In this document: piece by piece, positions 1 to 51,816 of the stretch
How positions within the stretch are numbered: position 1 is the stretch's first letter
How the letters are laid out: each line of letters begins with the position of its first letter
Source: Pseudomonadota bacterium
Lineage (GTDB): Bacteria > Pseudomonadota > Gammaproteobacteria > Burkholderiales > JAJZQI01
Direction: 5' to 3'
DNA: 51,816 nucleotides
NCBI GenBank assembly: GCA_021851875.1
Contig: JAJZQI010000016.1
Location: forward strand, 1 to 51,816
Notes under the pieces: generated by a model
Seen by the model: only the letters and a program-made list of their open reading frames with translations
What the model was told of the DNA's origin: nothing
The model's database searches: none
Program-made: the position numbers and the translations under genes

Positions 1-73
1 GCCGGCGGGCTATAACGGCTTTGTTGCCCGAGGGTTGGATCGTCATCCGTTATGGGATTTTGCCCAGGATTAA
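1..73 (+). CDS. ispE: IspE C-terminal end (partial)
   Basis: Only the last 23 codons and the TAA stop are inside the window; the reading frame begins at base 2. The peptide contains NGFVARGLDRHP, which matches the C-terminal end of 4-diphosphocytidyl-2-C-methyl-D-erythritol kinase (MEP isoprenoid pathway, cytoplasmic). The call is supported by context: in many betaproteobacteria ispE is followed by tRNA-Gln and prs, as here. The rest of the gene lies upstream. Confidence 0.7.
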   Translation, partial: PAGYNGFVARGLDRHPLWDFAQD

Positions 74-99
74 GCTTAAAGATATTTGCAAGGTTTAAT

Positions 100-171
100 T
101 GGGGAGTCGCCAAGTGGTAAGGCACCGGATTTTGATTCCGGCATACGTAGGTTCGATCCCTACCTCCCCAG
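100..171 (+). tRNA. tRNA-Gln (anticodon TTG)
   Basis: Cloverleaf of 72 nt: the 7-bp acceptor stem TGGGGAG pairs with CTCCCCA, the anticodon stem CCGGA/TCCGG encloses a 7-nt loop with TTG at 132-134, and the T arm carries GGTTCGATCCC. The discriminator base is G at 171; a full CCA is not encoded. It sits in the conserved ispE - tRNA-Gln - prs context. Confidence 0.95.
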
Positions 172-185
172 CCCGAATGAAGAAG

Positions 186-227
186 AAAGCGTGTGGATCA
201 GTTTTTCTGAATAGCACGCTTTTTTTG
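186..227 (+). terminator. Rho-independent terminator after tRNA-Gln
   Basis: AAAGCGTG (186-193) can pair with CACGCTTT (215-222), with a 21-nt loop that has its own weak pairing, and a run of T follows directly. It probably ends the tRNA transcript before prs. Confidence 0.6.
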
Positions 228-286
228 TTTTAACTGGCTGAAGGACTGGCGGCGATCCCGTCAGGGTTCAGCGTAGAGAGCGATCT

Positions 287-1237
287 ATGGCCTACGACAG
301 CATGATGGTCTTCACCGGCAATGCCAACCCCAAGCTGGCAGAAGACGTCGTCAAACACCTCAACATCAATCTTGGCCGCGCCACGGTCGGCCGCTTTTCC
401 GATGGCGAGGTCATGGTCGAGATCCTCGAGAACGTGCGCGGCAAGGACGTTTTCATCCTGCAGTCGACCTGCCAGCCGACCAACGACAACCTGATGGAAG
501 TCATGGTCATGGTCGATGCCCTGCGACGCGCCTCGGCCGGCCGCATTACCGCCGCCATCCCGTATTTCGGTTACGCCCGCCAGGACCGCCGCCCGCGCTC
601 GGCGCGCGTCGCCATTACCGCCAAAGTGGTGGCCAACATGCTCACCAGCGTGGGCGTAGACCGCGTGCTGACCATGGACCTGCACTCCGACCAGATTCAG
701 GGCTTCTTCGATATTCCGGTCGACAACATTTACGCCTCGCCGATTCTGCTGGGCGATGTGCAGAAACAGAATTACGAAAACCTGGTGGTTGTATCGCCCG
801 ACGTCGGCGGCGTGGTGCGCGCCCGCGCCCTGGCCAAACGGCTGGACGTGGATCTGGCCATCATCGACAAACGCCGGCCGAAGCCGAACGTGGCCAAGGT
901 GATGCATATCATCGGCGACGTCACCGACCGCACCTGCGTCATCATGGACGACATGGTGGACACGGCCAACACCTTGTGTGAAGCCGCCAACGCGCTCAAG
1001 GCGCAAGGCGCCAGGAAAGTGGTCGCTTACTGCACCCACCCTGTTCTGTCCGGCAAGGCCGTTGAGCGCATTGAAAACTCCAGCCTGGACGAACTGGTGG
1101 TGACCGACACCATCCCGTTGCGCGAAGAAGCGCGCAAAAGCGCGCGCATCCGCCAGCTGGGCATCGGCGAATTACTGGCGGAAACCATCCGCCGGATCAG
1201 CAACGAGGCTTCCGTCAGCTCGTTGTTTGCAGATTAA
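287..1237 (+). CDS. prs: Ribose-phosphate pyrophosphokinase
   Basis: Makes PRPP from ribose 5-phosphate and ATP for nucleotide, histidine and tryptophan synthesis in the cytoplasm. The 316-aa length is typical. Visible family signatures are [10 protein letters not shown] near residue 38, the flexible catalytic loop [12 protein letters not shown] near 93-104, the [12 protein letters not shown] segment near 128, and the PRPP loop [12 protein letters not shown] near 218-229. The start ATG has a GAGAG ribosome site a few bases upstream. It lies between tRNA-Gln and rplY, the usual betaproteobacterial order. Its stop codon falls in a small hairpin, described separately. Confidence 0.98.
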
Positions 1238-1250
1238 GGCGTAGCCTTAA
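1234..1250 (+). other. Stop-codon hairpin at end of prs
   Basis: TTAAGGC (1234-1240) and GCCTTAA (1244-1250) form a perfect 7-bp stem with a 3-nt loop. The prs stop TAA (1235-1237) lies in the 5' arm. There is no T run, so it may act as an mRNA 3' end or processing structure rather than a terminator. Confidence 0.5.
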
Positions 1251-1311
1251 AAGTGGAATCTGGTCTGGTCGCGGACCTGATTCATTATTTATGTAAACTG
1301 GAGTATTTCTC

Positions 1312-1911
1312 ATGAAAATCGAAGTGATCGCTAAGAAGCGTGACGTGCAGGGCAAGGGTGCGAGCCGCCGCCTGCGTCATGCTGGCGTTGTTCCGGCTGT
1401 CGTATACGGCGGCAAGAGCGATGCTGTTTCCATCGAACTGGACCACAACAGCATCTACCATCAGCTGCGCATGGAAGCGTTCCATTCCACCGTGCTGACC
1501 CTGAACCTGGACGGCAAGAGCGAACCGGTTCTGCTGCGCGACGTGCAAATGCACGCCTACAAGCAGATCGTTCTGCACGTTGACTTCCAGCGCGTGCCGG
1601 CTGACCAGAAGCTGCACACCAAGGTGCCGCTGCATTTCGTCAACAGCGATATCGCCCCGGGCGTGAAGCTGGCCGGCGGTAAAGTCAGCCACATCGTGAC
1701 TGAAGTAGAAGTAGCCTGTCTGCCGAAAGATCTGCCGGAATTCATCGAAGTGGATCTGCAGAATCTGGCTGCCGGCCATTCCGTGCACCTGTCCGACCTG
1801 AAACTGCCGAAAGGCGTTGAACTGGTTGCACACGGCAAGGCTGCCGAACAGGCTGTTGCCAGCATTGCCGCCCCCAAAGGCGGTGCGGCAGAAGAAACCG
1901 CTGCCGAGTAA
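1312..1911 (+). CDS. rplY: 50S ribosomal protein L25 (Ctc-type, long form)
   Basis: Binds 5S rRNA in the large ribosomal subunit. The protein is 199 aa, so it is the long two-domain (TL5/Ctc) form rather than the short E. coli form. The N-terminal RNA-binding domain carries [16 protein letters not shown] (residues about 19-34); the C-terminal beta domain follows and ends in an Ala/Glu-rich tail. A GGAG ribosome site lies upstream of the ATG. It is placed between prs and pth, as in many proteobacteria, and is followed by a strong terminator. Confidence 0.96.
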
Positions 1912-1928
1912 GCGGCCTGCAGTCGCGA

Positions 1929-1964
1929 AAAAGCCCGCCGTGCACCGTACGGCGGGCTTTTTTT
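1929..1964 (+). terminator. Strong Rho-independent terminator after rplY
   Basis: A GC-rich stem (AAGCCCGCCGT with ACGGCGGGCTT) with a short loop is followed by a run of T. It separates rplY from pth. Confidence 0.85.
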
Positions 1965-1989
1965 ACATTCTTCGACGTGAAACAGGAAT

Positions 1990-2580
1990 ATGTCTGCCAT
2001 TCGCCTTGCAGTCGGCCTGGGCAACCCCGGCCGCGATTATGAAGCCACCCGTCACAATGCCGGTTTTTGGTGGGTGGATGCGCTCGCGCGCGAACTGAAG
2101 CTCTCCCTCGCGCTGGAAAGCCGTTTCTTCGGCGAAACTGCCCGGCACGGACACGGCGACGACAGCTTATGGCTGTTGAAACCCGCGACCTTCATGAATG
2201 CCAGCGGCAAATCGGTTGCCGCACTGGCGCGTTTTTACAAGATTCCGGTCGAACAGATTCTGGTGGTGCACGACGAACTGGACATTCCGCCCGGCGAGAC
2301 CCGCCTGAAGCAGGGCGGCGGGCACGGCGGGCACAACGGGCTGAAGGATATTGCCGCCCACATGGGCAGCCCCAATTTCTGGCGCCTGCGCTTGGGTATC
2401 GGCCACCCCGGCGACCGCAACCAGGTGGTTGACTTTGTCTTGCAAGCGCCCCGCCGAGAAGAGCAGGAAAACATTGACGAGGCCGTGCTGCGCAGCATGC
2501 GCGAATGGCCCGCGATTGAGCGGGGTGATTTTGCGGCGGCAATGCAGCGGCTCAACACCCGCCGCACGCCTCCCACTTAA
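1990..2580 (+). CDS. pth: Peptidyl-tRNA hydrolase
   Basis: Cleaves peptidyl-tRNAs released from stalled ribosomes. The protein is 196 aa. The N-terminus [19 protein letters not shown] carries the family motif with the catalytic His (HNAGF, around residue 22). The second signature, [18 protein letters not shown], and GHNGLKDI follow near residues 93-120. The ATG has an AGGAA ribosome site. It is followed by a convergent chemoreceptor gene. Confidence 0.98.
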
Positions 2581-2600
2581 GCCTCACAGGCTGATCAGTC

Positions 2601-4220
2601 TTATACCCTGAAACGACCGACAGTCGCTTGCAGAGCGCCGGCCAGCGACTCCAGATGGTTCGCCGTATGGGAGGTCTCCTCCACCGCCGCACTGTTTTCA
2701 TCCGCCATCTGGGCGATCCGCTCAACGTTCTGGGCGATCTCATTGCTGGCGGAGCTTTGTTCCTGCAGGGCCGAGCTGATGTCGTTGATCGTATCGAGAA
2801 CGTGCTGCGCGCCCTGATTCATCTTGGTGACGGCCTCGCCGGCCTGACTGGCCTGATCGACGCCGGCCTGCACCAGCTCAACCCCCACCTGCATGCCCTC
2901 TGTCGCGGCCTGCACTCCCTCATGCACCTTGCTGATCATGGCGGAAATTTCCACGGTGGACTGCGACGTACGCTCGGCCAGCTTGCGCACCTCATCCGCC
3001 ACGACCGCAAACCCGCGCCCTTGTTCGCCCGCACGGGCCGCCTCGATCGCCGCATTGAGCGCCAGCAAATTGGTCTGCTCGGCGACTTCCTTGATGACCT
3101 GCACCACGCCGGAAATTTTCTCGGACTGCTGCCCCAGCTCCAGGATGCTGTCCGATGCGGCATTCACCGCCCCGGCGATGCGCCGCATTTCCGTCACCAT
3201 GCTTTGAATGACGGTGCCGCCCTCTTCCGCCAAGCGGCTTGATTCACGCGAAACCGTTTCGGCATCGCGCGCCCGGTCGGAAATGTGGTTGATGCTGACA
3301 GTCATCTCTTCCACGGCGGCGGCCATGGAAGACGCCGCATCGTTCTGCCGCTGCGAGCTCGTCGCCACCTGCCCGGATGCGGTGGCCAGCTCGGTTGCCG
3401 CTTGCGACACCTTATCCGAGCTTTCGCGGGCTTGGCGGATCAAATGATTCAAATTCTCGTTCATGGCCTTGAGCGAACGCATCATGTCGCCGATCTCGTC
3501 GCCACCCTCCACCTCGATACGGCGCGTCAAATCGCCCTCCGCCACCGCCTGCGCTACTTCAACGGCTTGCCGCAACGGTCGCACAATGCTGCGCACGATC
3601 AGCAGCCCCATGATGATAGCGGCCATGATCGTCACCATGCCGACACCCAGCGACCAGCGAATTGCATGGGTTCTTTCCGCTTGCGCCCGCAGGGCGGCCT
3701 CCTTGCCCAATTCCACGTTGTACTGGATATGTTCGACTATTGCGTTTATGAACGCGTTGGCCGGTTTTACTTCCGCCTGCAGCAGCGCCTCTGCTTCATC
3801 CTTCTGCTGCTCGCGCGAGCGCTGCAAAATCGGGCCCAGCATCTTCTGGTAATCCATCCAGGCGGCCTTATCCTTGGCGAACAGTTCACGATCCTTGTCA
3901 TCCGCCAGGGTCGCCTCGTAATCTTTCAGCGCCTGATCTACCCTGCCTTGAGAAGTTTTTATCGCCTCTTCGGTTTCCGCCATGGACATTGGATCGCGGG
4001 TGATCACATGCCGCCCCATCCTGACACGCAAGCGCAGGAAATGCTCATCCGCCTGATTGAGCGCCACCAAGGCGGGCACAGTATTCACATTGGCGAAATT
4101 GGCGATTTCAAACACCGAGCCGATCTTGCTTAAACCCAGCCAGGACACGATCACCAGACCGGCGATGGCCGATGCAATGAGCAAAAGCAGTCGCTGCCCG
4201 ATACGCATGTTTTTTAGCAT
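2601..4220 (-). CDS. Methyl-accepting chemotaxis protein
   Basis: Inner-membrane chemoreceptor of 539 aa. The first membrane segment is at residues about 9-30, followed by a periplasmic four-helix ligand domain of about 155 aa. A second membrane segment near 190-212 leads into HAMP ([20 protein letters not shown]). The cytoplasmic signalling domain contains the conserved hairpin tip around [21 protein letters not shown] see no C-terminal CheB/CheR-binding pentapeptide. The start ATG has an AGGGGAAG ribosome site. It is a lone gene between pth and ychF, convergent with pth. The ligand cannot be told. Confidence 0.93.
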
Positions 4221-4454
4221 TGCTTCCCCTTACGATTCCTGCCTGATTATCTCTGCACGTGCATCATATCACTATGTGAAACCATTGTTACAGCCTGATT
4301 TTACGTGCCTCCCGCCCGTTTTGGGTTTAGCAGTTAAATCAGTAATTCGCAAAAGTATTTGGAACATTCAACGGCAAGGTATAATAAAAACCAGTTCTGT
4401 TGCCGCTGCGTCCTTCTCCGGGAACCGGCACAAGCCAGTTATGTAAGGAATTTC

Positions 4455-5546
4455 ATGAGCCTCAAATGCGGTATCGTCGGCCTGCCGAACGTCGGCAAGT
4501 CAACCCTGTTCAACGCCCTGACCAAAGCGGGCATCGCGGCGGAAAACTACCCTTTTTGCACCATTGAGCCCAATGTCGGCATTGTGGAAGTGCCCGATCC
4601 ACGGCTCAGGCAACTGGCAAGCCTGATCAATCCGCAACGCGTGCAGCCGGCCATTGTCGAATTCGTCGACATCGCCGGCCTGGTTGCCGGCGCCTCCAAG
4701 GGCGAAGGTCTGGGCAACCAGTTTCTTGCCAACATCCGCGAGACGGACGCCATCGTCAATGTGGTGCGCTGCTTCGAGAACGACAACATCGTGCATGTCA
4801 GCGGCAAGGTCGACCCGATCAGCGACATCGAAACCATCATGACCGAATTGGCCCTGGCCGACCTGGCCACGGTGGAAAAAGCCATCGCGCGCGACCAGAA
4901 AAAGGCCAATTCCGGCGACAAGGACGCCAAAAAAGCCGTCGCCGCCATGGAAAAAGTCAAAACCGTGCTCGATACGGGCAGGCCAGCCCGTGCCGCCCAG
5001 CTGGACGAGGAAGAAAAGCTGCTGCTCAAGCCGCTGTGCCTGCTGACCATCAAGCCGGCCATGTATGTCGCCAACGTCAACGACAACGGTTTCGAGAACA
5101 ACCCGCTGCTGGATCGGGTGCGCGCCTACGCAGCCGAAGAGAAGGCTCCGGTGGTTGCCATCTGTGCCGCCATGGAGGCGGAAATTGCCGACCTGGACGA
5201 TGAGGAAAAAACCATTTTCCTCGCCGACATGGGGTTGGAAGAACCTGGGCTGGACCGCCTGATTCGCGCCGCCTACGACTTGCTGGGCCTGCAGACCTAT
5301 TTCACCGCCGGCGTGAAAGAAGTACGCGCCTGGACCATCCACAAAGGCGATACCGCCCCGCAAGCCGCCGGCGTCATCCACACCGACTTCGAACGCGGCT
5401 TCATCCGCGCCCAAACCATCGCCTTCGGCGATTTTATCGCCTGCAAGGGTGAGCAAGGGGCCAAGGAAGCCGGCAAGATGCGTTCGGAAGGCAAGGAGTA
5501 CGTCGTGCAGGACGGCGACGTCATGAACTTCCTGTTCAACGTATGA
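4455..5546 (+). CDS. ychF: Redox-regulated ATPase YchF (Obg family)
   Basis: OLA1/YchF ATPase, linked to the ribosome and stress responses. The protein is 363 aa, the usual length. Walker A is GLPNVGKST at residues 8-16, the switch region [20 protein letters not shown] follows near residue 65, and the TGS-like C-terminus ends in [14 protein letters not shown]. The start chosen ([11 protein letters not shown]) has an AAGGAA ribosome site; an open frame further upstream shows no family similarity. Its stop overlaps the next gene (ATGA). Confidence 0.97.
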
Positions 5547-6352
5547 CACAGCCCGCGCCGACATCGATTCAAGCCTACTACAGTCGGGCGCGGGACAGGT
5601 ATTTTTATTCGGCCACCGCGGTATTCTGGAATGTGTTGCCCTTTGCCTGCCTCGAGCTGGCTCGCCGGGGGTGGCTGCCTTACTGGTTCGTCGCCGCACT
5701 CACTTTCTGGGCCATGACCCACTGGATGCAAGCCATCCACGAACTGTTCCACGTTCAGCACGAACAGCGCATCGACTGGTTCAACCGCTTCATGCCGATG
5801 GTCATGACCCCGCTCAGCCTCGGCTTCAAACAATACCAGGCAATCCATTTCACCCATCATACCGACGTCTGCTCGCCCCGGGACATGGAGTATTACCAGC
5901 TGCGCGGCAGCAAGCTGAACGGGTTTCTCAACGCCTTGACATCACCGGACCAGGCCCTGTTCCGCTGGCTGCAGCGCTACTGGAACGACCCGCATAAAGC
6001 GCAGTACATCGAAGCCGACTTGGTGTCGAACCTGCTGGTCAACAGTACCCTGTTTCTGCTGTGCTTCGTGCATTTCGGTGCCAATTTTCTCTGGTACTGG
6101 ATTCCTGCCCGGCTCAGCTATGGCATCAACGCGTTTGCCTTCTTCTACATGCTGCACAGGCGCGGCGAGGCATTCGGTTCCTATCCCGTGTTCCTGCGAC
6201 GCCGGGGAGACTGGCTATATCGAGCGCTGTATGGCCGCGACATCGTAAACGGCACCTGCAACCACGACATTCATCACTGGAACCCCAGAATTGCCGTGCG
6301 CTTTCTTGATCTGCCGCCGGTTCGCAGGATATATGATGAAGCCACGCGCTAA
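5543..6352 (+). CDS. Fatty acid desaturase-like membrane protein
   Basis: 269 aa with four or five hydrophobic segments and three histidine clusters of the membrane di-iron desaturase/hydroxylase fold: HELFH (residues about 65-69), HFTHH (98-102) and HDIHH (near 245). This is an integral membrane oxidoreductase, but the substrate (acyl chain, sterol-like lipid or other) cannot be told. The start overlaps the ychF stop by 4 nt, so translation is probably coupled. Confidence 0.75.
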
Positions 6353-6392
6353 ACCACATGCTATGCTATTAACATAATTCAAGAGGATCACC

Positions 6393-6641
6393 ATGCTGAA
6401 TCAGAAAATACTGGAAGAAGTCAACGCCAAGGTCCAGGAAGTACTGAGCCACAGTCCGGCCAAGGATGTGGAAAAAAACCTGCGTGCCATGATGCAAAGC
6501 ACCTTCAGCAAACTCGATCTGGTCACCCGGGAAGAGTTTGACGTGCAAAGCCAGGTACTGCTGCGCACCCGCGAGAAACTGGCCGAACTGGAAGCCCGTA
6601 TCGCCCGCCTGGAAGGCCCGCAGGGCGGCAGCCAGGAGTAA
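6393..6641 (+). CDS. ubiK: Ubiquinone biosynthesis accessory factor UbiK (YqiC family)
   Basis: Small 82-aa protein of the UbiK/YqiC/BMFP family, which assists the UbiJ lipid carrier in aerobic ubiquinone synthesis. The N-terminal half is an amphipathic helix region; the C-terminal half (REKLAELEARIARLEG) is a coiled coil that supports trimerisation in this family. An AGAGGA ribosome site precedes the ATG. comM starts 6 bp after its stop. Confidence 0.9.
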   Translation: MLNQKILEEVNAKVQEVLSHSPAKDVEKNLRAMMQSTFSKLDLVTREEFDVQSQVLLRTREKLAELEARIARLEGPQGGSQE

Positions 6642-6647
6642 AGCCCC

Positions 6648-8144
6648 ATGTCGCTGGCCGTTGTGCACAGCCGCGCCCTCACCGGCATGCAGGCGCCGCC
6701 GGTCGAGGTGGAGGTGCATCTGTCCAACGGTCTGCCCAGTTTTGCCATCGTCGGCCTGCCCGAAGCCGAGGTGAAGGAAAGCAAGGAACGCGTGCGCGCG
6801 GCCTTGCTGACCTCGCAGTTCGATTTTCCCGCCAAACGCATCACCGTCAATCTGGCGCCGGCCGATCTGCCGAAGGAAAGCGGCCGCTTCGACCTGCCCA
6901 TCGCCATCGGTATTCTGGCCGCCTCGGGCCAGATTCCTGCCAAAACGTTAAAAGACTATGAGTTCGCCGGCGAACTGGCGCTGAACGGCGACTTGCGTCC
7001 CATTCGCGGCGCGCTGGCCATGACCTGGCGCGCCACGGAATCGGGCCGCTCTTTCGTGCTGCCCGCCGACAGTGCGGCCGAAGCCGCACTGGTGGGCAAC
7101 GCCACCATCTACCCCGCCCGTTCGCTGCTGCAAGTCTGCGCCCACCTGGCCGGCAAACAGGCGCTCGCGCCACAGGAAGCCAATGGCACGCACAGCCACC
7201 ACCGCTACCCGGATTTTGTTGAAGTCAAAGGCCAGAGCCAGGCCAAGCGCGCGCTGGAGGTCGCTGCGGCAGGCGGTCACAGCATTTTATTATCAGGTCC
7301 TCCAGGGACGGGCAAATCCATGCTGGCGCAACGTCTTCCCGGCATCCTGCCGTCCATGACCGATGCGGAGGCGCTCGAATCGGCGGCCTTGCAATCGCTG
7401 ACCGTGCACGGTTTTGCCAGCGAAAAATGGCGTCAGCGGCCCTTCCGTTCGCCGCACCATACCGCTTCAGCCATCGCCCTCGTCGGCGGCAGCGCCACGC
7501 CCAAACCCGGCGAAATTTCGCTGGCTCATCATGGCGTGCTGTTTCTGGATGAATTGCCGGAATTTGACCGCAAGGTGCTGGAAGTCTTGCGCGAGCCGCT
7601 GGAAACCGGCCGCATCGCCATCTCCCGCGCCGCCCACCAGACTGAATTTCCCGCCCGCTTCCAATTGGTCGCCGCCATGAACCCCTGCCCTTGCGGCTAT
7701 CACGGGCACCCGAGCGGCAAATGCCGCTGCACGCCCGATCAAATCAGCCGTTATCGCGGCAAACTGTCCGGGCCGTTATTAGACCGCATCGATATCCAGA
7801 TCGAAGTGCCCGCCTTGCGCGAACACGAACTGGCAGGCAAGGCCGATGGCGAGTCTTCCGCCACGATCCGCCTGCGCGTCGAGCAGGCGGCAAACAAACA
7901 GTTGCAGCGCCAGGGCAAACGCAACAATGCGCTGACGCCGGGCGAAATCGATCAGTGGTGCCTGCCGGACGAGCAAGGTCACGCCCTGCTGCAACAGGCC
8001 ATGCAAAAACTGAATCTTTCAGCACGCGCCTACCACCGCATCCTCAAGCTGGCCCGCACCGTAGCCGATCTGGCCGACAGCGACGCCATCAACGCCAATC
8101 ACATAGCCGAAGCCATTCAATACCGGCGCCTGCAGTTCAGTTGA
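6648..8144 (+). CDS. comM: ComM/YifB family AAA+ ATPase (Mg-chelatase-like)
   Basis: 498 aa. In naturally competent bacteria ComM is a hexameric helicase that promotes branch migration during integration of transformed DNA. It has an N-terminal Lon-like ChlI domain ([18 protein letters not shown]), Walker [11 protein letters not shown] near residue 221, Walker B-like [11 protein letters not shown] near 297, and a zinc-type [15 protein letters not shown] insert near 345-360. The ribosome site overlaps the end of ubiK, and its stop overlaps the next gene by one base (TGATG). It does not by itself prove competence, but it fits the many signs of DNA acquisition at the right end of the window. Confidence 0.95.
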
Positions 8145-9175
8145 TGGCATCCCATTTTTTGCACAACTGGCTGGAAGAAAAGCGCTCCGCCTTTTTATAT
8201 CGCCTTATTTCCGATGCCGAATCCGGCACCGCCCGGCAAATCCTGTTTCTGGAACTGGCCCAGACAGCCGAACAGCAAGCGGAACTGTGGGCCACCGAAT
8301 TGCGCAAGTCGGGCGTCACACCGCCAGACAGCTATCAGCCCGATGCGCGTACACGACTGGTGGCACGGCTGATCCCCTGGCTCGGTCCGCGACGGTTGCG
8401 GCATGTGCTCGCGGCCATGAAAGTGCGCGGCATGAGCCTCTACAACCAGATCGTGCTCGATCACCCCATGCCCACACGCCTGAGTGACGTCGGCAAGCGC
8501 CACGCCAGCGGGGCCGGCAGCCTGCGGGCGGCGGTGTTCGGCGTGAACGACGGACTGGTATCCAACACCAGCCTGATTCTCGGCATCGCCGGCGCCACCA
8601 GCAGCGGCCACACCATCCTGCTGACCGGCTTCGCCGGCCTGCTGGCCGGGGCGTTTTCCATGGCGGCGGGCGAGTACGTATCGGTACGCAGCCAGCGTGA
8701 ATATTTCGAGAACCAGATCGCCCTGGAGCGGGCCGAACTGGAAGAATACCCGCAGGAAGAAGCGGAGGAACTGTCGCTGATTTTTGCCGCCAAGGGGCTG
8801 CCGCGCGAAGAGGCGCGTCAGTTGGCCCAACGCATCATCGCCAACCCGGACGAGGCGCTCAATACGCTGGCGCGGGAAGAACTGGGTCTAAACCCCGCCG
8901 AGCTCGGCTCACCGCTGGAAGCGGCCGTCAGCTCCTTTGTCGCTTTTGCCATCGGCGCGATACTGCCCCTTCTGCCCTTCTTCTGGCTCACCGGTCAAAC
9001 GGCGCTGTTCACCACGGTCGGCCTGGCCGCATTGGCCCTTTTCGGCGCCGGTGCGGCCATCAGCCTGTTTACCGGCAGACATGCGGTGCTGGGAGGATTG
9101 CGCATGCTGGGCTTGGGGGCGGCAGCCGGAGGGCTGACGTATGTGTTGGGGAGCGTGTTTGGGCAGATTGCATGA
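8144..9175 (+). CDS. Ferritin-like domain fused to VIT1/CCC1 family metal transporter
   Basis: 343 aa. Residues about 1-125 look like a ferritin/rubrerythrin-like helical domain (FLELAQTAEQQAELWATEL), and residues about 125-343 are a VIT1/CCC1 membrane domain (VFGVNDGLVSNTSLILGIAG, then SMAAGEYVSVRSQREYF). The same fusion in MbfA exports iron or manganese; here iron/manganese efflux or storage is an inference. The start is set by the TGATG overlap with comM. The last 15 or so codons change style (TTG, GGG, GTG, TTT) compared with the C-ending codons upstream; see findings. Confidence 0.85.
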   Translation: MASHFLHNWLEEKRSAFLYRLISDAESGTARQILFLELAQTAEQQAELWATELRKSGVTPPDSYQPDARTRLVARLIPWLGPRRLRHVLAAMKVRGMSLYNQIVLDHPMPTRLSDVGKRHASGAGSLRAAVFGVNDGLVSNTSLILGIAGATSSGHTILLTGFAGLLAGAFSMAAGEYVSVRSQREYFENQIALERAELEEYPQEEAEELSLIFAAKGLPREEARQLAQRIIANPDEALNTLAREELGLNPAELGSPLEAAVSSFVAFAIGAILPLLPFFWLTGQTALFTTVGLAALALFGAGAAISLFTGRHAVLGGLRMLGLGAAAGGLTYVLGSVFGQIA

Positions 9176-9196
9176 TTATGGTAAACCCATAGCCAA

Positions 9197-9571
9197 TCAC
9201 CCCTGCCCCAACTCCCGCTCCACTCCCGCACAAAAATGCTGAAAAAATTCCCGGATCGATTCGGCAAACTCTTCTTCCGGCGCCATCTGGTTGATGCTGC
9301 AGTGCAGCGTCGTTTCGCCCCGGCGCGAGGTCACCGTCCACTGCAGGGCATTGGGGCAGGATGTCAGCGCATAACGCACGCCGTTTTTCACCGGCCGGCA
9401 CTCCACCTCAAACACGCCCCACAGGCATTCGGTTTTTGCCGTCGCGCCATCTGCCGCTACCTCACTCACTTCGTATATGTCTTCGCACAACGAGGGCAAA
9501 TTTTTCAGCGTGCAATGGGAAACCACTTTTTCAACTGGGATTTCCGGGATGATGCTGTGTGACAACTCCAT
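9197..9571 (-). CDS. Hypothetical protein
   Basis: 124 aa, with no family I recognise. It is acidic with several Cys residues (for example HCTLKNLP and TSCPNALQW) and a predicted soluble alpha/beta composition; no signal peptide or membrane segment is seen. The ATG at 9571 has a GCGAGG ribosome site. An in-frame TTG at 9601 could extend it by 10 residues, but would run into the metH promoter. It is convergent with the upstream transporter and divergent from metH. Confidence 0.65.
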   Translation of the reverse strand: MELSHSIIPEIPVEKVVSHCTLKNLPSLCEDIYEVSEVAADGATAKTECLWGVFEVECRPVKNGVRYALTSCPNALQWTVTSRRGETTLHCSINQMAPEEEFAESIREFFQHFCAGVERELGQG

Positions 9572-9601
9572 TAAGGCCTCGCAATTATTCAATTGGGTCA
9601 A

Positions 9602-9610
9602 TGCTATAAT
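9602..9610 (+). promoter_or_regulatory. Extended -10 promoter of metH
   Basis: TGCTATAAT is a perfect extended -10 element (TGN then TATAAT) located 31 bp before the metH ATG. No strong -35 is visible at the right distance, which is common for extended -10 promoters. I see no cobalamin or SAM riboswitch in the short leader. Confidence 0.55.
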
Positions 9611-9641
9611 ACCGCTCTTTTACGCCTTTTGAGTCGTGCCC

Positions 9642-12600
9642 ATGGACCGCACCAGCCAATTAACCGCCGCCCTGCAACAACGCATCCTGATTCTGGATGG
9701 CGCGATGGGCACCATGATCCAGCGCCACAAGCTGGACGAAGCCGCTTATCGCGGCGAGCGCTTCAAGGACTGGCCGCACGACCTGAAAGGCAACAACGAT
9801 CTCTTGGTGCTGACCCAGCCTGACATCATACGCGGCATTCATGAAGCGTATCTCGCCGCCGGCGCGGACATTCTGGAAACCAACAGCTTCAACGCCACCT
9901 CCATCGCCATGGCCGACTACGGCATGGAAGCGCTGGTGCGCGAACTGAACGTGGAAGCGGCCAAACTGGCGCGCGCGGCCTGCGACAAACATAGCACGGC
10001 GGACAAGCCGCGTTACGTCGCCGGCGTACTCGGCCCGACCAACCGCACCGCCTCCATTTCGCCGGACGTGAACGACCCCGGCTACCGCGCCGTCACCTTC
10101 GACGGACTGGTCGCCGCTTACCGCGAAGCGGCTGAGGGCTTGATCGACGGCGGCGCTGATATTTTGATGGTGGAAACCATTTTCGACACCCTCAACGCCA
10201 AGGCGGCCCTGTTCGCCATTGACGAGGTGTTCGAAGCACGTGGCATCAAGCTGCCGGTGATGATTTCCGGCACCATTACCGATGCATCCGGCCGCACCTT
10301 GTCCGGCCAGACGCCGGAAGCCTTCTACAACTCGCTGCGCCATGCCCAGCCGCTGTCCATGGGCCTGAACTGCGCACTGGGCCCCGACCTGCTGCGCCCG
10401 CACCTGGCCGAACTGGCCGGCGTATGCGAGTTTTTCGTGTCCGTGCACCCGAACGCGGGCCTGCCCAACGAAATGGGCGAGTACGACCTGGGTCCGGCCG
10501 ACATGGCCGCGCAGATCGCCGAATGGGCCGACAGCGGCCTGATGAACATCGTCGGCGGCTGCTGCGGTACCAGCCCTGACCATATTGCTGCCATCGCTAA
10601 AGCCGTATCCGGCAAAAAGCCGCGGCAGCAGCCGCAACCGGCGCCGGCCTGCCGTCTGGCCGGGCTGGAACCGCAAAACATCACCGCCGAGTCTTTGTTC
10701 GTCAACGTGGGCGAGCGCACCAACGTGACCGGCAGCGCGCGTTTCCGCCGCCTGATCAAGGAAGGCGACTACACCACTGCTTTGGAAGTGGCCCGCCAGC
10801 AGGTAGAAGGCGGCGCCCAGGTGATCGACGTGAACATGGACGAAGGCATGCTGGATGCCGTTGAAGCCATGACCCGCTTCCTCAACCTGATGGCGGCCGA
10901 GCCCGATATCGCCCGCATTCCGGTGATGGTCGATTCGTCCAAGTGGGAAGTCATTGAAGCCGGCCTGAAATGCCTGCAGGGCAAGGGCATCGTCAACTCC
11001 ATCTCACTGAAGGAAGGCGAGGAAGCCTTCCTTCACCACGCCAAACTGGTGCGCCGCTACGGCGCCGCCGTGGTGGTGATGGCCTTCGACGAAACCGGCC
11101 AGGCCGACACCTACCAGCGCAAGACGGAAATCTGCGCCCGCGCGTACAAGATCCTGACCGAGGTGGTGGGCTTCCCGGCCGAAGACATCATTTTCGACCC
11201 CAACATCTTCGCCATTGCCACTGGTATTGAAGAACACTCCAACTACGCCGTGGACTTCATCGAGGCGACCCGCTGGATCAAGCGGCATCTGCCGCACGCC
11301 ATGATTTCCGGCGGCGTCTCCAACGTGTCGTTCTCCTTCCGCGGCAACGAACCGGTGCGCGAAGCGATTCACGCGGTGTTCCTCTACCACGCCATTCAGG
11401 CGGGCATGGACATGGGCATCGTCAACGCCGGCCAGCTGGCGATTTACGACGACCTGCCGGCCGAGCTGAAAGAGGCGGTGGAAGACGTGGTGTTGAACCG
11501 CAATTCTGAAGCCACGGAAAAGCTGCTCGACCTGGCGCCCAAATACAAGGGTGACGGCAGCGCCGAAGGCCCCAAGACCGACGAAGAATGGCGCACCTGG
11601 TCGGTGGAAAAGCGGCTGGAACACGCGCTGGTGAAAGGCATAGACGCCTTCGTCGAACAGGATACCGAAGAAGCCCGCCAGCAGTTCCCCCGCCCCCTGC
11701 ACGTCATCGAAGGCCCGCTCATGGCCGGCATGAACGTGGTGGGCGATCTGTTCGGCGCGGGCAAGATGTTCCTGCCGCAGGTGGTGAAATCCGCCCGTGT
11801 GATGAAAAAAGCCGTGGCCGTGCTGATGCCGTATATGGAAGCGGAAAAGGAAGGCGTCTCCCAGTCCGCCGGCAAGGTGCTAATGGCCACCGTAAAAGGC
11901 GATGTGCACGACATCGGCAAAAATATCGTGGGCGTGGTGCTGCAGTGCAACGGTTATGAAGTGATCGACCTGGGCGTGATGGTCCCGGCACAGAAGATCC
12001 TCGACACCGCGCGCGAACAGAAATGCGACGTGATCGGCCTGTCCGGCCTGATTACGCCGTCGCTGGACGAAATGGTGCACGTGGCCAAGGAAATGACCCG
12101 CCAGGGCTTCAATGTTCCCCTGCTCATCGGCGGCGCCACCACCTCGAAAATCCACACCGCGGTGAAAATCGAACCCAACTACGAACACCCGGTGGTGTAC
12201 GTGGTCGATGCCTCGCGTGCCGTGGGTGTCGTATCCAACCTGCTGGGCGACAAAAAGACCGCCTACGCTGCGGAAATCCGCGCCGAGTACCAGCAACTGC
12301 GCGAAACCCGCGCCGCCAACCGGCGCGAAGGCCGTCGCGTGAACCTGGAGGCCGCGCGCGCCAACCGCCTGGCGCTCACGTTCGGTTTACCGGAAACCGT
12401 GCATGGCTGCGACCACAGCGGCTGCAATCATGCGCCGGTACAGGGCTACACCCCGCCCAAACCGACCTTCCTCGGCACCAAAGTGTTCAACGACTACCCG
12501 CTGGCAGACCTGGTTGAGCGCATCGACTGGTCGCCCTTCTTCCATGCCTGGGAACTGGCCGGTCGCTACCCCGCCATCCTGCAGGATGAGGTAGTGGGCG

Positions 12601-13373
12601 AAGAGGCAAGCAAGCTGTTCGCCGACGCGCAGGCCATGCTGAAAAAAATCGTCGAGGAGAAATGGCTGCAGGCCGCCGCCGTTATCGGCTTCTTCCCGGC
12701 CAACCAGGTGCATGGCGACGATATCCAGCTCTACACCGACGACAGCCGCGGCACTCCACTGGCCGAACTGCATCACATCCGCCAGCAGCTGGAGCGCCCG
12801 GCCGGCAAAGCCAATCTGTGTCTGGCCGACTTCATCGCCCCGGCCGACTCCGGCGTGCCCGATTATCTTGGCGGTTTTGCCGTTACCGCCGGCATCGGCA
12901 TCGACAAGAAAGTGGCCGAATTCGAAGCCGTGCACGACGACTACAGCGCCATCCTGCTCAAGGCGCTGGCCGACCGGCTGGCCGAGGCGTTTGCCGAGCG
13001 CATGCATGAGCGTGTGCGCACCGAATTCTGGGGCTACAGCACCGAGCACTTCACCAACGAAGAACTGATCGCCGAAACCTATCGCGGTATCCGTCCGGCC
13101 CCTGGCTACCCCGCCTGCCCGGATCACACGGAAAAAGGCACGCTGTGGGAATTGCTCAAGCCGGATACTGAAATCGGTCTTAACATCACCGAGAGCTTCG
13201 CCATGTACCCGACGGCCGCCGTTTCCGGCTGGTACTTTGCCCACCCCGAAGCACAGTACTTCGGCGTCGGCAAGATCGGCCGCGATCAAGTGGAAGACTA
13301 TGCCCACCGCAAGGGCTGGAGCGTGGCCGAAACGGAAAAATGGCTGGCACCGATTCTGGGTTACGACGATTAA
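9642..13373 (+). CDS. metH: Cobalamin-dependent methionine synthase
   Basis: Transfers a methyl group from 5-methyl-tetrahydrofolate to homocysteine. At 1243 aa it has the full four-module length. The homocysteine domain begins LDGAMGTMI and carries the zinc cysteines (GLNC and VGGCCG). The folate-binding domain starts at [16 protein letters not shown]. The B12 domain contains [14 protein letters not shown], whose His is the lower cobalt ligand. The C-terminal reactivation domain contains [12 protein letters not shown]. The ATG at 9642 was preferred over a GTG two codons upstream. It appears monocistronic. Confidence 0.97.
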
Positions 13374-13633
13374 AGCCACGTTTGCAGCTTTCAAATCGCT
13401 GACATATTTGCCATCCATCATCACGAAGGCGGGCAAAAGCCCGCCGGAACACGATTGGTTGGGCTCTTGCCCAAATTTCGCCGGTGTAAGATAATTCAGA
13501 CTTTTCTGTGCAGATTTTATAACCATTTCTATATCATGGTTTTAGCGCAAAATTCCGGACATTTGCTGCCAGCCCGCCGTTGAACAAAGGCTGCCAGCCC
13601 ACAAGATTTGAAACCACAACTGAGAGATTAACT
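13374..13633 (+). promoter_or_regulatory. metH-tkt spacer with hairpin
   Basis: 260 bp without a gene. GGCGGGC (13428-13434) and GCCCGCC (13439-13445) form a perfect 7-bp stem with an AAAA loop; no T run follows, so it is at best a weak terminator for metH. The second half is AT-richer and must hold the promoter for tkt, but I cannot fix a -35/-10 pair or a clear CbbR box. Confidence 0.4.
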
Positions 13634-15619
13634 ATGGCAACGCGCAAAGAACTTGCTAACGCGATTCGCGTACTTTCCATGGACGCCGTGGAAAAGGCAA
13701 AATCAGGCCACCCCGGCGCCCCGATGGGCATGGCGGAAATCGCCGAAGTCGTGTGGAACCACCACCTGCGCCACAACCCGGCCAACCCCAAGTGGTTTGA
13801 CCGTGACCGCTTCGTGCAGTCCAACGGCCACGGCTCCATGCTGATCTACTCCCTGCTGCACCTGACCGGCTACGACCTGCCGATGGAAGAGCTGAAGAAG
13901 TTCCGTCAGCTGCACTCCAAGACCCCGGGTCACCCGGAATACGGTTACACCGTTGGCGTGGAAACCACCACCGGCCCGCTGGGCCAGGGCATTACCAACG
14001 CCGTGGGTATGGCCATGGCCGAAAAGCTGCTGGCTGACCAGTTCAACCGTCCGGGCCACGAAATCGTCAACCACCACACCTACGTGTTCCTGGGTGACGG
14101 CTGTCTGATGGAAGGTATCTCCCACGAAGCGTGTGCACTGGCCGGTACCTGGGGCCTGGGCAAGCTGATCGCTTTCTGGGACGACAACGGTATTTCCATC
14201 GACGGTCACGTTGACGGCTGGTTTACCGACGACACCCCGAAGCGCTTCGAATCCTATGGCTGGCACGTCATTGCCAACGTCGACGGCCACAATCCGGAAG
14301 CCATCGACGCCGCTGTCGTTGCCGCCAAGGCCGTGACCGACAAGCCGACCATGATCTGCTGCAAGACCGTCATCGGTAAGGGCTCCCCGAACAAGGAAGG
14401 CACCCACGACGTACACGGTGCCGCTCTGGGCGCCGACGAAGTGGCTGCTACCCGTGCCAATCTGGGCTGGACCCACGCGCCGTTCGAAATTCCGGCTGAC
14501 GTGTACGAAGGCTGGGATTGCCGCACCAAGGGCGAAGGTCTGGAAACCCTGTGGAACAACAAGTTCGCCGAGTACAAGAAGGAATTCCCGGAACTGGCTG
14601 CCGAATTTGAACGCCGCATGAAGGGCGAGCTGCCGGCCAACTGGTCCGAGCACGTTGCCAAGTTCCTGACTGCCATCAACGACAAGGCCGAAACCGTTGC
14701 CACCCGTAAGGCATCCCAGATCGCCATCAACGGCCTGCAGCCGGCGCTGCCGGAATTCCTGGGCGGCTCTGCCGACCTGACCGGTTCCAACCTGACCAAC
14801 TGGACGGGTGCCCATCATGTCCACGGCAAGAAGCCGGGTAACTACATCAGCTACGGCGTACGCGAATTCGGCATGTCCCACATCATGAACGGTATGGCTC
14901 TGCACGGCGGTCTGCTGCCGTTCGGCGGCACCTTCCTGATGTTCTCCGAATACGCCCGTAACGCCCTGCGTATGTCCGCCCTGATGAAGCAGCGCGTGAT
15001 CTATGTCTTCACCCACGACTCCATCGGTCTGGGCGAAGACGGTCCGACCCACCAGCCGGTGGAACAGACCGCCACCCTGCGCATGATCCCGCGCATGGAC
15101 GTATGGCGTCCGTGTGACACCATGGAAACCGCGGTGGCCTGGGTTGCTTCCGTTGAGAAGCAGGACGGCCCGTCTAGCCTGATCCTGTCGCGTCAGAACC
15201 TGAACTTCCAGAAACGCGATGCCGGCCAGATCGGCGACATCCGCAAGGGCGGTTACGTTCTGGCCGATGCTGCAGGCGCCAAGGTTGTGCTGATCGCCAC
15301 CGGCTCCGAAGTACAGCTGGCGCTGGACGCCAAGAAGGTGCTGGACGAACAGGGTATCCCGGCGCGCGTGGTGTCCATGCCGGCTTCCACCGTGTTCGAC
15401 AAGCAGGACCAGGCTTACAAGGACAGCGTACTGCCGAAGGGCAGCAAGCGTGTAGCCATCGAAGCCGGCGTGACCGACTTCTGGCGCAAGTACGTGGGCC
15501 TGGAAGGCGCTGTTGTGGGCATGGATTCCTTCGGCGAATCCGCTCCGGCCGGCGACCTGTTCAAGTACTTCGGCTTTACCGTAGAAAACGTGGTCAATAC
15601 GGTTAAAGGGATTATCTAA
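13634..15619 (+). CDS. tkt: Transketolase
   Basis: Calvin/pentose phosphate cycle enzyme (CbbT role), 661 aa and thiamine diphosphate dependent. The TPP motif is [18 protein letters not shown] near residues 154-171, with DDNGISIDG following. The pyrimidine-domain region [14 protein letters not shown] is near 465. The ATG has a GAGAG ribosome site. It heads the tkt-gap-pgk-pyk-fba string. The body uses C-ending, highly biased codons, but the last nine sense codons before TAA do not, and the same peptide is encoded again 75 bp downstream with the favoured codons. See the repeat entry and findings. Confidence 0.97.
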
Positions 15620-15784
15620 TCCCTTTGTTGTCCACGTTTCGGCGCACCCGGCCGAAGCCAAAACGTAGTGAACACCGCCAAGGGTATCATCTAATACGTT
15701 CACCACGTTCCGGCGCAGGCCAACTTTGCCAGGCAAAGTTAAGGACACCCGCAGGTGTCCGGCCGCAGCCAAAACGTGGCGTAA
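15587..15784 (+). repeat. Structured tail-copy array after tkt
   Basis: The last codons of tkt (15587-15619, peptide [10 protein letters not shown] then TAA) recur at 15662-15694 as NVVNTAKGII then TAA, with changes at nearly every third codon position. A third start of the same type (AAAACGTGG) is at 15771, but the copy is cut short. Tail 1 folds: AACGTGG pairs with CCACGTT (15632-15638), and AAAGGGATT (15605-15613) pairs with AATCCCTTT (15618-15626) around the stop codon. Tail 2 folds through GTGAAC (15668-15673) and GTTCAC (15698-15703). Spacers begin CCACGTTYCGGCGCA and end CCGGCCGMAGCCAAAACG. The second spacer carries two inner hairpins, and the first lacks them. Confidence 0.75.
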
Positions 15785-15819
15785 ATTTAGTCGCCGCGTA
15801 AAGAATTCGTTTTAACTAA

Positions 15820-16833
<1,014 letters not shown>

Positions 16834-16840
16834 GTTCGGT

Positions 16841-16901
16841 AGTGGGGAGCGGGAAGTGGAGAGTAGGTTGCCTGCTACCCACTCCCAACTTCCCATTTCC
16901 A
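16841..16901. repeat. Degenerate 7-bp repeat hairpin, gap-pgk spacer
   Basis: Four consecutive 7-mers (AGTGGGG, AGCGGGA, AGTGGAG, AGTAGGT) are followed, after a short centre, by 7-mers of the opposite strand (GCTACCC, ACTCCCA, ACTTCCC, ATTTCCA). The whole forms an imperfect hairpin. A second array of the same design lies at 39459-39536. Confidence 0.65.
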
Positions 16902-16970
16902 GATTGACCCCGTGAGTTGTAAGGCCTGGGCCCGCCCAATCCTTACCATTTACTTTCCAGGAGCATTTCC

Positions 16971-18155
16971 ATGGCTAAATTCATTCGCATGACCGATCTG
17001 GACCTGAAGGGCAAGCGCGTATTCATCCGCGCCGACCTGAACGTTCCAGTTAAAGACGGCAAAGTGACCTCCGACGCACGCATTTCCGCCTCCATGGCGA
17101 CCATCAAGCACTGCGTGAACGCAGGCGCCAAAGTGATGGTGACTTCCCACCTGGGCCGCCCGGAAGAAGGCGTGTACTCGGAAGAAAACTCGCTGAAGCC
17201 GGTCGCTGAAGACATGTCCGCCAAACTGGGCAAGCCGGTCCGCCTGATCAAGGACTGGGTCGACGGTGGCTTTGATGTGGCCGAAGGTGAAGTGGTTCTG
17301 CTGGAAAACGTGCGCTTCAACAAGGGCGAAAAAAAGAGCCTGGACGAAACCGCCGAGAAATACGCCGCTCTGTGCGACGTATTTGTAATGGACGCTTTCG
17401 GTACCGCTCACCGCGCCGAAGGCTCTACCCACGGTATCGCCAAGTTCGCCCCGGTTGCCTGCGCCGGCATGCTGCTCTCCGAAGAACTGGAAGCCCTGGA
17501 CAAGGCGCTGGCCAACCCGGCTCGCCCGATGGTGGCCATCGTGGGCGGGTCTAAAGTGTCTACCAAGTTGACCGTACTGGAATCCCTGTCGGAAAAAGTT
17601 GACCAGATGGTTGTCGGCGGCGGTATCGCCAACACCTTCATCAAGGCCACCGGCGGCAACGTCGGCAAGTCCCTGTGCGAAGACGATCTGGTACCGACTG
17701 CTCAGGCCCTGATGAAGAAAATGGCAGCCCGTGGCGCCTCCATCCCGGTTGCTGTTGACGTTGTCTGCGGTAAGAAATTTGACGCCAACGAACCGGCTGT
17801 ACTGAAAGACGTCGGTGCTGTAGCCGATGACGACATGATTTTCGATATCGGCCCCAAGTCTGCTCAGGAACTGGTGGACATCATCATGAAGGCTGGTACC
17901 GTGGTATGGAACGGCCCGGTTGGCGTGTTCGAGTTCGACCAGTTCGGCGACGGCACCAAGAAGATTGCCGAAGCGATTGCCAACACCAAGGCCTTTACTC
18001 TGGCTGGTGGTGGTGACACTATTGCAGCTATCCAGAAGTACGACATTTATGACAAAGTGTCCTACATCTCCACCGCCGGCGGCGCTTTCCTGGAATACCT
18101 GGAAGGCAAGACCCTGCCGGCCGTAGCGATTCTGGAAGAACGCGCCAAGGGCTAA
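16971..18155 (+). CDS. pgk: Phosphoglycerate kinase
   Basis: Phosphorylates 3-phosphoglycerate in the Calvin cycle direction (CbbK role). 394 aa. Visible signatures are [17 protein letters not shown] at the N-terminus, [10 protein letters not shown] near 59, [13 protein letters not shown] near 108, and the C-terminal [12 protein letters not shown] nucleotide site. An AGGAG ribosome site precedes the ATG. It follows gap and the 7-mer repeat hairpin, and pyk starts 69 bp later. Confidence 0.98.
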
Positions 18156-18224
18156 AATGCACATGTGACCAGCGAGGGAGCCAAGCTCCCTCGCCTCACT
18201 TCAACCCACCCTCACGGAAGCTAC

Positions 18225-19667
18225 ATGTTACGCAAAACCAAAATTGTTGCTACGCTCGGCCCGGCATCGGAAGACCCGAAAGTGCTTGATGCCATGATCG
18301 CCGCCGGCGTGGATGTCGTTCGCCTGAACTTTTCCCACGGTACGCCTGAGCAGCATATCCAGCGTGCAGAAAACGTCCGTTCGCTGGCCCGTGCCCGCGG
18401 CAAGACCGTAGGCGTACTGGTCGACCTGCAAGGTCCGAAGATCCGCATCGGCAAGTTTGCCGACGGCAAGATCATGCTCAAGGAAGGCGACAAGTTCATT
18501 CTCGACGCCAACTGCAAACTGGGCGACCAGGAGCGTGTCGGCCTGGATTACAAGGAACTGGTCAACGACGTCGAACGCGGCGCGATTCTGCTGCTGGACG
18601 ACGGCCGCATCGTCATGTGGGTGGAAGAGGTCAAGGGTGCGGAAATCATCTGTAAAGTCACCACCGGCGGTCCGCTGTCCAACAACAAGGGCATCAACCG
18701 CCAGGGTGGCGGCTTGTCGGCCGAAGCGCTGACCGACAAGGACAAGGAAGACATCAAGACGGCTGCAGCCCTGCAGGCGGACTACCTGGCCATTTCCTTC
18801 CCGCGTAGCGCCGAAGACGTGCACTACGCCCGCAAGCTGATGCAGGAAGCCGGCGGCAAGAGCATGCTCCTGTCCAAGATTGAACGCGCCGAAGCCATTG
18901 TGGCGCTGGCCGAGATCATCGAAGCGTCCGATGCCATCATGGTGGCCCGCGGCGACCTGGGGGTGGAAGTGGGCGATGCCGCGGTACCGGCGCTGCAAAA
19001 GCGCATGATCCGCATGGCCCGCGAGCAGAACAAACTGGTCATCACAGCGACCCAGATGATGGAGTCCATGATCACCAGCCCGATCCCGACCCGGGCAGAA
19101 GTATCCGACGTGGCCAACGCCGTGATCGACGGCACCGACGCGGTCATGCTGTCGGCCGAGTCGGCCGCCGGCCAGTACCCGATCGAGGCGGTTGCCGCCA
19201 TGCATCGCGTCTGTGTCGAGGCGGAAAAGGAAAACGAACCCCTGGTGGGCCAGTACCGCATTGGCAAGGGTTTCGAACGTGTGGACGAGGCCATCGCCGT
19301 GTCCAGCGTATTTGCCGCCAACCACCTGAACATCAAGGCAATTGCCGCGCTTACCCAGTCCGGCTCCACCTGCCTGTGGATGAGCCGCATGAACGTTGCG
19401 GCGCCGATTTACGCGCTCACACCGGAAGTTGAAACCCGTCGTAAAGTGACACTGTTCCGCGGCGTGTATCCGGTCAATTTCAAGATGGAAAACCCGGACA
19501 TCGACACCATCATCGCCGAAGCGGCTGACGAACTGCGCCGTCGCGGCGCGGTACGCGAAGGCGACCTGATTCTGTTGACGCATGGCGAATCCATCGGTAT
19601 CAGCGGTGGCACCAACACGATGAAAATCGTCAAGGTCGGTGAACATCGCAAACGCACCAACGCTTAA
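18225..19667 (+). CDS. pyk: Pyruvate kinase
   Basis: Converts PEP and ADP to pyruvate and ATP. 480 aa, class II-like bacterial length. Signatures are KIVATLGPAS at the start, LDGTDAVMLSAESAAGQYP-type segments near 305-323, and MVARGDLGVEVG near 240. The start at MLRKTKIVA has a GGAAG ribosome site; an earlier in-frame start would add 20 residues that do not fit the family. It sits within the Calvin string between pgk and fba, linking fixed carbon to pyruvate. Confidence 0.97.
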   Translation: MLRKTKIVATLGPASEDPKVLDAMIAAGVDVVRLNFSHGTPEQHIQRAENVRSLARARGKTVGVLVDLQGPKIRIGKFADGKIMLKEGDKFILDANCKLGDQERVGLDYKELVNDVERGAILLLDDGRIVMWVEEVKGAEIICKVTTGGPLSNNKGINRQGGGLSAEALTDKDKEDIKTAAALQADYLAISFPRSAEDVHYARKLMQEAGGKSMLLSKIERAEAIVALAEIIEASDAIMVARGDLGVEVGDAAVPALQKRMIRMAREQNKLVITATQMMESMITSPIPTRAEVSDVANAVIDGTDAVMLSAESAAGQYPIEAVAAMHRVCVEAEKENEPLVGQYRIGKGFERVDEAIAVSSVFAANHLNIKAIAALTQSGSTCLWMSRMNVAAPIYALTPEVETRRKVTLFRGVYPVNFKMENPDIDTIIAEAADELRRRGAVREGDLILLTHGESIGISGGTNTMKIVKVGEHRKRTNA

Positions 19668-19690
19668 TTTTTAAATCCTAGGAGAGCAAC

Positions 19691-20758
19691 ATGGCACTGA
19701 TTTCTTTGCGCCAACTTCTGGACCATGCCGCTGAAAACGGCTACGGTCTGCCGGCCTTCAACGTAAACAACATGGAACAGGTCAAGGCCATCATGGAAGC
19801 GGCTGATGCAGCCAATTCCCCGGTGATCCTGCAGGGTTCCGCCGGCGCGCGTTCCTACGCCGGCGAGCCGTTCCTGCGCCACCTGATCCTGGCCGCAATC
19901 GAAATGTACCCGCATATTCCTATCTGTATGCACCAGGATCACGGCGCGTCTCCTGACGTGTGCTTCCGCTCCATTCAGTCCGGCTTCTCTTCCGTGATGA
20001 TGGACGGTTCCCTGATGTCCGACGGCAAAACCCCGTCCACCTACGAATACAACGTTGAAACCACCCGTAAAGTGGTTGAACTGGCGCACGCCTGCGGTGT
20101 TTCCGTAGAAGGCGAACTGGGCTGCCTGGGCTCACTGGAAACCGGCAAGATGGGCGAAGAAGACGGCCACGGCGCGGAAGGCGAACTGGATCACTCCATG
20201 CTGCTGACCGACCCGAACGAAGCCGCTGACTTCGTCAAGAAAACCGGTGTTGACGCCCTGGCCATCGCTATCGGCACCTCCCACGGCGCTTACAAGTTCA
20301 CCCAGAAACCGACCGGCAAGGTGCTGCGTATCGACCGCGTGAAAGAAATCCACGAGCGCATCCCCAGCGTACACCTGGTCATGCACGGCTCCTCTTCCGT
20401 ACCGGAAGATTGGCTCGCCATCATCAACAACTTCGGCGGCGACATGGGCCAGACCTACGGCGTGCCGGTTGAAGAAATTGTTGAAGGCATCAAGAACGGC
20501 GTTCGCAAGGTCAACATCGACACCGACCTGCGTATGGCTTCCACCGGCGCGATCCGTAAGCACCTGGCGGAAAACAAGGCCAACTTCGACCCGCGCAAAT
20601 TCTTCAAGGACGCACAGAAAGCCATGACCGGCATCTGTAAGGACCGCTACGAAGCATTCGGCGCGGCTGGCATGGCTTCCAGGATCAGCAAGATCTACAA
20701 CCTGGAAGAAATGCAGAAGCGTTACGACAAGGGCGAACTGGACCCGAAAATCAACTAA
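19691..20758 (+). CDS. fba: Class II fructose-bisphosphate aldolase (CbbA type)
   Basis: Condenses triose phosphates to fructose 1,6-bisphosphate (and may make sedoheptulose 1,7-bisphosphate in the Calvin cycle). 355 aa. Zinc and catalytic motifs visible: CMHQDHGAS near residue 78, [14 protein letters not shown] near 138-151, [10 protein letters not shown] near 195, and MHGSSSVP near 233. AGGAGA ribosome site. It is the last gene of tkt-gap-pgk-pyk-fba and is closed by a strong terminator. Confidence 0.97.
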
Positions 20759-20778
20759 GATTTCGCGTCAGCACCCAT

Positions 20779-20808
20779 AAAAAAGCGGCCGCAAGGCCGC
20801 TTTTTTTT
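20779..20808 (+). terminator. Terminator of the tkt-fba string
   Basis: AAGCGGCC and GGCCGCTT form a perfect stem around a GCAA tetraloop. It is flanked by A6 upstream and T8 downstream, so it can also work for the convergent minus-strand operon. Confidence 0.92.
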
Positions 20809-20846
20809 GCGCCAGTCAGCGCAGAAAATATCTTCAGCCCGCCCTG

Positions 20847-21812
20847 TCAGCGGCTGGCAGCGCGCGTCAACCTGTCATTCACAGCCATCCATTCTGCACC
20901 GGATGGAGGCGCCTCAACGAGCAGTGTATCCAGGCGCAAGCGGTCAATTTCACGCAAACGCGCATACAAGTCACGTGCATAACCCGCCGGCGTGCTGTCC
21001 ATACAGAACAACATTACCCCTTGCAGCAGTGAACGGTTGATCTGCTTATCGCAGCGCTGCAACAACCCGACCCGCTCTCCCTTGGCCAAGTGTTGCTGGG
21101 CACTGACGAATGTTTCGCCGGCCTGAACCAAACGCATCGGCGTCCGCGGTGCGTAGTGCGATTTGTGGCTGCCGGGTACGCACGGCGCGTCGGCACGTTC
21201 TGACAGCTCAACAGCGCCCCGCCCCAGAACGGTTTCAAGTTCTGCCAGGGTGATGGCGCCTGGGCGAAGAATGCGCGGCATGTCCTGCAGCAAGGAAACA
21301 ATGGTTGACTCGACGCCATAGCGACAGCTGCCGCCATCGAGAACGAAGTCAACATCGCTGCCGAGGGAATCGCTGACGTGCCGGGCACAGGTAGGACTCA
21401 CGTGACCAAAGCGGTTGGCCGACGGCGCCACCACTGCACCGCCGAGTTCTTCTAGCAGGCTGAGCGCAACAGAGTGATTGGGCATTCGCAAGGCGACACT
21501 CGATTGCCCACCGGTGATTTCCGGCAATACGTCGGGCCGGGCGGGCAATACTAGAGTAAGCGGTCCGGGCCAAAAACGTTCAATCAACCGCTTGCCGGAT
21601 GCAGGCAGTGAAGTCACCCATTCATCGACCCGGCTTGGATCGCCCAGATGCACGATGAGAGGGTGTGTCGCAGGCCGGCCTTTGACTGTGAAAACACGTT
21701 TAATTGCCGTGCTGTTGCGGGCATCTGCTGCCAGACCGTAAACGGTTTCCGTAGGAAGGCCGATCAACCCACCTGCGCGCAGGTGATCGGCCGCAATGCG
21801 AATGCTGTCCAT
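20847..21812 (-). CDS. L-threonylcarbamoyladenylate synthase (Sua5/TsaC long form)
   Basis: Makes threonylcarbamoyl-AMP for t6A37 of ANN-decoding tRNAs. The protein is 321 aa: an N-terminal YrdC/Sua5 domain (GGLIGLPTETVYGLAADA near 15-32, KGRPATHPLIVH near 44-55, APSANRFGHVSPT near 143) and a C-terminal Sua5 domain ending in EAPPSGAEWMAVNDRL. It starts 16 bp after the mcdB stop on the same strand and so looks like the last gene of the acRAF-mcdA-mcdB transcript. The functional reason for that link is unknown. Confidence 0.92.
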   Translation of the reverse strand: MDSIRIAADHLRAGGLIGLPTETVYGLAADARNSTAIKRVFTVKGRPATHPLIVHLGDPSRVDEWVTSLPASGKRLIERFWPGPLTLVLPARPDVLPEITGGQSSVALRMPNHSVALSLLEELGGAVVAPSANRFGHVSPTCARHVSDSLGSDVDFVLDGGSCRYGVESTIVSLLQDMPRILRPGAITLAELETVLGRGAVELSERADAPCVPGSHKSHYAPRTPMRLVQAGETFVSAQQHLAKGERVGLLQRCDKQINRSLLQGVMLFCMDSTPAGYARDLYARLREIDRLRLDTLLVEAPPSGAEWMAVNDRLTRAASR

Positions 21813-21828
21813 CGAATTTTCAGGCTAA

Positions 21829-22044
21829 TCAGTCCGGCCAAACACGGTCGTCATTCAGGTAGATCTTCTTCGGTTCTGCCGGTTTAGCCGGTTTGGCAGC
21901 AGGTGCCGGAGCGGGTGCAACCGCTTCAACCGGCTTTGACTCACTGGCAGTCTTGGCGGCTGCTGTGCGCGTTGTACGCGGGCGAGTGGCAGCAGGACTC
22001 TGGATGCTAGCTTTCAGTTTGTCCTGCAAAGTGTTCTTGCTCAT
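21829..22044 (-). CDS. mcdB: Carboxysome positioning protein McdB (alpha type)
   Basis: 71-aa protein: a short N-terminal MSKNTLQDKLKASIQ segment, a low-complexity Ala/Pro/Lys middle (APAPAPAAKPAKPAEP) predicted to be disordered, and a C-terminal DDRVWPD end with the single Trp expected of alpha-McdB. Alpha-McdB proteins link carboxysomes to the nucleoid-bound ATPase McdA. The start codon overlaps the mcdA stop (ATGA). The call rests on the partner gene, the disordered composition and the Trp end; sequence conservation in this family is low. Confidence 0.82.
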   Translation of the reverse strand: MSKNTLQDKLKASIQSPAATRPRTTRTAAAKTASESKPVEAVAPAPAPAAKPAKPAEPKKIYLNDDRVWPD

Positions 22045-22670
22045 AAAACCTCCTGTAGGATTGATTCGATTTCCTGTACCGCATCGCGTGCGCGCGGGCC
22101 AAGCTGATAGACGCTTTTGCCTTCGAGCATGGCCAGGCGGAAAACGGCTCTGCGCTTTACTGTGGATTGCAGAATAGGCAGCGGCATCTGTCCCAGCACC
22201 TGACTCATTGCGCGCGACAGGGCACTTTTGTCTTCCACCTGATTCAACAGCAGCCAGGCTTTCAGGCCCGGATTGCTGCCGCGCGCCTTGTCGATCGCCT
22301 GGGAAGCGGACGAGCTGGCCCACAGATCAAGTGGCGAGGGCAAGACGGGAATCAAGGCCTGGTCGACACGCTTGAGAAAGCGGCCGGTGATATTCATGTC
22401 AACCGAAGGCGGGCAATCCACCACAACGTAATCAAAACGGCTGGCCAGTTCGTCCAACCGCTCGACGGTGGAGCCGGCATGCACTTCCATGCCCGCACTG
22501 ACATCGCCGGCAGCCCACTGCGACCAGTGCTGCAAGGCACCCTGAGGGTCGGCATCGAGCAGAGCCACACTACCACGCTGGGCCAGACCGGCAGCCAGAT
22601 TCAATGCCAGGGTGGATTTGCCGCAGCCCCCCTTGAGATTGGCCAGTGCGAACGTTTTGGCTGATGGCAT
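22041..22670 (-). CDS. mcdA: Carboxysome positioning ATPase McdA (ParA family)
   Basis: 209-aa ParA/MinD-type ATPase. The deviant Walker A NLKGGCGKSTL is at residues about 9-19, with the signature Lys before GG; switch I DADPQGALQHW is near 39-49 and Walker B VVVDCPPSVD near 82-91. The ribosome site GAGGGA overlaps the acRAF stop. ParA proteins of this size inside cso loci form gradients on the nucleoid that space carboxysomes. Being between acRAF and mcdB makes plasmid or chromosome partitioning unlikely. Confidence 0.9.
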   Translation of the reverse strand: MPSAKTFALANLKGGCGKSTLALNLAAGLAQRGSVALLDADPQGALQHWSQWAAGDVSAGMEVHAGSTVERLDELASRFDYVVVDCPPSVDMNITGRFLKRVDQALIPVLPSPLDLWASSSASQAIDKARGSNPGLKAWLLLNQVEDKSALSRAMSQVLGQMPLPILQSTVKRRAVFRLAMLEGKSVYQLGPRARDAVQEIESILQEVL

Positions 22671-22678
22671 GGCGTCCC

Positions 22679-22951
22679 TCAGGCAGCCTGGCCCAGGGCA
22701 AGCGTATTGACGTTGCCGGCAAAATCATATTCTTGCGGTTCAAGCTGATCGGCATTGGCACTGATGCTGACACTGACATGCGTTTTGCCGAAATTCAGGT
22801 CGGGATAGTAGCCGGTTTTCTCCGACAGATCGGCCAGCCGATCGAGAAAGTCTCGCGTATCGCTATAGCAAGCGAATTCGTAACGGCGAGTCATCATTTT
22901 CTGGCGCTTTTCCACTTGCCAGCCATCGATCGCGAGCAATTCCTGAGACAT
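22679..22951 (-). CDS. Alpha-carboxysome Rubisco assembly factor acRAF (PCD-like)
   Basis: 90-aa protein of the pterin-4a-carbinolamine dehydratase-like fold; in alpha-carboxysome loci this family (acRAF) helps Rubisco assembly. Visible segments are WQVEKRQKMMTRRYEFACYS, then DTRDFLDRLADLSEKTGYYPDLNFGKTHVSVSI. The start MSQELLAIDGW has an AAGGAG ribosome site; an in-frame start 11 codons upstream lacks one. It is the first gene of the acRAF-mcdA-mcdB group and lies 240 bp downstream of cbbR on the same strand. Confidence 0.88.
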   Translation of the reverse strand: MSQELLAIDGWQVEKRQKMMTRRYEFACYSDTRDFLDRLADLSEKTGYYPDLNFGKTHVSVSISANADQLEPQEYDFAGNVNTLALGQAA

Positions 22952-23128
22952 GCTGAGCTCCTTTAAAAGCCATGGCAGGTACAAACCACAGCAGCCGAAC
23001 TGGCCTGCAACGAATGGACCTTTCTGCCAAAAGGTACTGCGCCGCGAAGATATTCCGACTGGCGCAAATCACGCTCACACTGTATTACTGTATACAAATT
23101 AATAAAAGTAAATGTTTTTAATGATAAC

Positions 23129-23146
23129 CATACATTTTAATGTATG
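23129..23146. promoter_or_regulatory. Palindrome upstream of acRAF
   Basis: CATACATT, TT, AATGTATG: perfect 8-bp arms in the AT-rich 240-bp spacer between cbbR and acRAF. It has no T run or GC stem, so an operator is more likely than a terminator. The bound factor is unknown. Confidence 0.45.
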
Positions 23147-23191
23147 AATTGAGACAAGAAATCCCTTATCAATCAAAGCAACAGAATCCAC

Positions 23192-24112
23192 TCACGGAGC
23201 AGGGATTTGCGGCAAATGGATAATGTTTTGCGCCTCATTCAGCACAAAATCGTGAAACGCCTGCGCAATAGGGGACAAGCGCTTGCCGCTGCGGGTAACC
23301 AGATACCACTCCTTCATGATGGGGAAACCCTCGACGCTCAGAATGGCAATGCGCTTGAGCTCCAATTCGAATTCCAGCGTATGCAGCGAGACGATACCCA
23401 GACCGAGACCCGCCATCACGGCGTGCTTGATCGCCTCATTGCGGCTCATTTCCATCGAGGTATTGAGGTGCACATCCCGACTCTGGAAAAAACGCTCAAC
23501 CGCGTTACGCGTGCCCGAACCGCGCTCGCGCAGGATAAAGTGCTCATCCATCAAGCGCGTCAGCGGGATGCGCTTCTCCTTGACTAAAGGATGATCCGGC
23601 CTGGCAATGACGACCAGCGGATTCTGCATGAAAGCCCGATAGGAGAGCGGAATCCCTTCCGGCGGCGTACCCATGATCGCCATGTCGGGAATATTGTCCT
23701 GCAAGGCACTCACCACATTCTGCCGGTTGGTCACCTCCAGATGCACCTTGACGCCCGCGTGCTGCTTCATGAACTCGGCCAACAGATAAGGCGCAAAGTA
23801 CTTGCAGGTGGCCGTTGCCGTAATCGCCAGCGCCCCGCGCTTCACACCCTTCATGTCATCCATCAGCGACTCGATATCGCGGAACTGCTCGGCGATATTG
23901 CGACTGAAGTCATACATCTCCCGCCCGGCCTCGGTCAGAAAGATCTTTTTGCCCATCTGCTCAAACAGCGGCAAACCCACCTCATCTTCCAACTGCTTGA
24001 TCTGAGTTGAAACAGCCGGCTGAGTCAAATGCAGCTCTTCCGACGCGCGCGTAAAGCTGGAGTGACGCGCAACCGCCTCCAACAACTTCAATTGCCTAAA
24101 AGTCACGTTCAT
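23192..24112 (-). CDS. cbbR: LysR-type regulator CbbR, cso-linked copy
   Basis: 306 aa. The N-terminal winged helix-turn-helix (FRQLKLLEAVARHSSFTRAS, then LTQPAVSTQIKQLEDEVG) is followed by the effector domain typical of CbbR (PEGIPLSYRAFMQNPLVVIA, RERGSGTRNAVERFF, NEAIKHAVMAGLGLGIVSLH). CbbR proteins activate Calvin cycle operons in response to metabolites such as RuBP or NADPH. It is divergent from the cso operon, with a CbbR-type box between. It is one of three cbbR genes in the window, each paired with its own target operon. Confidence 0.93.
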   Translation of the reverse strand: MNVTFRQLKLLEAVARHSSFTRASEELHLTQPAVSTQIKQLEDEVGLPLFEQMGKKIFLTEAGREMYDFSRNIAEQFRDIESLMDDMKGVKRGALAITATATCKYFAPYLLAEFMKQHAGVKVHLEVTNRQNVVSALQDNIPDMAIMGTPPEGIPLSYRAFMQNPLVVIARPDHPLVKEKRIPLTRLMDEHFILRERGSGTRNAVERFFQSRDVHLNTSMEMSRNEAIKHAVMAGLGLGIVSLHTLEFELELKRIAILSVEGFPIMKEWYLVTRSGKRLSPIAQAFHDFVLNEAQNIIHLPQIPAP

Positions 24113-24169
24113 GGATTACCCCCTAGCAAGCGCCCAAAGTAGGCGCACCAACAGAATCATTCATCATAG

Positions 24170-24225
24170 ATTATGATAACAATAAATATTATTCATTTTC
24201 AATTATGATCTCGCGCCCGTAATAT
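24170..24225 (+). promoter_or_regulatory. CbbR box and cso operon promoter
   Basis: The AT-rich element at 24171-24195 (TTATGATAACAATAAAT, then ATTATT) matches the element before cbbL at 22 of 25 positions. ATTATGAT occurs twice (24170-24177 and 24202-24209), typical of LysR-type sites. A -10-like TAATAT starts at 24220, exactly 49 bp after the start of the box, the same spacing as before cbbL. A weak -35 (TTTCAA) is 16-17 bp before it. Transcription from here would leave a leader of roughly 480 nt that runs through both palindromic elements to csoS2. Confidence 0.7.
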
Positions 24226-24268
24226 CCGTCCCAAGGGCAAAGTTGAAAAACCCTGCCTGACACTCTTA

Positions 24269-24408
24269 AGGAACTTCTGCATAGCCCCATTGCGGGCTCC
24301 GGACAGGTTGAATGGCTGAGTTGACGTGATGTACGGCCATTAGCGTCAACCAGGCTGATCAGCCAACCCGGGCACGCAACGCCGTAGTGGGGCTATTCAG
24401 GGGTTCCT
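24269..24408. mobile_element. MITE-like palindromic element 1
   Basis: A 140-bp unit with imperfect 21-bp terminal inverted repeats: AGGAACTTCTGCATAGCCCC at 24269 against the complement of the segment ending at 24408 (17 of 21 match). The inside also folds (GTTGACG with CGTCAAC, GGCTGA with TCAGCC). There is no coding sequence. The ends resemble those of IS5-type insertion sequences, a resemblance from memory only. No clear target duplication is seen. Confidence 0.65.
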
Positions 24409-24424
24409 AGGAAATCTGTAGATA

Positions 24425-24688
24425 AGGAAGTCCTGAACAAGTTGTCGCCGCCACTGCGAGGCTTGAAGCAGCCAGATGCAAGGCACGCTTCTTGCCAATG
24501 GCCGTAGCCCTTGGCAAGAAGCGTAACGCCGCAGATGGCTGCTTCAAGCCTCGCCCTCCGGGGCGAACAGGACAGCTCGCACTCTGCGTTGCATTTTCTC
24601 GACAGGCCACAGCATGCCTTCGAAAACACGCCTTGATTGCAAGCTGCCCTGTACGCCAGTGGTAGCGAAAACTTGTTCAGGACTTCCT
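24425..24688. mobile_element. MITE-like palindromic element 2, ending at the csoS2 ribosome site
   Basis: A 264-bp unit with perfect 19-bp terminal inverted repeats (AGGAAGTCCTGAACAAGTT at 24425-24443, complement at 24670-24688). A second perfect 19-bp inverted pair lies inside (24456-24474 with 24536-24554), and a third perfect 13-bp pair inside that (24485-24497 with 24512-24524). There is no coding sequence. Its right end is 24 bp from the csoS2 ATG. It looks like a non-autonomous transposable element. With element 1 it occupies most of the cbbR-csoS2 gap. Confidence 0.75.
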
Positions 24689-24712
24689 CAGCGAAGCAAA
24701 AGGAATCCATCC

Positions 24713-26536
24713 ATGAGCCAAGCGACTGAACAAGCTGCGACTCCGCGGTTGAGCGGCCGAGAGGCTGCTATCGCGAGGAGGCAAGCTCTGGCTACGCACG
24801 GAAAGGCCGCCCTCAAAGGCACCTCTCCGGCACAGCCAGCGGCACCCGCCCCTCAAGCGCAAACGCCCGCACCGAGTCAGGCAGATGTTTCAAGCACTGT
24901 TGTAAGCACGCCTGCTGAAAGCGCTGCTGCAGTTCAGGGTCACACCTGCTCCTGCCAGCACAACAGCACCCGCACCGAGGCATCCACTCCGATTCCTCCG
25001 GCACCGGTACCGGCATCACGTCAGCGCCGTATCGAGCAATCGCTGAAAGGTCGCGGCAACGCACCTGCAGCTCGCCCGACCGGCCGTGTACGCCCGGCCC
25101 CGCCGAAGGTTGAAGTGGGCACCACGCTGTCCGGTTCCGAAGTAACCGGCACCCAGGTAGAACGCACCACCCGCGTAACCGGCAACGAACCCGGCACCTG
25201 CCGCACTGTAACCGGCACCGAATACATCGGCACCGAGCAGTACAGCAAGTTCTGCGGTACATCACCGACGCCGAATGCCGCCAAGGTCGGCGTGTCCACC
25301 ACCAGCCACGGTCGCTCGGTGACCGGCACTGAAGTGGGCCGTATCGCCAAGGTAACCGGCGACGAAAGCGGTACCTGCAAACGCGTAACCGGTACCGAGT
25401 ACCTGTCTGCAGAAGAGTCTTCCGCTTTCTGCGGTACGCGTCTGGAGCCGTCCGCCGAAAAGGTCACTGTTGGCCGTACCGCCGGCAGCAACCTGTTTAC
25501 CGGTGGCGATGCCGACCGCAGCAGCCGTGTAACCGGCGGCGATGCAGGCGCAGGCAGCCGTGTAACCGGGGGCAACTACGCCAATCCCGGCATCCGTCGC
25601 GAGCAGGGGGACAGCCTAAAAAAGCCCCAAGCCAGTCACCCGAGCGTTGGCAGCGCGGTGAGAGGCACCCTACCGGTGCTTCCGCCGAGCCGTACCGCCG
25701 CTGAAGCTTCTGCTTCTTCACGAGTGACTGGTTCTCGCTACTTAACTGACGATCCGTTCATTTCGACCCAGCGGGCTCAGCCGTTTATGCCGCCCGCCAT
25801 GGCCGCCCGGATGTTACGGGAAAGTCAGGTAACCGGAATGGTGATGGCTATGCCGAGCAAATTGACAGGTGATGAATATCACGCCAGCAAGCCGGTAACA
25901 GGGACTTCGTCCATCGCGGTTGAACATCTGGTGTCGCGCCCTGCCGGCGCAAGCACCGGCCGCACCCTGGGCGAAGCCATCTATGTGCACCCCCGGGCCA
26001 CAAGCCCGGATGCTGCGGCAGACCTCGGCCACAACCGGCTGATGGATGAACCGCAGGCGCAATTGCCGAGTGGATCGGGTGCGTTTTCCATGACTTCGCC
26101 AACCATGGCCGCAGGACAACGCAACCAGGCCCGCATTACCGGCAGTGCTTACGGTGGAGGCAGCGGCCGCATCAGCGGTTCGATGGCCCGGGCCGTAGGA
26201 CTGGTATCGGGTACACCGGAATTTCGTTATCGCGACGACAGCCAGCCTGTTGCACGCATCGAAGCCCCGGTGGAACAACCTTCGACTGAACGCATTACCG
26301 GTGAAGGCCGCGAGCGCACGATTACAGGCGACGCCTGGGATCGCGGCGACCGCGTAACCGGCACCGAAGGTCAGTCTGCAACACGTCGTAATCCGACCTT
26401 GCGCGGCATGCCGCCTGTGGTACGACAAACAAGGCAAACGGAAAAGCCGGAAGCAGCGGAAATTCGCATCACCGGTGGTAGCGGTCCGGCAACCAAGGGG
26501 GCCACAGTGACCCTCTCTGGTGGAGCACGCGGTTAA
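24713..26536 (+). CDS. csoS2: Carboxysome scaffold protein CsoS2
   Basis: Disordered scaffold that binds Rubisco through N-terminal repeats and the shell through middle and C-terminal repeats. 607 aa, clearly shorter than the roughly 870 aa of Halothiobacillus. I see only two N-repeats (residues about 12-34, GREAAIARRQALATHGK, and a weaker one at 101-123), two full M-repeats (130-185 and 189-245, each with VTGTE and paired Cys: GTCRTVTGTEY/KFCGT, GTCKRVTGTEY/AFCGT) and a degenerate third without Cys (248-289). The conserved C-terminal region with many V/I-T/S-G motifs follows. The start at MSQATEQ has an AAGGAA ribosome site. An in-frame slippery heptamer lies at codons 302-304. Confidence 0.95.
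   Translation: MSQATEQAATPRLSGREAAIARRQALATHGKAALKGTSPAQPAAPAPQAQTPAPSQADVSSTVVSTPAESAAAVQGHTCSCQHNSTRTEASTPIPPAPVPASRQRRIEQSLKGRGNAPAARPTGRVRPAPPKVEVGTTLSGSEVTGTQVERTTRVTGNEPGTCRTVTGTEYIGTEQYSKFCGTSPTPNAAKVGVSTTSHGRSVTGTEVGRIAKVTGDESGTCKRVTGTEYLSAEESSAFCGTRLEPSAEKVTVGRTAGSNLFTGGDADRSSRVTGGDAGAGSRVTGGNYANPGIRREQGDSLKKPQASHPSVGSAVRGTLPVLPPSRTAAEASASSRVTGSRYLTDDPFISTQRAQPFMPPAMAARMLRESQVTGMVMAMPSKLTGDEYHASKPVTGTSSIAVEHLVSRPAGASTGRTLGEAIYVHPRATSPDAAADLGHNRLMDEPQAQLPSGSGAFSMTSPTMAAGQRNQARITGSAYGGGSGRISGSMARAVGLVSGTPEFRYRDDSQPVARIEAPVEQPSTERITGEGRERTITGDAWDRGDRVTGTEGQSATRRNPTLRGMPPVVRQTRQTEKPEAAEIRITGGSGPATKGATVTLSGGARG
25618..25661 (+). promoter_or_regulatory. Candidate -1 programmed frameshift site in csoS2
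   Basis: The heptamer A AAA AAG (25618-25624) is in the exact frame needed for tandem slippage (zero-frame codons CTA AAA AAG). A stem-loop follows 11 nt later: TCACC (25636-25640) pairs with GGTGA (25657-25661), and GCG (25644-25646) with CGC (25654-25656), around a 7-nt loop. After a -1 shift the frame closes at TGA 25702-25704, giving a product of about 330 aa that keeps the N- and M-repeats but loses the C-terminal region. This matches the short CsoS2A and long CsoS2B forms known from Halothiobacillus. Confidence 0.75.
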
Positions 26537-26569
26537 TTCGGCAGCAGATGAAATTGGATATTCGTTGAA

Positions 26570-28180
26570 ATGAACACTCGTAACCGCCCTGAACATATGA
26601 AACAGCCTAGCCAGACTGCACCCGTTGCAATGGCTATGAAGAGCACACCGGTCACGCACGCCATGGCAACAAACATTGTTGCCTCCTGGCCGCAGCGCCC
26701 AAGTTTCTGCCCGCCCGGCAGCCACTTGGACTCGCGTGGCGAGTGTGTGCCCGATGCTCAATCGACAGACGGTCACCCGCTGGTACAGGCAGCCCAAAAC
26801 GCCCGCCTGGCCGAGTACGAGCGCACTGTTCGTGCGCGTTTCGACGGTATCGTGCCGGCTTTGAAGCGTATTTCAGCCTTACAGCACGAGGAAGATTTCG
26901 TGCAACGTGGTCAGGAGATTGCGCGGGAGACACTGGGTTTTGTGTTGCCCGCGCAAGTTCTTCAAGACTCCTGGGTTTCTACCCTGGACATGAAACAACT
27001 TTACGGATTCAGCGTACTGCATACGTTTCGGGATCTCGCTGCCCAGCTGCCTTTGCCGCTCGACAGCCGTGCCGAAGAAGCAGAAAACATGACGCGCTTT
27101 TTAATTGAGTGCGGCTTCCACGAAGTGGATGTCAGCCCCTGTGCCGACGGCCGCCTGAAAGGCCTGCTGCAGTACATCCTGCGCCTGCCGCAGCGTGCCG
27201 TACTGCGGGTGCAGTCCCATGCGGGCGCCATGTTCGACGTGGAAGGCAATGTTAAGAAATGGGCCGAAACCGAATTGCGCCGCTTCCGCGAGGGTCTGCC
27301 CACGCTACCGGATGCAGGAACCCGCTACCTGAAGATTGCGGTGTACCACTACAGCAGCTCGGACCCGACGCACGAGGGCTGTGCGGCACACGGCAGTAAC
27401 GAACTGGGCGCCGCCGAAGCGGCATTGAACAAACTGAAGGCTTTGCGTACCGCTATTGAAAACGGCTTCTGCTGCGGCGCTTCGCTGGCGACTCTGCTGA
27501 TCGGCGTGGATACCGACACCGACAGCATCAAGATTCACATCCCCGACAGTAAGGGTGAAATGAGTCTGTATCGCCTGGTAGACAACGCCGAGCTGTTTGA
27601 GGCCACGAAAAACATGAATGCGGCACAAGCGCGCGAATACATTCTCGCCGCCATCGACAAGGCTGCCCAGACTGTGGGCTGGGGCCAGGGCGAGGGCGCG
27701 CCGGAAGCAGGCATGCGCCGCCTGATCGCCCGCCTGTTCGAGAACAACTGCTCGCAGATCGCTTATGTAAAGAGCGAACACGGCGGGCGCTACCAGGACA
27801 TCGGCCACCAGGAACGTTTTATTTGTGTGGGCGAAGGATTTGATGAATTGCAGCTGCGCAACCTGACTTATCTGGCGCAACTGTACACGGTGGAAGAAGG
27901 CGCAAAGGACCTGGATGTCGGCATCAAGATTTTTACCGGGCTGAATATCCGTCGCGGTTTGCCGGCCCCCATCGCCATCCACAACCGTTATGACGCAGGC
28001 GTGCCGGGCGCGCGTGAGCGAGCGATTGAGCGTTGCAAACGCATTCACGACGCTATCCACAACCGCTACCGGAGCCTGGTTGAGCAAGGACTGATCGTGT
28101 GCGGCCTGACAATTCAGGCCAAGACGCCGGGCAGCCCGCTGGAAGTAGTCGAATTGGTTGATGAACCGGTTGGACATTGA
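26570..28180 (+). CDS. csoSCA: Carboxysomal carbonic anhydrase CsoSCA (CsoS3)
   Basis: Epsilon-class (beta-like) carbonic anhydrase inside the alpha-carboxysome; it turns bicarbonate into CO2 next to Rubisco. 536 aa. Zinc ligands and catalytic dyad are intact: C191, D193 and R195 in CADGR, then H260 and C271 in VYHYSSSDPTHEGC; the spacing equals that of the Halothiobacillus enzyme (C173, D175, R177, H242, C253). The first five residues MNTRN also match that protein, supporting this weakly led start. The N-terminal 80 residues are variable and probably disordered. It follows csoS2 by 33 bp. Confidence 0.96.
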   Translation: MNTRNRPEHMKQPSQTAPVAMAMKSTPVTHAMATNIVASWPQRPSFCPPGSHLDSRGECVPDAQSTDGHPLVQAAQNARLAEYERTVRARFDGIVPALKRISALQHEEDFVQRGQEIARETLGFVLPAQVLQDSWVSTLDMKQLYGFSVLHTFRDLAAQLPLPLDSRAEEAENMTRFLIECGFHEVDVSPCADGRLKGLLQYILRLPQRAVLRVQSHAGAMFDVEGNVKKWAETELRRFREGLPTLPDAGTRYLKIAVYHYSSSDPTHEGCAAHGSNELGAAEAALNKLKALRTAIENGFCCGASLATLLIGVDTDTDSIKIHIPDSKGEMSLYRLVDNAELFEATKNMNAAQAREYILAAIDKAAQTVGWGQGEGAPEAGMRRLIARLFENNCSQIAYVKSEHGGRYQDIGHQERFICVGEGFDELQLRNLTYLAQLYTVEEGAKDLDVGIKIFTGLNIRRGLPAPIAIHNRYDAGVPGARERAIERCKRIHDAIHNRYRSLVEQGLIVCGLTIQAKTPGSPLEVVELVDEPVGH

Positions 28181-28314
28181 TGGAAACGCCGGATGTATGG
28201 CGTTTCCATGCCGGGCGCGGAAGCGCCAGGTCGCTCAATGATGCAAGTCATTGAAGGCGTGAGGTTATGCGGACCTGTGCCGCGTAACCGTCCGACCGAC
28301 TGATTCCTCAAGGA
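28180..28314. repeat. Hairpin cluster between csoSCA and csoS4A
   Basis: Four stems in about 135 bp. The first starts at the csoSCA stop (ATGGAAACGCC 28180-28190 with GGCGTTTCCAT 28199-28209, perfect 11 bp). The second is GGCGC/GCGCC around a GGAA tetraloop (28214-28227). The third is TCAATGA/TCATTGA (28235-28254). The fourth is CCGACT with AGTCGG (about 28297-28314). The section 28224-28259 is an inverted copy of 29270-29305. None has a T run, so mRNA processing or stability is more likely than termination. Confidence 0.65.
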
Positions 28315-28342
28315 AGAAGTCGGAATTTACTGAGGTGAAGCA

Positions 28343-28594
28343 ATGAAAATCATGCGCGTAGAAAAAACGCTCGTTTCGACGAATCGGGTGCAGGAAATGG
28401 GCAACCGCCCGCTCCTGGTGGTGCAGGAAAAAACCGGCGGCGCCCGCAGCGTGGCGGTCGATGCCATCGGCTGCATCCCCGGCGACTGGGTGATCTGCGT
28501 GGGCAGCTCGGCTGCGCGCGAAGCGGCCGGCGCCAAGGACTTCCCCAGTGATCTGACCATCATCGGCATCATCGATCACTGGCAGGAGAGCTGA
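28343..28594 (+). CDS. csoS4A: Carboxysome shell vertex protein CsoS4A
   Basis: 83-aa bacterial microcompartment vertex (BMV, EutN/CcmL) protein; pentamers cap the shell corners. It starts MKIMRVEKTLVSTNR and carries the GCIPGDWVICVGSSAAREA segment typical of the family. A GAGGTGA ribosome site precedes the ATG. csoS4B starts one base after its stop, so the two are translationally coupled. Confidence 0.96.
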   Translation: MKIMRVEKTLVSTNRVQEMGNRPLLVVQEKTGGARSVAVDAIGCIPGDWVICVGSSAAREAAGAKDFPSDLTIIGIIDHWQES

Positions 28595-28595
28595 C

Positions 28596-28856
28596 ATGGA
28601 AATCATGCGTGTGGTGTCCGACCTGGTCGTCACGCGGCGGATTCCCGGACTGCTGACCAGTTCGCTGCTGATACTGGCAGACCAGAAAGGCAAGTTGTCT
28701 GTGGCAGTGGATCCGGTGGGTGTGCCGCCGGGCAAATGGGTGATTACAGTGGCCGGCTCTGCGGCGCGTTACGCGGCCGGCAACTACAAGATACTGACCG
28801 ACCTGACCGTAGCCGGAATCATCGATCAGTGGGAAGAAGACGCACCGGCCAAGTGA
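28596..28856 (+). CDS. csoS4B: Carboxysome shell vertex protein CsoS4B
   Basis: 86-aa BMV vertex protein, paralogue of CsoS4A: MEIMRVVSDLVVTRR at the start and VGVPPGKWVITVAGSAARYA in the middle. A GGAGAG ribosome site lies inside the end of csoS4A. Low-copy pentamer subunits such as these close the icosahedral shell. Followed by the csoS1 genes. Confidence 0.96.
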   Translation: MEIMRVVSDLVVTRRIPGLLTSSLLILADQKGKLSVAVDPVGVPPGKWVITVAGSAARYAAGNYKILTDLTVAGIIDQWEEDAPAK

Positions 28857-28906
28857 AGGTGGTCTGTTTAGGGTTAAGACGAAGTTTTATTTAAAGGAGC
28901 ATCAAA

Positions 28907-29197
28907 ATGGCAAATGGTATGACTGGTATTGCACTGGGCATGATTGAAACCCGCGGTCTGGTTCCGGCGATTGAAGCCGCCGACGCCATGACCAAGGCGG
29001 CTGAAGTCCGTCTGATCGGCCGCCAGTTCGTCGGCGGCGGTTACGTGACCGTGCTGGTGCGCGGCGAAACCGGTGCGGTAAACGCCGCTGTACGTGCCGG
29101 TGCTGATGCCTGCGAACGCGTCGGTGACGGCCTGGTCGCTGCGCACATCATCGCCCGCGTGCACAGCGAAGTTGAAGGCATCCTGCCGACCGCCTAA
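28907..29197 (+). CDS. csoS1: Carboxysome shell hexamer protein CsoS1 (copy 1)
   Basis: 96-aa single-domain BMC hexamer protein, the main facet tile. The core (GIALGMIETRGLVPAIEAAD, RLIGRQFVGGGYVTVLVRGE) is identical with the other three copies; only the C-terminal end differs (GILPTA). An AAAGGAG ribosome site precedes the ATG. Its nucleotide sequence differs from copies 2-4 at a number of silent sites, so it is the most diverged copy. A 206-bp hairpin-rich spacer separates it from copy 2. Confidence 0.97.
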   Translation: MANGMTGIALGMIETRGLVPAIEAADAMTKAAEVRLIGRQFVGGGYVTVLVRGETGAVNAAVRAGADACERVGDGLVAAHIIARVHSEVEGILPTA

Positions 29198-29203
29198 GTA
29201 AAT

Positions 29204-29347
29204 GCTGATTTATTCCAGTTCGTAATAAATCAGCCGGACGGATGCGCGGCACATGTCCGCACATCCTTACGCCTTCAATGACTAACGTCATTGAGCGGCT
29301 GGGCGATCAACCCGTCCAGCAGGAAGCGCCAATAAATAAGCGCTTCC
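29204..29347. repeat. Hairpin cluster between csoS1 copies 1 and 2
   Basis: Four stems. GCTGATTTATT with AATAAATCAGC (29204-29234) is a perfect 11-bp stem. GGATG-GCGG pairs with CCGC-CATCC (about 29240-29265). TCAATGAC and GTCATTGA (29275-29294) are perfect around a TAAC loop. GGAAGCGC and GCGCTTCC (29322-29347) are perfect. The segment 29270-29305 matches the complement of 28224-28259 at 30 of 36 positions. Confidence 0.65.
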
Positions 29348-29348
29348 A

Positions 29349-29403
29349 GAAGGCAAGTAATTCGTTTCATCACTGAAGCATCACACATTTTAGGAGAAAC
29401 AAA
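29349..29403 (+). pseudogene. Remnant of a csoS1 3' end and spacer
   Basis: The bases GAAGGCAAGTAATTCGTT at 29349 read Glu-Gly-Lys-stop and equal the end of csoS1 copy 3 plus its downstream spacer (30038 onward). The match continues through the ribosome site into csoS1 copy 2. No csoS1 body precedes it here, so it marks the edge of a duplicated segment. Confidence 0.75.
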
Positions 29404-29712
29404 ATGGCAAATGGTATGACTGGTATTGCACTGGGCATGATTGAAACCCGCGGTCTGGTGCCGGCAATTGAAGCCGCTGACGCAATGACCAAGGCCGCTG
29501 AAGTCCGTCTGATCGGCCGTCAATTCGTCGGCGGTGGTTACGTGACCGTGCTGGTACGCGGCGAAACCGGTGCGGTAAACGCAGCTGTACGTGCCGGCGC
29601 TGATGCGTGCGAACGCGTAGGTGACGGCCTGGTCGCTGCTCACATCATCGCCCGTGTTCACAGCGAAGTTGAAGGCATCCTGCCGACCACCAACGATGCA
29701 CCGATTCTGTAA
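29404..29712 (+). CDS. csoS1: Carboxysome shell hexamer protein CsoS1 (copy 2)
   Basis: 102-aa BMC hexamer protein, identical in the core to copy 1. The longer C-terminus (GILPTTNDAPIL) is the main difference and would extend from the edge of the hexamer. Ribosome site TTAGGAGAAAC. Leader and body are almost the same as copy 4 at the DNA level, so it arose from a recent tandem duplication or is kept alike by gene conversion. Confidence 0.97.
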   Translation: MANGMTGIALGMIETRGLVPAIEAADAMTKAAEVRLIGRQFVGGGYVTVLVRGETGAVNAAVRAGADACERVGDGLVAAHIIARVHSEVEGILPTTNDAPIL

Positions 29713-29749
29713 TTTGATTGCGTAAATTTTTAGATTCAGGAGAAACAAA

Positions 29750-30049
29750 ATGGCTACTGGAATGAATGGTATTGCACTGGGCATGATTGAAACCCGCGGT
29801 CTGGTGCCGGCGATTGAAGCCGCTGACGCAATGACCAAGGCCGCTGAAGTCCGTCTGATCGGCCGTCAATTCGTCGGTGGCGGTTACGTGACCGTGCTGG
29901 TGCGCGGCGAAACCGGTGCGGTAAACGCCGCTGTACGTGCTGGCGCTGATGCGTGCGAACGCGTGGGTGACGGCCTGGTCGCTGCGCACATCATCGCCCG
30001 CGTTCACAGCGAAGTTGAAGGCATTCTGCCCTCCCCCGAAGGCAAGTAA
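29750..30049 (+). CDS. csoS1: Carboxysome shell hexamer protein CsoS1 (copy 3)
   Basis: 99-aa BMC hexamer protein. It starts MATGMNGIALG rather than MANGMTGIALG and ends GILPSPEGK. Its leader differs from copies 2 and 4 apart from the shared AGGAGAAAC ribosome site. Forty-three bases separate it from copy 4. It probably co-assembles with the other copies in the shell facets. Confidence 0.97.
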   Translation: MATGMNGIALGMIETRGLVPAIEAADAMTKAAEVRLIGRQFVGGGYVTVLVRGETGAVNAAVRAGADACERVGDGLVAAHIIARVHSEVEGILPSPEGK

Positions 30050-30092
30050 TTCGTTGTATCACTGAAGCATCACACATTTTAGGAGAAACAAA

Positions 30093-30389
30093 ATGGCAAA
30101 TGGTATGACTGGTATTGCACTGGGCATGATTGAAACCCGCGGTCTGGTGCCGGCAATTGAAGCCGCTGACGCAATGACCAAGGCCGCTGAAGTCCGTCTG
30201 ATCGGCCGTCAATTCGTCGGCGGTGGTTACGTGACCGTGCTGGTACGCGGCGAAACCGGTGCGGTAAACGCAGCTGTACGTGCTGGCGCTGATGCCTGCG
30301 AACGCGTAGGTGACGGCCTGGTGGCTGCGCACATCATCGCCCGCGTTCACAACGAAGTTGAAGGCATCCTGCCGACCGCTAACGCTTAG
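30093..30389 (+). CDS. csoS1: Carboxysome shell hexamer protein CsoS1 (copy 4)
   Basis: 98-aa BMC hexamer protein, near identical to copy 2 in leader and body. It ends HNEVEGILPTANA, with Asn where the other copies have Ser in HSEVEG. Ribosome site TTAGGAGAAAC. It is the last of four csoS1 genes, followed by a hairpin and the ferritin-like gene. Confidence 0.97.
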   Translation: MANGMTGIALGMIETRGLVPAIEAADAMTKAAEVRLIGRQFVGGGYVTVLVRGETGAVNAAVRAGADACERVGDGLVAAHIIARVHNEVEGILPTANA

Positions 30390-30411
30390 AACTGCACGAT
30401 GAACATGAAAA

Positions 30412-30441
30412 GAGTGTCCTGAACCAGTCTTCCGGACACTC
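30412..30441 (+). other. Hairpin between csoS1 copy 4 and the ferritin-like gene
   Basis: GAGTGTCC and GGACACTC form a perfect 8-bp stem around a 14-nt loop, with no T run. It could stabilise the 3' end of the abundant csoS1 message while letting some transcription continue. Confidence 0.5.
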
Positions 30442-30465
30442 CATGGTTCAAAGGAAGGAGCAAGC

Positions 30466-30900
30466 ATGTTAATGGATACACGTCTGATCGGTTACCTCAA
30501 CCGAGCGACTGGCCATGAACTGGGTGCCATTCAGCAATACCTTGCGCAGGCAAGGCTGTGTGAATTGTGGGGATTGACCGACTTCAGTCGGCAATTCGCC
30601 GAGGATTCCAGAGAAGAAATGGGGCATTTAAGCGATCTGATGGATGCCCTGCTTCGACTCGGTGTGACGCCCCAGGCATCACATGTTCCCGCTGTTCGAC
30701 TGGGACGCACGCTCGAACAGATGCTGGAAATCGACCGCCAGGTCGAGTACGACGCCATTCGGCTGTACGAAGAGGCGGTGGACTACTGCGCACGACGGCG
30801 TGATACCGCGCACCAAGCGCTGTTTGACCGAATTCTGCATGAAGAGCTGGAACATTTGAACACGCTGGACCAGCTCATCAGCCGCGCGAAGGCTGCCTGA
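30466..30900 (+). CDS. Carboxysome-associated ferritin-like protein (Bfr-like)
   Basis: 144-aa four-helix protein of the bacterioferritin/ferritin-like type found downstream of csoS1 in many cso operons. Di-iron type motifs are visible: HELGAIQQYL near residue 17, EDSREEMGHLSDLMD near 46-60, and ILHEELEHLNTLDQLI near 123. AAGGAGG-type ribosome site; an ATG two codons later is an alternative start. Its role in carboxysomes is not established; iron or redox handling is an inference. Confidence 0.9.
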   Translation: MLMDTRLIGYLNRATGHELGAIQQYLAQARLCELWGLTDFSRQFAEDSREEMGHLSDLMDALLRLGVTPQASHVPAVRLGRTLEQMLEIDRQVEYDAIRLYEEAVDYCARRRDTAHQALFDRILHEELEHLNTLDQLISRAKAA

Positions 30901-31266
30901 CAGGGCAGTCGTCACACGGCGGCATCACCCGCTGTGCCTGCCGATTCGAGCAGCCCAGCCAGCAGTACGCGGCACAGCCGAGGGATGACCCCCGCGGCAA
31001 ACCGCAAGCCGGACCCTTACCCAGGGCCCTTACTGCAAACCCATGGAAATTCAGCCACTGCTGCACTGTGCAAGTGCAGCAGCAGGCCTCTGCTACGCCG
31101 GGCAACCACGAGTTGCCGCGAATACAAGCAAACAGAAGAAACCGTGATTCACGGATCGAACAGGCCGCTGAAAAACGTCGAACGTGTGGGCCAACGAGCC
31201 GGGCACAACCGTTTTTCGACCACCTGCTAACGAGCAGCAACTTGAATGGATTAATCGGAGCATAGT
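30901..31266. other. Non-coding spacer between the ferritin-like gene and dabB
   Basis: 366 bp with no credible gene: open frames on either strand lack ribosome sites and family likeness. It has one perfect 10-bp stem (CTGCTGCACT 31058-31067 with AGTGCAGCAG 31073-31082) and a 6-bp stem further on (GGCAAC with GTTGCC). It may hold a dabBA promoter, but I cannot place -35/-10 boxes with confidence. Confidence 0.5.
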
Positions 31267-32928
31267 ATGTCGTACTCCACAAATATGCTTATTCCGGGCC
31301 TGGCCGTCGCAGCGCCGGCGCTTTATCTTCTAGTGGGTTTAACACCGGCAGCGTTTGCCAACCGCCGGCCGCGCACCATGGTGCGCCTGACGCTGGCTGG
31401 CGCTGTAATTGCACTGGCCTGCGCCGTGCTGGCCGTGACCGCACATTTATTCAACTCCACCCACTCCTGGGTGCTGCATTCATTCAAGCTGCCCAATAAC
31501 CTGGGTGTCTTTTCCGTCAACATCTATTTCAATGCCGTCACGGCCTTGATGCTGTTGCTGGTGTCGTTCGTCGGCGTCATCGTGACGAATTATGCAAAAA
31601 ACTACATGGAAGGCGACGTCGACCGCGGACGCTTCCACAAATGGCTGGCGCTGACCCTGTTCGCCATTCTGACGCTGATTCTATCGGGCAACCTGCTGTT
31701 TTTCGTGCTCGCCTGGATCGCCACCAGCCTGTGCCTGCACAAACTGCTGGTGTTTTACGGCGAGCGCCGGGCAGCCGTTTTGTCGGCCCACAAGAAATTC
31801 ATCGCCAGCCGTATCGGCGACCTGAGCCTGGTTATCGCTGTGGCCTTGATCGGTACCACGCTCAACACCCTGGATTTCGACCTGATGGCGCAGAAAATGG
31901 CTGCCATGCAGGGTGAGTTGCCGACCGCACTGAAAGCGGCTGCCATGCTCATCGTGGCGGCTGCCGGCCTCAAATCGGCCCAGTTCCCGTTCCACGGCTG
32001 GCTAATCCAGGTAATGGAAGCTCCCACTCCGGTATCGGCCCTGCTGCACGCCGGCATTGTCAACGCCGGCGCATTCCTCGTCCTGCGCATGACCCCGGTT
32101 GTGTCGCACTATGAGCCGGCATTGTTCGCGCTGTCGCTGGTCGGCCTGGTTACTCTGGCGCTGGCCTCGCTGATCATGCTCACGCAAACCAGCATCAAGG
32201 TATCGCTCGCCTGGTCGACCACCGCGCAAATGGGCTTCATGCTGCTCGAATGCGGGCTGGGCCTGTACAGTCTCGCCATGTTGCACCTGGTGACTCACTC
32301 GCTGTACAAAGCGCACGCCTTCCTCGCGTCCGGCAGCGGTGTGGATGCCTTCCGCGGCCCCCAATTGCCGAAAACGGGTAAAGATTTCCGCTTTGGCCGC
32401 CTGCTGCTGGCCATGATGGCGGCCGTACTCATCGTCGGCGGCGTTGGCAGTGTCTTCGGTTTGAATCTGCACGAACAGCCGGCATTGCTGGCAGCGGCTT
32501 TCGTGGTGGCCATGGCCAGCACCCAGCTGTTGTTTCACACCGCCAATGAAGCCGGTGAAAACAATCTCTGGCTGCCGGGTCTGGCGCGCATCGCACTCGT
32601 GAGCGTCGCCTATTTTTCACTGGAAACGCTGTTCACTGCCGTCATCCGCGACAGCGTCGCTCCCGTTGCCAATAGCGGCAGCCCGCTGCAATACGCCTTG
32701 ACAGGCCTGGTCATCATCACGTTTGCCGCATTGTTGACGATGCAGCAGATTCTCAAGTATTACCCGGCACTGCTGGGCAAAGGAATTTACGTGCATCTGC
32801 ACAACGGCCTGTACATCGACGTGTTCATCACCCGCGTCATTGAACGCCTGTGGCCGAGTCCGACACCGCTGATTTTCAGCGAACCGGCCCCTTTTGCCCC
32901 CATCCCGACCCATGGAGATCCATCATGA
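31267..32928 (+). CDS. dabB: Inorganic carbon transporter subunit DabB (NuoL-like)
   Basis: 553-aa multi-pass membrane protein of the proton-translocating antiporter (NuoL/MrpA, PF00361) family; about 13-14 hydrophobic segments are visible. Conserved segments include FPFHGWLIQVMEAPTPVSALLHAGIVNAG near 240-268. With DabA it forms the DAB complex, which is thought to couple cation flow to one-way CO2 hydration and so build up cytoplasmic bicarbonate. GGAG ribosome site 6 bp before the ATG. The stop overlaps the dabA start (ATGA). Not a respiratory complex I gene: no other nuo genes are near. Confidence 0.93.
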   Translation: MSYSTNMLIPGLAVAAPALYLLVGLTPAAFANRRPRTMVRLTLAGAVIALACAVLAVTAHLFNSTHSWVLHSFKLPNNLGVFSVNIYFNAVTALMLLLVSFVGVIVTNYAKNYMEGDVDRGRFHKWLALTLFAILTLILSGNLLFFVLAWIATSLCLHKLLVFYGERRAAVLSAHKKFIASRIGDLSLVIAVALIGTTLNTLDFDLMAQKMAAMQGELPTALKAAAMLIVAAAGLKSAQFPFHGWLIQVMEAPTPVSALLHAGIVNAGAFLVLRMTPVVSHYEPALFALSLVGLVTLALASLIMLTQTSIKVSLAWSTTAQMGFMLLECGLGLYSLAMLHLVTHSLYKAHAFLASGSGVDAFRGPQLPKTGKDFRFGRLLLAMMAAVLIVGGVGSVFGLNLHEQPALLAAAFVVAMASTQLLFHTANEAGENNLWLPGLARIALVSVAYFSLETLFTAVIRDSVAPVANSGSPLQYALTGLVIITFAALLTMQQILKYYPALLGKGIYVHLHNGLYIDVFITRVIERLWPSPTPLIFSEPAPFAPIPTHGDPS

Positions 32929-35480
32929 CGAAATCGCTTGCCCAGGCTGTCAAAGCGCATGATCCGCTCCCTGCCAACAAGGAAAACACGCGTCCTCGGG
33001 CCGATAACGGGGCCTCATCCCGGCTGATCGACATGAGCGAACTCGATCGTCTGATCAACGACGCCTGTCGCCGCATTGCCCCGCTGTGGCCGCTGGAAAA
33101 CTTTGTCGCCGTCAATCCGTTCTTCGGCATGACGGACCTCAGTTTTCAGGCTGCATCGGACACGATTGCGCGCATTACCGGCAACTCGCTCTACATGTCG
33201 CGTGACTACTACCGTGAACAACTGGAAAGCGGACGCATCAGCGAACAGGACCTGCAGCAGGCCATCGTTCGCTGCGGCAGCACGCTCGACCTGCATGTAC
33301 TGCACACCGCCCTGACCCAGCCGGCGCCGCGCCCCAAGCTGGGCATGGCGCAGGTGAGCGAAGTACTCGAACGGGTGGAAGGCGGTCTGTGGTCCAGCTT
33401 CGTGACCGAACGCATCAGCCTGCACTGCGCCGCCTACTTTGATCTGGGCCAGGCGGTATTGCCGCTGCCCTGGCGCAATCTGTCGCTGTACGACGCCTGG
33501 CGCGAAACCGCCAAGATTGACCTCAGCCCGCGCATGATGGGGCTGAAAAACTTCCGCCCCCAGGTCGCCGCCCTGCCGGACGATCCGCGCGCGGTCATTG
33601 CCCTGGCCATCCAGGTACTGGGCGTACCCGATCAGGCAGTCGAGCGCTATCTGCACGCTTCCTTATTGAGTGTAGGCGGCTGGGCAGCGTGGACCCGCTA
33701 TCTGCTCATGCAGGCGGAACTGGCCGGCCAATCCGATCAGACCATGATCAACCTGCTCGCCATCCGCCTGGCGTGGGACCTGCTGTTGTACCAGAACCGC
33801 TCCACCCCCGCGCTGATCGCCCGCTGGCAGGATATGCTGGCCGCCAGCATGCGGCCGCCCTCGGCAAAACGCCAGGCCGCCGCTGAAATCGACCGCGTGC
33901 TGCTGTGCGCCATGGAAATCGGCTTCCAGCGCACTGTGCTCGAAGGCTTGTCCAACACCCCGTCCAGCACTGCCAAAGCGGCAACCCGACCGGATGTGCA
34001 GGCCGCCTTCTGTATCGACGTGCGCTCCGAGGTCTTCCGCCGCGCGCTGGAAACCGTCGCACCGACCAGCCAGACCGTTGGCTTTGCCGGCTTCTTCGGC
34101 ATTTTCATCGAATACGTTCCGCTCGCTGCCGCTTCCGGTCGCCGCCACGTGCCAGTGATTTTCAATCCGACCTACTGCATCCACGAAACAGCCAAACACG
34201 AAGACAGCGCCGCGTTGATTACCCAGCGCCGCCGCAAAATCAGCCTGAGCAAGGCCTGGAAGGGCTTCAAGTTCTCCGCTTCGTCCTGCTTCTCGTTTGT
34301 CGAATCCAGCGGCCTGCTGTACCTGCAGAAACTGGTTACCGACAGCCTCGGCTGGAGCCGCCCGGTGGACGATCCGCATAGCCAGGGCCTGAGCAAGGAC
34401 GTGGTGCAACGGATCGGGCCGTCGCTCAATGCCCGGACTGTCGCAGACGACTGCACCAGTCCGCTCACTCACGGCATTCCCCCCGCAGAGCGGATCAACA
34501 ATGCCGAGCGCATCCTGCGCGGCATGTCGCTGACCGGCAATTTCGCCCGGCTGGTGGTGCTGGCCGGCCACGGCAGCAGCTCGGTCAACAACCCGCACGC
34601 CACGGGCCTCGACTGCGGCGCCTGCGCCGGTCAGACGGGGGAAGCCAGCGCGCGCGTGGTGGTGGCCCTGATGAACGACCCCGCCGTTCGCACAGGCCTC
34701 ACTGAACGAGGCATCGAGATTCCGCAGGACACCTGGTTCGTGGCCGCCCTGCACGACACGACCACCGATGAAGTGGCCCTGTTCGACACGGAAAACGTGC
34801 CGGTACAGTTCGGCGCCGAACTCACCCGTCTGCAACAATGGCTGGAACAGGCCGGCGACCTGGCGCGCATGGAACGCGCGGCTTTGCTGGGCCTGGCCGG
34901 GCTGACCGACAAACAGGTCGAGGCCAGCGTGCTGCGCCGCAGCCGCGACTGGTCGCAAATTCGCCCGGAATGGGCGCTGGCCAACAATGCCGCCTTCATC
35001 GCCGCCCCCCGTACGCGGACGACCCACATCGATCTGGCCGGGCGCGCCTTCCTGCACGACTACGACTGGCAGCAGGACAACGAATTCAAGATACTCGAGC
35101 TGATCATGACCGCTCCGATGGTGGTGGCCAACTGGATCAACATGCAGTATTACGGCTCGGTGATCGACAACCGGCACTTCGGCAGCGGCAACAAGGTATT
35201 GCACAACATTGTCGGCGGCGCCATCGGCGTGCTCGAAGGCAATGGCGGCGATCTGCGGGTGGGCCTGCCCATGCAATCGCTGCATGACGGCAAACGCTGG
35301 ATTCACGAACCGCTACGCCTGAGCGTTTATCTGGAAGCACCGCAAGCAGCCATCGACGACATCATCGAACGGCACAGCCTGGTGCGTCAATTGGTGGACA
35401 ACCAGTGGCTGCATATCTTCCAGCTGGACGGCAACACGGTTTACCGGCGCGCCGCAGCGCAGAACTGGGAGCGCCTGTAA
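32925..35480 (+). CDS. dabA: Inorganic carbon transporter subunit DabA (DUF2309)
   Basis: 851-aa cytoplasmic partner of DabB with a beta-carbonic-anhydrase-like zinc site. Expected ligands are present: C363 and D365 in FCIDVRSEVFRR, then H549 and C564 in GHGSSSVNNPHATGLDC. The start ATG is inside the dabB stop and has a GGAG ribosome site. Lying between the cso genes and cbbLS fits a CO2-concentrating role: DabAB would fill the bicarbonate pool that CsoSCA uses. It is convergent with cbbR, only 4 bp from its stop, with no room for a terminator. Confidence 0.95.
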   Translation: MTKSLAQAVKAHDPLPANKENTRPRADNGASSRLIDMSELDRLINDACRRIAPLWPLENFVAVNPFFGMTDLSFQAASDTIARITGNSLYMSRDYYREQLESGRISEQDLQQAIVRCGSTLDLHVLHTALTQPAPRPKLGMAQVSEVLERVEGGLWSSFVTERISLHCAAYFDLGQAVLPLPWRNLSLYDAWRETAKIDLSPRMMGLKNFRPQVAALPDDPRAVIALAIQVLGVPDQAVERYLHASLLSVGGWAAWTRYLLMQAELAGQSDQTMINLLAIRLAWDLLLYQNRSTPALIARWQDMLAASMRPPSAKRQAAAEIDRVLLCAMEIGFQRTVLEGLSNTPSSTAKAATRPDVQAAFCIDVRSEVFRRALETVAPTSQTVGFAGFFGIFIEYVPLAAASGRRHVPVIFNPTYCIHETAKHEDSAALITQRRRKISLSKAWKGFKFSASSCFSFVESSGLLYLQKLVTDSLGWSRPVDDPHSQGLSKDVVQRIGPSLNARTVADDCTSPLTHGIPPAERINNAERILRGMSLTGNFARLVVLAGHGSSSVNNPHATGLDCGACAGQTGEASARVVVALMNDPAVRTGLTERGIEIPQDTWFVAALHDTTTDEVALFDTENVPVQFGAELTRLQQWLEQAGDLARMERAALLGLAGLTDKQVEASVLRRSRDWSQIRPEWALANNAAFIAAPRTRTTHIDLAGRAFLHDYDWQQDNEFKILELIMTAPMVVANWINMQYYGSVIDNRHFGSGNKVLHNIVGGAIGVLEGNGGDLRVGLPMQSLHDGKRWIHEPLRLSVYLEAPQAAIDDIIERHSLVRQLVDNQWLHIFQLDGNTVYRRAAAQNWERL

Positions 35481-35484
35481 GCGA

Positions 35485-36402
35485 TTATCTGCCCCTGGCC
35501 GAGCCCATCAGCGAAGCGGCCTCCTCCAGCATGAAGCGCTTGAAGGCCAATGCCACCGAGGTGAGCCGTTTGCCGCGGCGGTGCACGATGTACCAGTAGC
35601 GCTTGATGGGCAGGCCCTCGACATTGAGTACTGCCAGGCGGTTGGCTTCCAATTCCAGCTCCACGGTATACAGTGACACGACGCTCAGGCCCAGGCCTGC
35701 CTGTACCCCCTGTTTGATGGCCTCGCTACTGTTCATCTGCATGCCCTGCTGGATGTGCACATGGTGCTTGCTGAAATAGCGCTCCATGGCGATGCGGGTA
35801 CCGGAGCCGGGTTCGCGTACCAGAAAGGTTTCCTGCTCCAGGCGCAACAGCGGGATATTGCGTTCGGCGACAAGCGGGTGATTGACCGGCGCGATCACCA
35901 CCAGCGGGTTCTCCACGAAGGACTCGGCCACCAGATCGAGTCCTTCAGGCGGCTGGCCCATGATCGCCAGTTCGATCTCGTTGTTTTCCAGTTCCTCCAG
36001 CAAAGCCTGGCGGTTGGTCACATCGAGGCTCACAGTAACCGTTGGAAAGCGCTGGCTGAATGCCGCCAGCAACTGCGGCGCCACGTAGTTGGCGGTACTG
36101 GCCACGGCAATTTTCAGCTTGCCGCGCTGCAGGCCCTTCAGCTCCAGCATCACCGACGCCGCTTCGGTCAGCAGCTCTGAAATCTCGCGGCTGTAGTGGT
36201 ACAGCTCCTGGCCGGCTTCGGTGAGATAGATTTTTTTGCCCAGCTGCTCAAACAGCGGGATGCCGACGTTTTCCTCCAGTTGCCGCATCTGCATGGAAAC
36301 GGCCGGCTGCGACAGGTGCAGCTCTTCCGCCGCGCGGGTGAAGCTGAGGTTACGCGCAACAGAAGAAAAAACGCTTAACTGGCGAAAAGTAACGTGCAGC
36401 AT
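35485..36402 (-). CDS. cbbR: LysR-type regulator CbbR, cbbLS-linked copy
   Basis: 305 aa. Helix-turn-helix segment FRQLSVFSSVARNLSFTRAA with LSQPAVSMQMRQLEENVG; effector-domain segments PPEGLDLVAESFVENPLVVI, REPGSGTRIAMERYF and SEAIKQGVQAGLGLSVVSLY. The start MLHVTFRQL has a GAGGAA ribosome site; an upstream in-frame ATG would add 7 residues. It is divergent from cbbL. Close to the other two CbbR proteins of the window, so cross-talk between the three is likely. Confidence 0.94.
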   Translation of the reverse strand: MLHVTFRQLSVFSSVARNLSFTRAAEELHLSQPAVSMQMRQLEENVGIPLFEQLGKKIYLTEAGQELYHYSREISELLTEAASVMLELKGLQRGKLKIAVASTANYVAPQLLAAFSQRFPTVTVSLDVTNRQALLEELENNEIELAIMGQPPEGLDLVAESFVENPLVVIAPVNHPLVAERNIPLLRLEQETFLVREPGSGTRIAMERYFSKHHVHIQQGMQMNSSEAIKQGVQAGLGLSVVSLYTVELELEANRLAVLNVEGLPIKRYWYIVHRRGKRLTSVALAFKRFMLEEAASLMGSARGR

Positions 36403-36478
36403 GCAGTTTCCTCGATTTTTCAAAGGAGTAGACTATAACTATAGCCCGCCCGTCTCTACGGGGGCAGAGCCAAAGATC

Positions 36479-36545
36479 ATAAGTAATATATTATCATAAC
36501 AATCAATATTATTGACTGTTACTTATATCGATGCCTCTGTATAGT
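36479..36545 (+). promoter_or_regulatory. CbbR box and cbbL promoter
   Basis: The element at 36491-36515 (TTATCATAACAATCAAT, then ATTATTGA) matches the cso box at 22 of 25 positions. It is bracketed by perfect 8-bp inverted arms, ATAAGTAA (36479-36486) and TTACTTAT (36519-36526). A -10-like TATAGT starts at 36540, 49 bp after the box start, as at cso. TTGACT at 36512 is too far for a standard -35, so the promoter is probably activator dependent. Confidence 0.7.
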
Positions 36546-36609
36546 TCAACCCATGTCTCGATAGCTGACATGCACTGATTGATTTTTTGATTCTTAATTG
36601 GAGGTTGTT

Positions 36610-38031
36610 ATGGCCGTAAAAACATACAACGCCGGTGTGAAGGAATACCGCCAGACTTACTGGATGCCTGAATACACCCCGCTGGACACCGATATTCTGG
36701 CTTGCTTCAAGATCACCCCGCAGGCGGGCGTTGATCGTGAAGAAGCTGCCGCCGCTGTAGCCGCTGAATCTTCTACCGGTACCTGGACCACCGTTTGGAC
36801 CGATCTGCTGACCGACCTGGACTACTACAAAGGCCGCGCCTATGCTATCGAAGACGTACCGGGCGACGACACCTGCTTCTACGCTTTCATCGCTTACCCG
36901 ATCGACCTGTTCGAAGAAGGTTCCGTTGTAAACGTCTTTACCTCCCTGGTCGGCAACGTATTCGGCTTCAAGGCCGTACGTGCCCTGCGTCTGGAAGACG
37001 TGCGCTTCCCGATCGCCTACGTTAAGACCTGTGGCGGCCCGCCGCACGGTATCCAGGTCGAGCGCGACATGATGAACAAGTACGGCCGTCCGATGCTGGG
37101 TTGTACCATCAAGCCCAAGCTCGGTCTGTCCGCCAAGAACTACGGCCGTGCCGTATACGAATGTCTGCGTGGCGGTCTGGACTTCACCAAGGACGACGAG
37201 AACGTCAACAGCCAGCCGTTCATGCGTTGGCGTCAGCGTTTCGACTTCGTAATGGAAGCGATCGAAAAGTCTGAACGTGAAACCGGCGAACGCAAAGGTC
37301 ACTACCTGAACGTGACCGCTCCGACCCCGGAAGAAATGTACAAGCGTGCTGAATACGCCAAGGAAATCGGCGCGCCGATCATCATGCACGACTACATCAC
37401 CGGTGGCTTTACCGCCAACACCGGTCTGGCTAACTGGTGCCGCGACAACGGCATGCTGCTGCATATCCACCGCGCCATGCACGCTGTACTGGACCGTAAC
37501 CCGCACCACGGCATCCACTTCCGCGTGCTGACCAAGATTCTGCGTCTGTCCGGTGGTGACCACCTGCACTCCGGTACCGTAGTAGGTAAGCTGGAAGGCG
37601 ACCGTGAAGCCACCCTGGGCTGGATCGACATGATGCGCGACAGCTTCGTTAAAGAAGATCGCAGCCGCGGCATCTTCTTTGACCAGGACTGGGGCTCCAT
37701 GCCGGGCGTTCTGCCGGTTGCTTCCGGCGGTATTCACGTATGGCACATGCCGGCTCTCGTGACCATCTTCGGTGACGACTCCGTACTGCAGTTCGGTGGC
37801 GGTACCCTGGGTCACCCGTGGGGTAACGCTGCCGGCGCCGCTGCTAACCGCGTAGCGCTGGAAGCTTGTGTGGAAGCACGTAACCGCGGTGTTGCCATCG
37901 AGAAAGAAGGCAAGGAAGTTCTGACCAAGGCTGCCGCAAACAGCCCGGAACTGAAGATCGCCATGGAAACCTGGAAAGAGATCAAGTTCGAGTTCGACAC
38001 CGTCGACAAACTGGACGTGGCTCACAAGTAA
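36610..38031 (+). CDS. cbbL: Ribulose bisphosphate carboxylase large subunit, form IA
   Basis: Fixes CO2 onto RuBP; 473 aa. The start [18 protein letters not shown] is the usual form IA N-terminus with a GGAGG ribosome site. Active-site segments are intact: [15 protein letters not shown], the carbamylated Lys in [22 protein letters not shown], and loop 6 [12 protein letters not shown]. It is followed by cbbS, cbbQ and cbbO. It is the only form I large subunit in the window and is not placed in front of csoS2, where carboxysomal cbbL normally lies. Confidence 0.98.
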
Positions 38032-38051
38032 GCGTTGGCAGTATCCCTGTT

Positions 38052-38089
38052 GTCTGGCGGCCGCCTGAAAGCCGCCGCCAGCGGCAGAC
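38052..38089 (+). other. Hairpin in cbbL-cbbS spacer
   Basis: GTCTG with CAGAC encloses GGCGGC with GCCGCC, giving a stable stem-loop without a T run. Such stems between cbbL and cbbS may tune the mRNA levels of the two subunits. Confidence 0.45.
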
Positions 38090-38122
38090 TGTTCACTGAA
38101 TGCTTTCCTGAAAGGAATACAA

Positions 38123-38479
38123 ATGTCTGAAGTTATGGATTACAAAAGCCGTCTGAGCGATCCCGCCAGCCGCAAATTCGAAACTTTCTCTTACCTGCCG
38201 GCCATGTCTGCTGAAGACATCCGCAAACAGGTTGAGTACATCGTTAGCAAGGGCTGGAACCCGGCTATCGAACATACCGAACCGGAACACCTGATGGATT
38301 CCTACTGGTACATGTGGAAACTGCCGATGTTCGGTGAAACCGACGTCAACAAGATCCTGAGCGAAGCTGAAGCGTGTCACAAATCCAACCCGAACAACCA
38401 CGTTCGCCTGGTTGGCTACGACAACTTTGCTCAAAGCCAGGGCGCTGCGATGGTGATTTACCGCGGTAAAACCGTGTAA
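38123..38479 (+). CDS. cbbS: Ribulose bisphosphate carboxylase small subunit (IAq type)
   Basis: 118 aa. It begins [26 protein letters not shown]; the SDPASRK stretch before FETFSYLP is the short N-terminal insertion that marks form IAq small subunits and is absent in carboxysomal IAc ones (recalled from the family literature). The rest ([26 protein letters not shown]) is standard. AAAGGAA ribosome site. This suggests a cytosolic Rubisco by ancestry, in tension with the intact carboxysome operon next door. Confidence 0.97.
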
Positions 38480-38654
38480 ATTCACCCGACGGCGAGCTGA
38501 AACAGCCCCCGTCGTGCACCGAATCCGTGGTTAGACACAGCTTCTGGGCATGGCGGGGGTTTGTTTTACCTCAAAGACGCCGTAACAACGACCTCTTTGA
38601 GGGGAAACATCCCCACCTGACTGATATAGACCTTATCTTCGAAAGGACAGCGAA

Positions 38655-39458
38655 ATGAGCGACATCATGGAGCAGTATCGCGTTAAAAAAGAGCCTTACT
38701 ACCGCGCTGTAGCGGATGAAGTAGCACTGTATGAAGCCGCCTACTCCGTGCGCATGCCGATGATGCTGAAAGGCCCGACCGGTTGCGGTAAAACCCGTTT
38801 TGTCGAATACATGGCCTGGAAACTGGGCAAGCCCCTCATCACCGTAGCCTGTAACGAAGATATGACCGCCTCCGATCTGGTCGGCCGTTTCCTGCTGGAT
38901 GCCAACGGCACCCGCTGGCAGGATGGCCCGCTGGCCATCGCCGCCCGCTACGGCGCCATCTGCTATCTGGACGAAGTGGTTGAGGCCCGTCAGGACACCA
39001 CCGTGGTGATCCACCCGCTGACCGACGCCCGTCGCGCGCTGCCGCTGGAAAAAAAAGGCGAACTGATCGAAGCCCATCCGGACTTCCAGCTGGTGATCTC
39101 CTACAACCCGGGCTACCAGAGCCTGATGAAGGATCTGAAGCAGTCCACCAAGCAGCGTTTCGGCGGTCTGGACTTCAACTATCCGGAACACGGAATCGAA
39201 CAGGAAATCGTGGCGCACGAAGGCCATGTCAATGCCGAAGTGGCCGACAAACTGGTTTCCATCGCCGAACGCGCGCGTAACCTGAAAGGCCACGGCCTGG
39301 ACGAAGGCATCTCCACCCGTATGCTGATTTATGCGGCATCGCTGATCTCCAAGGGCGTTGAACCCAGCGCTGCCTGCCGTGTGGCCCTGGTTCGTCCGAT
39401 TACCGACGATCCGGACATGCGCGACGCGCTGGATGCAGCTGTAAGCACCTATTTCTAG
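38655..39458 (+). CDS. cbbQ: Rubisco activase AAA+ subunit CbbQ (form I linked)
   Basis: 267-aa MoxR-type AAA+ ATPase. Walker A GPTGCGKTRF near residues 40-49, Walker B AICYLDEV near 100-107, sensor region [23 protein letters not shown]. With CbbO it forms the CbbQO motor that removes inhibitory sugar phosphates from Rubisco. It follows cbbLS and precedes cbbO. It is a close paralogue of the second CbbQ at 44783. Confidence 0.97.
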   Translation: MSDIMEQYRVKKEPYYRAVADEVALYEAAYSVRMPMMLKGPTGCGKTRFVEYMAWKLGKPLITVACNEDMTASDLVGRFLLDANGTRWQDGPLAIAARYGAICYLDEVVEARQDTTVVIHPLTDARRALPLEKKGELIEAHPDFQLVISYNPGYQSLMKDLKQSTKQRFGGLDFNYPEHGIEQEIVAHEGHVNAEVADKLVSIAERARNLKGHGLDEGISTRMLIYAASLISKGVEPSAACRVALVRPITDDPDMRDALDAAVSTYF

Positions 39459-39536
39459 AGTAAGCGGTGAACCGCAAGGGGTGAACGGTTTACTGTTCAC
39501 CGCTCACCGCTCACTGCTAACTGTTTACTGCTCTCT
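39459..39536. repeat. Degenerate 7-bp repeat hairpin, cbbQ-cbbO spacer
   Basis: Heptamers AGTAAGC, GGTGAAC, CGCAAGG, GGTGAAC run forward. After one base come seven heptamers in the opposite sense: GTTTACT, GTTCACC, GCTCACC, GCTCACT, GCTAACT, GTTTACT, GCTCTCT (complements of the RGTNARC type). The array begins at the base after the cbbQ stop and ends 24 bp before the cbbO ATG, so it folds into a hairpin in the cbbQO mRNA. Confidence 0.7.
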
Positions 39537-39560
39537 ATCCACCCGAACTGGGGAGGAACC

Positions 39561-41933
39561 ATGTCAATCCATCTTGAAGATTACGAGGAACACCTCGGTC
39601 AGCTGACCGACCACTCGCGCGAGATTCTCGCCGCGACGTGGCAGGATGCCGCACGCGTGTTCAGCCCGCGCGGCCTGCAAAACTATCTGGATGGCGCCGT
39701 CTCCCTCAAGAACCTGGGACGCGGTCACGAACTGGTTGCCACCTATATCGAGAACGCCCCGCCCATCGCCCGCCTGGTGGGTGAAGACGTGGTGCCCGAT
39801 CTGGTGGTCGCCGCCATGACCATGGCCTCCAAAACCAGCGGCACGGTTATCGACCTGATGCTGTCGACCGCGCCGTTTGCCGCCGAGCGTCTGGGCGACG
39901 CCGAGTTGTTCAAGAAGTACCTGCAGCTGATCAACACACTGTTGGCCAGCGCGCCGCGCGGCGTCAAGCCCATGCTGGACAGCCTGGAAAAACTGTTTTC
40001 CCAGCTCACCCTGGGCGGTCTGCGCCGCTGGGCGACCTGGGGCGCCCAGGCACACCGTACCAATTACGAAGAGCAGGTGCGCTACTTCAGCCTGCTCACG
40101 CCGGAATCGCTGGCGATCATGCAGCAGGAACGCAAGGGCACGCTGTTCGTCGACGTTCATCGTCGTATCAACATGTACCTGCGTGCGCTGTGGGCGCGCG
40201 ACTTCTTCATGCGTCCCACTTCCGGCGACTTTGAGAAGCGTGAAGGCTACAAGCCGTACATCGAGAACTATCTGCTGCACATTCCCGATGCTTACGACGA
40301 TTTCATCGTAAAAGATGCCAACGACAACGTCACCCTGCACGTCGACGGCCTGGAAATGTACCGTGCCGCCACCGCACACTGTGCCGCGCACATGGTCTAC
40401 ACCACCACGCCGATTTCGGCGGAAGGCATCAACACCTTCCAGATGGCCGTGATCAGCGTCATTGAAGATGCCCGTGTAGAACGCATTGCCATCAACAAAT
40501 TCCCCGGTCTGGCGCAACTGTGGTCCAAGCTGCATCTGGCCACGGCGGACCAGAGCAAGAGCCTCGGCGATTACCTCAACCGTATCGCCCGCGCCCTGCT
40601 CGACGCGGACTATGTGGACGATCACCCGATCATCGTCAAGGCACGCGAACTGTTTGCCGCCGAACAGCACCGGCTGGAAGACAACCAGCTGTCGTGGGAT
40701 ATCGGCGTACAGCTGGCACACGAGCTGTACCAGCTGAAACTCGGCTTCTCGCCGAGCAAGGACGTCCTGCGCGCGCCCTACCTGGACGACAACCGCTATT
40801 TCTGGGAATTCGAAGAATTCGACATGGACAAGGCGGCGGCAGCCGGTTACGACACCGTGCAGCAGGTGCGCAAGTACGTCAGCGTGATGGAAATGGTCAA
40901 CGAGATCGACACCGAACTCGCCGGCGACGACGCACAGGAAATCTGGGTACTGCCGACCGAACTCTACCCGTATGAAAATATCGGCGACGAGTCCGGCGGC
41001 CAGTCCTGGAACGAAATGGAAGGCAAGGAACCCCTGTCCGCGCCTTACCACTACCCGGAATGGGATTACCAGATCCAGCTGGAGCGTCCGACCTGGACCA
41101 CGGTGATGGAAAAGCGCGCGAAAAACGGCGAACTGGAAATCATCGAGAACATCGCCGCACAGTACAAGCGCGAAATCCAGCGCATGAAATTCCTGCTCGA
41201 TGCCATGCAACCGCAAGGCGTGCAGCGTATCCGCAAGCTGGAAGACGGCGACGAGGTGGATATCAACGCGGCCATCCGTTCCATGATCGAAATGCGCATG
41301 GGCATGCAGCCCGATCCGCGCATCATGATGCGCTCGGTGCGCAAGACGCGCGATATTTCCGTGATGGTTCTGGTCGACCTGTCCGAATCCACCAACGACA
41401 AGGTGGCCGGCCAGGACCACACCGTGCTCGACCTGACCCGCCAGGCCTGCGTGCTGCTGGCCGACGCCATTAGTAAAATCGGCGACCCGTTCGCCATCCA
41501 CGGCTTCTGCTCCGACGGCCGTCACGACGTGGAATACTACCGCTTCAAGGACTTCGACCAGCCCTACGACGACACGCCCAAGGCGCGCCTCGCCGGCATG
41601 ACCGGCCAGTTGTCCACCCGTATGGGCGCGGCCATCCGCCATGCCACGCACTACCTGAAGCAGCAGCGTTCGTCGAAGAAGCTGATGCTCGTCATCACCG
41701 ACGGCGAACCGGCCGACATCGACGTGCGCGATCCGCAGTATCTGCGCAACGACACCAAGAAAGCCGTAGAAGAAGCCGGCCGCAACGGCGTCATCACCTA
41801 CTGCATGAGCCTGGACCCGCGTGCCGACCAGTACGTGTCACGCATTTTCGGCGCCCGCAACTACATGGTGGTCGACCAGGTAGAGCGTTTGCCGGAAAAA
41901 CTGCCCCTGTTGTACGCTGGTTTAACTCGTTAA
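39561..41933 (+). CDS. cbbO: Rubisco activase adaptor CbbO (form I linked)
   Basis: 790-aa protein with a C-terminal von Willebrand A domain. The MIDAS motif DLSEST lies in VMVLVDLSESTND near residue 607, with later metal-loop residues in GAAIRHATHYL and ITDGEPAD. The VWA domain binds Rubisco, and the long N-terminal part docks the CbbQ hexamer. Ribosome site GGGAGG. The last 11 sense codons (KLPLLYAGLTR) and stop are repeated twice downstream; see the repeat entry. Confidence 0.96.
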   Translation: MSIHLEDYEEHLGQLTDHSREILAATWQDAARVFSPRGLQNYLDGAVSLKNLGRGHELVATYIENAPPIARLVGEDVVPDLVVAAMTMASKTSGTVIDLMLSTAPFAAERLGDAELFKKYLQLINTLLASAPRGVKPMLDSLEKLFSQLTLGGLRRWATWGAQAHRTNYEEQVRYFSLLTPESLAIMQQERKGTLFVDVHRRINMYLRALWARDFFMRPTSGDFEKREGYKPYIENYLLHIPDAYDDFIVKDANDNVTLHVDGLEMYRAATAHCAAHMVYTTTPISAEGINTFQMAVISVIEDARVERIAINKFPGLAQLWSKLHLATADQSKSLGDYLNRIARALLDADYVDDHPIIVKARELFAAEQHRLEDNQLSWDIGVQLAHELYQLKLGFSPSKDVLRAPYLDDNRYFWEFEEFDMDKAAAAGYDTVQQVRKYVSVMEMVNEIDTELAGDDAQEIWVLPTELYPYENIGDESGGQSWNEMEGKEPLSAPYHYPEWDYQIQLERPTWTTVMEKRAKNGELEIIENIAAQYKREIQRMKFLLDAMQPQGVQRIRKLEDGDEVDINAAIRSMIEMRMGMQPDPRIMMRSVRKTRDISVMVLVDLSESTNDKVAGQDHTVLDLTRQACVLLADAISKIGDPFAIHGFCSDGRHDVEYYRFKDFDQPYDDTPKARLAGMTGQLSTRMGAAIRHATHYLKQQRSSKKLMLVITDGEPADIDVRDPQYLRNDTKKAVEEAGRNGVITYCMSLDPRADQYVSRIFGARNYMVVDQVERLPEKLPLLYAGLTR

Positions 41934-42153
41934 ACCAGCGGGGGTAGTTTTCAGTGAAGGCTAACCGGCAATGCCGGTTAAGCGGCGCAAGCCGCGGCCG
42001 GAACTAGAAGTTGCCGCTGTTGTACGCAGGCTTAACCCGTTAAGCCTGCAGCGGCCACTTCCGGCGTAGGCTAACTTGCACAGCAAGTTAAGTCGCGTAG
42101 CGACGGCCGGAACTAAAAGTCGCTCCTCTACGCGGGCCTTACCCGCTAAGCAG
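41894..42153 (+). repeat. Structured tail-copy array after cbbO
   Basis: The coding tail KLPLLYAGLTR-stop (ends 41933) recurs as KLPLLYAGLTR-stop (42008-42043) and as KSLLYAGLTR-stop (42117-42149), differing mostly at silent positions. Stop-to-stop spacing is 110 and 106 bp. Tail 1 is a perfect 12-bp stem, CGCTGGTTTAAC with GTTAAACCAGCG (41915-41940), around the stop. Tail 2 is a 10-bp stem, GCAGGCTTAA with TTAAGCCTGC (42026-42049). Spacers hold two small hairpins each (TAACCGGC/GCCGGTTA and GCGGC/GCCGC; TAACTTGC/GCAAGTTA and GTCGC/GCGAC) and end GGCCGGAACTARAAGT. They share their plan with the spacers after tkt. Confidence 0.78.
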
Positions 42154-42166
42154 CAAACGCTGTCAA

Positions 42167-42208
42167 TCAGGGCCATGATCCGGCAGGATCATGGCCCTGA
42201 CATTTTTT
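42167..42208. terminator. Bidirectional terminator between cbbO and cbbR
   Basis: Perfect 15-bp stem TCAGGGCCATGATCC (42167-42181) with its complement (42186-42200) around a GGCA loop, followed by a T run. It ends the cbbLSQO transcript after the repeat array and probably also serves the convergent cbbR. Confidence 0.9.
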
Positions 42209-43136
42209 ACCGCCCAAATTTCCACGCCCGCCTGGGTTCCTCCGAACGCGCCACGCGTTTCGCCTCGCTCTGTACAAATTCCGCAAAGGCCTGTGCCGCC
42301 GGGCTCAGCCGCTTACCCTGCCGCTGTACCAGGTACCATTGGCGCATGAGGGGAAAACCCTGCACATCCAGAATGCACAGGTTACGTGTCGCCAGCTCGC
42401 CGTGCTGTGACACCACCCCCACGCCCAGGCCGGCTTCCACCGCCTGCTTGATCGCCTCGTTCTTGTTCATTTCCATCGCCGCCTTAAGCTTCAGGCCATT
42501 GGCTTCGAAGAATTTCTCCACCACATTGCGCGTGCCCGAGCCCGGCTCACGGCCGAGGAACGGCTCTTCGGCCAAGCGCTCAAGTGGGATGTCATGCGCC
42601 TTGGCAAGCGGATGGTTGGGCGAGGCAATCACTACCAGCGGGTTCTCCAGAAAAGGCTGCGCTTCCAGATCATGCCCTTCGGGCGGCTGTCCCATCAGCA
42701 CCAGGTCGACGCTGTTTTCGGCCAGCTGCTGCAGCAGTGTCTCGCGGTTTACCGCATTCAGGTTTACGCGTACATCCGGATGAGTCTGGCGGAACGCGGC
42801 AATCAACCGCGCAGCCAGATAACTGGCGGAACTGGCCACCGACACGGTCAGGCTGCCGCCCTTCATACCCTGTAAATCCGCCAGGGCATTTTCCAGGTTG
42901 GCCAATTCGCGGTGCACGGCCCGGCTGGTTTCCAGCACTTCGCGGCCGGCTTCGGTGAGGTAAATACGCTTGCCGATATGCTCGAACAGGGGCAGGCCAA
43001 GCGAATCTTCCAGTTGCTTGACCTGCATCGATACCGCCGGCTGCGTCAGATGCAGCTCAGCGCTGGCGCGCGAGAAGCTGCCGCATTGTGCAACGGCCTC
43101 AAGAATGTCGAGTTGGCGGAGTGTCAGTCTTAACAT
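42207..43136 (-). CDS. cbbR: LysR-type regulator CbbR, cbbM-linked copy
   Basis: 309 aa. Helix-turn-helix LRQLDILEAVAQCGSFSRAS with LTQPAVSMQVKQLEDSLG; effector domain PPEGHDLEAQPFLENPLVVI, REPGSGTRNVVEKFF and NEAIKQAVEAGLGVGVVSQH. Divergent from cbbM, the classic cbbR-cbbM arrangement. The C-terminus is longer and basic (SEEPRRAWKFGR) compared with the other two CbbR proteins. Confidence 0.94.
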   Translation of the reverse strand: MLRLTLRQLDILEAVAQCGSFSRASAELHLTQPAVSMQVKQLEDSLGLPLFEHIGKRIYLTEAGREVLETSRAVHRELANLENALADLQGMKGGSLTVSVASSASYLAARLIAAFRQTHPDVRVNLNAVNRETLLQQLAENSVDLVLMGQPPEGHDLEAQPFLENPLVVIASPNHPLAKAHDIPLERLAEEPFLGREPGSGTRNVVEKFFEANGLKLKAAMEMNKNEAIKQAVEAGLGVGVVSQHGELATRNLCILDVQGFPLMRQWYLVQRQGKRLSPAAQAFAEFVQSEAKRVARSEEPRRAWKFGR

Positions 43137-43168
43137 CGGACAGATATATAAGAATAAGTTTGATATCG

Positions 43169-43213
43169 TATCATAATTACTGAATATTTCTTATAAACCC
43201 TATCGCGTATAGT
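43169..43213 (+). promoter_or_regulatory. Probable CbbR box and cbbM promoter
   Basis: TATCATAATTACTGAATATT (43169-43188) resembles the cso and cbbL boxes (shared TATCATAA and AATATT) but is less alike than they are to each other. A -10-like TATAGT starts at 43208. The distance from TATCATAA to it is 39 bp, against 48 bp at cbbL, about one helical turn shorter. Confidence 0.55.
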
Positions 43214-43273
43214 GGCGTCTGATTTATTACGGCTAAATCAACCAAGCTATTCATTTTCAATCTGGAGATTCAA

Positions 43274-44653
43274 TTGGATCAGTCCGCACGCTATGCAAAC
43301 CTCGACCTGAAGGAAGAGGACCTCGTTAAGAATGGCAAGCACATTCTGGTTGCCTACAAAATGAAACCGAAAGCCGGTCACGGCTACCTGGAAGCAGCTG
43401 CTCACTTCGCCGCTGAATCCTCCACCGGTACCAACGTTGAAGTTTCCACCACCGACGACTTCACCAAGGGTGTTGACGCGCTGGTGTACTACATCGACGA
43501 AGCCACCGAAGACATGCGCATCGCTTACCCGATCGAACTGTTCGACCGCAACGTAACCGACGGCCGCTTCATGCTGGTTTCCTTCCTGACTCTGGCTATC
43601 GGTAACAACCAGGGCATGGGCGACATCGAACACGCCAAGATGATCGACTTCTACGTACCGGAACGCGCTATTCAGATGTTCGACGGCCCGGCTACCGACA
43701 TCTCCAACCTGTGGCGTATCCTGGGTCGTCCGGTTAAGGACGGCGGTTACATCGCCGGTACCATTATCAAGCCGAAACTGGGCCTGCGTCCGGAACCGTT
43801 CGCCAAGGCTGCTTACCAGTTCTGGCTGGGTGGCGACTTCATCAAGAACGACGAACCGCAAGGCAACCAGGTTTTCTGCCCGCTGAAGAAAGTACTGCCG
43901 CTGGTTTACGACGCAATGAAGCGTGCGCAAGACGAAACCGGTCAAGCCAAGCTGTTCTCCATGAACATCACCGCTGACGACCACTACGAAATGCTGGCCC
44001 GTGCTGACTACGCGCTGGAAGTATTCGGTCCGGACGCAGACAAGCTGGCCTTCCTGGTTGACGGCTACGTGGGCGGCCCCGGCATGGTGACCACCGCGCG
44101 TCGTAACTACCCCGGCCAATACCTGCACTACCATCGTGCCGGTCACGGTGCGGTGACTTCTCCGTCCGCCAAGCGTGGTTACACCGCGTTTGTACTGGCC
44201 AAGATGTCCCGTCTGCAAGGCGCTTCCGGTATCCACGTGGGTACCATGGGCTACGGCAAGATGGAAGGCGATGCCGACGACAAGATCATCGCTTACATGA
44301 TCGAGCGCGACGAGTGCCAGGGTCCGGTGTACTTCCAGAAATGGTACGGCATGAAGCCCACCACCCCGATCATCTCCGGTGGCATGAACGCTCTGCGTCT
44401 GCCGGGCTTCTTCCAGAACCTGGGCCACGGCAACGTGATCAACACCTCCGGCGGCGGTTCTTACGGCCACATCGACAGCCCGGCTGCTGGCGCGATCTCC
44501 CTGCGTCAGTCTTACGAGTGCTGGAAAGCCGGTGCCGACCCGATCGAATTCGCGAAAGAGCACAAAGAATTTGCTCGCGCATTCGAATCCTTCCCGGGCG
44601 ACGCCGACAAGCTGTACCCGGGCTGGCGCGAAAAACTGGGCGTACACAAGTAA
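43274..44653 (+). CDS. cbbM: Ribulose bisphosphate carboxylase, form II (TTG start)
   Basis: Form II Rubisco, 459 aa, for high CO2 and low O2 conditions. N-terminus [18 protein letters not shown] matches form II proteins, which fixes the start at TTG (43274) with a GGAG ribosome site 6 bp before it; no ATG fits. Active-site segments: [13 protein letters not shown], the carbamylated Lys in [25 protein letters not shown], and [11 protein letters not shown] (loop 6). Divergent from cbbR, followed by an internal terminator and a second cbbQO pair. Confidence 0.98.
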
Positions 44654-44685
44654 TCCCAGTTTATCTGCAGCATCCGCAGCAGAAG

Positions 44686-44712
44686 AACGCCCCCGTCCGG
44701 GGGCGTTTTTTT
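44686..44712 (+). terminator. Attenuating terminator between cbbM and cbbQ
   Basis: AACGCCCCC (44686-44694) and GGGGGCGTT (44699-44707) form a 9-bp stem around GTCC, followed by a T run. As cbbQ and cbbO follow on the same strand, partial read-through would give much more CbbM than activase. Confidence 0.88.
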
Positions 44713-44782
44713 CCGGACGCCTGGCAAAGTCGCCCCTGAGACGCTTTTGCCAGACGCCCGATCCAGCTATTTGGAGAACACC

Positions 44783-45589
44783 ATGACCACCAACAAAGAA
44801 CAGTACCAGATTCAGCAGGAACCGTTTTACCAGCCCAAGGGCAACGAAGTCGCCCTGTATGAAGCCGCTTACCGTTCACGCCTGCCGGTCATGGTCAAAG
44901 GCCCCACCGGTTGCGGCAAATCGCGCTTTATCGAACACATGGCGTGGAAACTGGGCAAGCCCCTTATCACCGTGGCCTGTAACGAAGACATGACCGCGTC
45001 CGACCTGGTTGGGCGTTATCTGCTGGAATCCAACGGCACCCGCTGGCTGGACGGCCCGCTCACCACCGCCGCCCGCATCGGCGCCATCTGCTATCTGGAT
45101 GAAATCGTCGAAGCCCGCCAGGACACCACCGTGGTCATCCACCCGCTGACCGACCACCGCCGTACCCTGCCGCTGGATAAAAAAGGCGAGCTGATCCAGG
45201 CGCACCCGGACTTTCAACTGGTGATCTCCTACAATCCCGGCTACCAGAGCCTGATGAAGGACCTCAAGCAGTCCACCAAACAGCGTTTCACCGCCTTTGA
45301 ATTCGACTATCCGGCAGCCGAGCTGGAAACCACCATCGTGGCCAAGGAAACCGGCATGGACGAAGCCGTGTCCGCCAAGCTGGTGAAAATCGGCCAGACC
45401 GCCCGCAACCTCAAGGGCCACGGGCTGGACGAAGGCATTTCCACTCGCCTGCTGGTGTACGCAGCCACGCTGATCAAGGACGGCGTAGACCCGAAAGACG
45501 CCTGCCGCATGGCGCTGGTGCGCCCGATCACCGACGATGCCGACATCCGCGACACGCTGGATCACGCCATCGACGCGTTGTTTGCCTAA
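44783..45589 (+). CDS. cbbQ: Rubisco activase AAA+ subunit CbbQ (form II linked)
   Basis: 268 aa, close paralogue of the CbbQ at 38655. Walker [11 protein letters not shown], Walker B AICYLDEI, and [23 protein letters not shown] are conserved. The start MTTNKEQYQ has a TTGGAG ribosome site. In this family form II linked Q2O2 complexes are specific for CbbM. It follows cbbM after the terminator and precedes cbbO by 25 bp. Confidence 0.96.
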
Positions 45590-45614
45590 GCGTCACACGC
45601 AGGGGAACGAAAGC

Positions 45615-47879
45615 ATGGCGGAAGAAAGCGGCTACGAACACCGGCTGATGAAAGCCTGGCGCGAACAGCTCGGCTGCGGCTTCGAGCAGGTCGCGCACGT
45701 GTTCGAGGACTGCATGCTGGAAGCGCTACCGGTGCTGTCGCAAGAAGGGGTGAGTGCTTACCTCGACTACGCCCGCTTCCTTTGCAAAATGGGCCGTGGC
45801 GTCGAGCCGGTGCTGATCTTTCTGCAGGAATGGCCCTCGGTCGCGGCCATTCTGGGCGAATCTTCTTTGCCTGCCATCAGCGGATGCATCCGTACCCTGT
45901 ACAAGTCGCCCAACGGCAAGGCCATCACGCCTTTCCTGCAAGCCCTGCCCACCGCCGCCCGCCGGCTACACTCGCAGGAACAGCTGCAGGACTACCTCGA
46001 TCTGGTGGTCGATTTCATGCACCGCACCACCGGCTCGGTGCACGGCATCCACACCACCTTTCCCAGCCCCGGCCTGCCGCACCTGTTTGAACAGCTGCCC
46101 TACCTGCTGGCGCAGATCTCGCTCAAGGGCCTGAAAAACTGGGTCGAATACGGCATCCGCAACTACGGCAAGCACCCGGAACGGCAGATCGACTACTTCA
46201 GCCTGCAGTCGGCCGACAGCAAGGCCGTGCTGCAGCGCGAACGTCACGGGACCTTGTTGGTGGACGTGGAACGCAAGCTCGACATGTACCTGCGCGGCCT
46301 GTGGCAGGACAGCCAATATCTGGTGCCGTACTCCACCGGTTTTGACGAACTGCGCAAACCGATCCCCTATTACGACAAGCTGGGCATTCGCGTGCCGGAC
46401 GTGTTTGATGATCATAACGGTATCTCCGGCATTGACCGCTACCGCGCCATACTGGCCCACATCATCGCCCACCGCCGCTGGACCACGCCCGTCTTTGCCG
46501 ACAACCTCAGTCCTTTCCAGCGCATGGCGGTGGAATTCCTGGAAGACAGCCGCGTCGAAGCCCTCGCCATGCGCGAATACCCCGGCCTGCGCCGCATCTT
46601 CCTCGCACTGCACCCGCAGCCGGCCGAAGATGCCTGCGACCCGGAAAAAGTCTCCGCCGTGCGCCACCGCCTTGCCATGCTGTCACGCGCCATCCTCGAC
46701 CCGGAGCACGGCTACCAGAACCCGCACATCATCGAGTTCACCCGCCTGTTCCACGAAAAGCTGGCTACAAGTGAAAGTAGCACCGAAGAAATGGTCGATT
46801 TGGCCGTGCTGTTCGGCGCACGCACCCGCCGCCAGAGCGACGCACTGCCCAACACCCATTTCACCGACACGGAAATCGACTACCGCGACGACAACCGCAA
46901 CATGTGGAAATTCATCGAGCAGGGCGACGAAGAAGAAGCCTTCGATGAAAAGCGCCAACTGGAAAAAGCAGACGAAATCAAAGGTCTGCCGCCGCGCCAC
47001 TACCACGAGTGGGATTACAACAGCCAAACCTTCCGCCCGGACTGGGTGAGCGTGTACGAAGCCCTGCACCCCAAAGGCAACGCGGGCGACATCGACCGCC
47101 TGCTGGAAAAGCACAGCGCCCTGGCCAAGCGGCTGAAACGCCTGCTGGATCTGCTCAAGCCGCAGGACAAAATCCGCATCCGCTTCCAGGAAGAAGGCAG
47201 CGAGTTGGACCTGGACGTCGCCATCCGTTCGCTCATCGACTTCAAGGGCGGCTCCGCCCCCGACCCGCGCATCAACATGAGCCACCGCACCGACGGCCGC
47301 AGCATCGCCGTCATGCTGCTGCTCGACCTGTCCGAGTCATTGAATGAAAAGGCCGCCGGCAGCGACCAGACCATTCTGGAACTGAGCCAGGAAGCCGTGT
47401 CCCTGCTGGCCTGGTCGGTCGAACGCCTGGGCGACCCATTCGCCATTGCCGGCTTCCACTCCGACACCCGCCACGACGTGCGCTATCTGCATATCAAGGG
47501 TTACAGCGAACACTGGAACGACGAAGTCAAAGGCCGCCTCGCCGCCATGCAAGCCGCCTACTCCACCCGCATGGGCGCCGCCATGCGCCACGCCGCACAT
47601 TATCTGTCTGCCCAGAAAGCCGACAAAAAGCTCATGCTCATCCTCACGGATGGTCAGCCGTCCGACGTGGACACCCAGGACGAACACCTGCTCATCGAAG
47701 ACGCCCGCCAGGCCGTGCGAGAACTGGATCAGGAAGGTATTTACAGCTACTGCATCAGCCTGGACCCCAAGGCCGATGAGTATGTGAGTGATATTTTCGG
47801 GAATCAGTATTCGGTGGTGGACAACATTGAGAGGTTGCCGGAGAAGTTGCCGAAGTTGTTTATGGCGTTAACGAAGTAA
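45615..47879 (+). CDS. cbbO: Rubisco activase adaptor CbbO (form II linked)
   Basis: 754 aa with a C-terminal VWA domain: MIDAS DLSESLN in VMLLLDLSESLNEK near residue 576, then GAAMRHAAHYL and LTDGQPSD. It starts at MAEESGYEHRL with an AGGGGA ribosome site. The last 35 or so codons (from about 47775) shift from C-ending codons to GAG, TTG, GGG, AAG and AGG, unlike the rest of the gene; see findings. Last gene of the cbbM operon. No terminator is evident directly downstream. Confidence 0.95.
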   Translation: MAEESGYEHRLMKAWREQLGCGFEQVAHVFEDCMLEALPVLSQEGVSAYLDYARFLCKMGRGVEPVLIFLQEWPSVAAILGESSLPAISGCIRTLYKSPNGKAITPFLQALPTAARRLHSQEQLQDYLDLVVDFMHRTTGSVHGIHTTFPSPGLPHLFEQLPYLLAQISLKGLKNWVEYGIRNYGKHPERQIDYFSLQSADSKAVLQRERHGTLLVDVERKLDMYLRGLWQDSQYLVPYSTGFDELRKPIPYYDKLGIRVPDVFDDHNGISGIDRYRAILAHIIAHRRWTTPVFADNLSPFQRMAVEFLEDSRVEALAMREYPGLRRIFLALHPQPAEDACDPEKVSAVRHRLAMLSRAILDPEHGYQNPHIIEFTRLFHEKLATSESSTEEMVDLAVLFGARTRRQSDALPNTHFTDTEIDYRDDNRNMWKFIEQGDEEEAFDEKRQLEKADEIKGLPPRHYHEWDYNSQTFRPDWVSVYEALHPKGNAGDIDRLLEKHSALAKRLKRLLDLLKPQDKIRIRFQEEGSELDLDVAIRSLIDFKGGSAPDPRINMSHRTDGRSIAVMLLLDLSESLNEKAAGSDQTILELSQEAVSLLAWSVERLGDPFAIAGFHSDTRHDVRYLHIKGYSEHWNDEVKGRLAAMQAAYSTRMGAAMRHAAHYLSAQKADKKLMLILTDGQPSDVDTQDEHLLIEDARQAVRELDQEGIYSYCISLDPKADEYVSDIFGNQYSVVDNIERLPEKLPKLFMALTK

Positions 47880-47962
47880 AGGGACTTGGCGATCCCATTA
47901 GGAATCCCCGGGCTCCAAGCTTGACCACCCTTGATCAATTTTCAACGTGAATGCAGAATAAC

Positions 47963-47990
47963 TTGATATTTTGCTAATTTGCGCCATAAT
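47963..47990 (+). promoter_or_regulatory. Promoter of the AAA15/RloB-like pair
   Basis: TTGATA (47963-47968) and CATAAT (47985-47990) are separated by 16 bp in a strongly AT-rich patch, 33 bp before the ATG. The local base composition differs sharply from the GC-rich cbb genes, in line with acquired DNA. Confidence 0.5.
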
Positions 47991-48023
47991 TCGATTATAT
48001 TATTTATCATGCAGGCAAACTAA

Positions 48024-49295
48024 ATGCTGATCGAGTTCCGCACCAAGAACTTTCGCAGCCTTCGCGATGAGCAGGTATTCAGCCTTGTTGCGTCGAGCGA
48101 TAAGACCTTACTTGACACCCACGCCCACGATTCCGGGTTGAAGGCCGCCCCGCATTTACTCAAAAGCGCTGTGGTGTACGGTGCTAATGCCAGCGGCAAG
48201 TCCAACCTTATCAAGGCCCTGCAGTACATGCGTGGAGTGGTGCTGGAATCGGCCGCCCTGCAACCGGGACAGACCTTTGGCCGACTCTCCCCCTTCAAGT
48301 TGGATGCGACATCGAGCCATCTACCTACGGAGTTCGAGGTCACCTTCATCCTCGACGGCGTACGTTACCAGTATGGCTTTGCCATGAACTCACAACGTAT
48401 CGTCAATGAACAACTTCTAGTCTACAAAGCGTTCAAGCCACAACGCTGGTTCGAGCGTCACTTCGATGCCGAAAGCGGTAAGGATGTGTATGAGTTCGGC
48501 CCCAGCCTGAAGGGAGCCAAGAGTCTGTGGGAGGGAGCAACACGCCCCAACGCACTATTCCTATCGATGGCCGTGCAACTCAACAGCGAGGCTTTACTTC
48601 CTGTATTTGACTGGTTTGCGAACAGACTTGTGATCTTCAACGAGCAGTCACCACTGTCTCCACAGTTTTCGCTGCAAATGCTCAAGCAAGAATCTCAACG
48701 CAGGACCATTTGTGAATTTCTACGTGCCGCAGACATCAGCATTACCGATATCGAAGTGGCTACCGAACAGAGAATGGTGCACACCATCAAGTTTGACCTT
48801 GCCACTGGCAAACGAGAGGAAACTGCAAGTGAGCAGGCCGTGGAGGAAGTTAAATTTCACCACGTTACCGAGCACGGCGAGGCCGTTTTCGACCTAATGG
48901 ATGAATCCAGCGGTACCCGTAACCTGTTGTTCCTGACTGGGCCCATACTAGATATCCTCAACAAGAGGCTGACGCTAGTGGTAGATGAACTCGATACCAG
49001 CCTGCACACGCTACTGGTACAGGCTTTGGTACGCTTGTTCCACCGACCTGAAGTCAACACCGGCGGTGCGCAGCTTATCTTTACCACGCACGACACCTCG
49101 CTGCTCGATGCTTACGGCCTATTCCGCCGCGACCAGGTCTGGTTTGTCGAAAAACGCCCAGATCAAAGTTCATCACTGTATCCGTTGCTCGACTTCAGTC
49201 CGCGCAAGAATGAAGCGCTGGAACGCGGTTATCTGCAAGGGCGCTACGGCGCACTGCCGTTTCTGCGCAATCAGGACTTGGGAACGAAGCACTGA
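48024..49295 (+). CDS. AAA15-family ATPase (RloA/AriA-like)
   Basis: 423-aa SMC/ABC-like ATPase. Walker A VVYGANASGKSNLIKAL near residues 51-67, ABC-type signature region DESSGTRNLLFL near 292, Walker B LTLVVDELDTSLHTLLVQAL near 312-331, and H-loop IFTTHDTSLLD near 352. Paired with the next gene through a TGATG overlap. ATPases of this family coupled to TOPRIM partners (PARIS, RloAB, OLD-type systems) act in anti-phage defence; this role is inferred. It has no clear ribosome site, and it uses less biased codons than its neighbours. Confidence 0.85.
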   Translation: MLIEFRTKNFRSLRDEQVFSLVASSDKTLLDTHAHDSGLKAAPHLLKSAVVYGANASGKSNLIKALQYMRGVVLESAALQPGQTFGRLSPFKLDATSSHLPTEFEVTFILDGVRYQYGFAMNSQRIVNEQLLVYKAFKPQRWFERHFDAESGKDVYEFGPSLKGAKSLWEGATRPNALFLSMAVQLNSEALLPVFDWFANRLVIFNEQSPLSPQFSLQMLKQESQRRTICEFLRAADISITDIEVATEQRMVHTIKFDLATGKREETASEQAVEEVKFHHVTEHGEAVFDLMDESSGTRNLLFLTGPILDILNKRLTLVVDELDTSLHTLLVQALVRLFHRPEVNTGGAQLIFTTHDTSLLDAYGLFRRDQVWFVEKRPDQSSSLYPLLDFSPRKNEALERGYLQGRYGALPFLRNQDLGTKH

Positions 49296-49969
49296 TGGGA
49301 CGCGACAACCAAGCCAAAGACCGGCAGCTGCGCCGCAAGGCCGCCAAGAAATCACAGCGCGCCAGTTACGCCCGCATCCTGATCGTCACCGAAGGCAGTA
49401 AAACCGAACCGCTGTATCTGGAGGAAATTCGTGCCGTACATCAGCTGCATTCCGCCAATGTGGAAGTGCAACCGGGGCAGCTGGGTACTGCGCCCATCCA
49501 GGTGGTGAGGTACGCCCAGCAACTGTTTAAAGAGGGCGATCTACATAAAGGCATTCGTCCCAAAAGCTTCGATCAAGTGTACGTCGTGTTTGACCGCGAT
49601 GACCACGAGAGTTATTTCAATGCCCTAGATTTAGTGAAATCGCTGGATGGCAAGCTGCGCAACGAAGATAACCAGACGATCAGTTTCAAGGCCATTGCCT
49701 CCATCCCCAGCTTCGAGCTGTGGTTGTTGTTGCATTACGAGGACATTCAGGCACCGATTCACCGCGACGAGGTGATATCGCGTTTGAAGCAGCACATCCC
49801 CGGCTATGAAAAAGGGGCGGGCGGCACGTTTGCTACCACTCATGACCGGCTGGATGCGGCAACGCAGCGGGCACAAGCATTGGCAGCAAAGTTCAATGCC
49901 TACACCGCCCCCGAACCCTTCACCGCCATGCACGAACTGGTCACGCTGCTGACTAAACTGCGAGTCTGA
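49295..49969 (+). CDS. RloB-like protein (TOPRIM-type partner)
   Basis: 224 aa. N-terminal basic stretch (RQLRRKAAKKSQRASYARI), then VTEGSKTEPLYLEEI with the acidic residue of a TOPRIM-like site, and VYVVFDRDDHESYFNAL with the DxD pair. FELWLLLHYED is also typical of RloB. Overlaps the ATPase stop by one base. As in PARIS and RloAB systems, the ATPase may hold the nuclease-like partner inactive until a phage trigger. It could instead be a different OLD-like effector; the trigger is unknown. Confidence 0.82.
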   Translation: MGRDNQAKDRQLRRKAAKKSQRASYARILIVTEGSKTEPLYLEEIRAVHQLHSANVEVQPGQLGTAPIQVVRYAQQLFKEGDLHKGIRPKSFDQVYVVFDRDDHESYFNALDLVKSLDGKLRNEDNQTISFKAIASIPSFELWLLLHYEDIQAPIHRDEVISRLKQHIPGYEKGAGGTFATTHDRLDAATQRAQALAAKFNAYTAPEPFTAMHELVTLLTKLRV

Positions 49970-50068
49970 AGCCCTTCAATCAATTGAACACACCTTCTGG
50001 ATCAGGCCTTACATTTTACACCCCGGTTGCAGTCTCCATTAGTCTAGCCTGGACCCCATTGTTGCAAT

Positions 50069-50353
50069 CTACGACCGCCTCGGGGGCCACGTTCGTGCAA
50101 CGTGCACCAGCGCCAGAATCCACACGGCATCGTCATTCACCTCATACACCAGCATGTAGTTCTCATGCGGAATCAACTCGCGGGTACCCGGAATTTTCCC
50201 AGCCCGCCCCAGTCCCGAATGCTTGGCCAACCGACCTGCCGCCTCTGTAAACAACTCATCCATCCGGATAGCGGCAAGCGGGCTCTCCAGACTGATGTAA
50301 TCAGCAATATCGGCACGGTCTTGCTCGGCTGAGGACGTCCAGAAAACCCTCAT
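50069..50353 (-). CDS. RelE/ParE-family toxin
   Basis: 94 aa, RelE/ParE fold: MRVFWTSSAEQDRADIADYI at the start, GRAGKIPGTRELIPHENYMLVYEV in the core and HVARTWP near the end. ParE members poison gyrase, RelE members cleave mRNA; the IADYI and GTRELIP segments lean to ParE. The start overlaps the antitoxin stop (ATGA). Confidence 0.9.
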   Translation of the reverse strand: MRVFWTSSAEQDRADIADYISLESPLAAIRMDELFTEAAGRLAKHSGLGRAGKIPGTRELIPHENYMLVYEVNDDAVWILALVHVARTWPPRRS

Positions 50354-50643
50354 GCCCCGGTATCACCCGCCTTGGCAAGCAATTGTGCGCGCCGGGCGGC
50401 GAACCGGGTTTCGACATCCTCCGCAGGGCTGTATTCACCCGCACGCACCTGATCGCGCGCATCCGCCACCTTGCCGCGCAAAAACGCTTCATGCTCACGC
50501 GCCTCACGTTGATGCTGCACAAATTCCCGCATCAACTCGCGCACAATTTGTGAAGCCGGACGATGACTCGCCTCGGCAGCAGCCATAAATTCGGCCCGCA
50601 ACTCGGGCTCCAGTTTCATGGTGAAAACAGCTTCTTTGGACAT
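50350..50643 (-). CDS. Ribbon-helix-helix antitoxin (ParD-like)
   Basis: 97 aa. The N-terminal FTMKLEPELRAEFMAAAEASHRPASQIVRELMREF is a ribbon-helix-helix DNA-binding segment, and the C-terminal region would wrap the toxin. AAGGGG ribosome site. First gene of the toxin-antitoxin pair, with a palindromic operator just upstream, so the pair is probably autoregulated. Confidence 0.88.
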   Translation of the reverse strand: MSKEAVFTMKLEPELRAEFMAAAEASHRPASQIVRELMREFVQHQREAREHEAFLRGKVADARDQVRAGEYSPAEDVETRFAARRAQLLAKAGDTGA

Positions 50644-50660
50644 GGCAGGCCCCTTTCAAA

Positions 50661-50679
50661 ATATACTTACAAAGTATAT
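50661..50679 (-). promoter_or_regulatory. Operator of the toxin-antitoxin operon
   Basis: ATATACTT, ACA, AAGTATAT: perfect 8-bp arms, 18 bp upstream of the antitoxin start. It overlaps TATACT-type -10 sequences on the minus strand. A typical site for a ribbon-helix-helix repressor. Confidence 0.65.
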
Positions 50680-50871
50680 ACGTTGTGAACACCTCTGTCG
50701 ATGCGCCAGCCAGGCAGGGACCAGCAATGGATTTACAGTTGCCGAGCGCATTGGAGTCGGATGCCGTCTTGTGTTTTGCATAGACGATCTCACTGGCGGA
50801 AGTTGCAATTTACAAGATCGGCGCCTAAAGTTTCCTCAATCAAACACCCATATCATGAGTAGATAACCCTT

Positions 50872-51444
50872 ACGGGCACCAACCGCCTAGAAGCCTTCTC
50901 CGACGGCGTCATCGCCATCCTCATCACCATCATGGTGCTGGAATTGCATGTGCCGCATGGCGATGATTTTTCTGCCTTGGTACCGCTTATTCCCGTGCTA
51001 CTCAGTTACGTGCTGAGCTTCGTCTATTTGGGTATTTACTGGAACAACCATCACCACATGCTGCATGCCACGGAAAAGGTGACCGGCTCTGTGCTGTGGG
51101 CGAATTTGCATCTGCTATTCTGGTTGTCGCTGATTCCCTTTACCACCGGCTGGCTGGGGGAAAACCATTTTGCCACTCTGCCGGCAGCGGCCTACGGGGT
51201 GGTGTTGTTAATGGCGGCGATTGCTTACTGGATTTTGCAGCAGCGCATCATCGCCTCGCAGGGGGAGCATTCTGTTCTCAAGCAAGCCATTGGCAATGAC
51301 TGGAAAGGCAAGGTGTCGCCGGCTTTATACGCCCTTGCCATCGGACTGGCGTTTGTGTCGCCGTGGTTGGCAATAGCCATTTATGTGTTGGTGGCGTTGA
51401 TTTGGGTGGTGCCTGATAGGCGGATTGAGCGGTTGTTGGGGTAG
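50872..51444 (+). CDS. TMEM175-family (DUF1211) channel-like protein, damaged start
   Basis: Membrane protein with about five or six hydrophobic segments. The family signature FSDGVIAI in the first membrane helix is present, but only if translation starts before the first ATG (50932). The frame reads ACG-GTNRLEAFSDGVIAILITI from 50872, where relatives have ATG-GTNRLEAF. A TAG stop lies four codons upstream and no ATG, GTG or TTG exists between it and 50932. So the start looks mutated (ATG to ACG); 190 codons follow. Start at 50932 would remove the selectivity-filter helix. The last 25 or so codons are rich in TTG, GTG and GGG. Confidence 0.65.
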   Translation, partial: TGTNRLEAFSDGVIAILITIMVLELHVPHGDDFSALVPLIPVLLSYVLSFVYLGIYWNNHHHMLHATEKVTGSVLWANLHLLFWLSLIPFTTGWLGENHFATLPAAAYGVVLLMAAIAYWILQQRIIASQGEHSVLKQAIGNDWKGKVSPALYALAIGLAFVSPWLAIAIYVLVALIWVVPDRRIERLLG

Positions 51445-51504
51445 TTTCTTTATCCACTCAAGGTAAGCGATCACTTTCCGGGTATTCAATTCTGCAGGCC
51501 GGGG

Positions 51505-51720
51505 GCGCCCGGCAGCGCCTCCCTTTCTTTGTTTCGCCAAAGAAAGGAAGCAAAGAAATGCGACCCGCTATTCGCTGACATCCCCGTATTTGAGCGGGTG
51601 GGTGCGGGCGGCTGCGCAACTCGCCCTGGACAGGGCACACACCCCGTGCCCTGCTGCGGAGCTCAGACAGTGCTCGCCGACTTCCCCCGCACCCACCCGC
51701 TCAAACCCGGCAGCGAATAA
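51505..51720. repeat. Large palindromic intergenic element
   Basis: Nested inverted repeats without a credible gene. CTTTCTTTG and CAAAGAAAG form a hairpin near 51521-51546. TATTCGCTG (51569-51577) pairs with CAGCGAATA (51711-51719). Inside, TGAGCGGGTGGGTGCGGG (51591-51608) pairs perfectly with its 18-nt complement (51686-51703), and CAGGGCAC pairs with GTGCCCTG in the centre. The look is that of a dispersed repeat of proteobacterial genomes; short open frames over it are not believable genes. Confidence 0.6.
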
Positions 51721-51816
51721 GGGGGAGTTTAAAAGCAACGGCAACACCCAAACCGTCTGCAAATCGCCTTCGCTGATAAAGTTGGATACGGCAGGCGCTC
51801 AGAGGGTTTAGTTTTT

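Follow-up and report, generated by a model that had tools for sequence, protein, structure and literature searches.

The window, a stretch of 51,816 nucleotides, carries an alpha-carboxysome (cso) operon in the order csoS2, csoSCA, csoS4A, csoS4B, four csoS1 genes and a bacterioferritin-like gene. Gene calls, profile searches and annotation place csoS2 (24713-26536, plus strand) at the head of this operon, as the original prediction had it, followed by csoSCA (csoS3; 26570..28180, plus strand; TIGR02701, 670 bits), which encodes the carboxysome shell carbonic anhydrase. The four csoS1 genes stand in tandem at 28907-30389 and encode near-identical proteins; in many relatives their number is two or three. 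Divergent from csoS2 lies cbbR1 (23192..24112, minus strand), a LysR-type regulator gene whose best NCBIfam match is CbbR NF045990, under the cut-off of that model. The cbbLS pair, which most alpha-carboxysome operons carry at this place, is indeed missing: none was found in the gap between cbbR1 and csoS2, and the one form I Rubisco of the genome (36610-38028 in the genome search) is encoded about 12 kb downstream. There, a second regulator gene, cbbR2 (35485..36423, minus strand; gene calls and profile search), diverges from a separate operon of cbbL (36610..38031, plus strand), the sole form I large-subunit gene in a genome-wide search, cbbS (38123..38479, plus strand), and the Rubisco activase genes cbbQ and cbbO (38655..41933, plus strand), which stand beside cbbLS as in form IAq clusters. 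The starts of cbbL and csoS2 are 11.9 kb apart, and the bacterioferritin-like gene ends 5.7 kb before cbbL begins. We refer to such loci, with csoS1-4 genes lacking cbbLS directly upstream of csoS2 and a separate cbbLS about 2.6-21 kb off, as split. A form II cluster (cbbR-like, cbbM, cbbQ and cbbO; 42210-47876), with the form II Rubisco at about 43.3-44.6 kb, directly follows the form I cluster, and carboxysome genes and both Rubisco sets all lie within 25 kb.

The gap between cbbR1 and csoS2 spans 600 bp (24113-24712) and holds a promoter-proximal block followed by two palindromes, E1 and E2. The block (24168..24225, plus strand) is A+T-rich and CbbR-box-like, ends in a -10-like TAATAT (24220-24225) and is conserved in seven split loci, which backs the original proposal of a CbbR box and promoter at this place; the transcription start of csoS2 is predicted by computation at about 24232. 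A ribosome-binding site, AAAGGAA (24699..24705, plus strand), precedes csoS2, is conserved in relatives and is untouched by the insertions. The palindromes, originally sized at 140 and 264 bp, measure 138 bp (E1, 24270..24407) and 262 bp (E2, 24426..24687) by repeat, fold and genome searches; neither is assigned a strand, and both have GGAA...TTCC ends. E1 has 27-nt arms (24269-24295/24382-24408) and a predicted fold of -84.8 kcal/mol (z -8.7). E2 has 32-nt arms (24425-24456/24657-24688) enclosing two further pairs (24456-24479/24531-24554 and 24485-24502/24507-24524) and a predicted fold of -167.2 kcal/mol (z -16.8). The three repeats of E2 are nested as described earlier; they are not perfect, being 91, 92 and 94% complementary. 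None of 200 shuffled sequences folded as stably as either element, and a chance origin of the folds is therefore excluded. Between the end of E2 and the csoS2 ATG lie 25 bp. Ahead of 24713 the csoS2 frame continues without a stop through the right arm of E2, and translation from its in-frame ATG at 24614 would lengthen the protein by 33 residues; a start at 24713, which is conserved, is more likely.

To place this arrangement among its relatives, 38 loci of the order and 80 named loci were annotated, and a CsoSCA tree of 107 rows was built. In the annotated relatives, cbbR1 is a conserved neighbour of csoS2 in split loci. The CsoSCA clade of the window (SH-aLRT 99) comprises 27 rows, namely 23 split, 4 unscorable and no canonical loci, and takes in Thiobacillus loci as well as genomes of other families (f1, f25, f35 and f50). 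A second, separate split clade contains a complete genome of family f44, T. denitrificans and other MAGs, Parasulfuritortus and Tepidiphilus (including L030, L094, L097, L098 and L102), and a gammaproteobacterial pair (L090 and L092) is placed elsewhere in the tree. Starred branches of the tree force at least two changes of the split state, and the best tree has three; by this phylogeny, the split arrangement arose at least twice. Counts of CsoS2 N-terminal motifs did not separate split from canonical loci. In L090 (5695-6015), and in the same region of L092, a cbbS-like gene of 107 aa stands alone and divergent some 1 kb ahead of csoS2; no cbbL adjoins it, and a cbbL lies about 14 kb further on.

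The origin of the separate Rubisco was examined in a combined CbbL and CbbS tree of 91 rows. The split-locus enzymes fall inside a clade of free-standing cbbR-cbbLSQO (IAq) enzymes (47 rows, SH-aLRT 99), which includes none of the 43 cso-operon enzymes; the Rubisco of split loci is thus not of cso-operon descent. The sole row labelled split that lies outside the IAq clade is L145, whose contig ends at the locus; it is tallied as split in the table of this tree and was counted as unknown in the docking comparisons below. Because the split enzymes group with free-standing IAq enzymes and with no cso enzyme, the carboxysomal pair was lost and replaced. The original prediction had cbbLS "lost or moved"; loss, with replacement, agrees with the tree, and the same tree rules out intact relocation.

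Whether the replacement enzyme is packaged was approached through seven residues in or next to the groove where Rubisco docks with CsoS2 and CsoSCA (CbbL 25, 72, 99, 345 and 346; CbbS 94 and 96), most of which are named in PMC10614612 and PMC10154267. With the positions and allowed letters chosen by the analyst, carboxysome-like residues were found in 10 of 11 split enzymes, in 40 of 43 cso enzymes and in 5 of 36 of the free-standing ones (uncorrected p = 6e-6); when relatedness was counted, four independent pairs remained, with all differences in the same direction and not significant. The Rubisco of the window itself has carboxysome-like residues at this site. These data suggest that the IAq enzyme of split loci may be packaged. 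IAq enzymes are canonically cytoplasmic, and no carboxysomes were seen in T. denitrificans (PMC5248467, PMC9164163), so the enzyme might instead have stayed in the cytoplasm, and this lineage would then have a carboxysome that holds nothing, holds something else or is out of use. We regard this as unlikely, however, given that T. thioparus, which has a split locus and only one cbbLS, makes carboxysomes (PMC5248467), that the split enzymes have carboxysome-like docking residues, and that the cso operon is intact and conserved.

The original prediction read the palindromes as the scar of cbbLS loss, and comparison with relatives refuted this. The only other genome of the window's family that was compared (family n=2), that of a sister species in the same genus (G001), has the same cbbR1-csoS2 order, lacks cbbLS and has E1 and no E2. 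L056 and L057, which follow as the nearest loci in the CsoSCA tree, have the same order and promoter with gaps of 195 and 221 bp, and neither element was found in these gaps. More broadly, cbbLS is absent before csoS2 in all 23 scorable members of the clade, and in nearly all of them the gap is 144-221 bp with neither element. Since G001 has E1 only and L056 and L057 have neither, the order of events is the absence of cbbLS, then E1, then E2; on these sequences, E1 arose later, within the genus, and E2 later still, in the window's species only. An excision or transfer of cbbLS out of the gap, marked by the two palindromes, would fit their position exactly between cbbR1 and csoS2 and the presence of cbbLS 12 kb away. 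It is nevertheless extremely improbable, as cbbLS-less relatives lack both elements, the sister species lacks E2, and the nearby Rubisco stands outside the cso-operon lineage.

E2 has the features of a miniature inverted-repeat transposable element (MITE): it is short, non-coding and bounded by terminal inverted repeats, it has dispersed copies, and in a relative the corresponding site is empty. A genome-wide search of the kind proposed originally revealed E2 as a dispersed family and E1 as a single copy. Besides the window copy, the same genome (G000) has two full E2 copies on contig C42 and two short relics (C9 and C21), and G001 contains a full copy (C32) as well as one with an internal deletion (C34); there were no matches in 397 other genomes of the order, and the family is thus confined to the genus. 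E2 is polymorphic at two sites. At csoS2, the site is empty in G001, where it reads GTTAAGCGAAG with a TTAA target; the flanks of the C32 copy match a region of G000 that is free of E2, with poor alignment at the exact junction. A counterpart region sought in G001 for the copy C42b gave no match. The C9 relic (L012, near 1815-1870; G000:C9:122315-122369), an internal-deletion relic, is a 44-bp near-perfect hairpin of only the two E2 ends, with TTAA on both sides, and a similar one lies at G000:C21:16055-16118. The window copy is flanked by ATAA and TCAG, with no clean target-site duplication, and duplications at other copies are near-matches or degraded.

IS5 insertions target YTAR (PMC10359306). 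Like MITEs with IS5-like ends (PMC10359306), E2 is short and non-coding, with terminal inverted repeats starting GGAA, TTAA or YTAR-like targets, dispersed copies and empty sites, and we infer on this resemblance that it is of IS5 type. Unlike those MITEs, E2 is a nested palindrome over its full length, its arms change together and its target duplications are mostly degraded. A search of its own genome for a parent insertion sequence through DDE_Tnp_1 returned one gene with no matching ends nearby, and this candidate was dropped. Among plasmids, the gap gave no match at 1e-5 and an E2 copy only short, weak matches. Like REPIN/REP elements (PMC3116915), E2 is a mobile, non-coding palindrome; it is larger and low-copy, and no kinship is claimed. 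When the four full copies are compared, both sides have changed with pairing preserved at 32 of 109 base pairs; the corresponding figures are 12.0 for shuffles and 2-4 for slid controls. Double changes, at 38 cells, are much more numerous than the roughly six one-sided steps, and several of the former lie side by side; these four related copies thus hint at arm-to-arm copying in DNA rather than slow selection on RNA.

E1 differs from E2 in that it lacks dispersed copies: each of the two genomes of the genus has a single, orthologous copy, and none was found in 347 other genomes. It is classed as no more than E2-like in its ends; since these letters (GGAACCCCTGAATAG in E1 versus GGAACCTCTGAACCG in E2 copies) and a 13-nt motif (92%) are common to both, E1 looks like an older relative of E2. 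Between the window and G001, the arms of E1 differ at 3 of 80 positions and its centre at 16 of 60 (p = 1e-4; two sequences), and the centre has two compensatory pairs in the same two sequences. At four-fold sites, csoS2, csoSCA and dabB differ by 26-39%. That the arms vary far less than the centre and the four-fold sites suggests, for two sequences, that they are under constraint, and E1 may have gained a function. It is conceivable, at somewhat less than an even chance, that E1 provides csoS2 with a functional, structured leader, acting in mRNA stability, attenuation or as a regulator site, whether E1 was co-opted from a mobile element or was never mobile. Its single orthologous copy, its conserved arms and its compensatory pairs favor this reading; however, only two sequences were compared, the local rate is uncertain, given a difference of only 13.8% at the four-fold sites of cbbL, the next relatives manage without E1, no Rfam family matched, and the ends resemble those of E2.

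As the original prediction also held, csoS2 is probably transcribed from the CbbR-type promoter block, with a long folded leader. The ribosome site (AAAAGGAAT) and the CbbR-box block are conserved in L056 and L057, and the predicted leader lengthens from about 63 nt in L056 to 216 nt in G001 and 481 nt in the window. Predicted accessibility of the ribosome site is almost unchanged among these three leaders, and no masking of this site by E1 or E2 is accordingly predicted. An Rfam search of 23900-24900 returned sub-threshold matches only, with no family over its gathering score, which also ruled out a known structured RNA family as the leader. Transcripts can be terminated or processed at long hairpins, and E2 ends so close to csoS2 that the elements might serve as a terminator or provide their own promoter, with csoS2 transcribed from inside or after them. 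This is quite improbable, because a simple consensus scan of the gap detected neither a terminator-like site nor a plus-strand sigma-70-like site, and relatives without the elements keep the same upstream block. E1 and E2 are an example of a leader absorbing long palindromes with its promoter and ribosome site untouched.

Taken together, the locus points to an ancient replacement of carboxysome cargo. In the clade ancestor, loss of the carboxysomal cbbLS would have placed cbbR, its box and the promoter immediately ahead of csoS2. The free-standing IAq Rubisco (cbbR2-cbbLSQO) would have become the sole form I enzyme and is probably what the carboxysome now contains. Two palindromes with IS5-like ends would have entered the csoS2 leader much later, E1 first, in the genus, and then E2, in the window's species only, presumably moved by an IS5-type transposase acting in trans; the predicted leader would have grown stepwise around an intact promoter and ribosome site. 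We consider this account as a whole, of a split locus with ancient cbbLS loss, IAq replacement and late insertion of E1 and E2, to be highly probable. A more specific version, in which a formerly cytoplasmic IAq Rubisco was taken into the carboxysome with its groove kept or re-made for CsoS2 and CsoSCA, and E1, a transposon-like hairpin, was recruited into the csoS2 leader in the window's genus, is put forward tentatively.

Split alpha-carboxysome loci have been published for the Thiobacillaceae (PMC9164163), including T. thioparus DSM 505 (PMC5248467). These loci and the window alike have csoS2-csoSCA-csoS4AB-csoS1 without upstream cbbLS and a nearby cbbLSQO with its own cbbR; the window differs in belonging to another family of the order, in tree support that now sets its Rubisco apart from cso-operon enzymes, and in the two palindromes of its csoS2 leader. 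A 2022 review of atypical carboxysome loci noted that tree support was too low to assign split-locus Rubisco to carboxysome or cytoplasm, and that noncarboxysomal Rubisco was not packaged in tests. The present trees sharpen this point by separating carboxysomal from cytoplasmic sources of Rubisco, and together with the docking residues, which suggest packaging, they make a natural exchange of carboxysome cargo directly testable, which bears on carboxysome engineering. In addition, a CsoSCA N-terminal motif, WPxRxSFCPPxM/S, is common to the split clade of the window (26570-26770; L015, L037, L038, L041, L042, L045 and L046) and was not seen in the canonical or second-clade CsoSCA proteins that were read; it could be a candidate Rubisco-binding peptide of this clade.

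Follow-up and report, generated by a model that had tools for sequence, protein, structure and literature searches.

A probable programmed −1 frameshift site with a conserved 26-residue tail in an alpha-carboxysome csoS2 gene

The csoS2 gene of the DNA analysed here (a stretch of 51,816 nucleotides, referred to as the window) encodes the long form of the alpha-carboxysome scaffold protein, and its slippery heptamer A_AAA_AAG very probably serves as a programmed −1 ribosomal frameshift site. Ribosomes that shift there would finish with a peptide of 26 residues and, judging from the comparison of nine related genes, this tail is kept by selection as a peptide and is not filler. The conservation in related bacteria of 26 residues that are reached only by slipping suggests that the short form of CsoS2 matters.

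The csoS2 locus and its slip site

The frame of 607 codons starts with the ATG at 24713 and extends to 26536 on the forward strand; its product matches PF12288 (CsoS2_M) with an E-value of 4.7e-79. This match, together with the csoSCA, csoS4-type, and csoS1-type genes downstream, identifies it as an alpha-carboxysome csoS2. On the same strand it is followed by csoSCA, which encodes the carboxysome shell carbonic anhydrase (26570–28180; TIGR02701, E 1.3e-201), by two EutN/CcmL-type genes (28343–28856; PF03319) that are csoS4A and csoS4B by position, and by four csoS1-like shell genes (28907–30389), of which copy 1 matches PF00936 (BMC), while copies 2–4 were recognised by eye. Next in order are a ferritin-like gene, a proton-antiporter-type gene, and a dabA homologue; the antiporter-type gene beside the dabA homologue is presumably dabB. 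A LysR-type gene comes after the dabA homologue, and then the Rubisco large chain at 36598–38031. On the opposite strand, before csoS2, there are a LysR regulator (best NCBIfam match CbbR, at 271.5 bits under the cut-off of 450), a pterin-dehydratase-like gene, and a ParA-family ATPase (175.6 bits, with a cut-off of 180). We read this as an ordinary alpha-carboxysome locus. Elsewhere in the same genome, which is 98.75% complete, no second match to the CsoS2 protein was found at an E-value of 0.001.

The protein sequences of the four consecutive csoS1-like genes look almost identical. The usual locus has three csoS1 genes, and the four copies are read as a recent duplication or conversion. The gene for the Rubisco large chain is placed after the dabA homologue and the LysR-type gene and not 5' of csoS2; in the Halothiobacillus operon, the large chain stands before csoS2. 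A frame at 21829–22323 on the reverse strand, which has no Pfam match, adjoins the ParA-family ATPase at 22041–22670. Its end, VWPD, resembles that of McdB, the carboxysome-positioning partner.

The first-pass annotation of this DNA had proposed an in-frame heptamer at codons 302–304 of csoS2, a −1 stop after 26 codons, and a short product of about 330 residues without the C-terminal region, and each of these claims is borne out. The heptamer A_AAA_AAG lies at 25618–25624 of the forward strand in a phase that fits a −1 shift, the codons being read as CTA AAA AAG. The −1 frame, which overlaps the 0-frame of csoS2 at 25624–25704 (forward strand), continues through 26 codons to a TGA at 25702–25704 and encodes the tail APSQSPERWQRGERHPTGASAEPYRR. 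The predicted short product has 330 residues, lacks the C-terminal region, and retains two intact M-repeats and a degenerate third. The site had also been placed at the end of the M-repeats, which is not quite the case because a further repeat-like stretch lies 3' of the slip; in five relatives, a full M-repeat starts at the slip itself. The conserved and selected −1 peptide and an upstream Shine–Dalgarno-like element go beyond that annotation.

From the codon make-up of this csoS2, an in-phase A_AAA_AAR is expected 0.023 times per gene. It occurs in two of the 31 frames of the window that were taken as genes (12,695 codons), namely in csoS2 and in the frame at 16971–18155. The latter frame has 394 residues, and its in-phase AAAAAAG, at codon 120, is probably due to chance. 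The dnaX homologue of the same genome (L112, on contig C38) carries an in-phase A_AAA_AAA at codon 388 with a 10-codon −1 tail, so this gene may make a short form too.

Conservation and selection of the −1 peptide

The csoS2 genes used for comparison were drawn from the family to which the window belongs, three other families, two genera, samples of the window's order and class, and named genomes. The contig of L002, a genome of the window's genus, matches that of L004 in length, and the two were taken as one genome. Once duplicates and frames failing a motif filter had been dropped, 124 distinct csoS2 frames remained. The combination of A_AAA_AAR with a −1 tail of exactly 26 residues is found in nine of them: that of the window (L001), that of a genome of the same genus (L002), L031 and L052, which together are called the window's lineage here, and L005, L017, L018, L053, and L037, called the other lineage. 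All nine heptamers share one alignment column, with the sequence A_AAA_AAG in six genes and A_AAA_AAA in three. It had been put forward beforehand that the site would be called into question if close relatives had lost the heptamer or its frame; heptamer, phase, and 26-codon tail are kept in the same-genus genome and in seven further genes. The heptamer is absent from L006 and L007, which are somewhat more distant relatives.

Eight of the nine members belong to four coded families of one order, and L005 is classified only to Proteobacteria. In the order sample, csoS2 was present in 34 of 300 genomes, and the gene is of the A6, 26-residue type in six of these 34. In the class sample, csoS2 was present in 72 of 369 genomes; the window's gene and 70 others were examined (G643 was left out, and the fragment L141 failed the filter), and the A_AAA_AAR, 26-residue type was found in none of the 69 class-sample genes besides the window's, some of which are incomplete. 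A_AAA_AAR at a different place, followed by tails of various lengths, is present in 11 of the other 115 frames, and three of these 11 also have CCCAAAG with a 3-residue tail. In 24 further frames there is a CCCAAAR with a tail of fewer than six residues, which in some of them is probably a chance occurrence. The long csoS2 genes L149, L150, and L151, which belong to one coded family, have an early in-phase AAAAAAG with the 10-residue tail GG(D/N)RSHDFRP and, besides it, a later CCCAAAG with a 3-residue tail; the early heptamer may be a second slip site. For csoS2 in plasmids there were two records, both below 60% identity, and no csoS2 relatives were found in viral contigs.

A tree of the last 190 residues was built by a quick method from 45 of the 124 frames, the choice being ours. 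The nine members fall into groups of four and five with weak support, L007 (a long branch without the heptamer) is placed among the four, and the slip-site label requires two changes. A single origin of the slip site is possible.

The nine −1 tails align without gaps and share the pattern QS..RW..GERHP.G...E.YRR. Eight of the 26 columns are invariant (Q4, S5, W9, G12, P16, G18, E22, and R26), and others are nearly so. In the five genes of the other lineage, the 0-frame is an ordinary M-repeat that starts at the slip (KKVETSHTSAG...VTGDE), and the −1 stop is a TGA within the GDE or GVE codons of the repeat. In the window's four, the 0-frame repeat pattern has been lost (KKPQASHPSVGSAVRGTLPVLPPSRTAAEA) and the −1 peptide and its stop have been kept. 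The tail had no matches in the PDB, and a tail profile run over six frames of the DNA collected by that stage recovered only the nine genes and their duplicate loci, the next best hit having an E-value of 0.056. The tail is probably a short binding motif.

Selection on the overlap was tested with these nine related sequences. In the codon-position test each alignment column is counted once, and the variable columns of the window's lineage are distributed over 0-frame positions 1, 2, and 3 as 8, 10, and 4 in the overlap and as 224, 181, and 436 in the rest (Fisher p 0.002). The corresponding figures are 9, 9, and 10 vs 172, 140, and 439 for the other lineage (p 0.019), and 14, 18, and 13 vs 280, 243, and 474 for all nine (p 0.015). 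Since the third position of a frame-0 codon is the first position of a −1 codon, this is the pattern predicted by selection on the −1 peptide. When gapless alignment windows are ranked by their position-3 share, lowest first, the overlap is 3rd of 292 in the window's lineage, 9th of 363 in the other, and 1st of 231 in all nine. The two that lie below it in the window's lineage both overlap it, and the lowest share clear of the overlap is 0.43 in the window's lineage, 0.44 in the other, and 0.40 in all nine. Pairwise codon-position counts give a Fisher p of 1.3e-9, a value that is inflated because pairs share branches and the tests on nine related genes share ancestry.

In the overlap, the 0-frame pN/pS is 1.21 within the window's lineage, 0.74 within the other, and 1.42 between the two, compared with gene medians of 0.27, 0.22, and 0.31. 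The −1-frame values are 0.49, 1.05, and 0.55, with medians of about 2, and the +1-frame values are 0.53, 1.38, and 0.89. Within the window's lineage the +1 value is as low as the −1 value, so that pN/pS cannot separate the frames there, although it does set −1 apart from +1 between the lineages. We read these values as a sign that constraint acts on both frames in the other lineage and mostly on frame −1 in the window's. In order of −1 pN/pS, the overlap takes 8th place among 278 gapless alignment windows of the window's lineage, 15th place among 351 of the other lineage, and first place among the 217 of the comparison between lineages. The eight best that were listed in each case have their start at columns 319–337, and all overlap the tail region.

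Synonymous resampling of frame 0 provided a null distribution for the −1 similarity between the lineages, which is 80.9 compared with a null of 0.5 (sd 5.5, maximum 29.1). In a sliding z test over 210 alignment windows, the overlap is highest for both −1 (z 15.8, score 81) and +1 (z 13.1, score 47). In the sliding similarity test it ranked 7th of 217 in one run and 1st of 210 in another, for which positions were listed; the twelve best of the 210 all start at columns 315–329. A control set was formed by 521 overlapping csoS2 segments with a 0-frame similarity of at least 35 to four slip repeats; in the nine genes, segments closer than about 30 codons to the slip were excluded. The −1 similarity of these segments has a mean of 7.5 (sd 15.8, maximum 55.5), and none of them reaches that of the tails, which is 77–107 in the nine genes. 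The four genes of the window's lineage score 30–42 in frame 0 and 77–84.5 in frame −1; L006, which is without the heptamer, has a very similar 0-frame repeat with a score of 77 and a −1 score of 21. An open −1 frame alone is weak evidence, since the −1 frame was open for at least 26 codons in 25–86% of the resampling trials, depending on the gene (and for exactly 26 codons in 3–24%). In these comparisons, what exceeds chance is the conservation across nine genes.

Stimulatory elements and alternative explanations

A Shine–Dalgarno-like AGGGGG (25605–25610, forward strand) lies 7 nt before the heptamer and could pair with the anti-Shine–Dalgarno sequence. The window's 8-mer CAGGGGGA has −9.1 kcal/mol against the anti-Shine–Dalgarno octamer, a strength that is reached by 0.4% of 8-mers and 3.9% of 17-position windows in the gene. 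In eight of the nine genes, such an 8-mer of −6.4 to −10.6 kcal/mol ends 6–9 nt before the heptamer; an equally strong one occurs in 1–14% of 17-position windows in these eight, the 14% belonging to L005. The ninth gene, L031, has no strong element of this kind, and its value of −3.7 kcal/mol is as common as 41% of windows. Internal Shine–Dalgarno elements stimulate −1 shifting at a distance of 9–14 nt (PMC5009743, in part). Measured by eye, the distance from the core of the element to the heptamer is 7–9 nt, which is at or just below the quoted range, depending on the counting point. The heptamer is followed by CC in the window, L002, and L052, and in one E. coli study no dinucleotide 3' of the heptamer was more shift-prone than CC (PMC5009743, in part).

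The evidence for RNA structure is weaker. A stem-loop had been proposed 11 nt downstream of the heptamer, and its position is correct, with TCACC starting at 25636; as a conserved structure it is without covariation support. This TCACC/GGTGA stem (25636–25661, forward strand) can form four pairs in all nine sequences, the fifth is broken in five of them, and the evidence for it is weak. The fold of the window's sequence is not significantly stronger than that of shuffled sequences (z −0.70, −1.06, and −1.11 for three stretches), and the z of the minimum free energy ranges from −2.31 to +0.59 over the nine sequences. Covariation in the stem together with a second hairpin was equalled in 275 of 500 shuffles. 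In this combined structure 83% of cells pair, compared with 32–48% for slid versions, an excess that is usual when a structure has been derived from one member of the set. RNAalifold also gave a candidate hairpin, CCAG.C/G.YTGG, 7 nt after the heptamer (25632–25650, forward strand). Its five pairs are kept in all nine sequences with one-sided changes only, and it is weak evidence that says little because the stretch is nearly invariant. A pseudoknot between CCAA and TTGG, which had been suggested as well, was rejected, CCAA being present in just two of the nine sequences.

If the heptamer is used, ribosomes would arrive at A_AAA_AAG with the anti-Shine–Dalgarno sequence of their 16S rRNA paired to the upstream AGGGGG, which would stimulate the shift, and a 3' structure might help. 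In a fraction of the ribosomes, tRNA-Lys would re-pair one base back; these ribosomes would read the 26 codons of the −1 frame and then stop, producing the short CsoS2 of 330 residues alongside the long form of 607. The short form would be composed of the N-region, two intact M-repeats, the degenerate third, and the 26-residue tail. It would bind Rubisco via the N-region and the shell facets via the M-repeats, and would be without the C-region, which anchors near the shell vertices.

The same −1 tail could also arise during transcription, if RNA polymerase added one A in the A6/A7 run, with no ribosomal shift. The run is indeed A6 or A7 in all nine genes, and transcriptional slippage makes the short form of dnaX in Thermus thermophilus (PMC5009743, in part). 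However, the A-run is short, in six of the nine genes a G comes after an A6 run, giving precisely the shift-prone A_AAA_AAG, and the Shine–Dalgarno-like element found in eight of the nine is expected only for a ribosomal mechanism. Transcriptional slippage is considered improbable. We regard as more improbable still the idea that the overlap owes its conservation to a role as an RNA or DNA element, with the −1 peptide as a by-product. In the window's lineage, 0-frame position 3, which is the first position of the −1 codon, changes least, and 0-frame position 2, which is the third, changes most; pN/pS between the lineages is 0.55 for −1, 0.89 for +1, and 1.42 for the 0-frame; and structural covariation is no higher than in shuffles. 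These observations argue against such an element, although the nine sequences share invariant blocks, CAGTCA and GGTGA among them, the +1 similarity is raised too (47, z 13.1, vs 81, z 15.8, for −1), and the +1 pN/pS is 0.53 within the window's lineage.

It is hardly credible that the heptamer and the open −1 frame are there by chance, or that they hitch-hike on the conservation of the M-repeat in frame 0. A 26-codon open −1 frame is common under synonymous resampling (25–86%), and the TGA of the other lineage sits in the GDE or GVE codons of the repeat itself, as hitch-hiking would have it. The window's lineage, however, lost the 0-frame repeat motif yet kept the −1 peptide with its stop. In L006 the 0-frame repeat is preserved (score 77) and the −1 peptide is not (21), and the highest score among the 521 control segments is 55.5.

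Comparison with known systems and significance

Programmed −1 ribosomal frameshifting, the reading preferred here, has a precedent in csoS2 of Halothiobacillus neapolitanus, where it is 50% efficient and gives rise to CsoS2A and CsoS2B (PMC5009743, in part). The short CsoS2 of that species has 570 residues, three of which come from the −1 frame, and the gene apparently has no 5' Shine–Dalgarno stimulator (PMC5009743, in part). The slip is located in the sixth M-repeat (PMC12918739 and PMC11365436, both in part). The case described here is alike in the gene, in the direction of the shift, in a slip within the M-region, and in a short form without the C-region. In contrast to Halothiobacillus, the window's slip is at the start of an earlier repeat, its tail consists of 26 conserved residues and not of three, and A_AAA_AAR is combined with a Shine–Dalgarno-like element. 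Among the collected frames, those of the 3-residue-tail type have CCCAAAR just before a (V)TGDE motif, and we infer that this is the Halothiobacillus site. In Thiomonas intermedia, the two CsoS2 forms were reported at about 1:1 (PMC4499774, in part). Recombinant Halothiobacillus shells took up a short form with two M-repeats and did not take up a form with a single repeat (PMC11481516, in part); the predicted short form of the window has two intact repeats besides the degenerate third.

The natural shift site of Escherichia coli dnaX, which yields tau and gamma, is A_AAA_AAG, and the window's site resembles it in this heptamer and in the upstream Shine–Dalgarno-like stimulator. The two differ in that dnaX has a tested stem-loop, whereas the window has only a candidate stem, and in that dnaX stops one codon after the shift, whereas the tail in the window comprises 26 conserved residues (PMC5009743, in part). 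Frameshifting by −1 in csoS2 is thus known in kind, while the place of the slip, the dnaX-like Shine–Dalgarno element, and the long tail under selection are new as far as seen. No description of this variant was found in the literature on CsoS2 frameshifting that was covered, a 2016 J Mol Biol paper being outside its scope.

For Halothiobacillus, it has been reported that carboxysomes need the long CsoS2 in order to form and that the short one is not essential (PMC11365436, in part), and why some carboxysomes need only one CsoS2 form is called unclear in a review (PMC12312397, in part). A lineage in which selection acts on a peptide of the short form alone would be evidence of a function for the short form. 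We consider it likely that the tail is an overlapping gene segment exclusive to the short CsoS2, with a binding site of its own for Rubisco, a shell hexamer, or another carboxysome part. In the window's lineage it would have outranked the long-form reading, so that the M-repeat decayed and the tail stayed. The 26-residue peptide would offer a defined handle for finding the job of the short form, and the slip site with its upstream element would be a natural dnaX-like cassette with which the proportions of long and short CsoS2 could be tuned.
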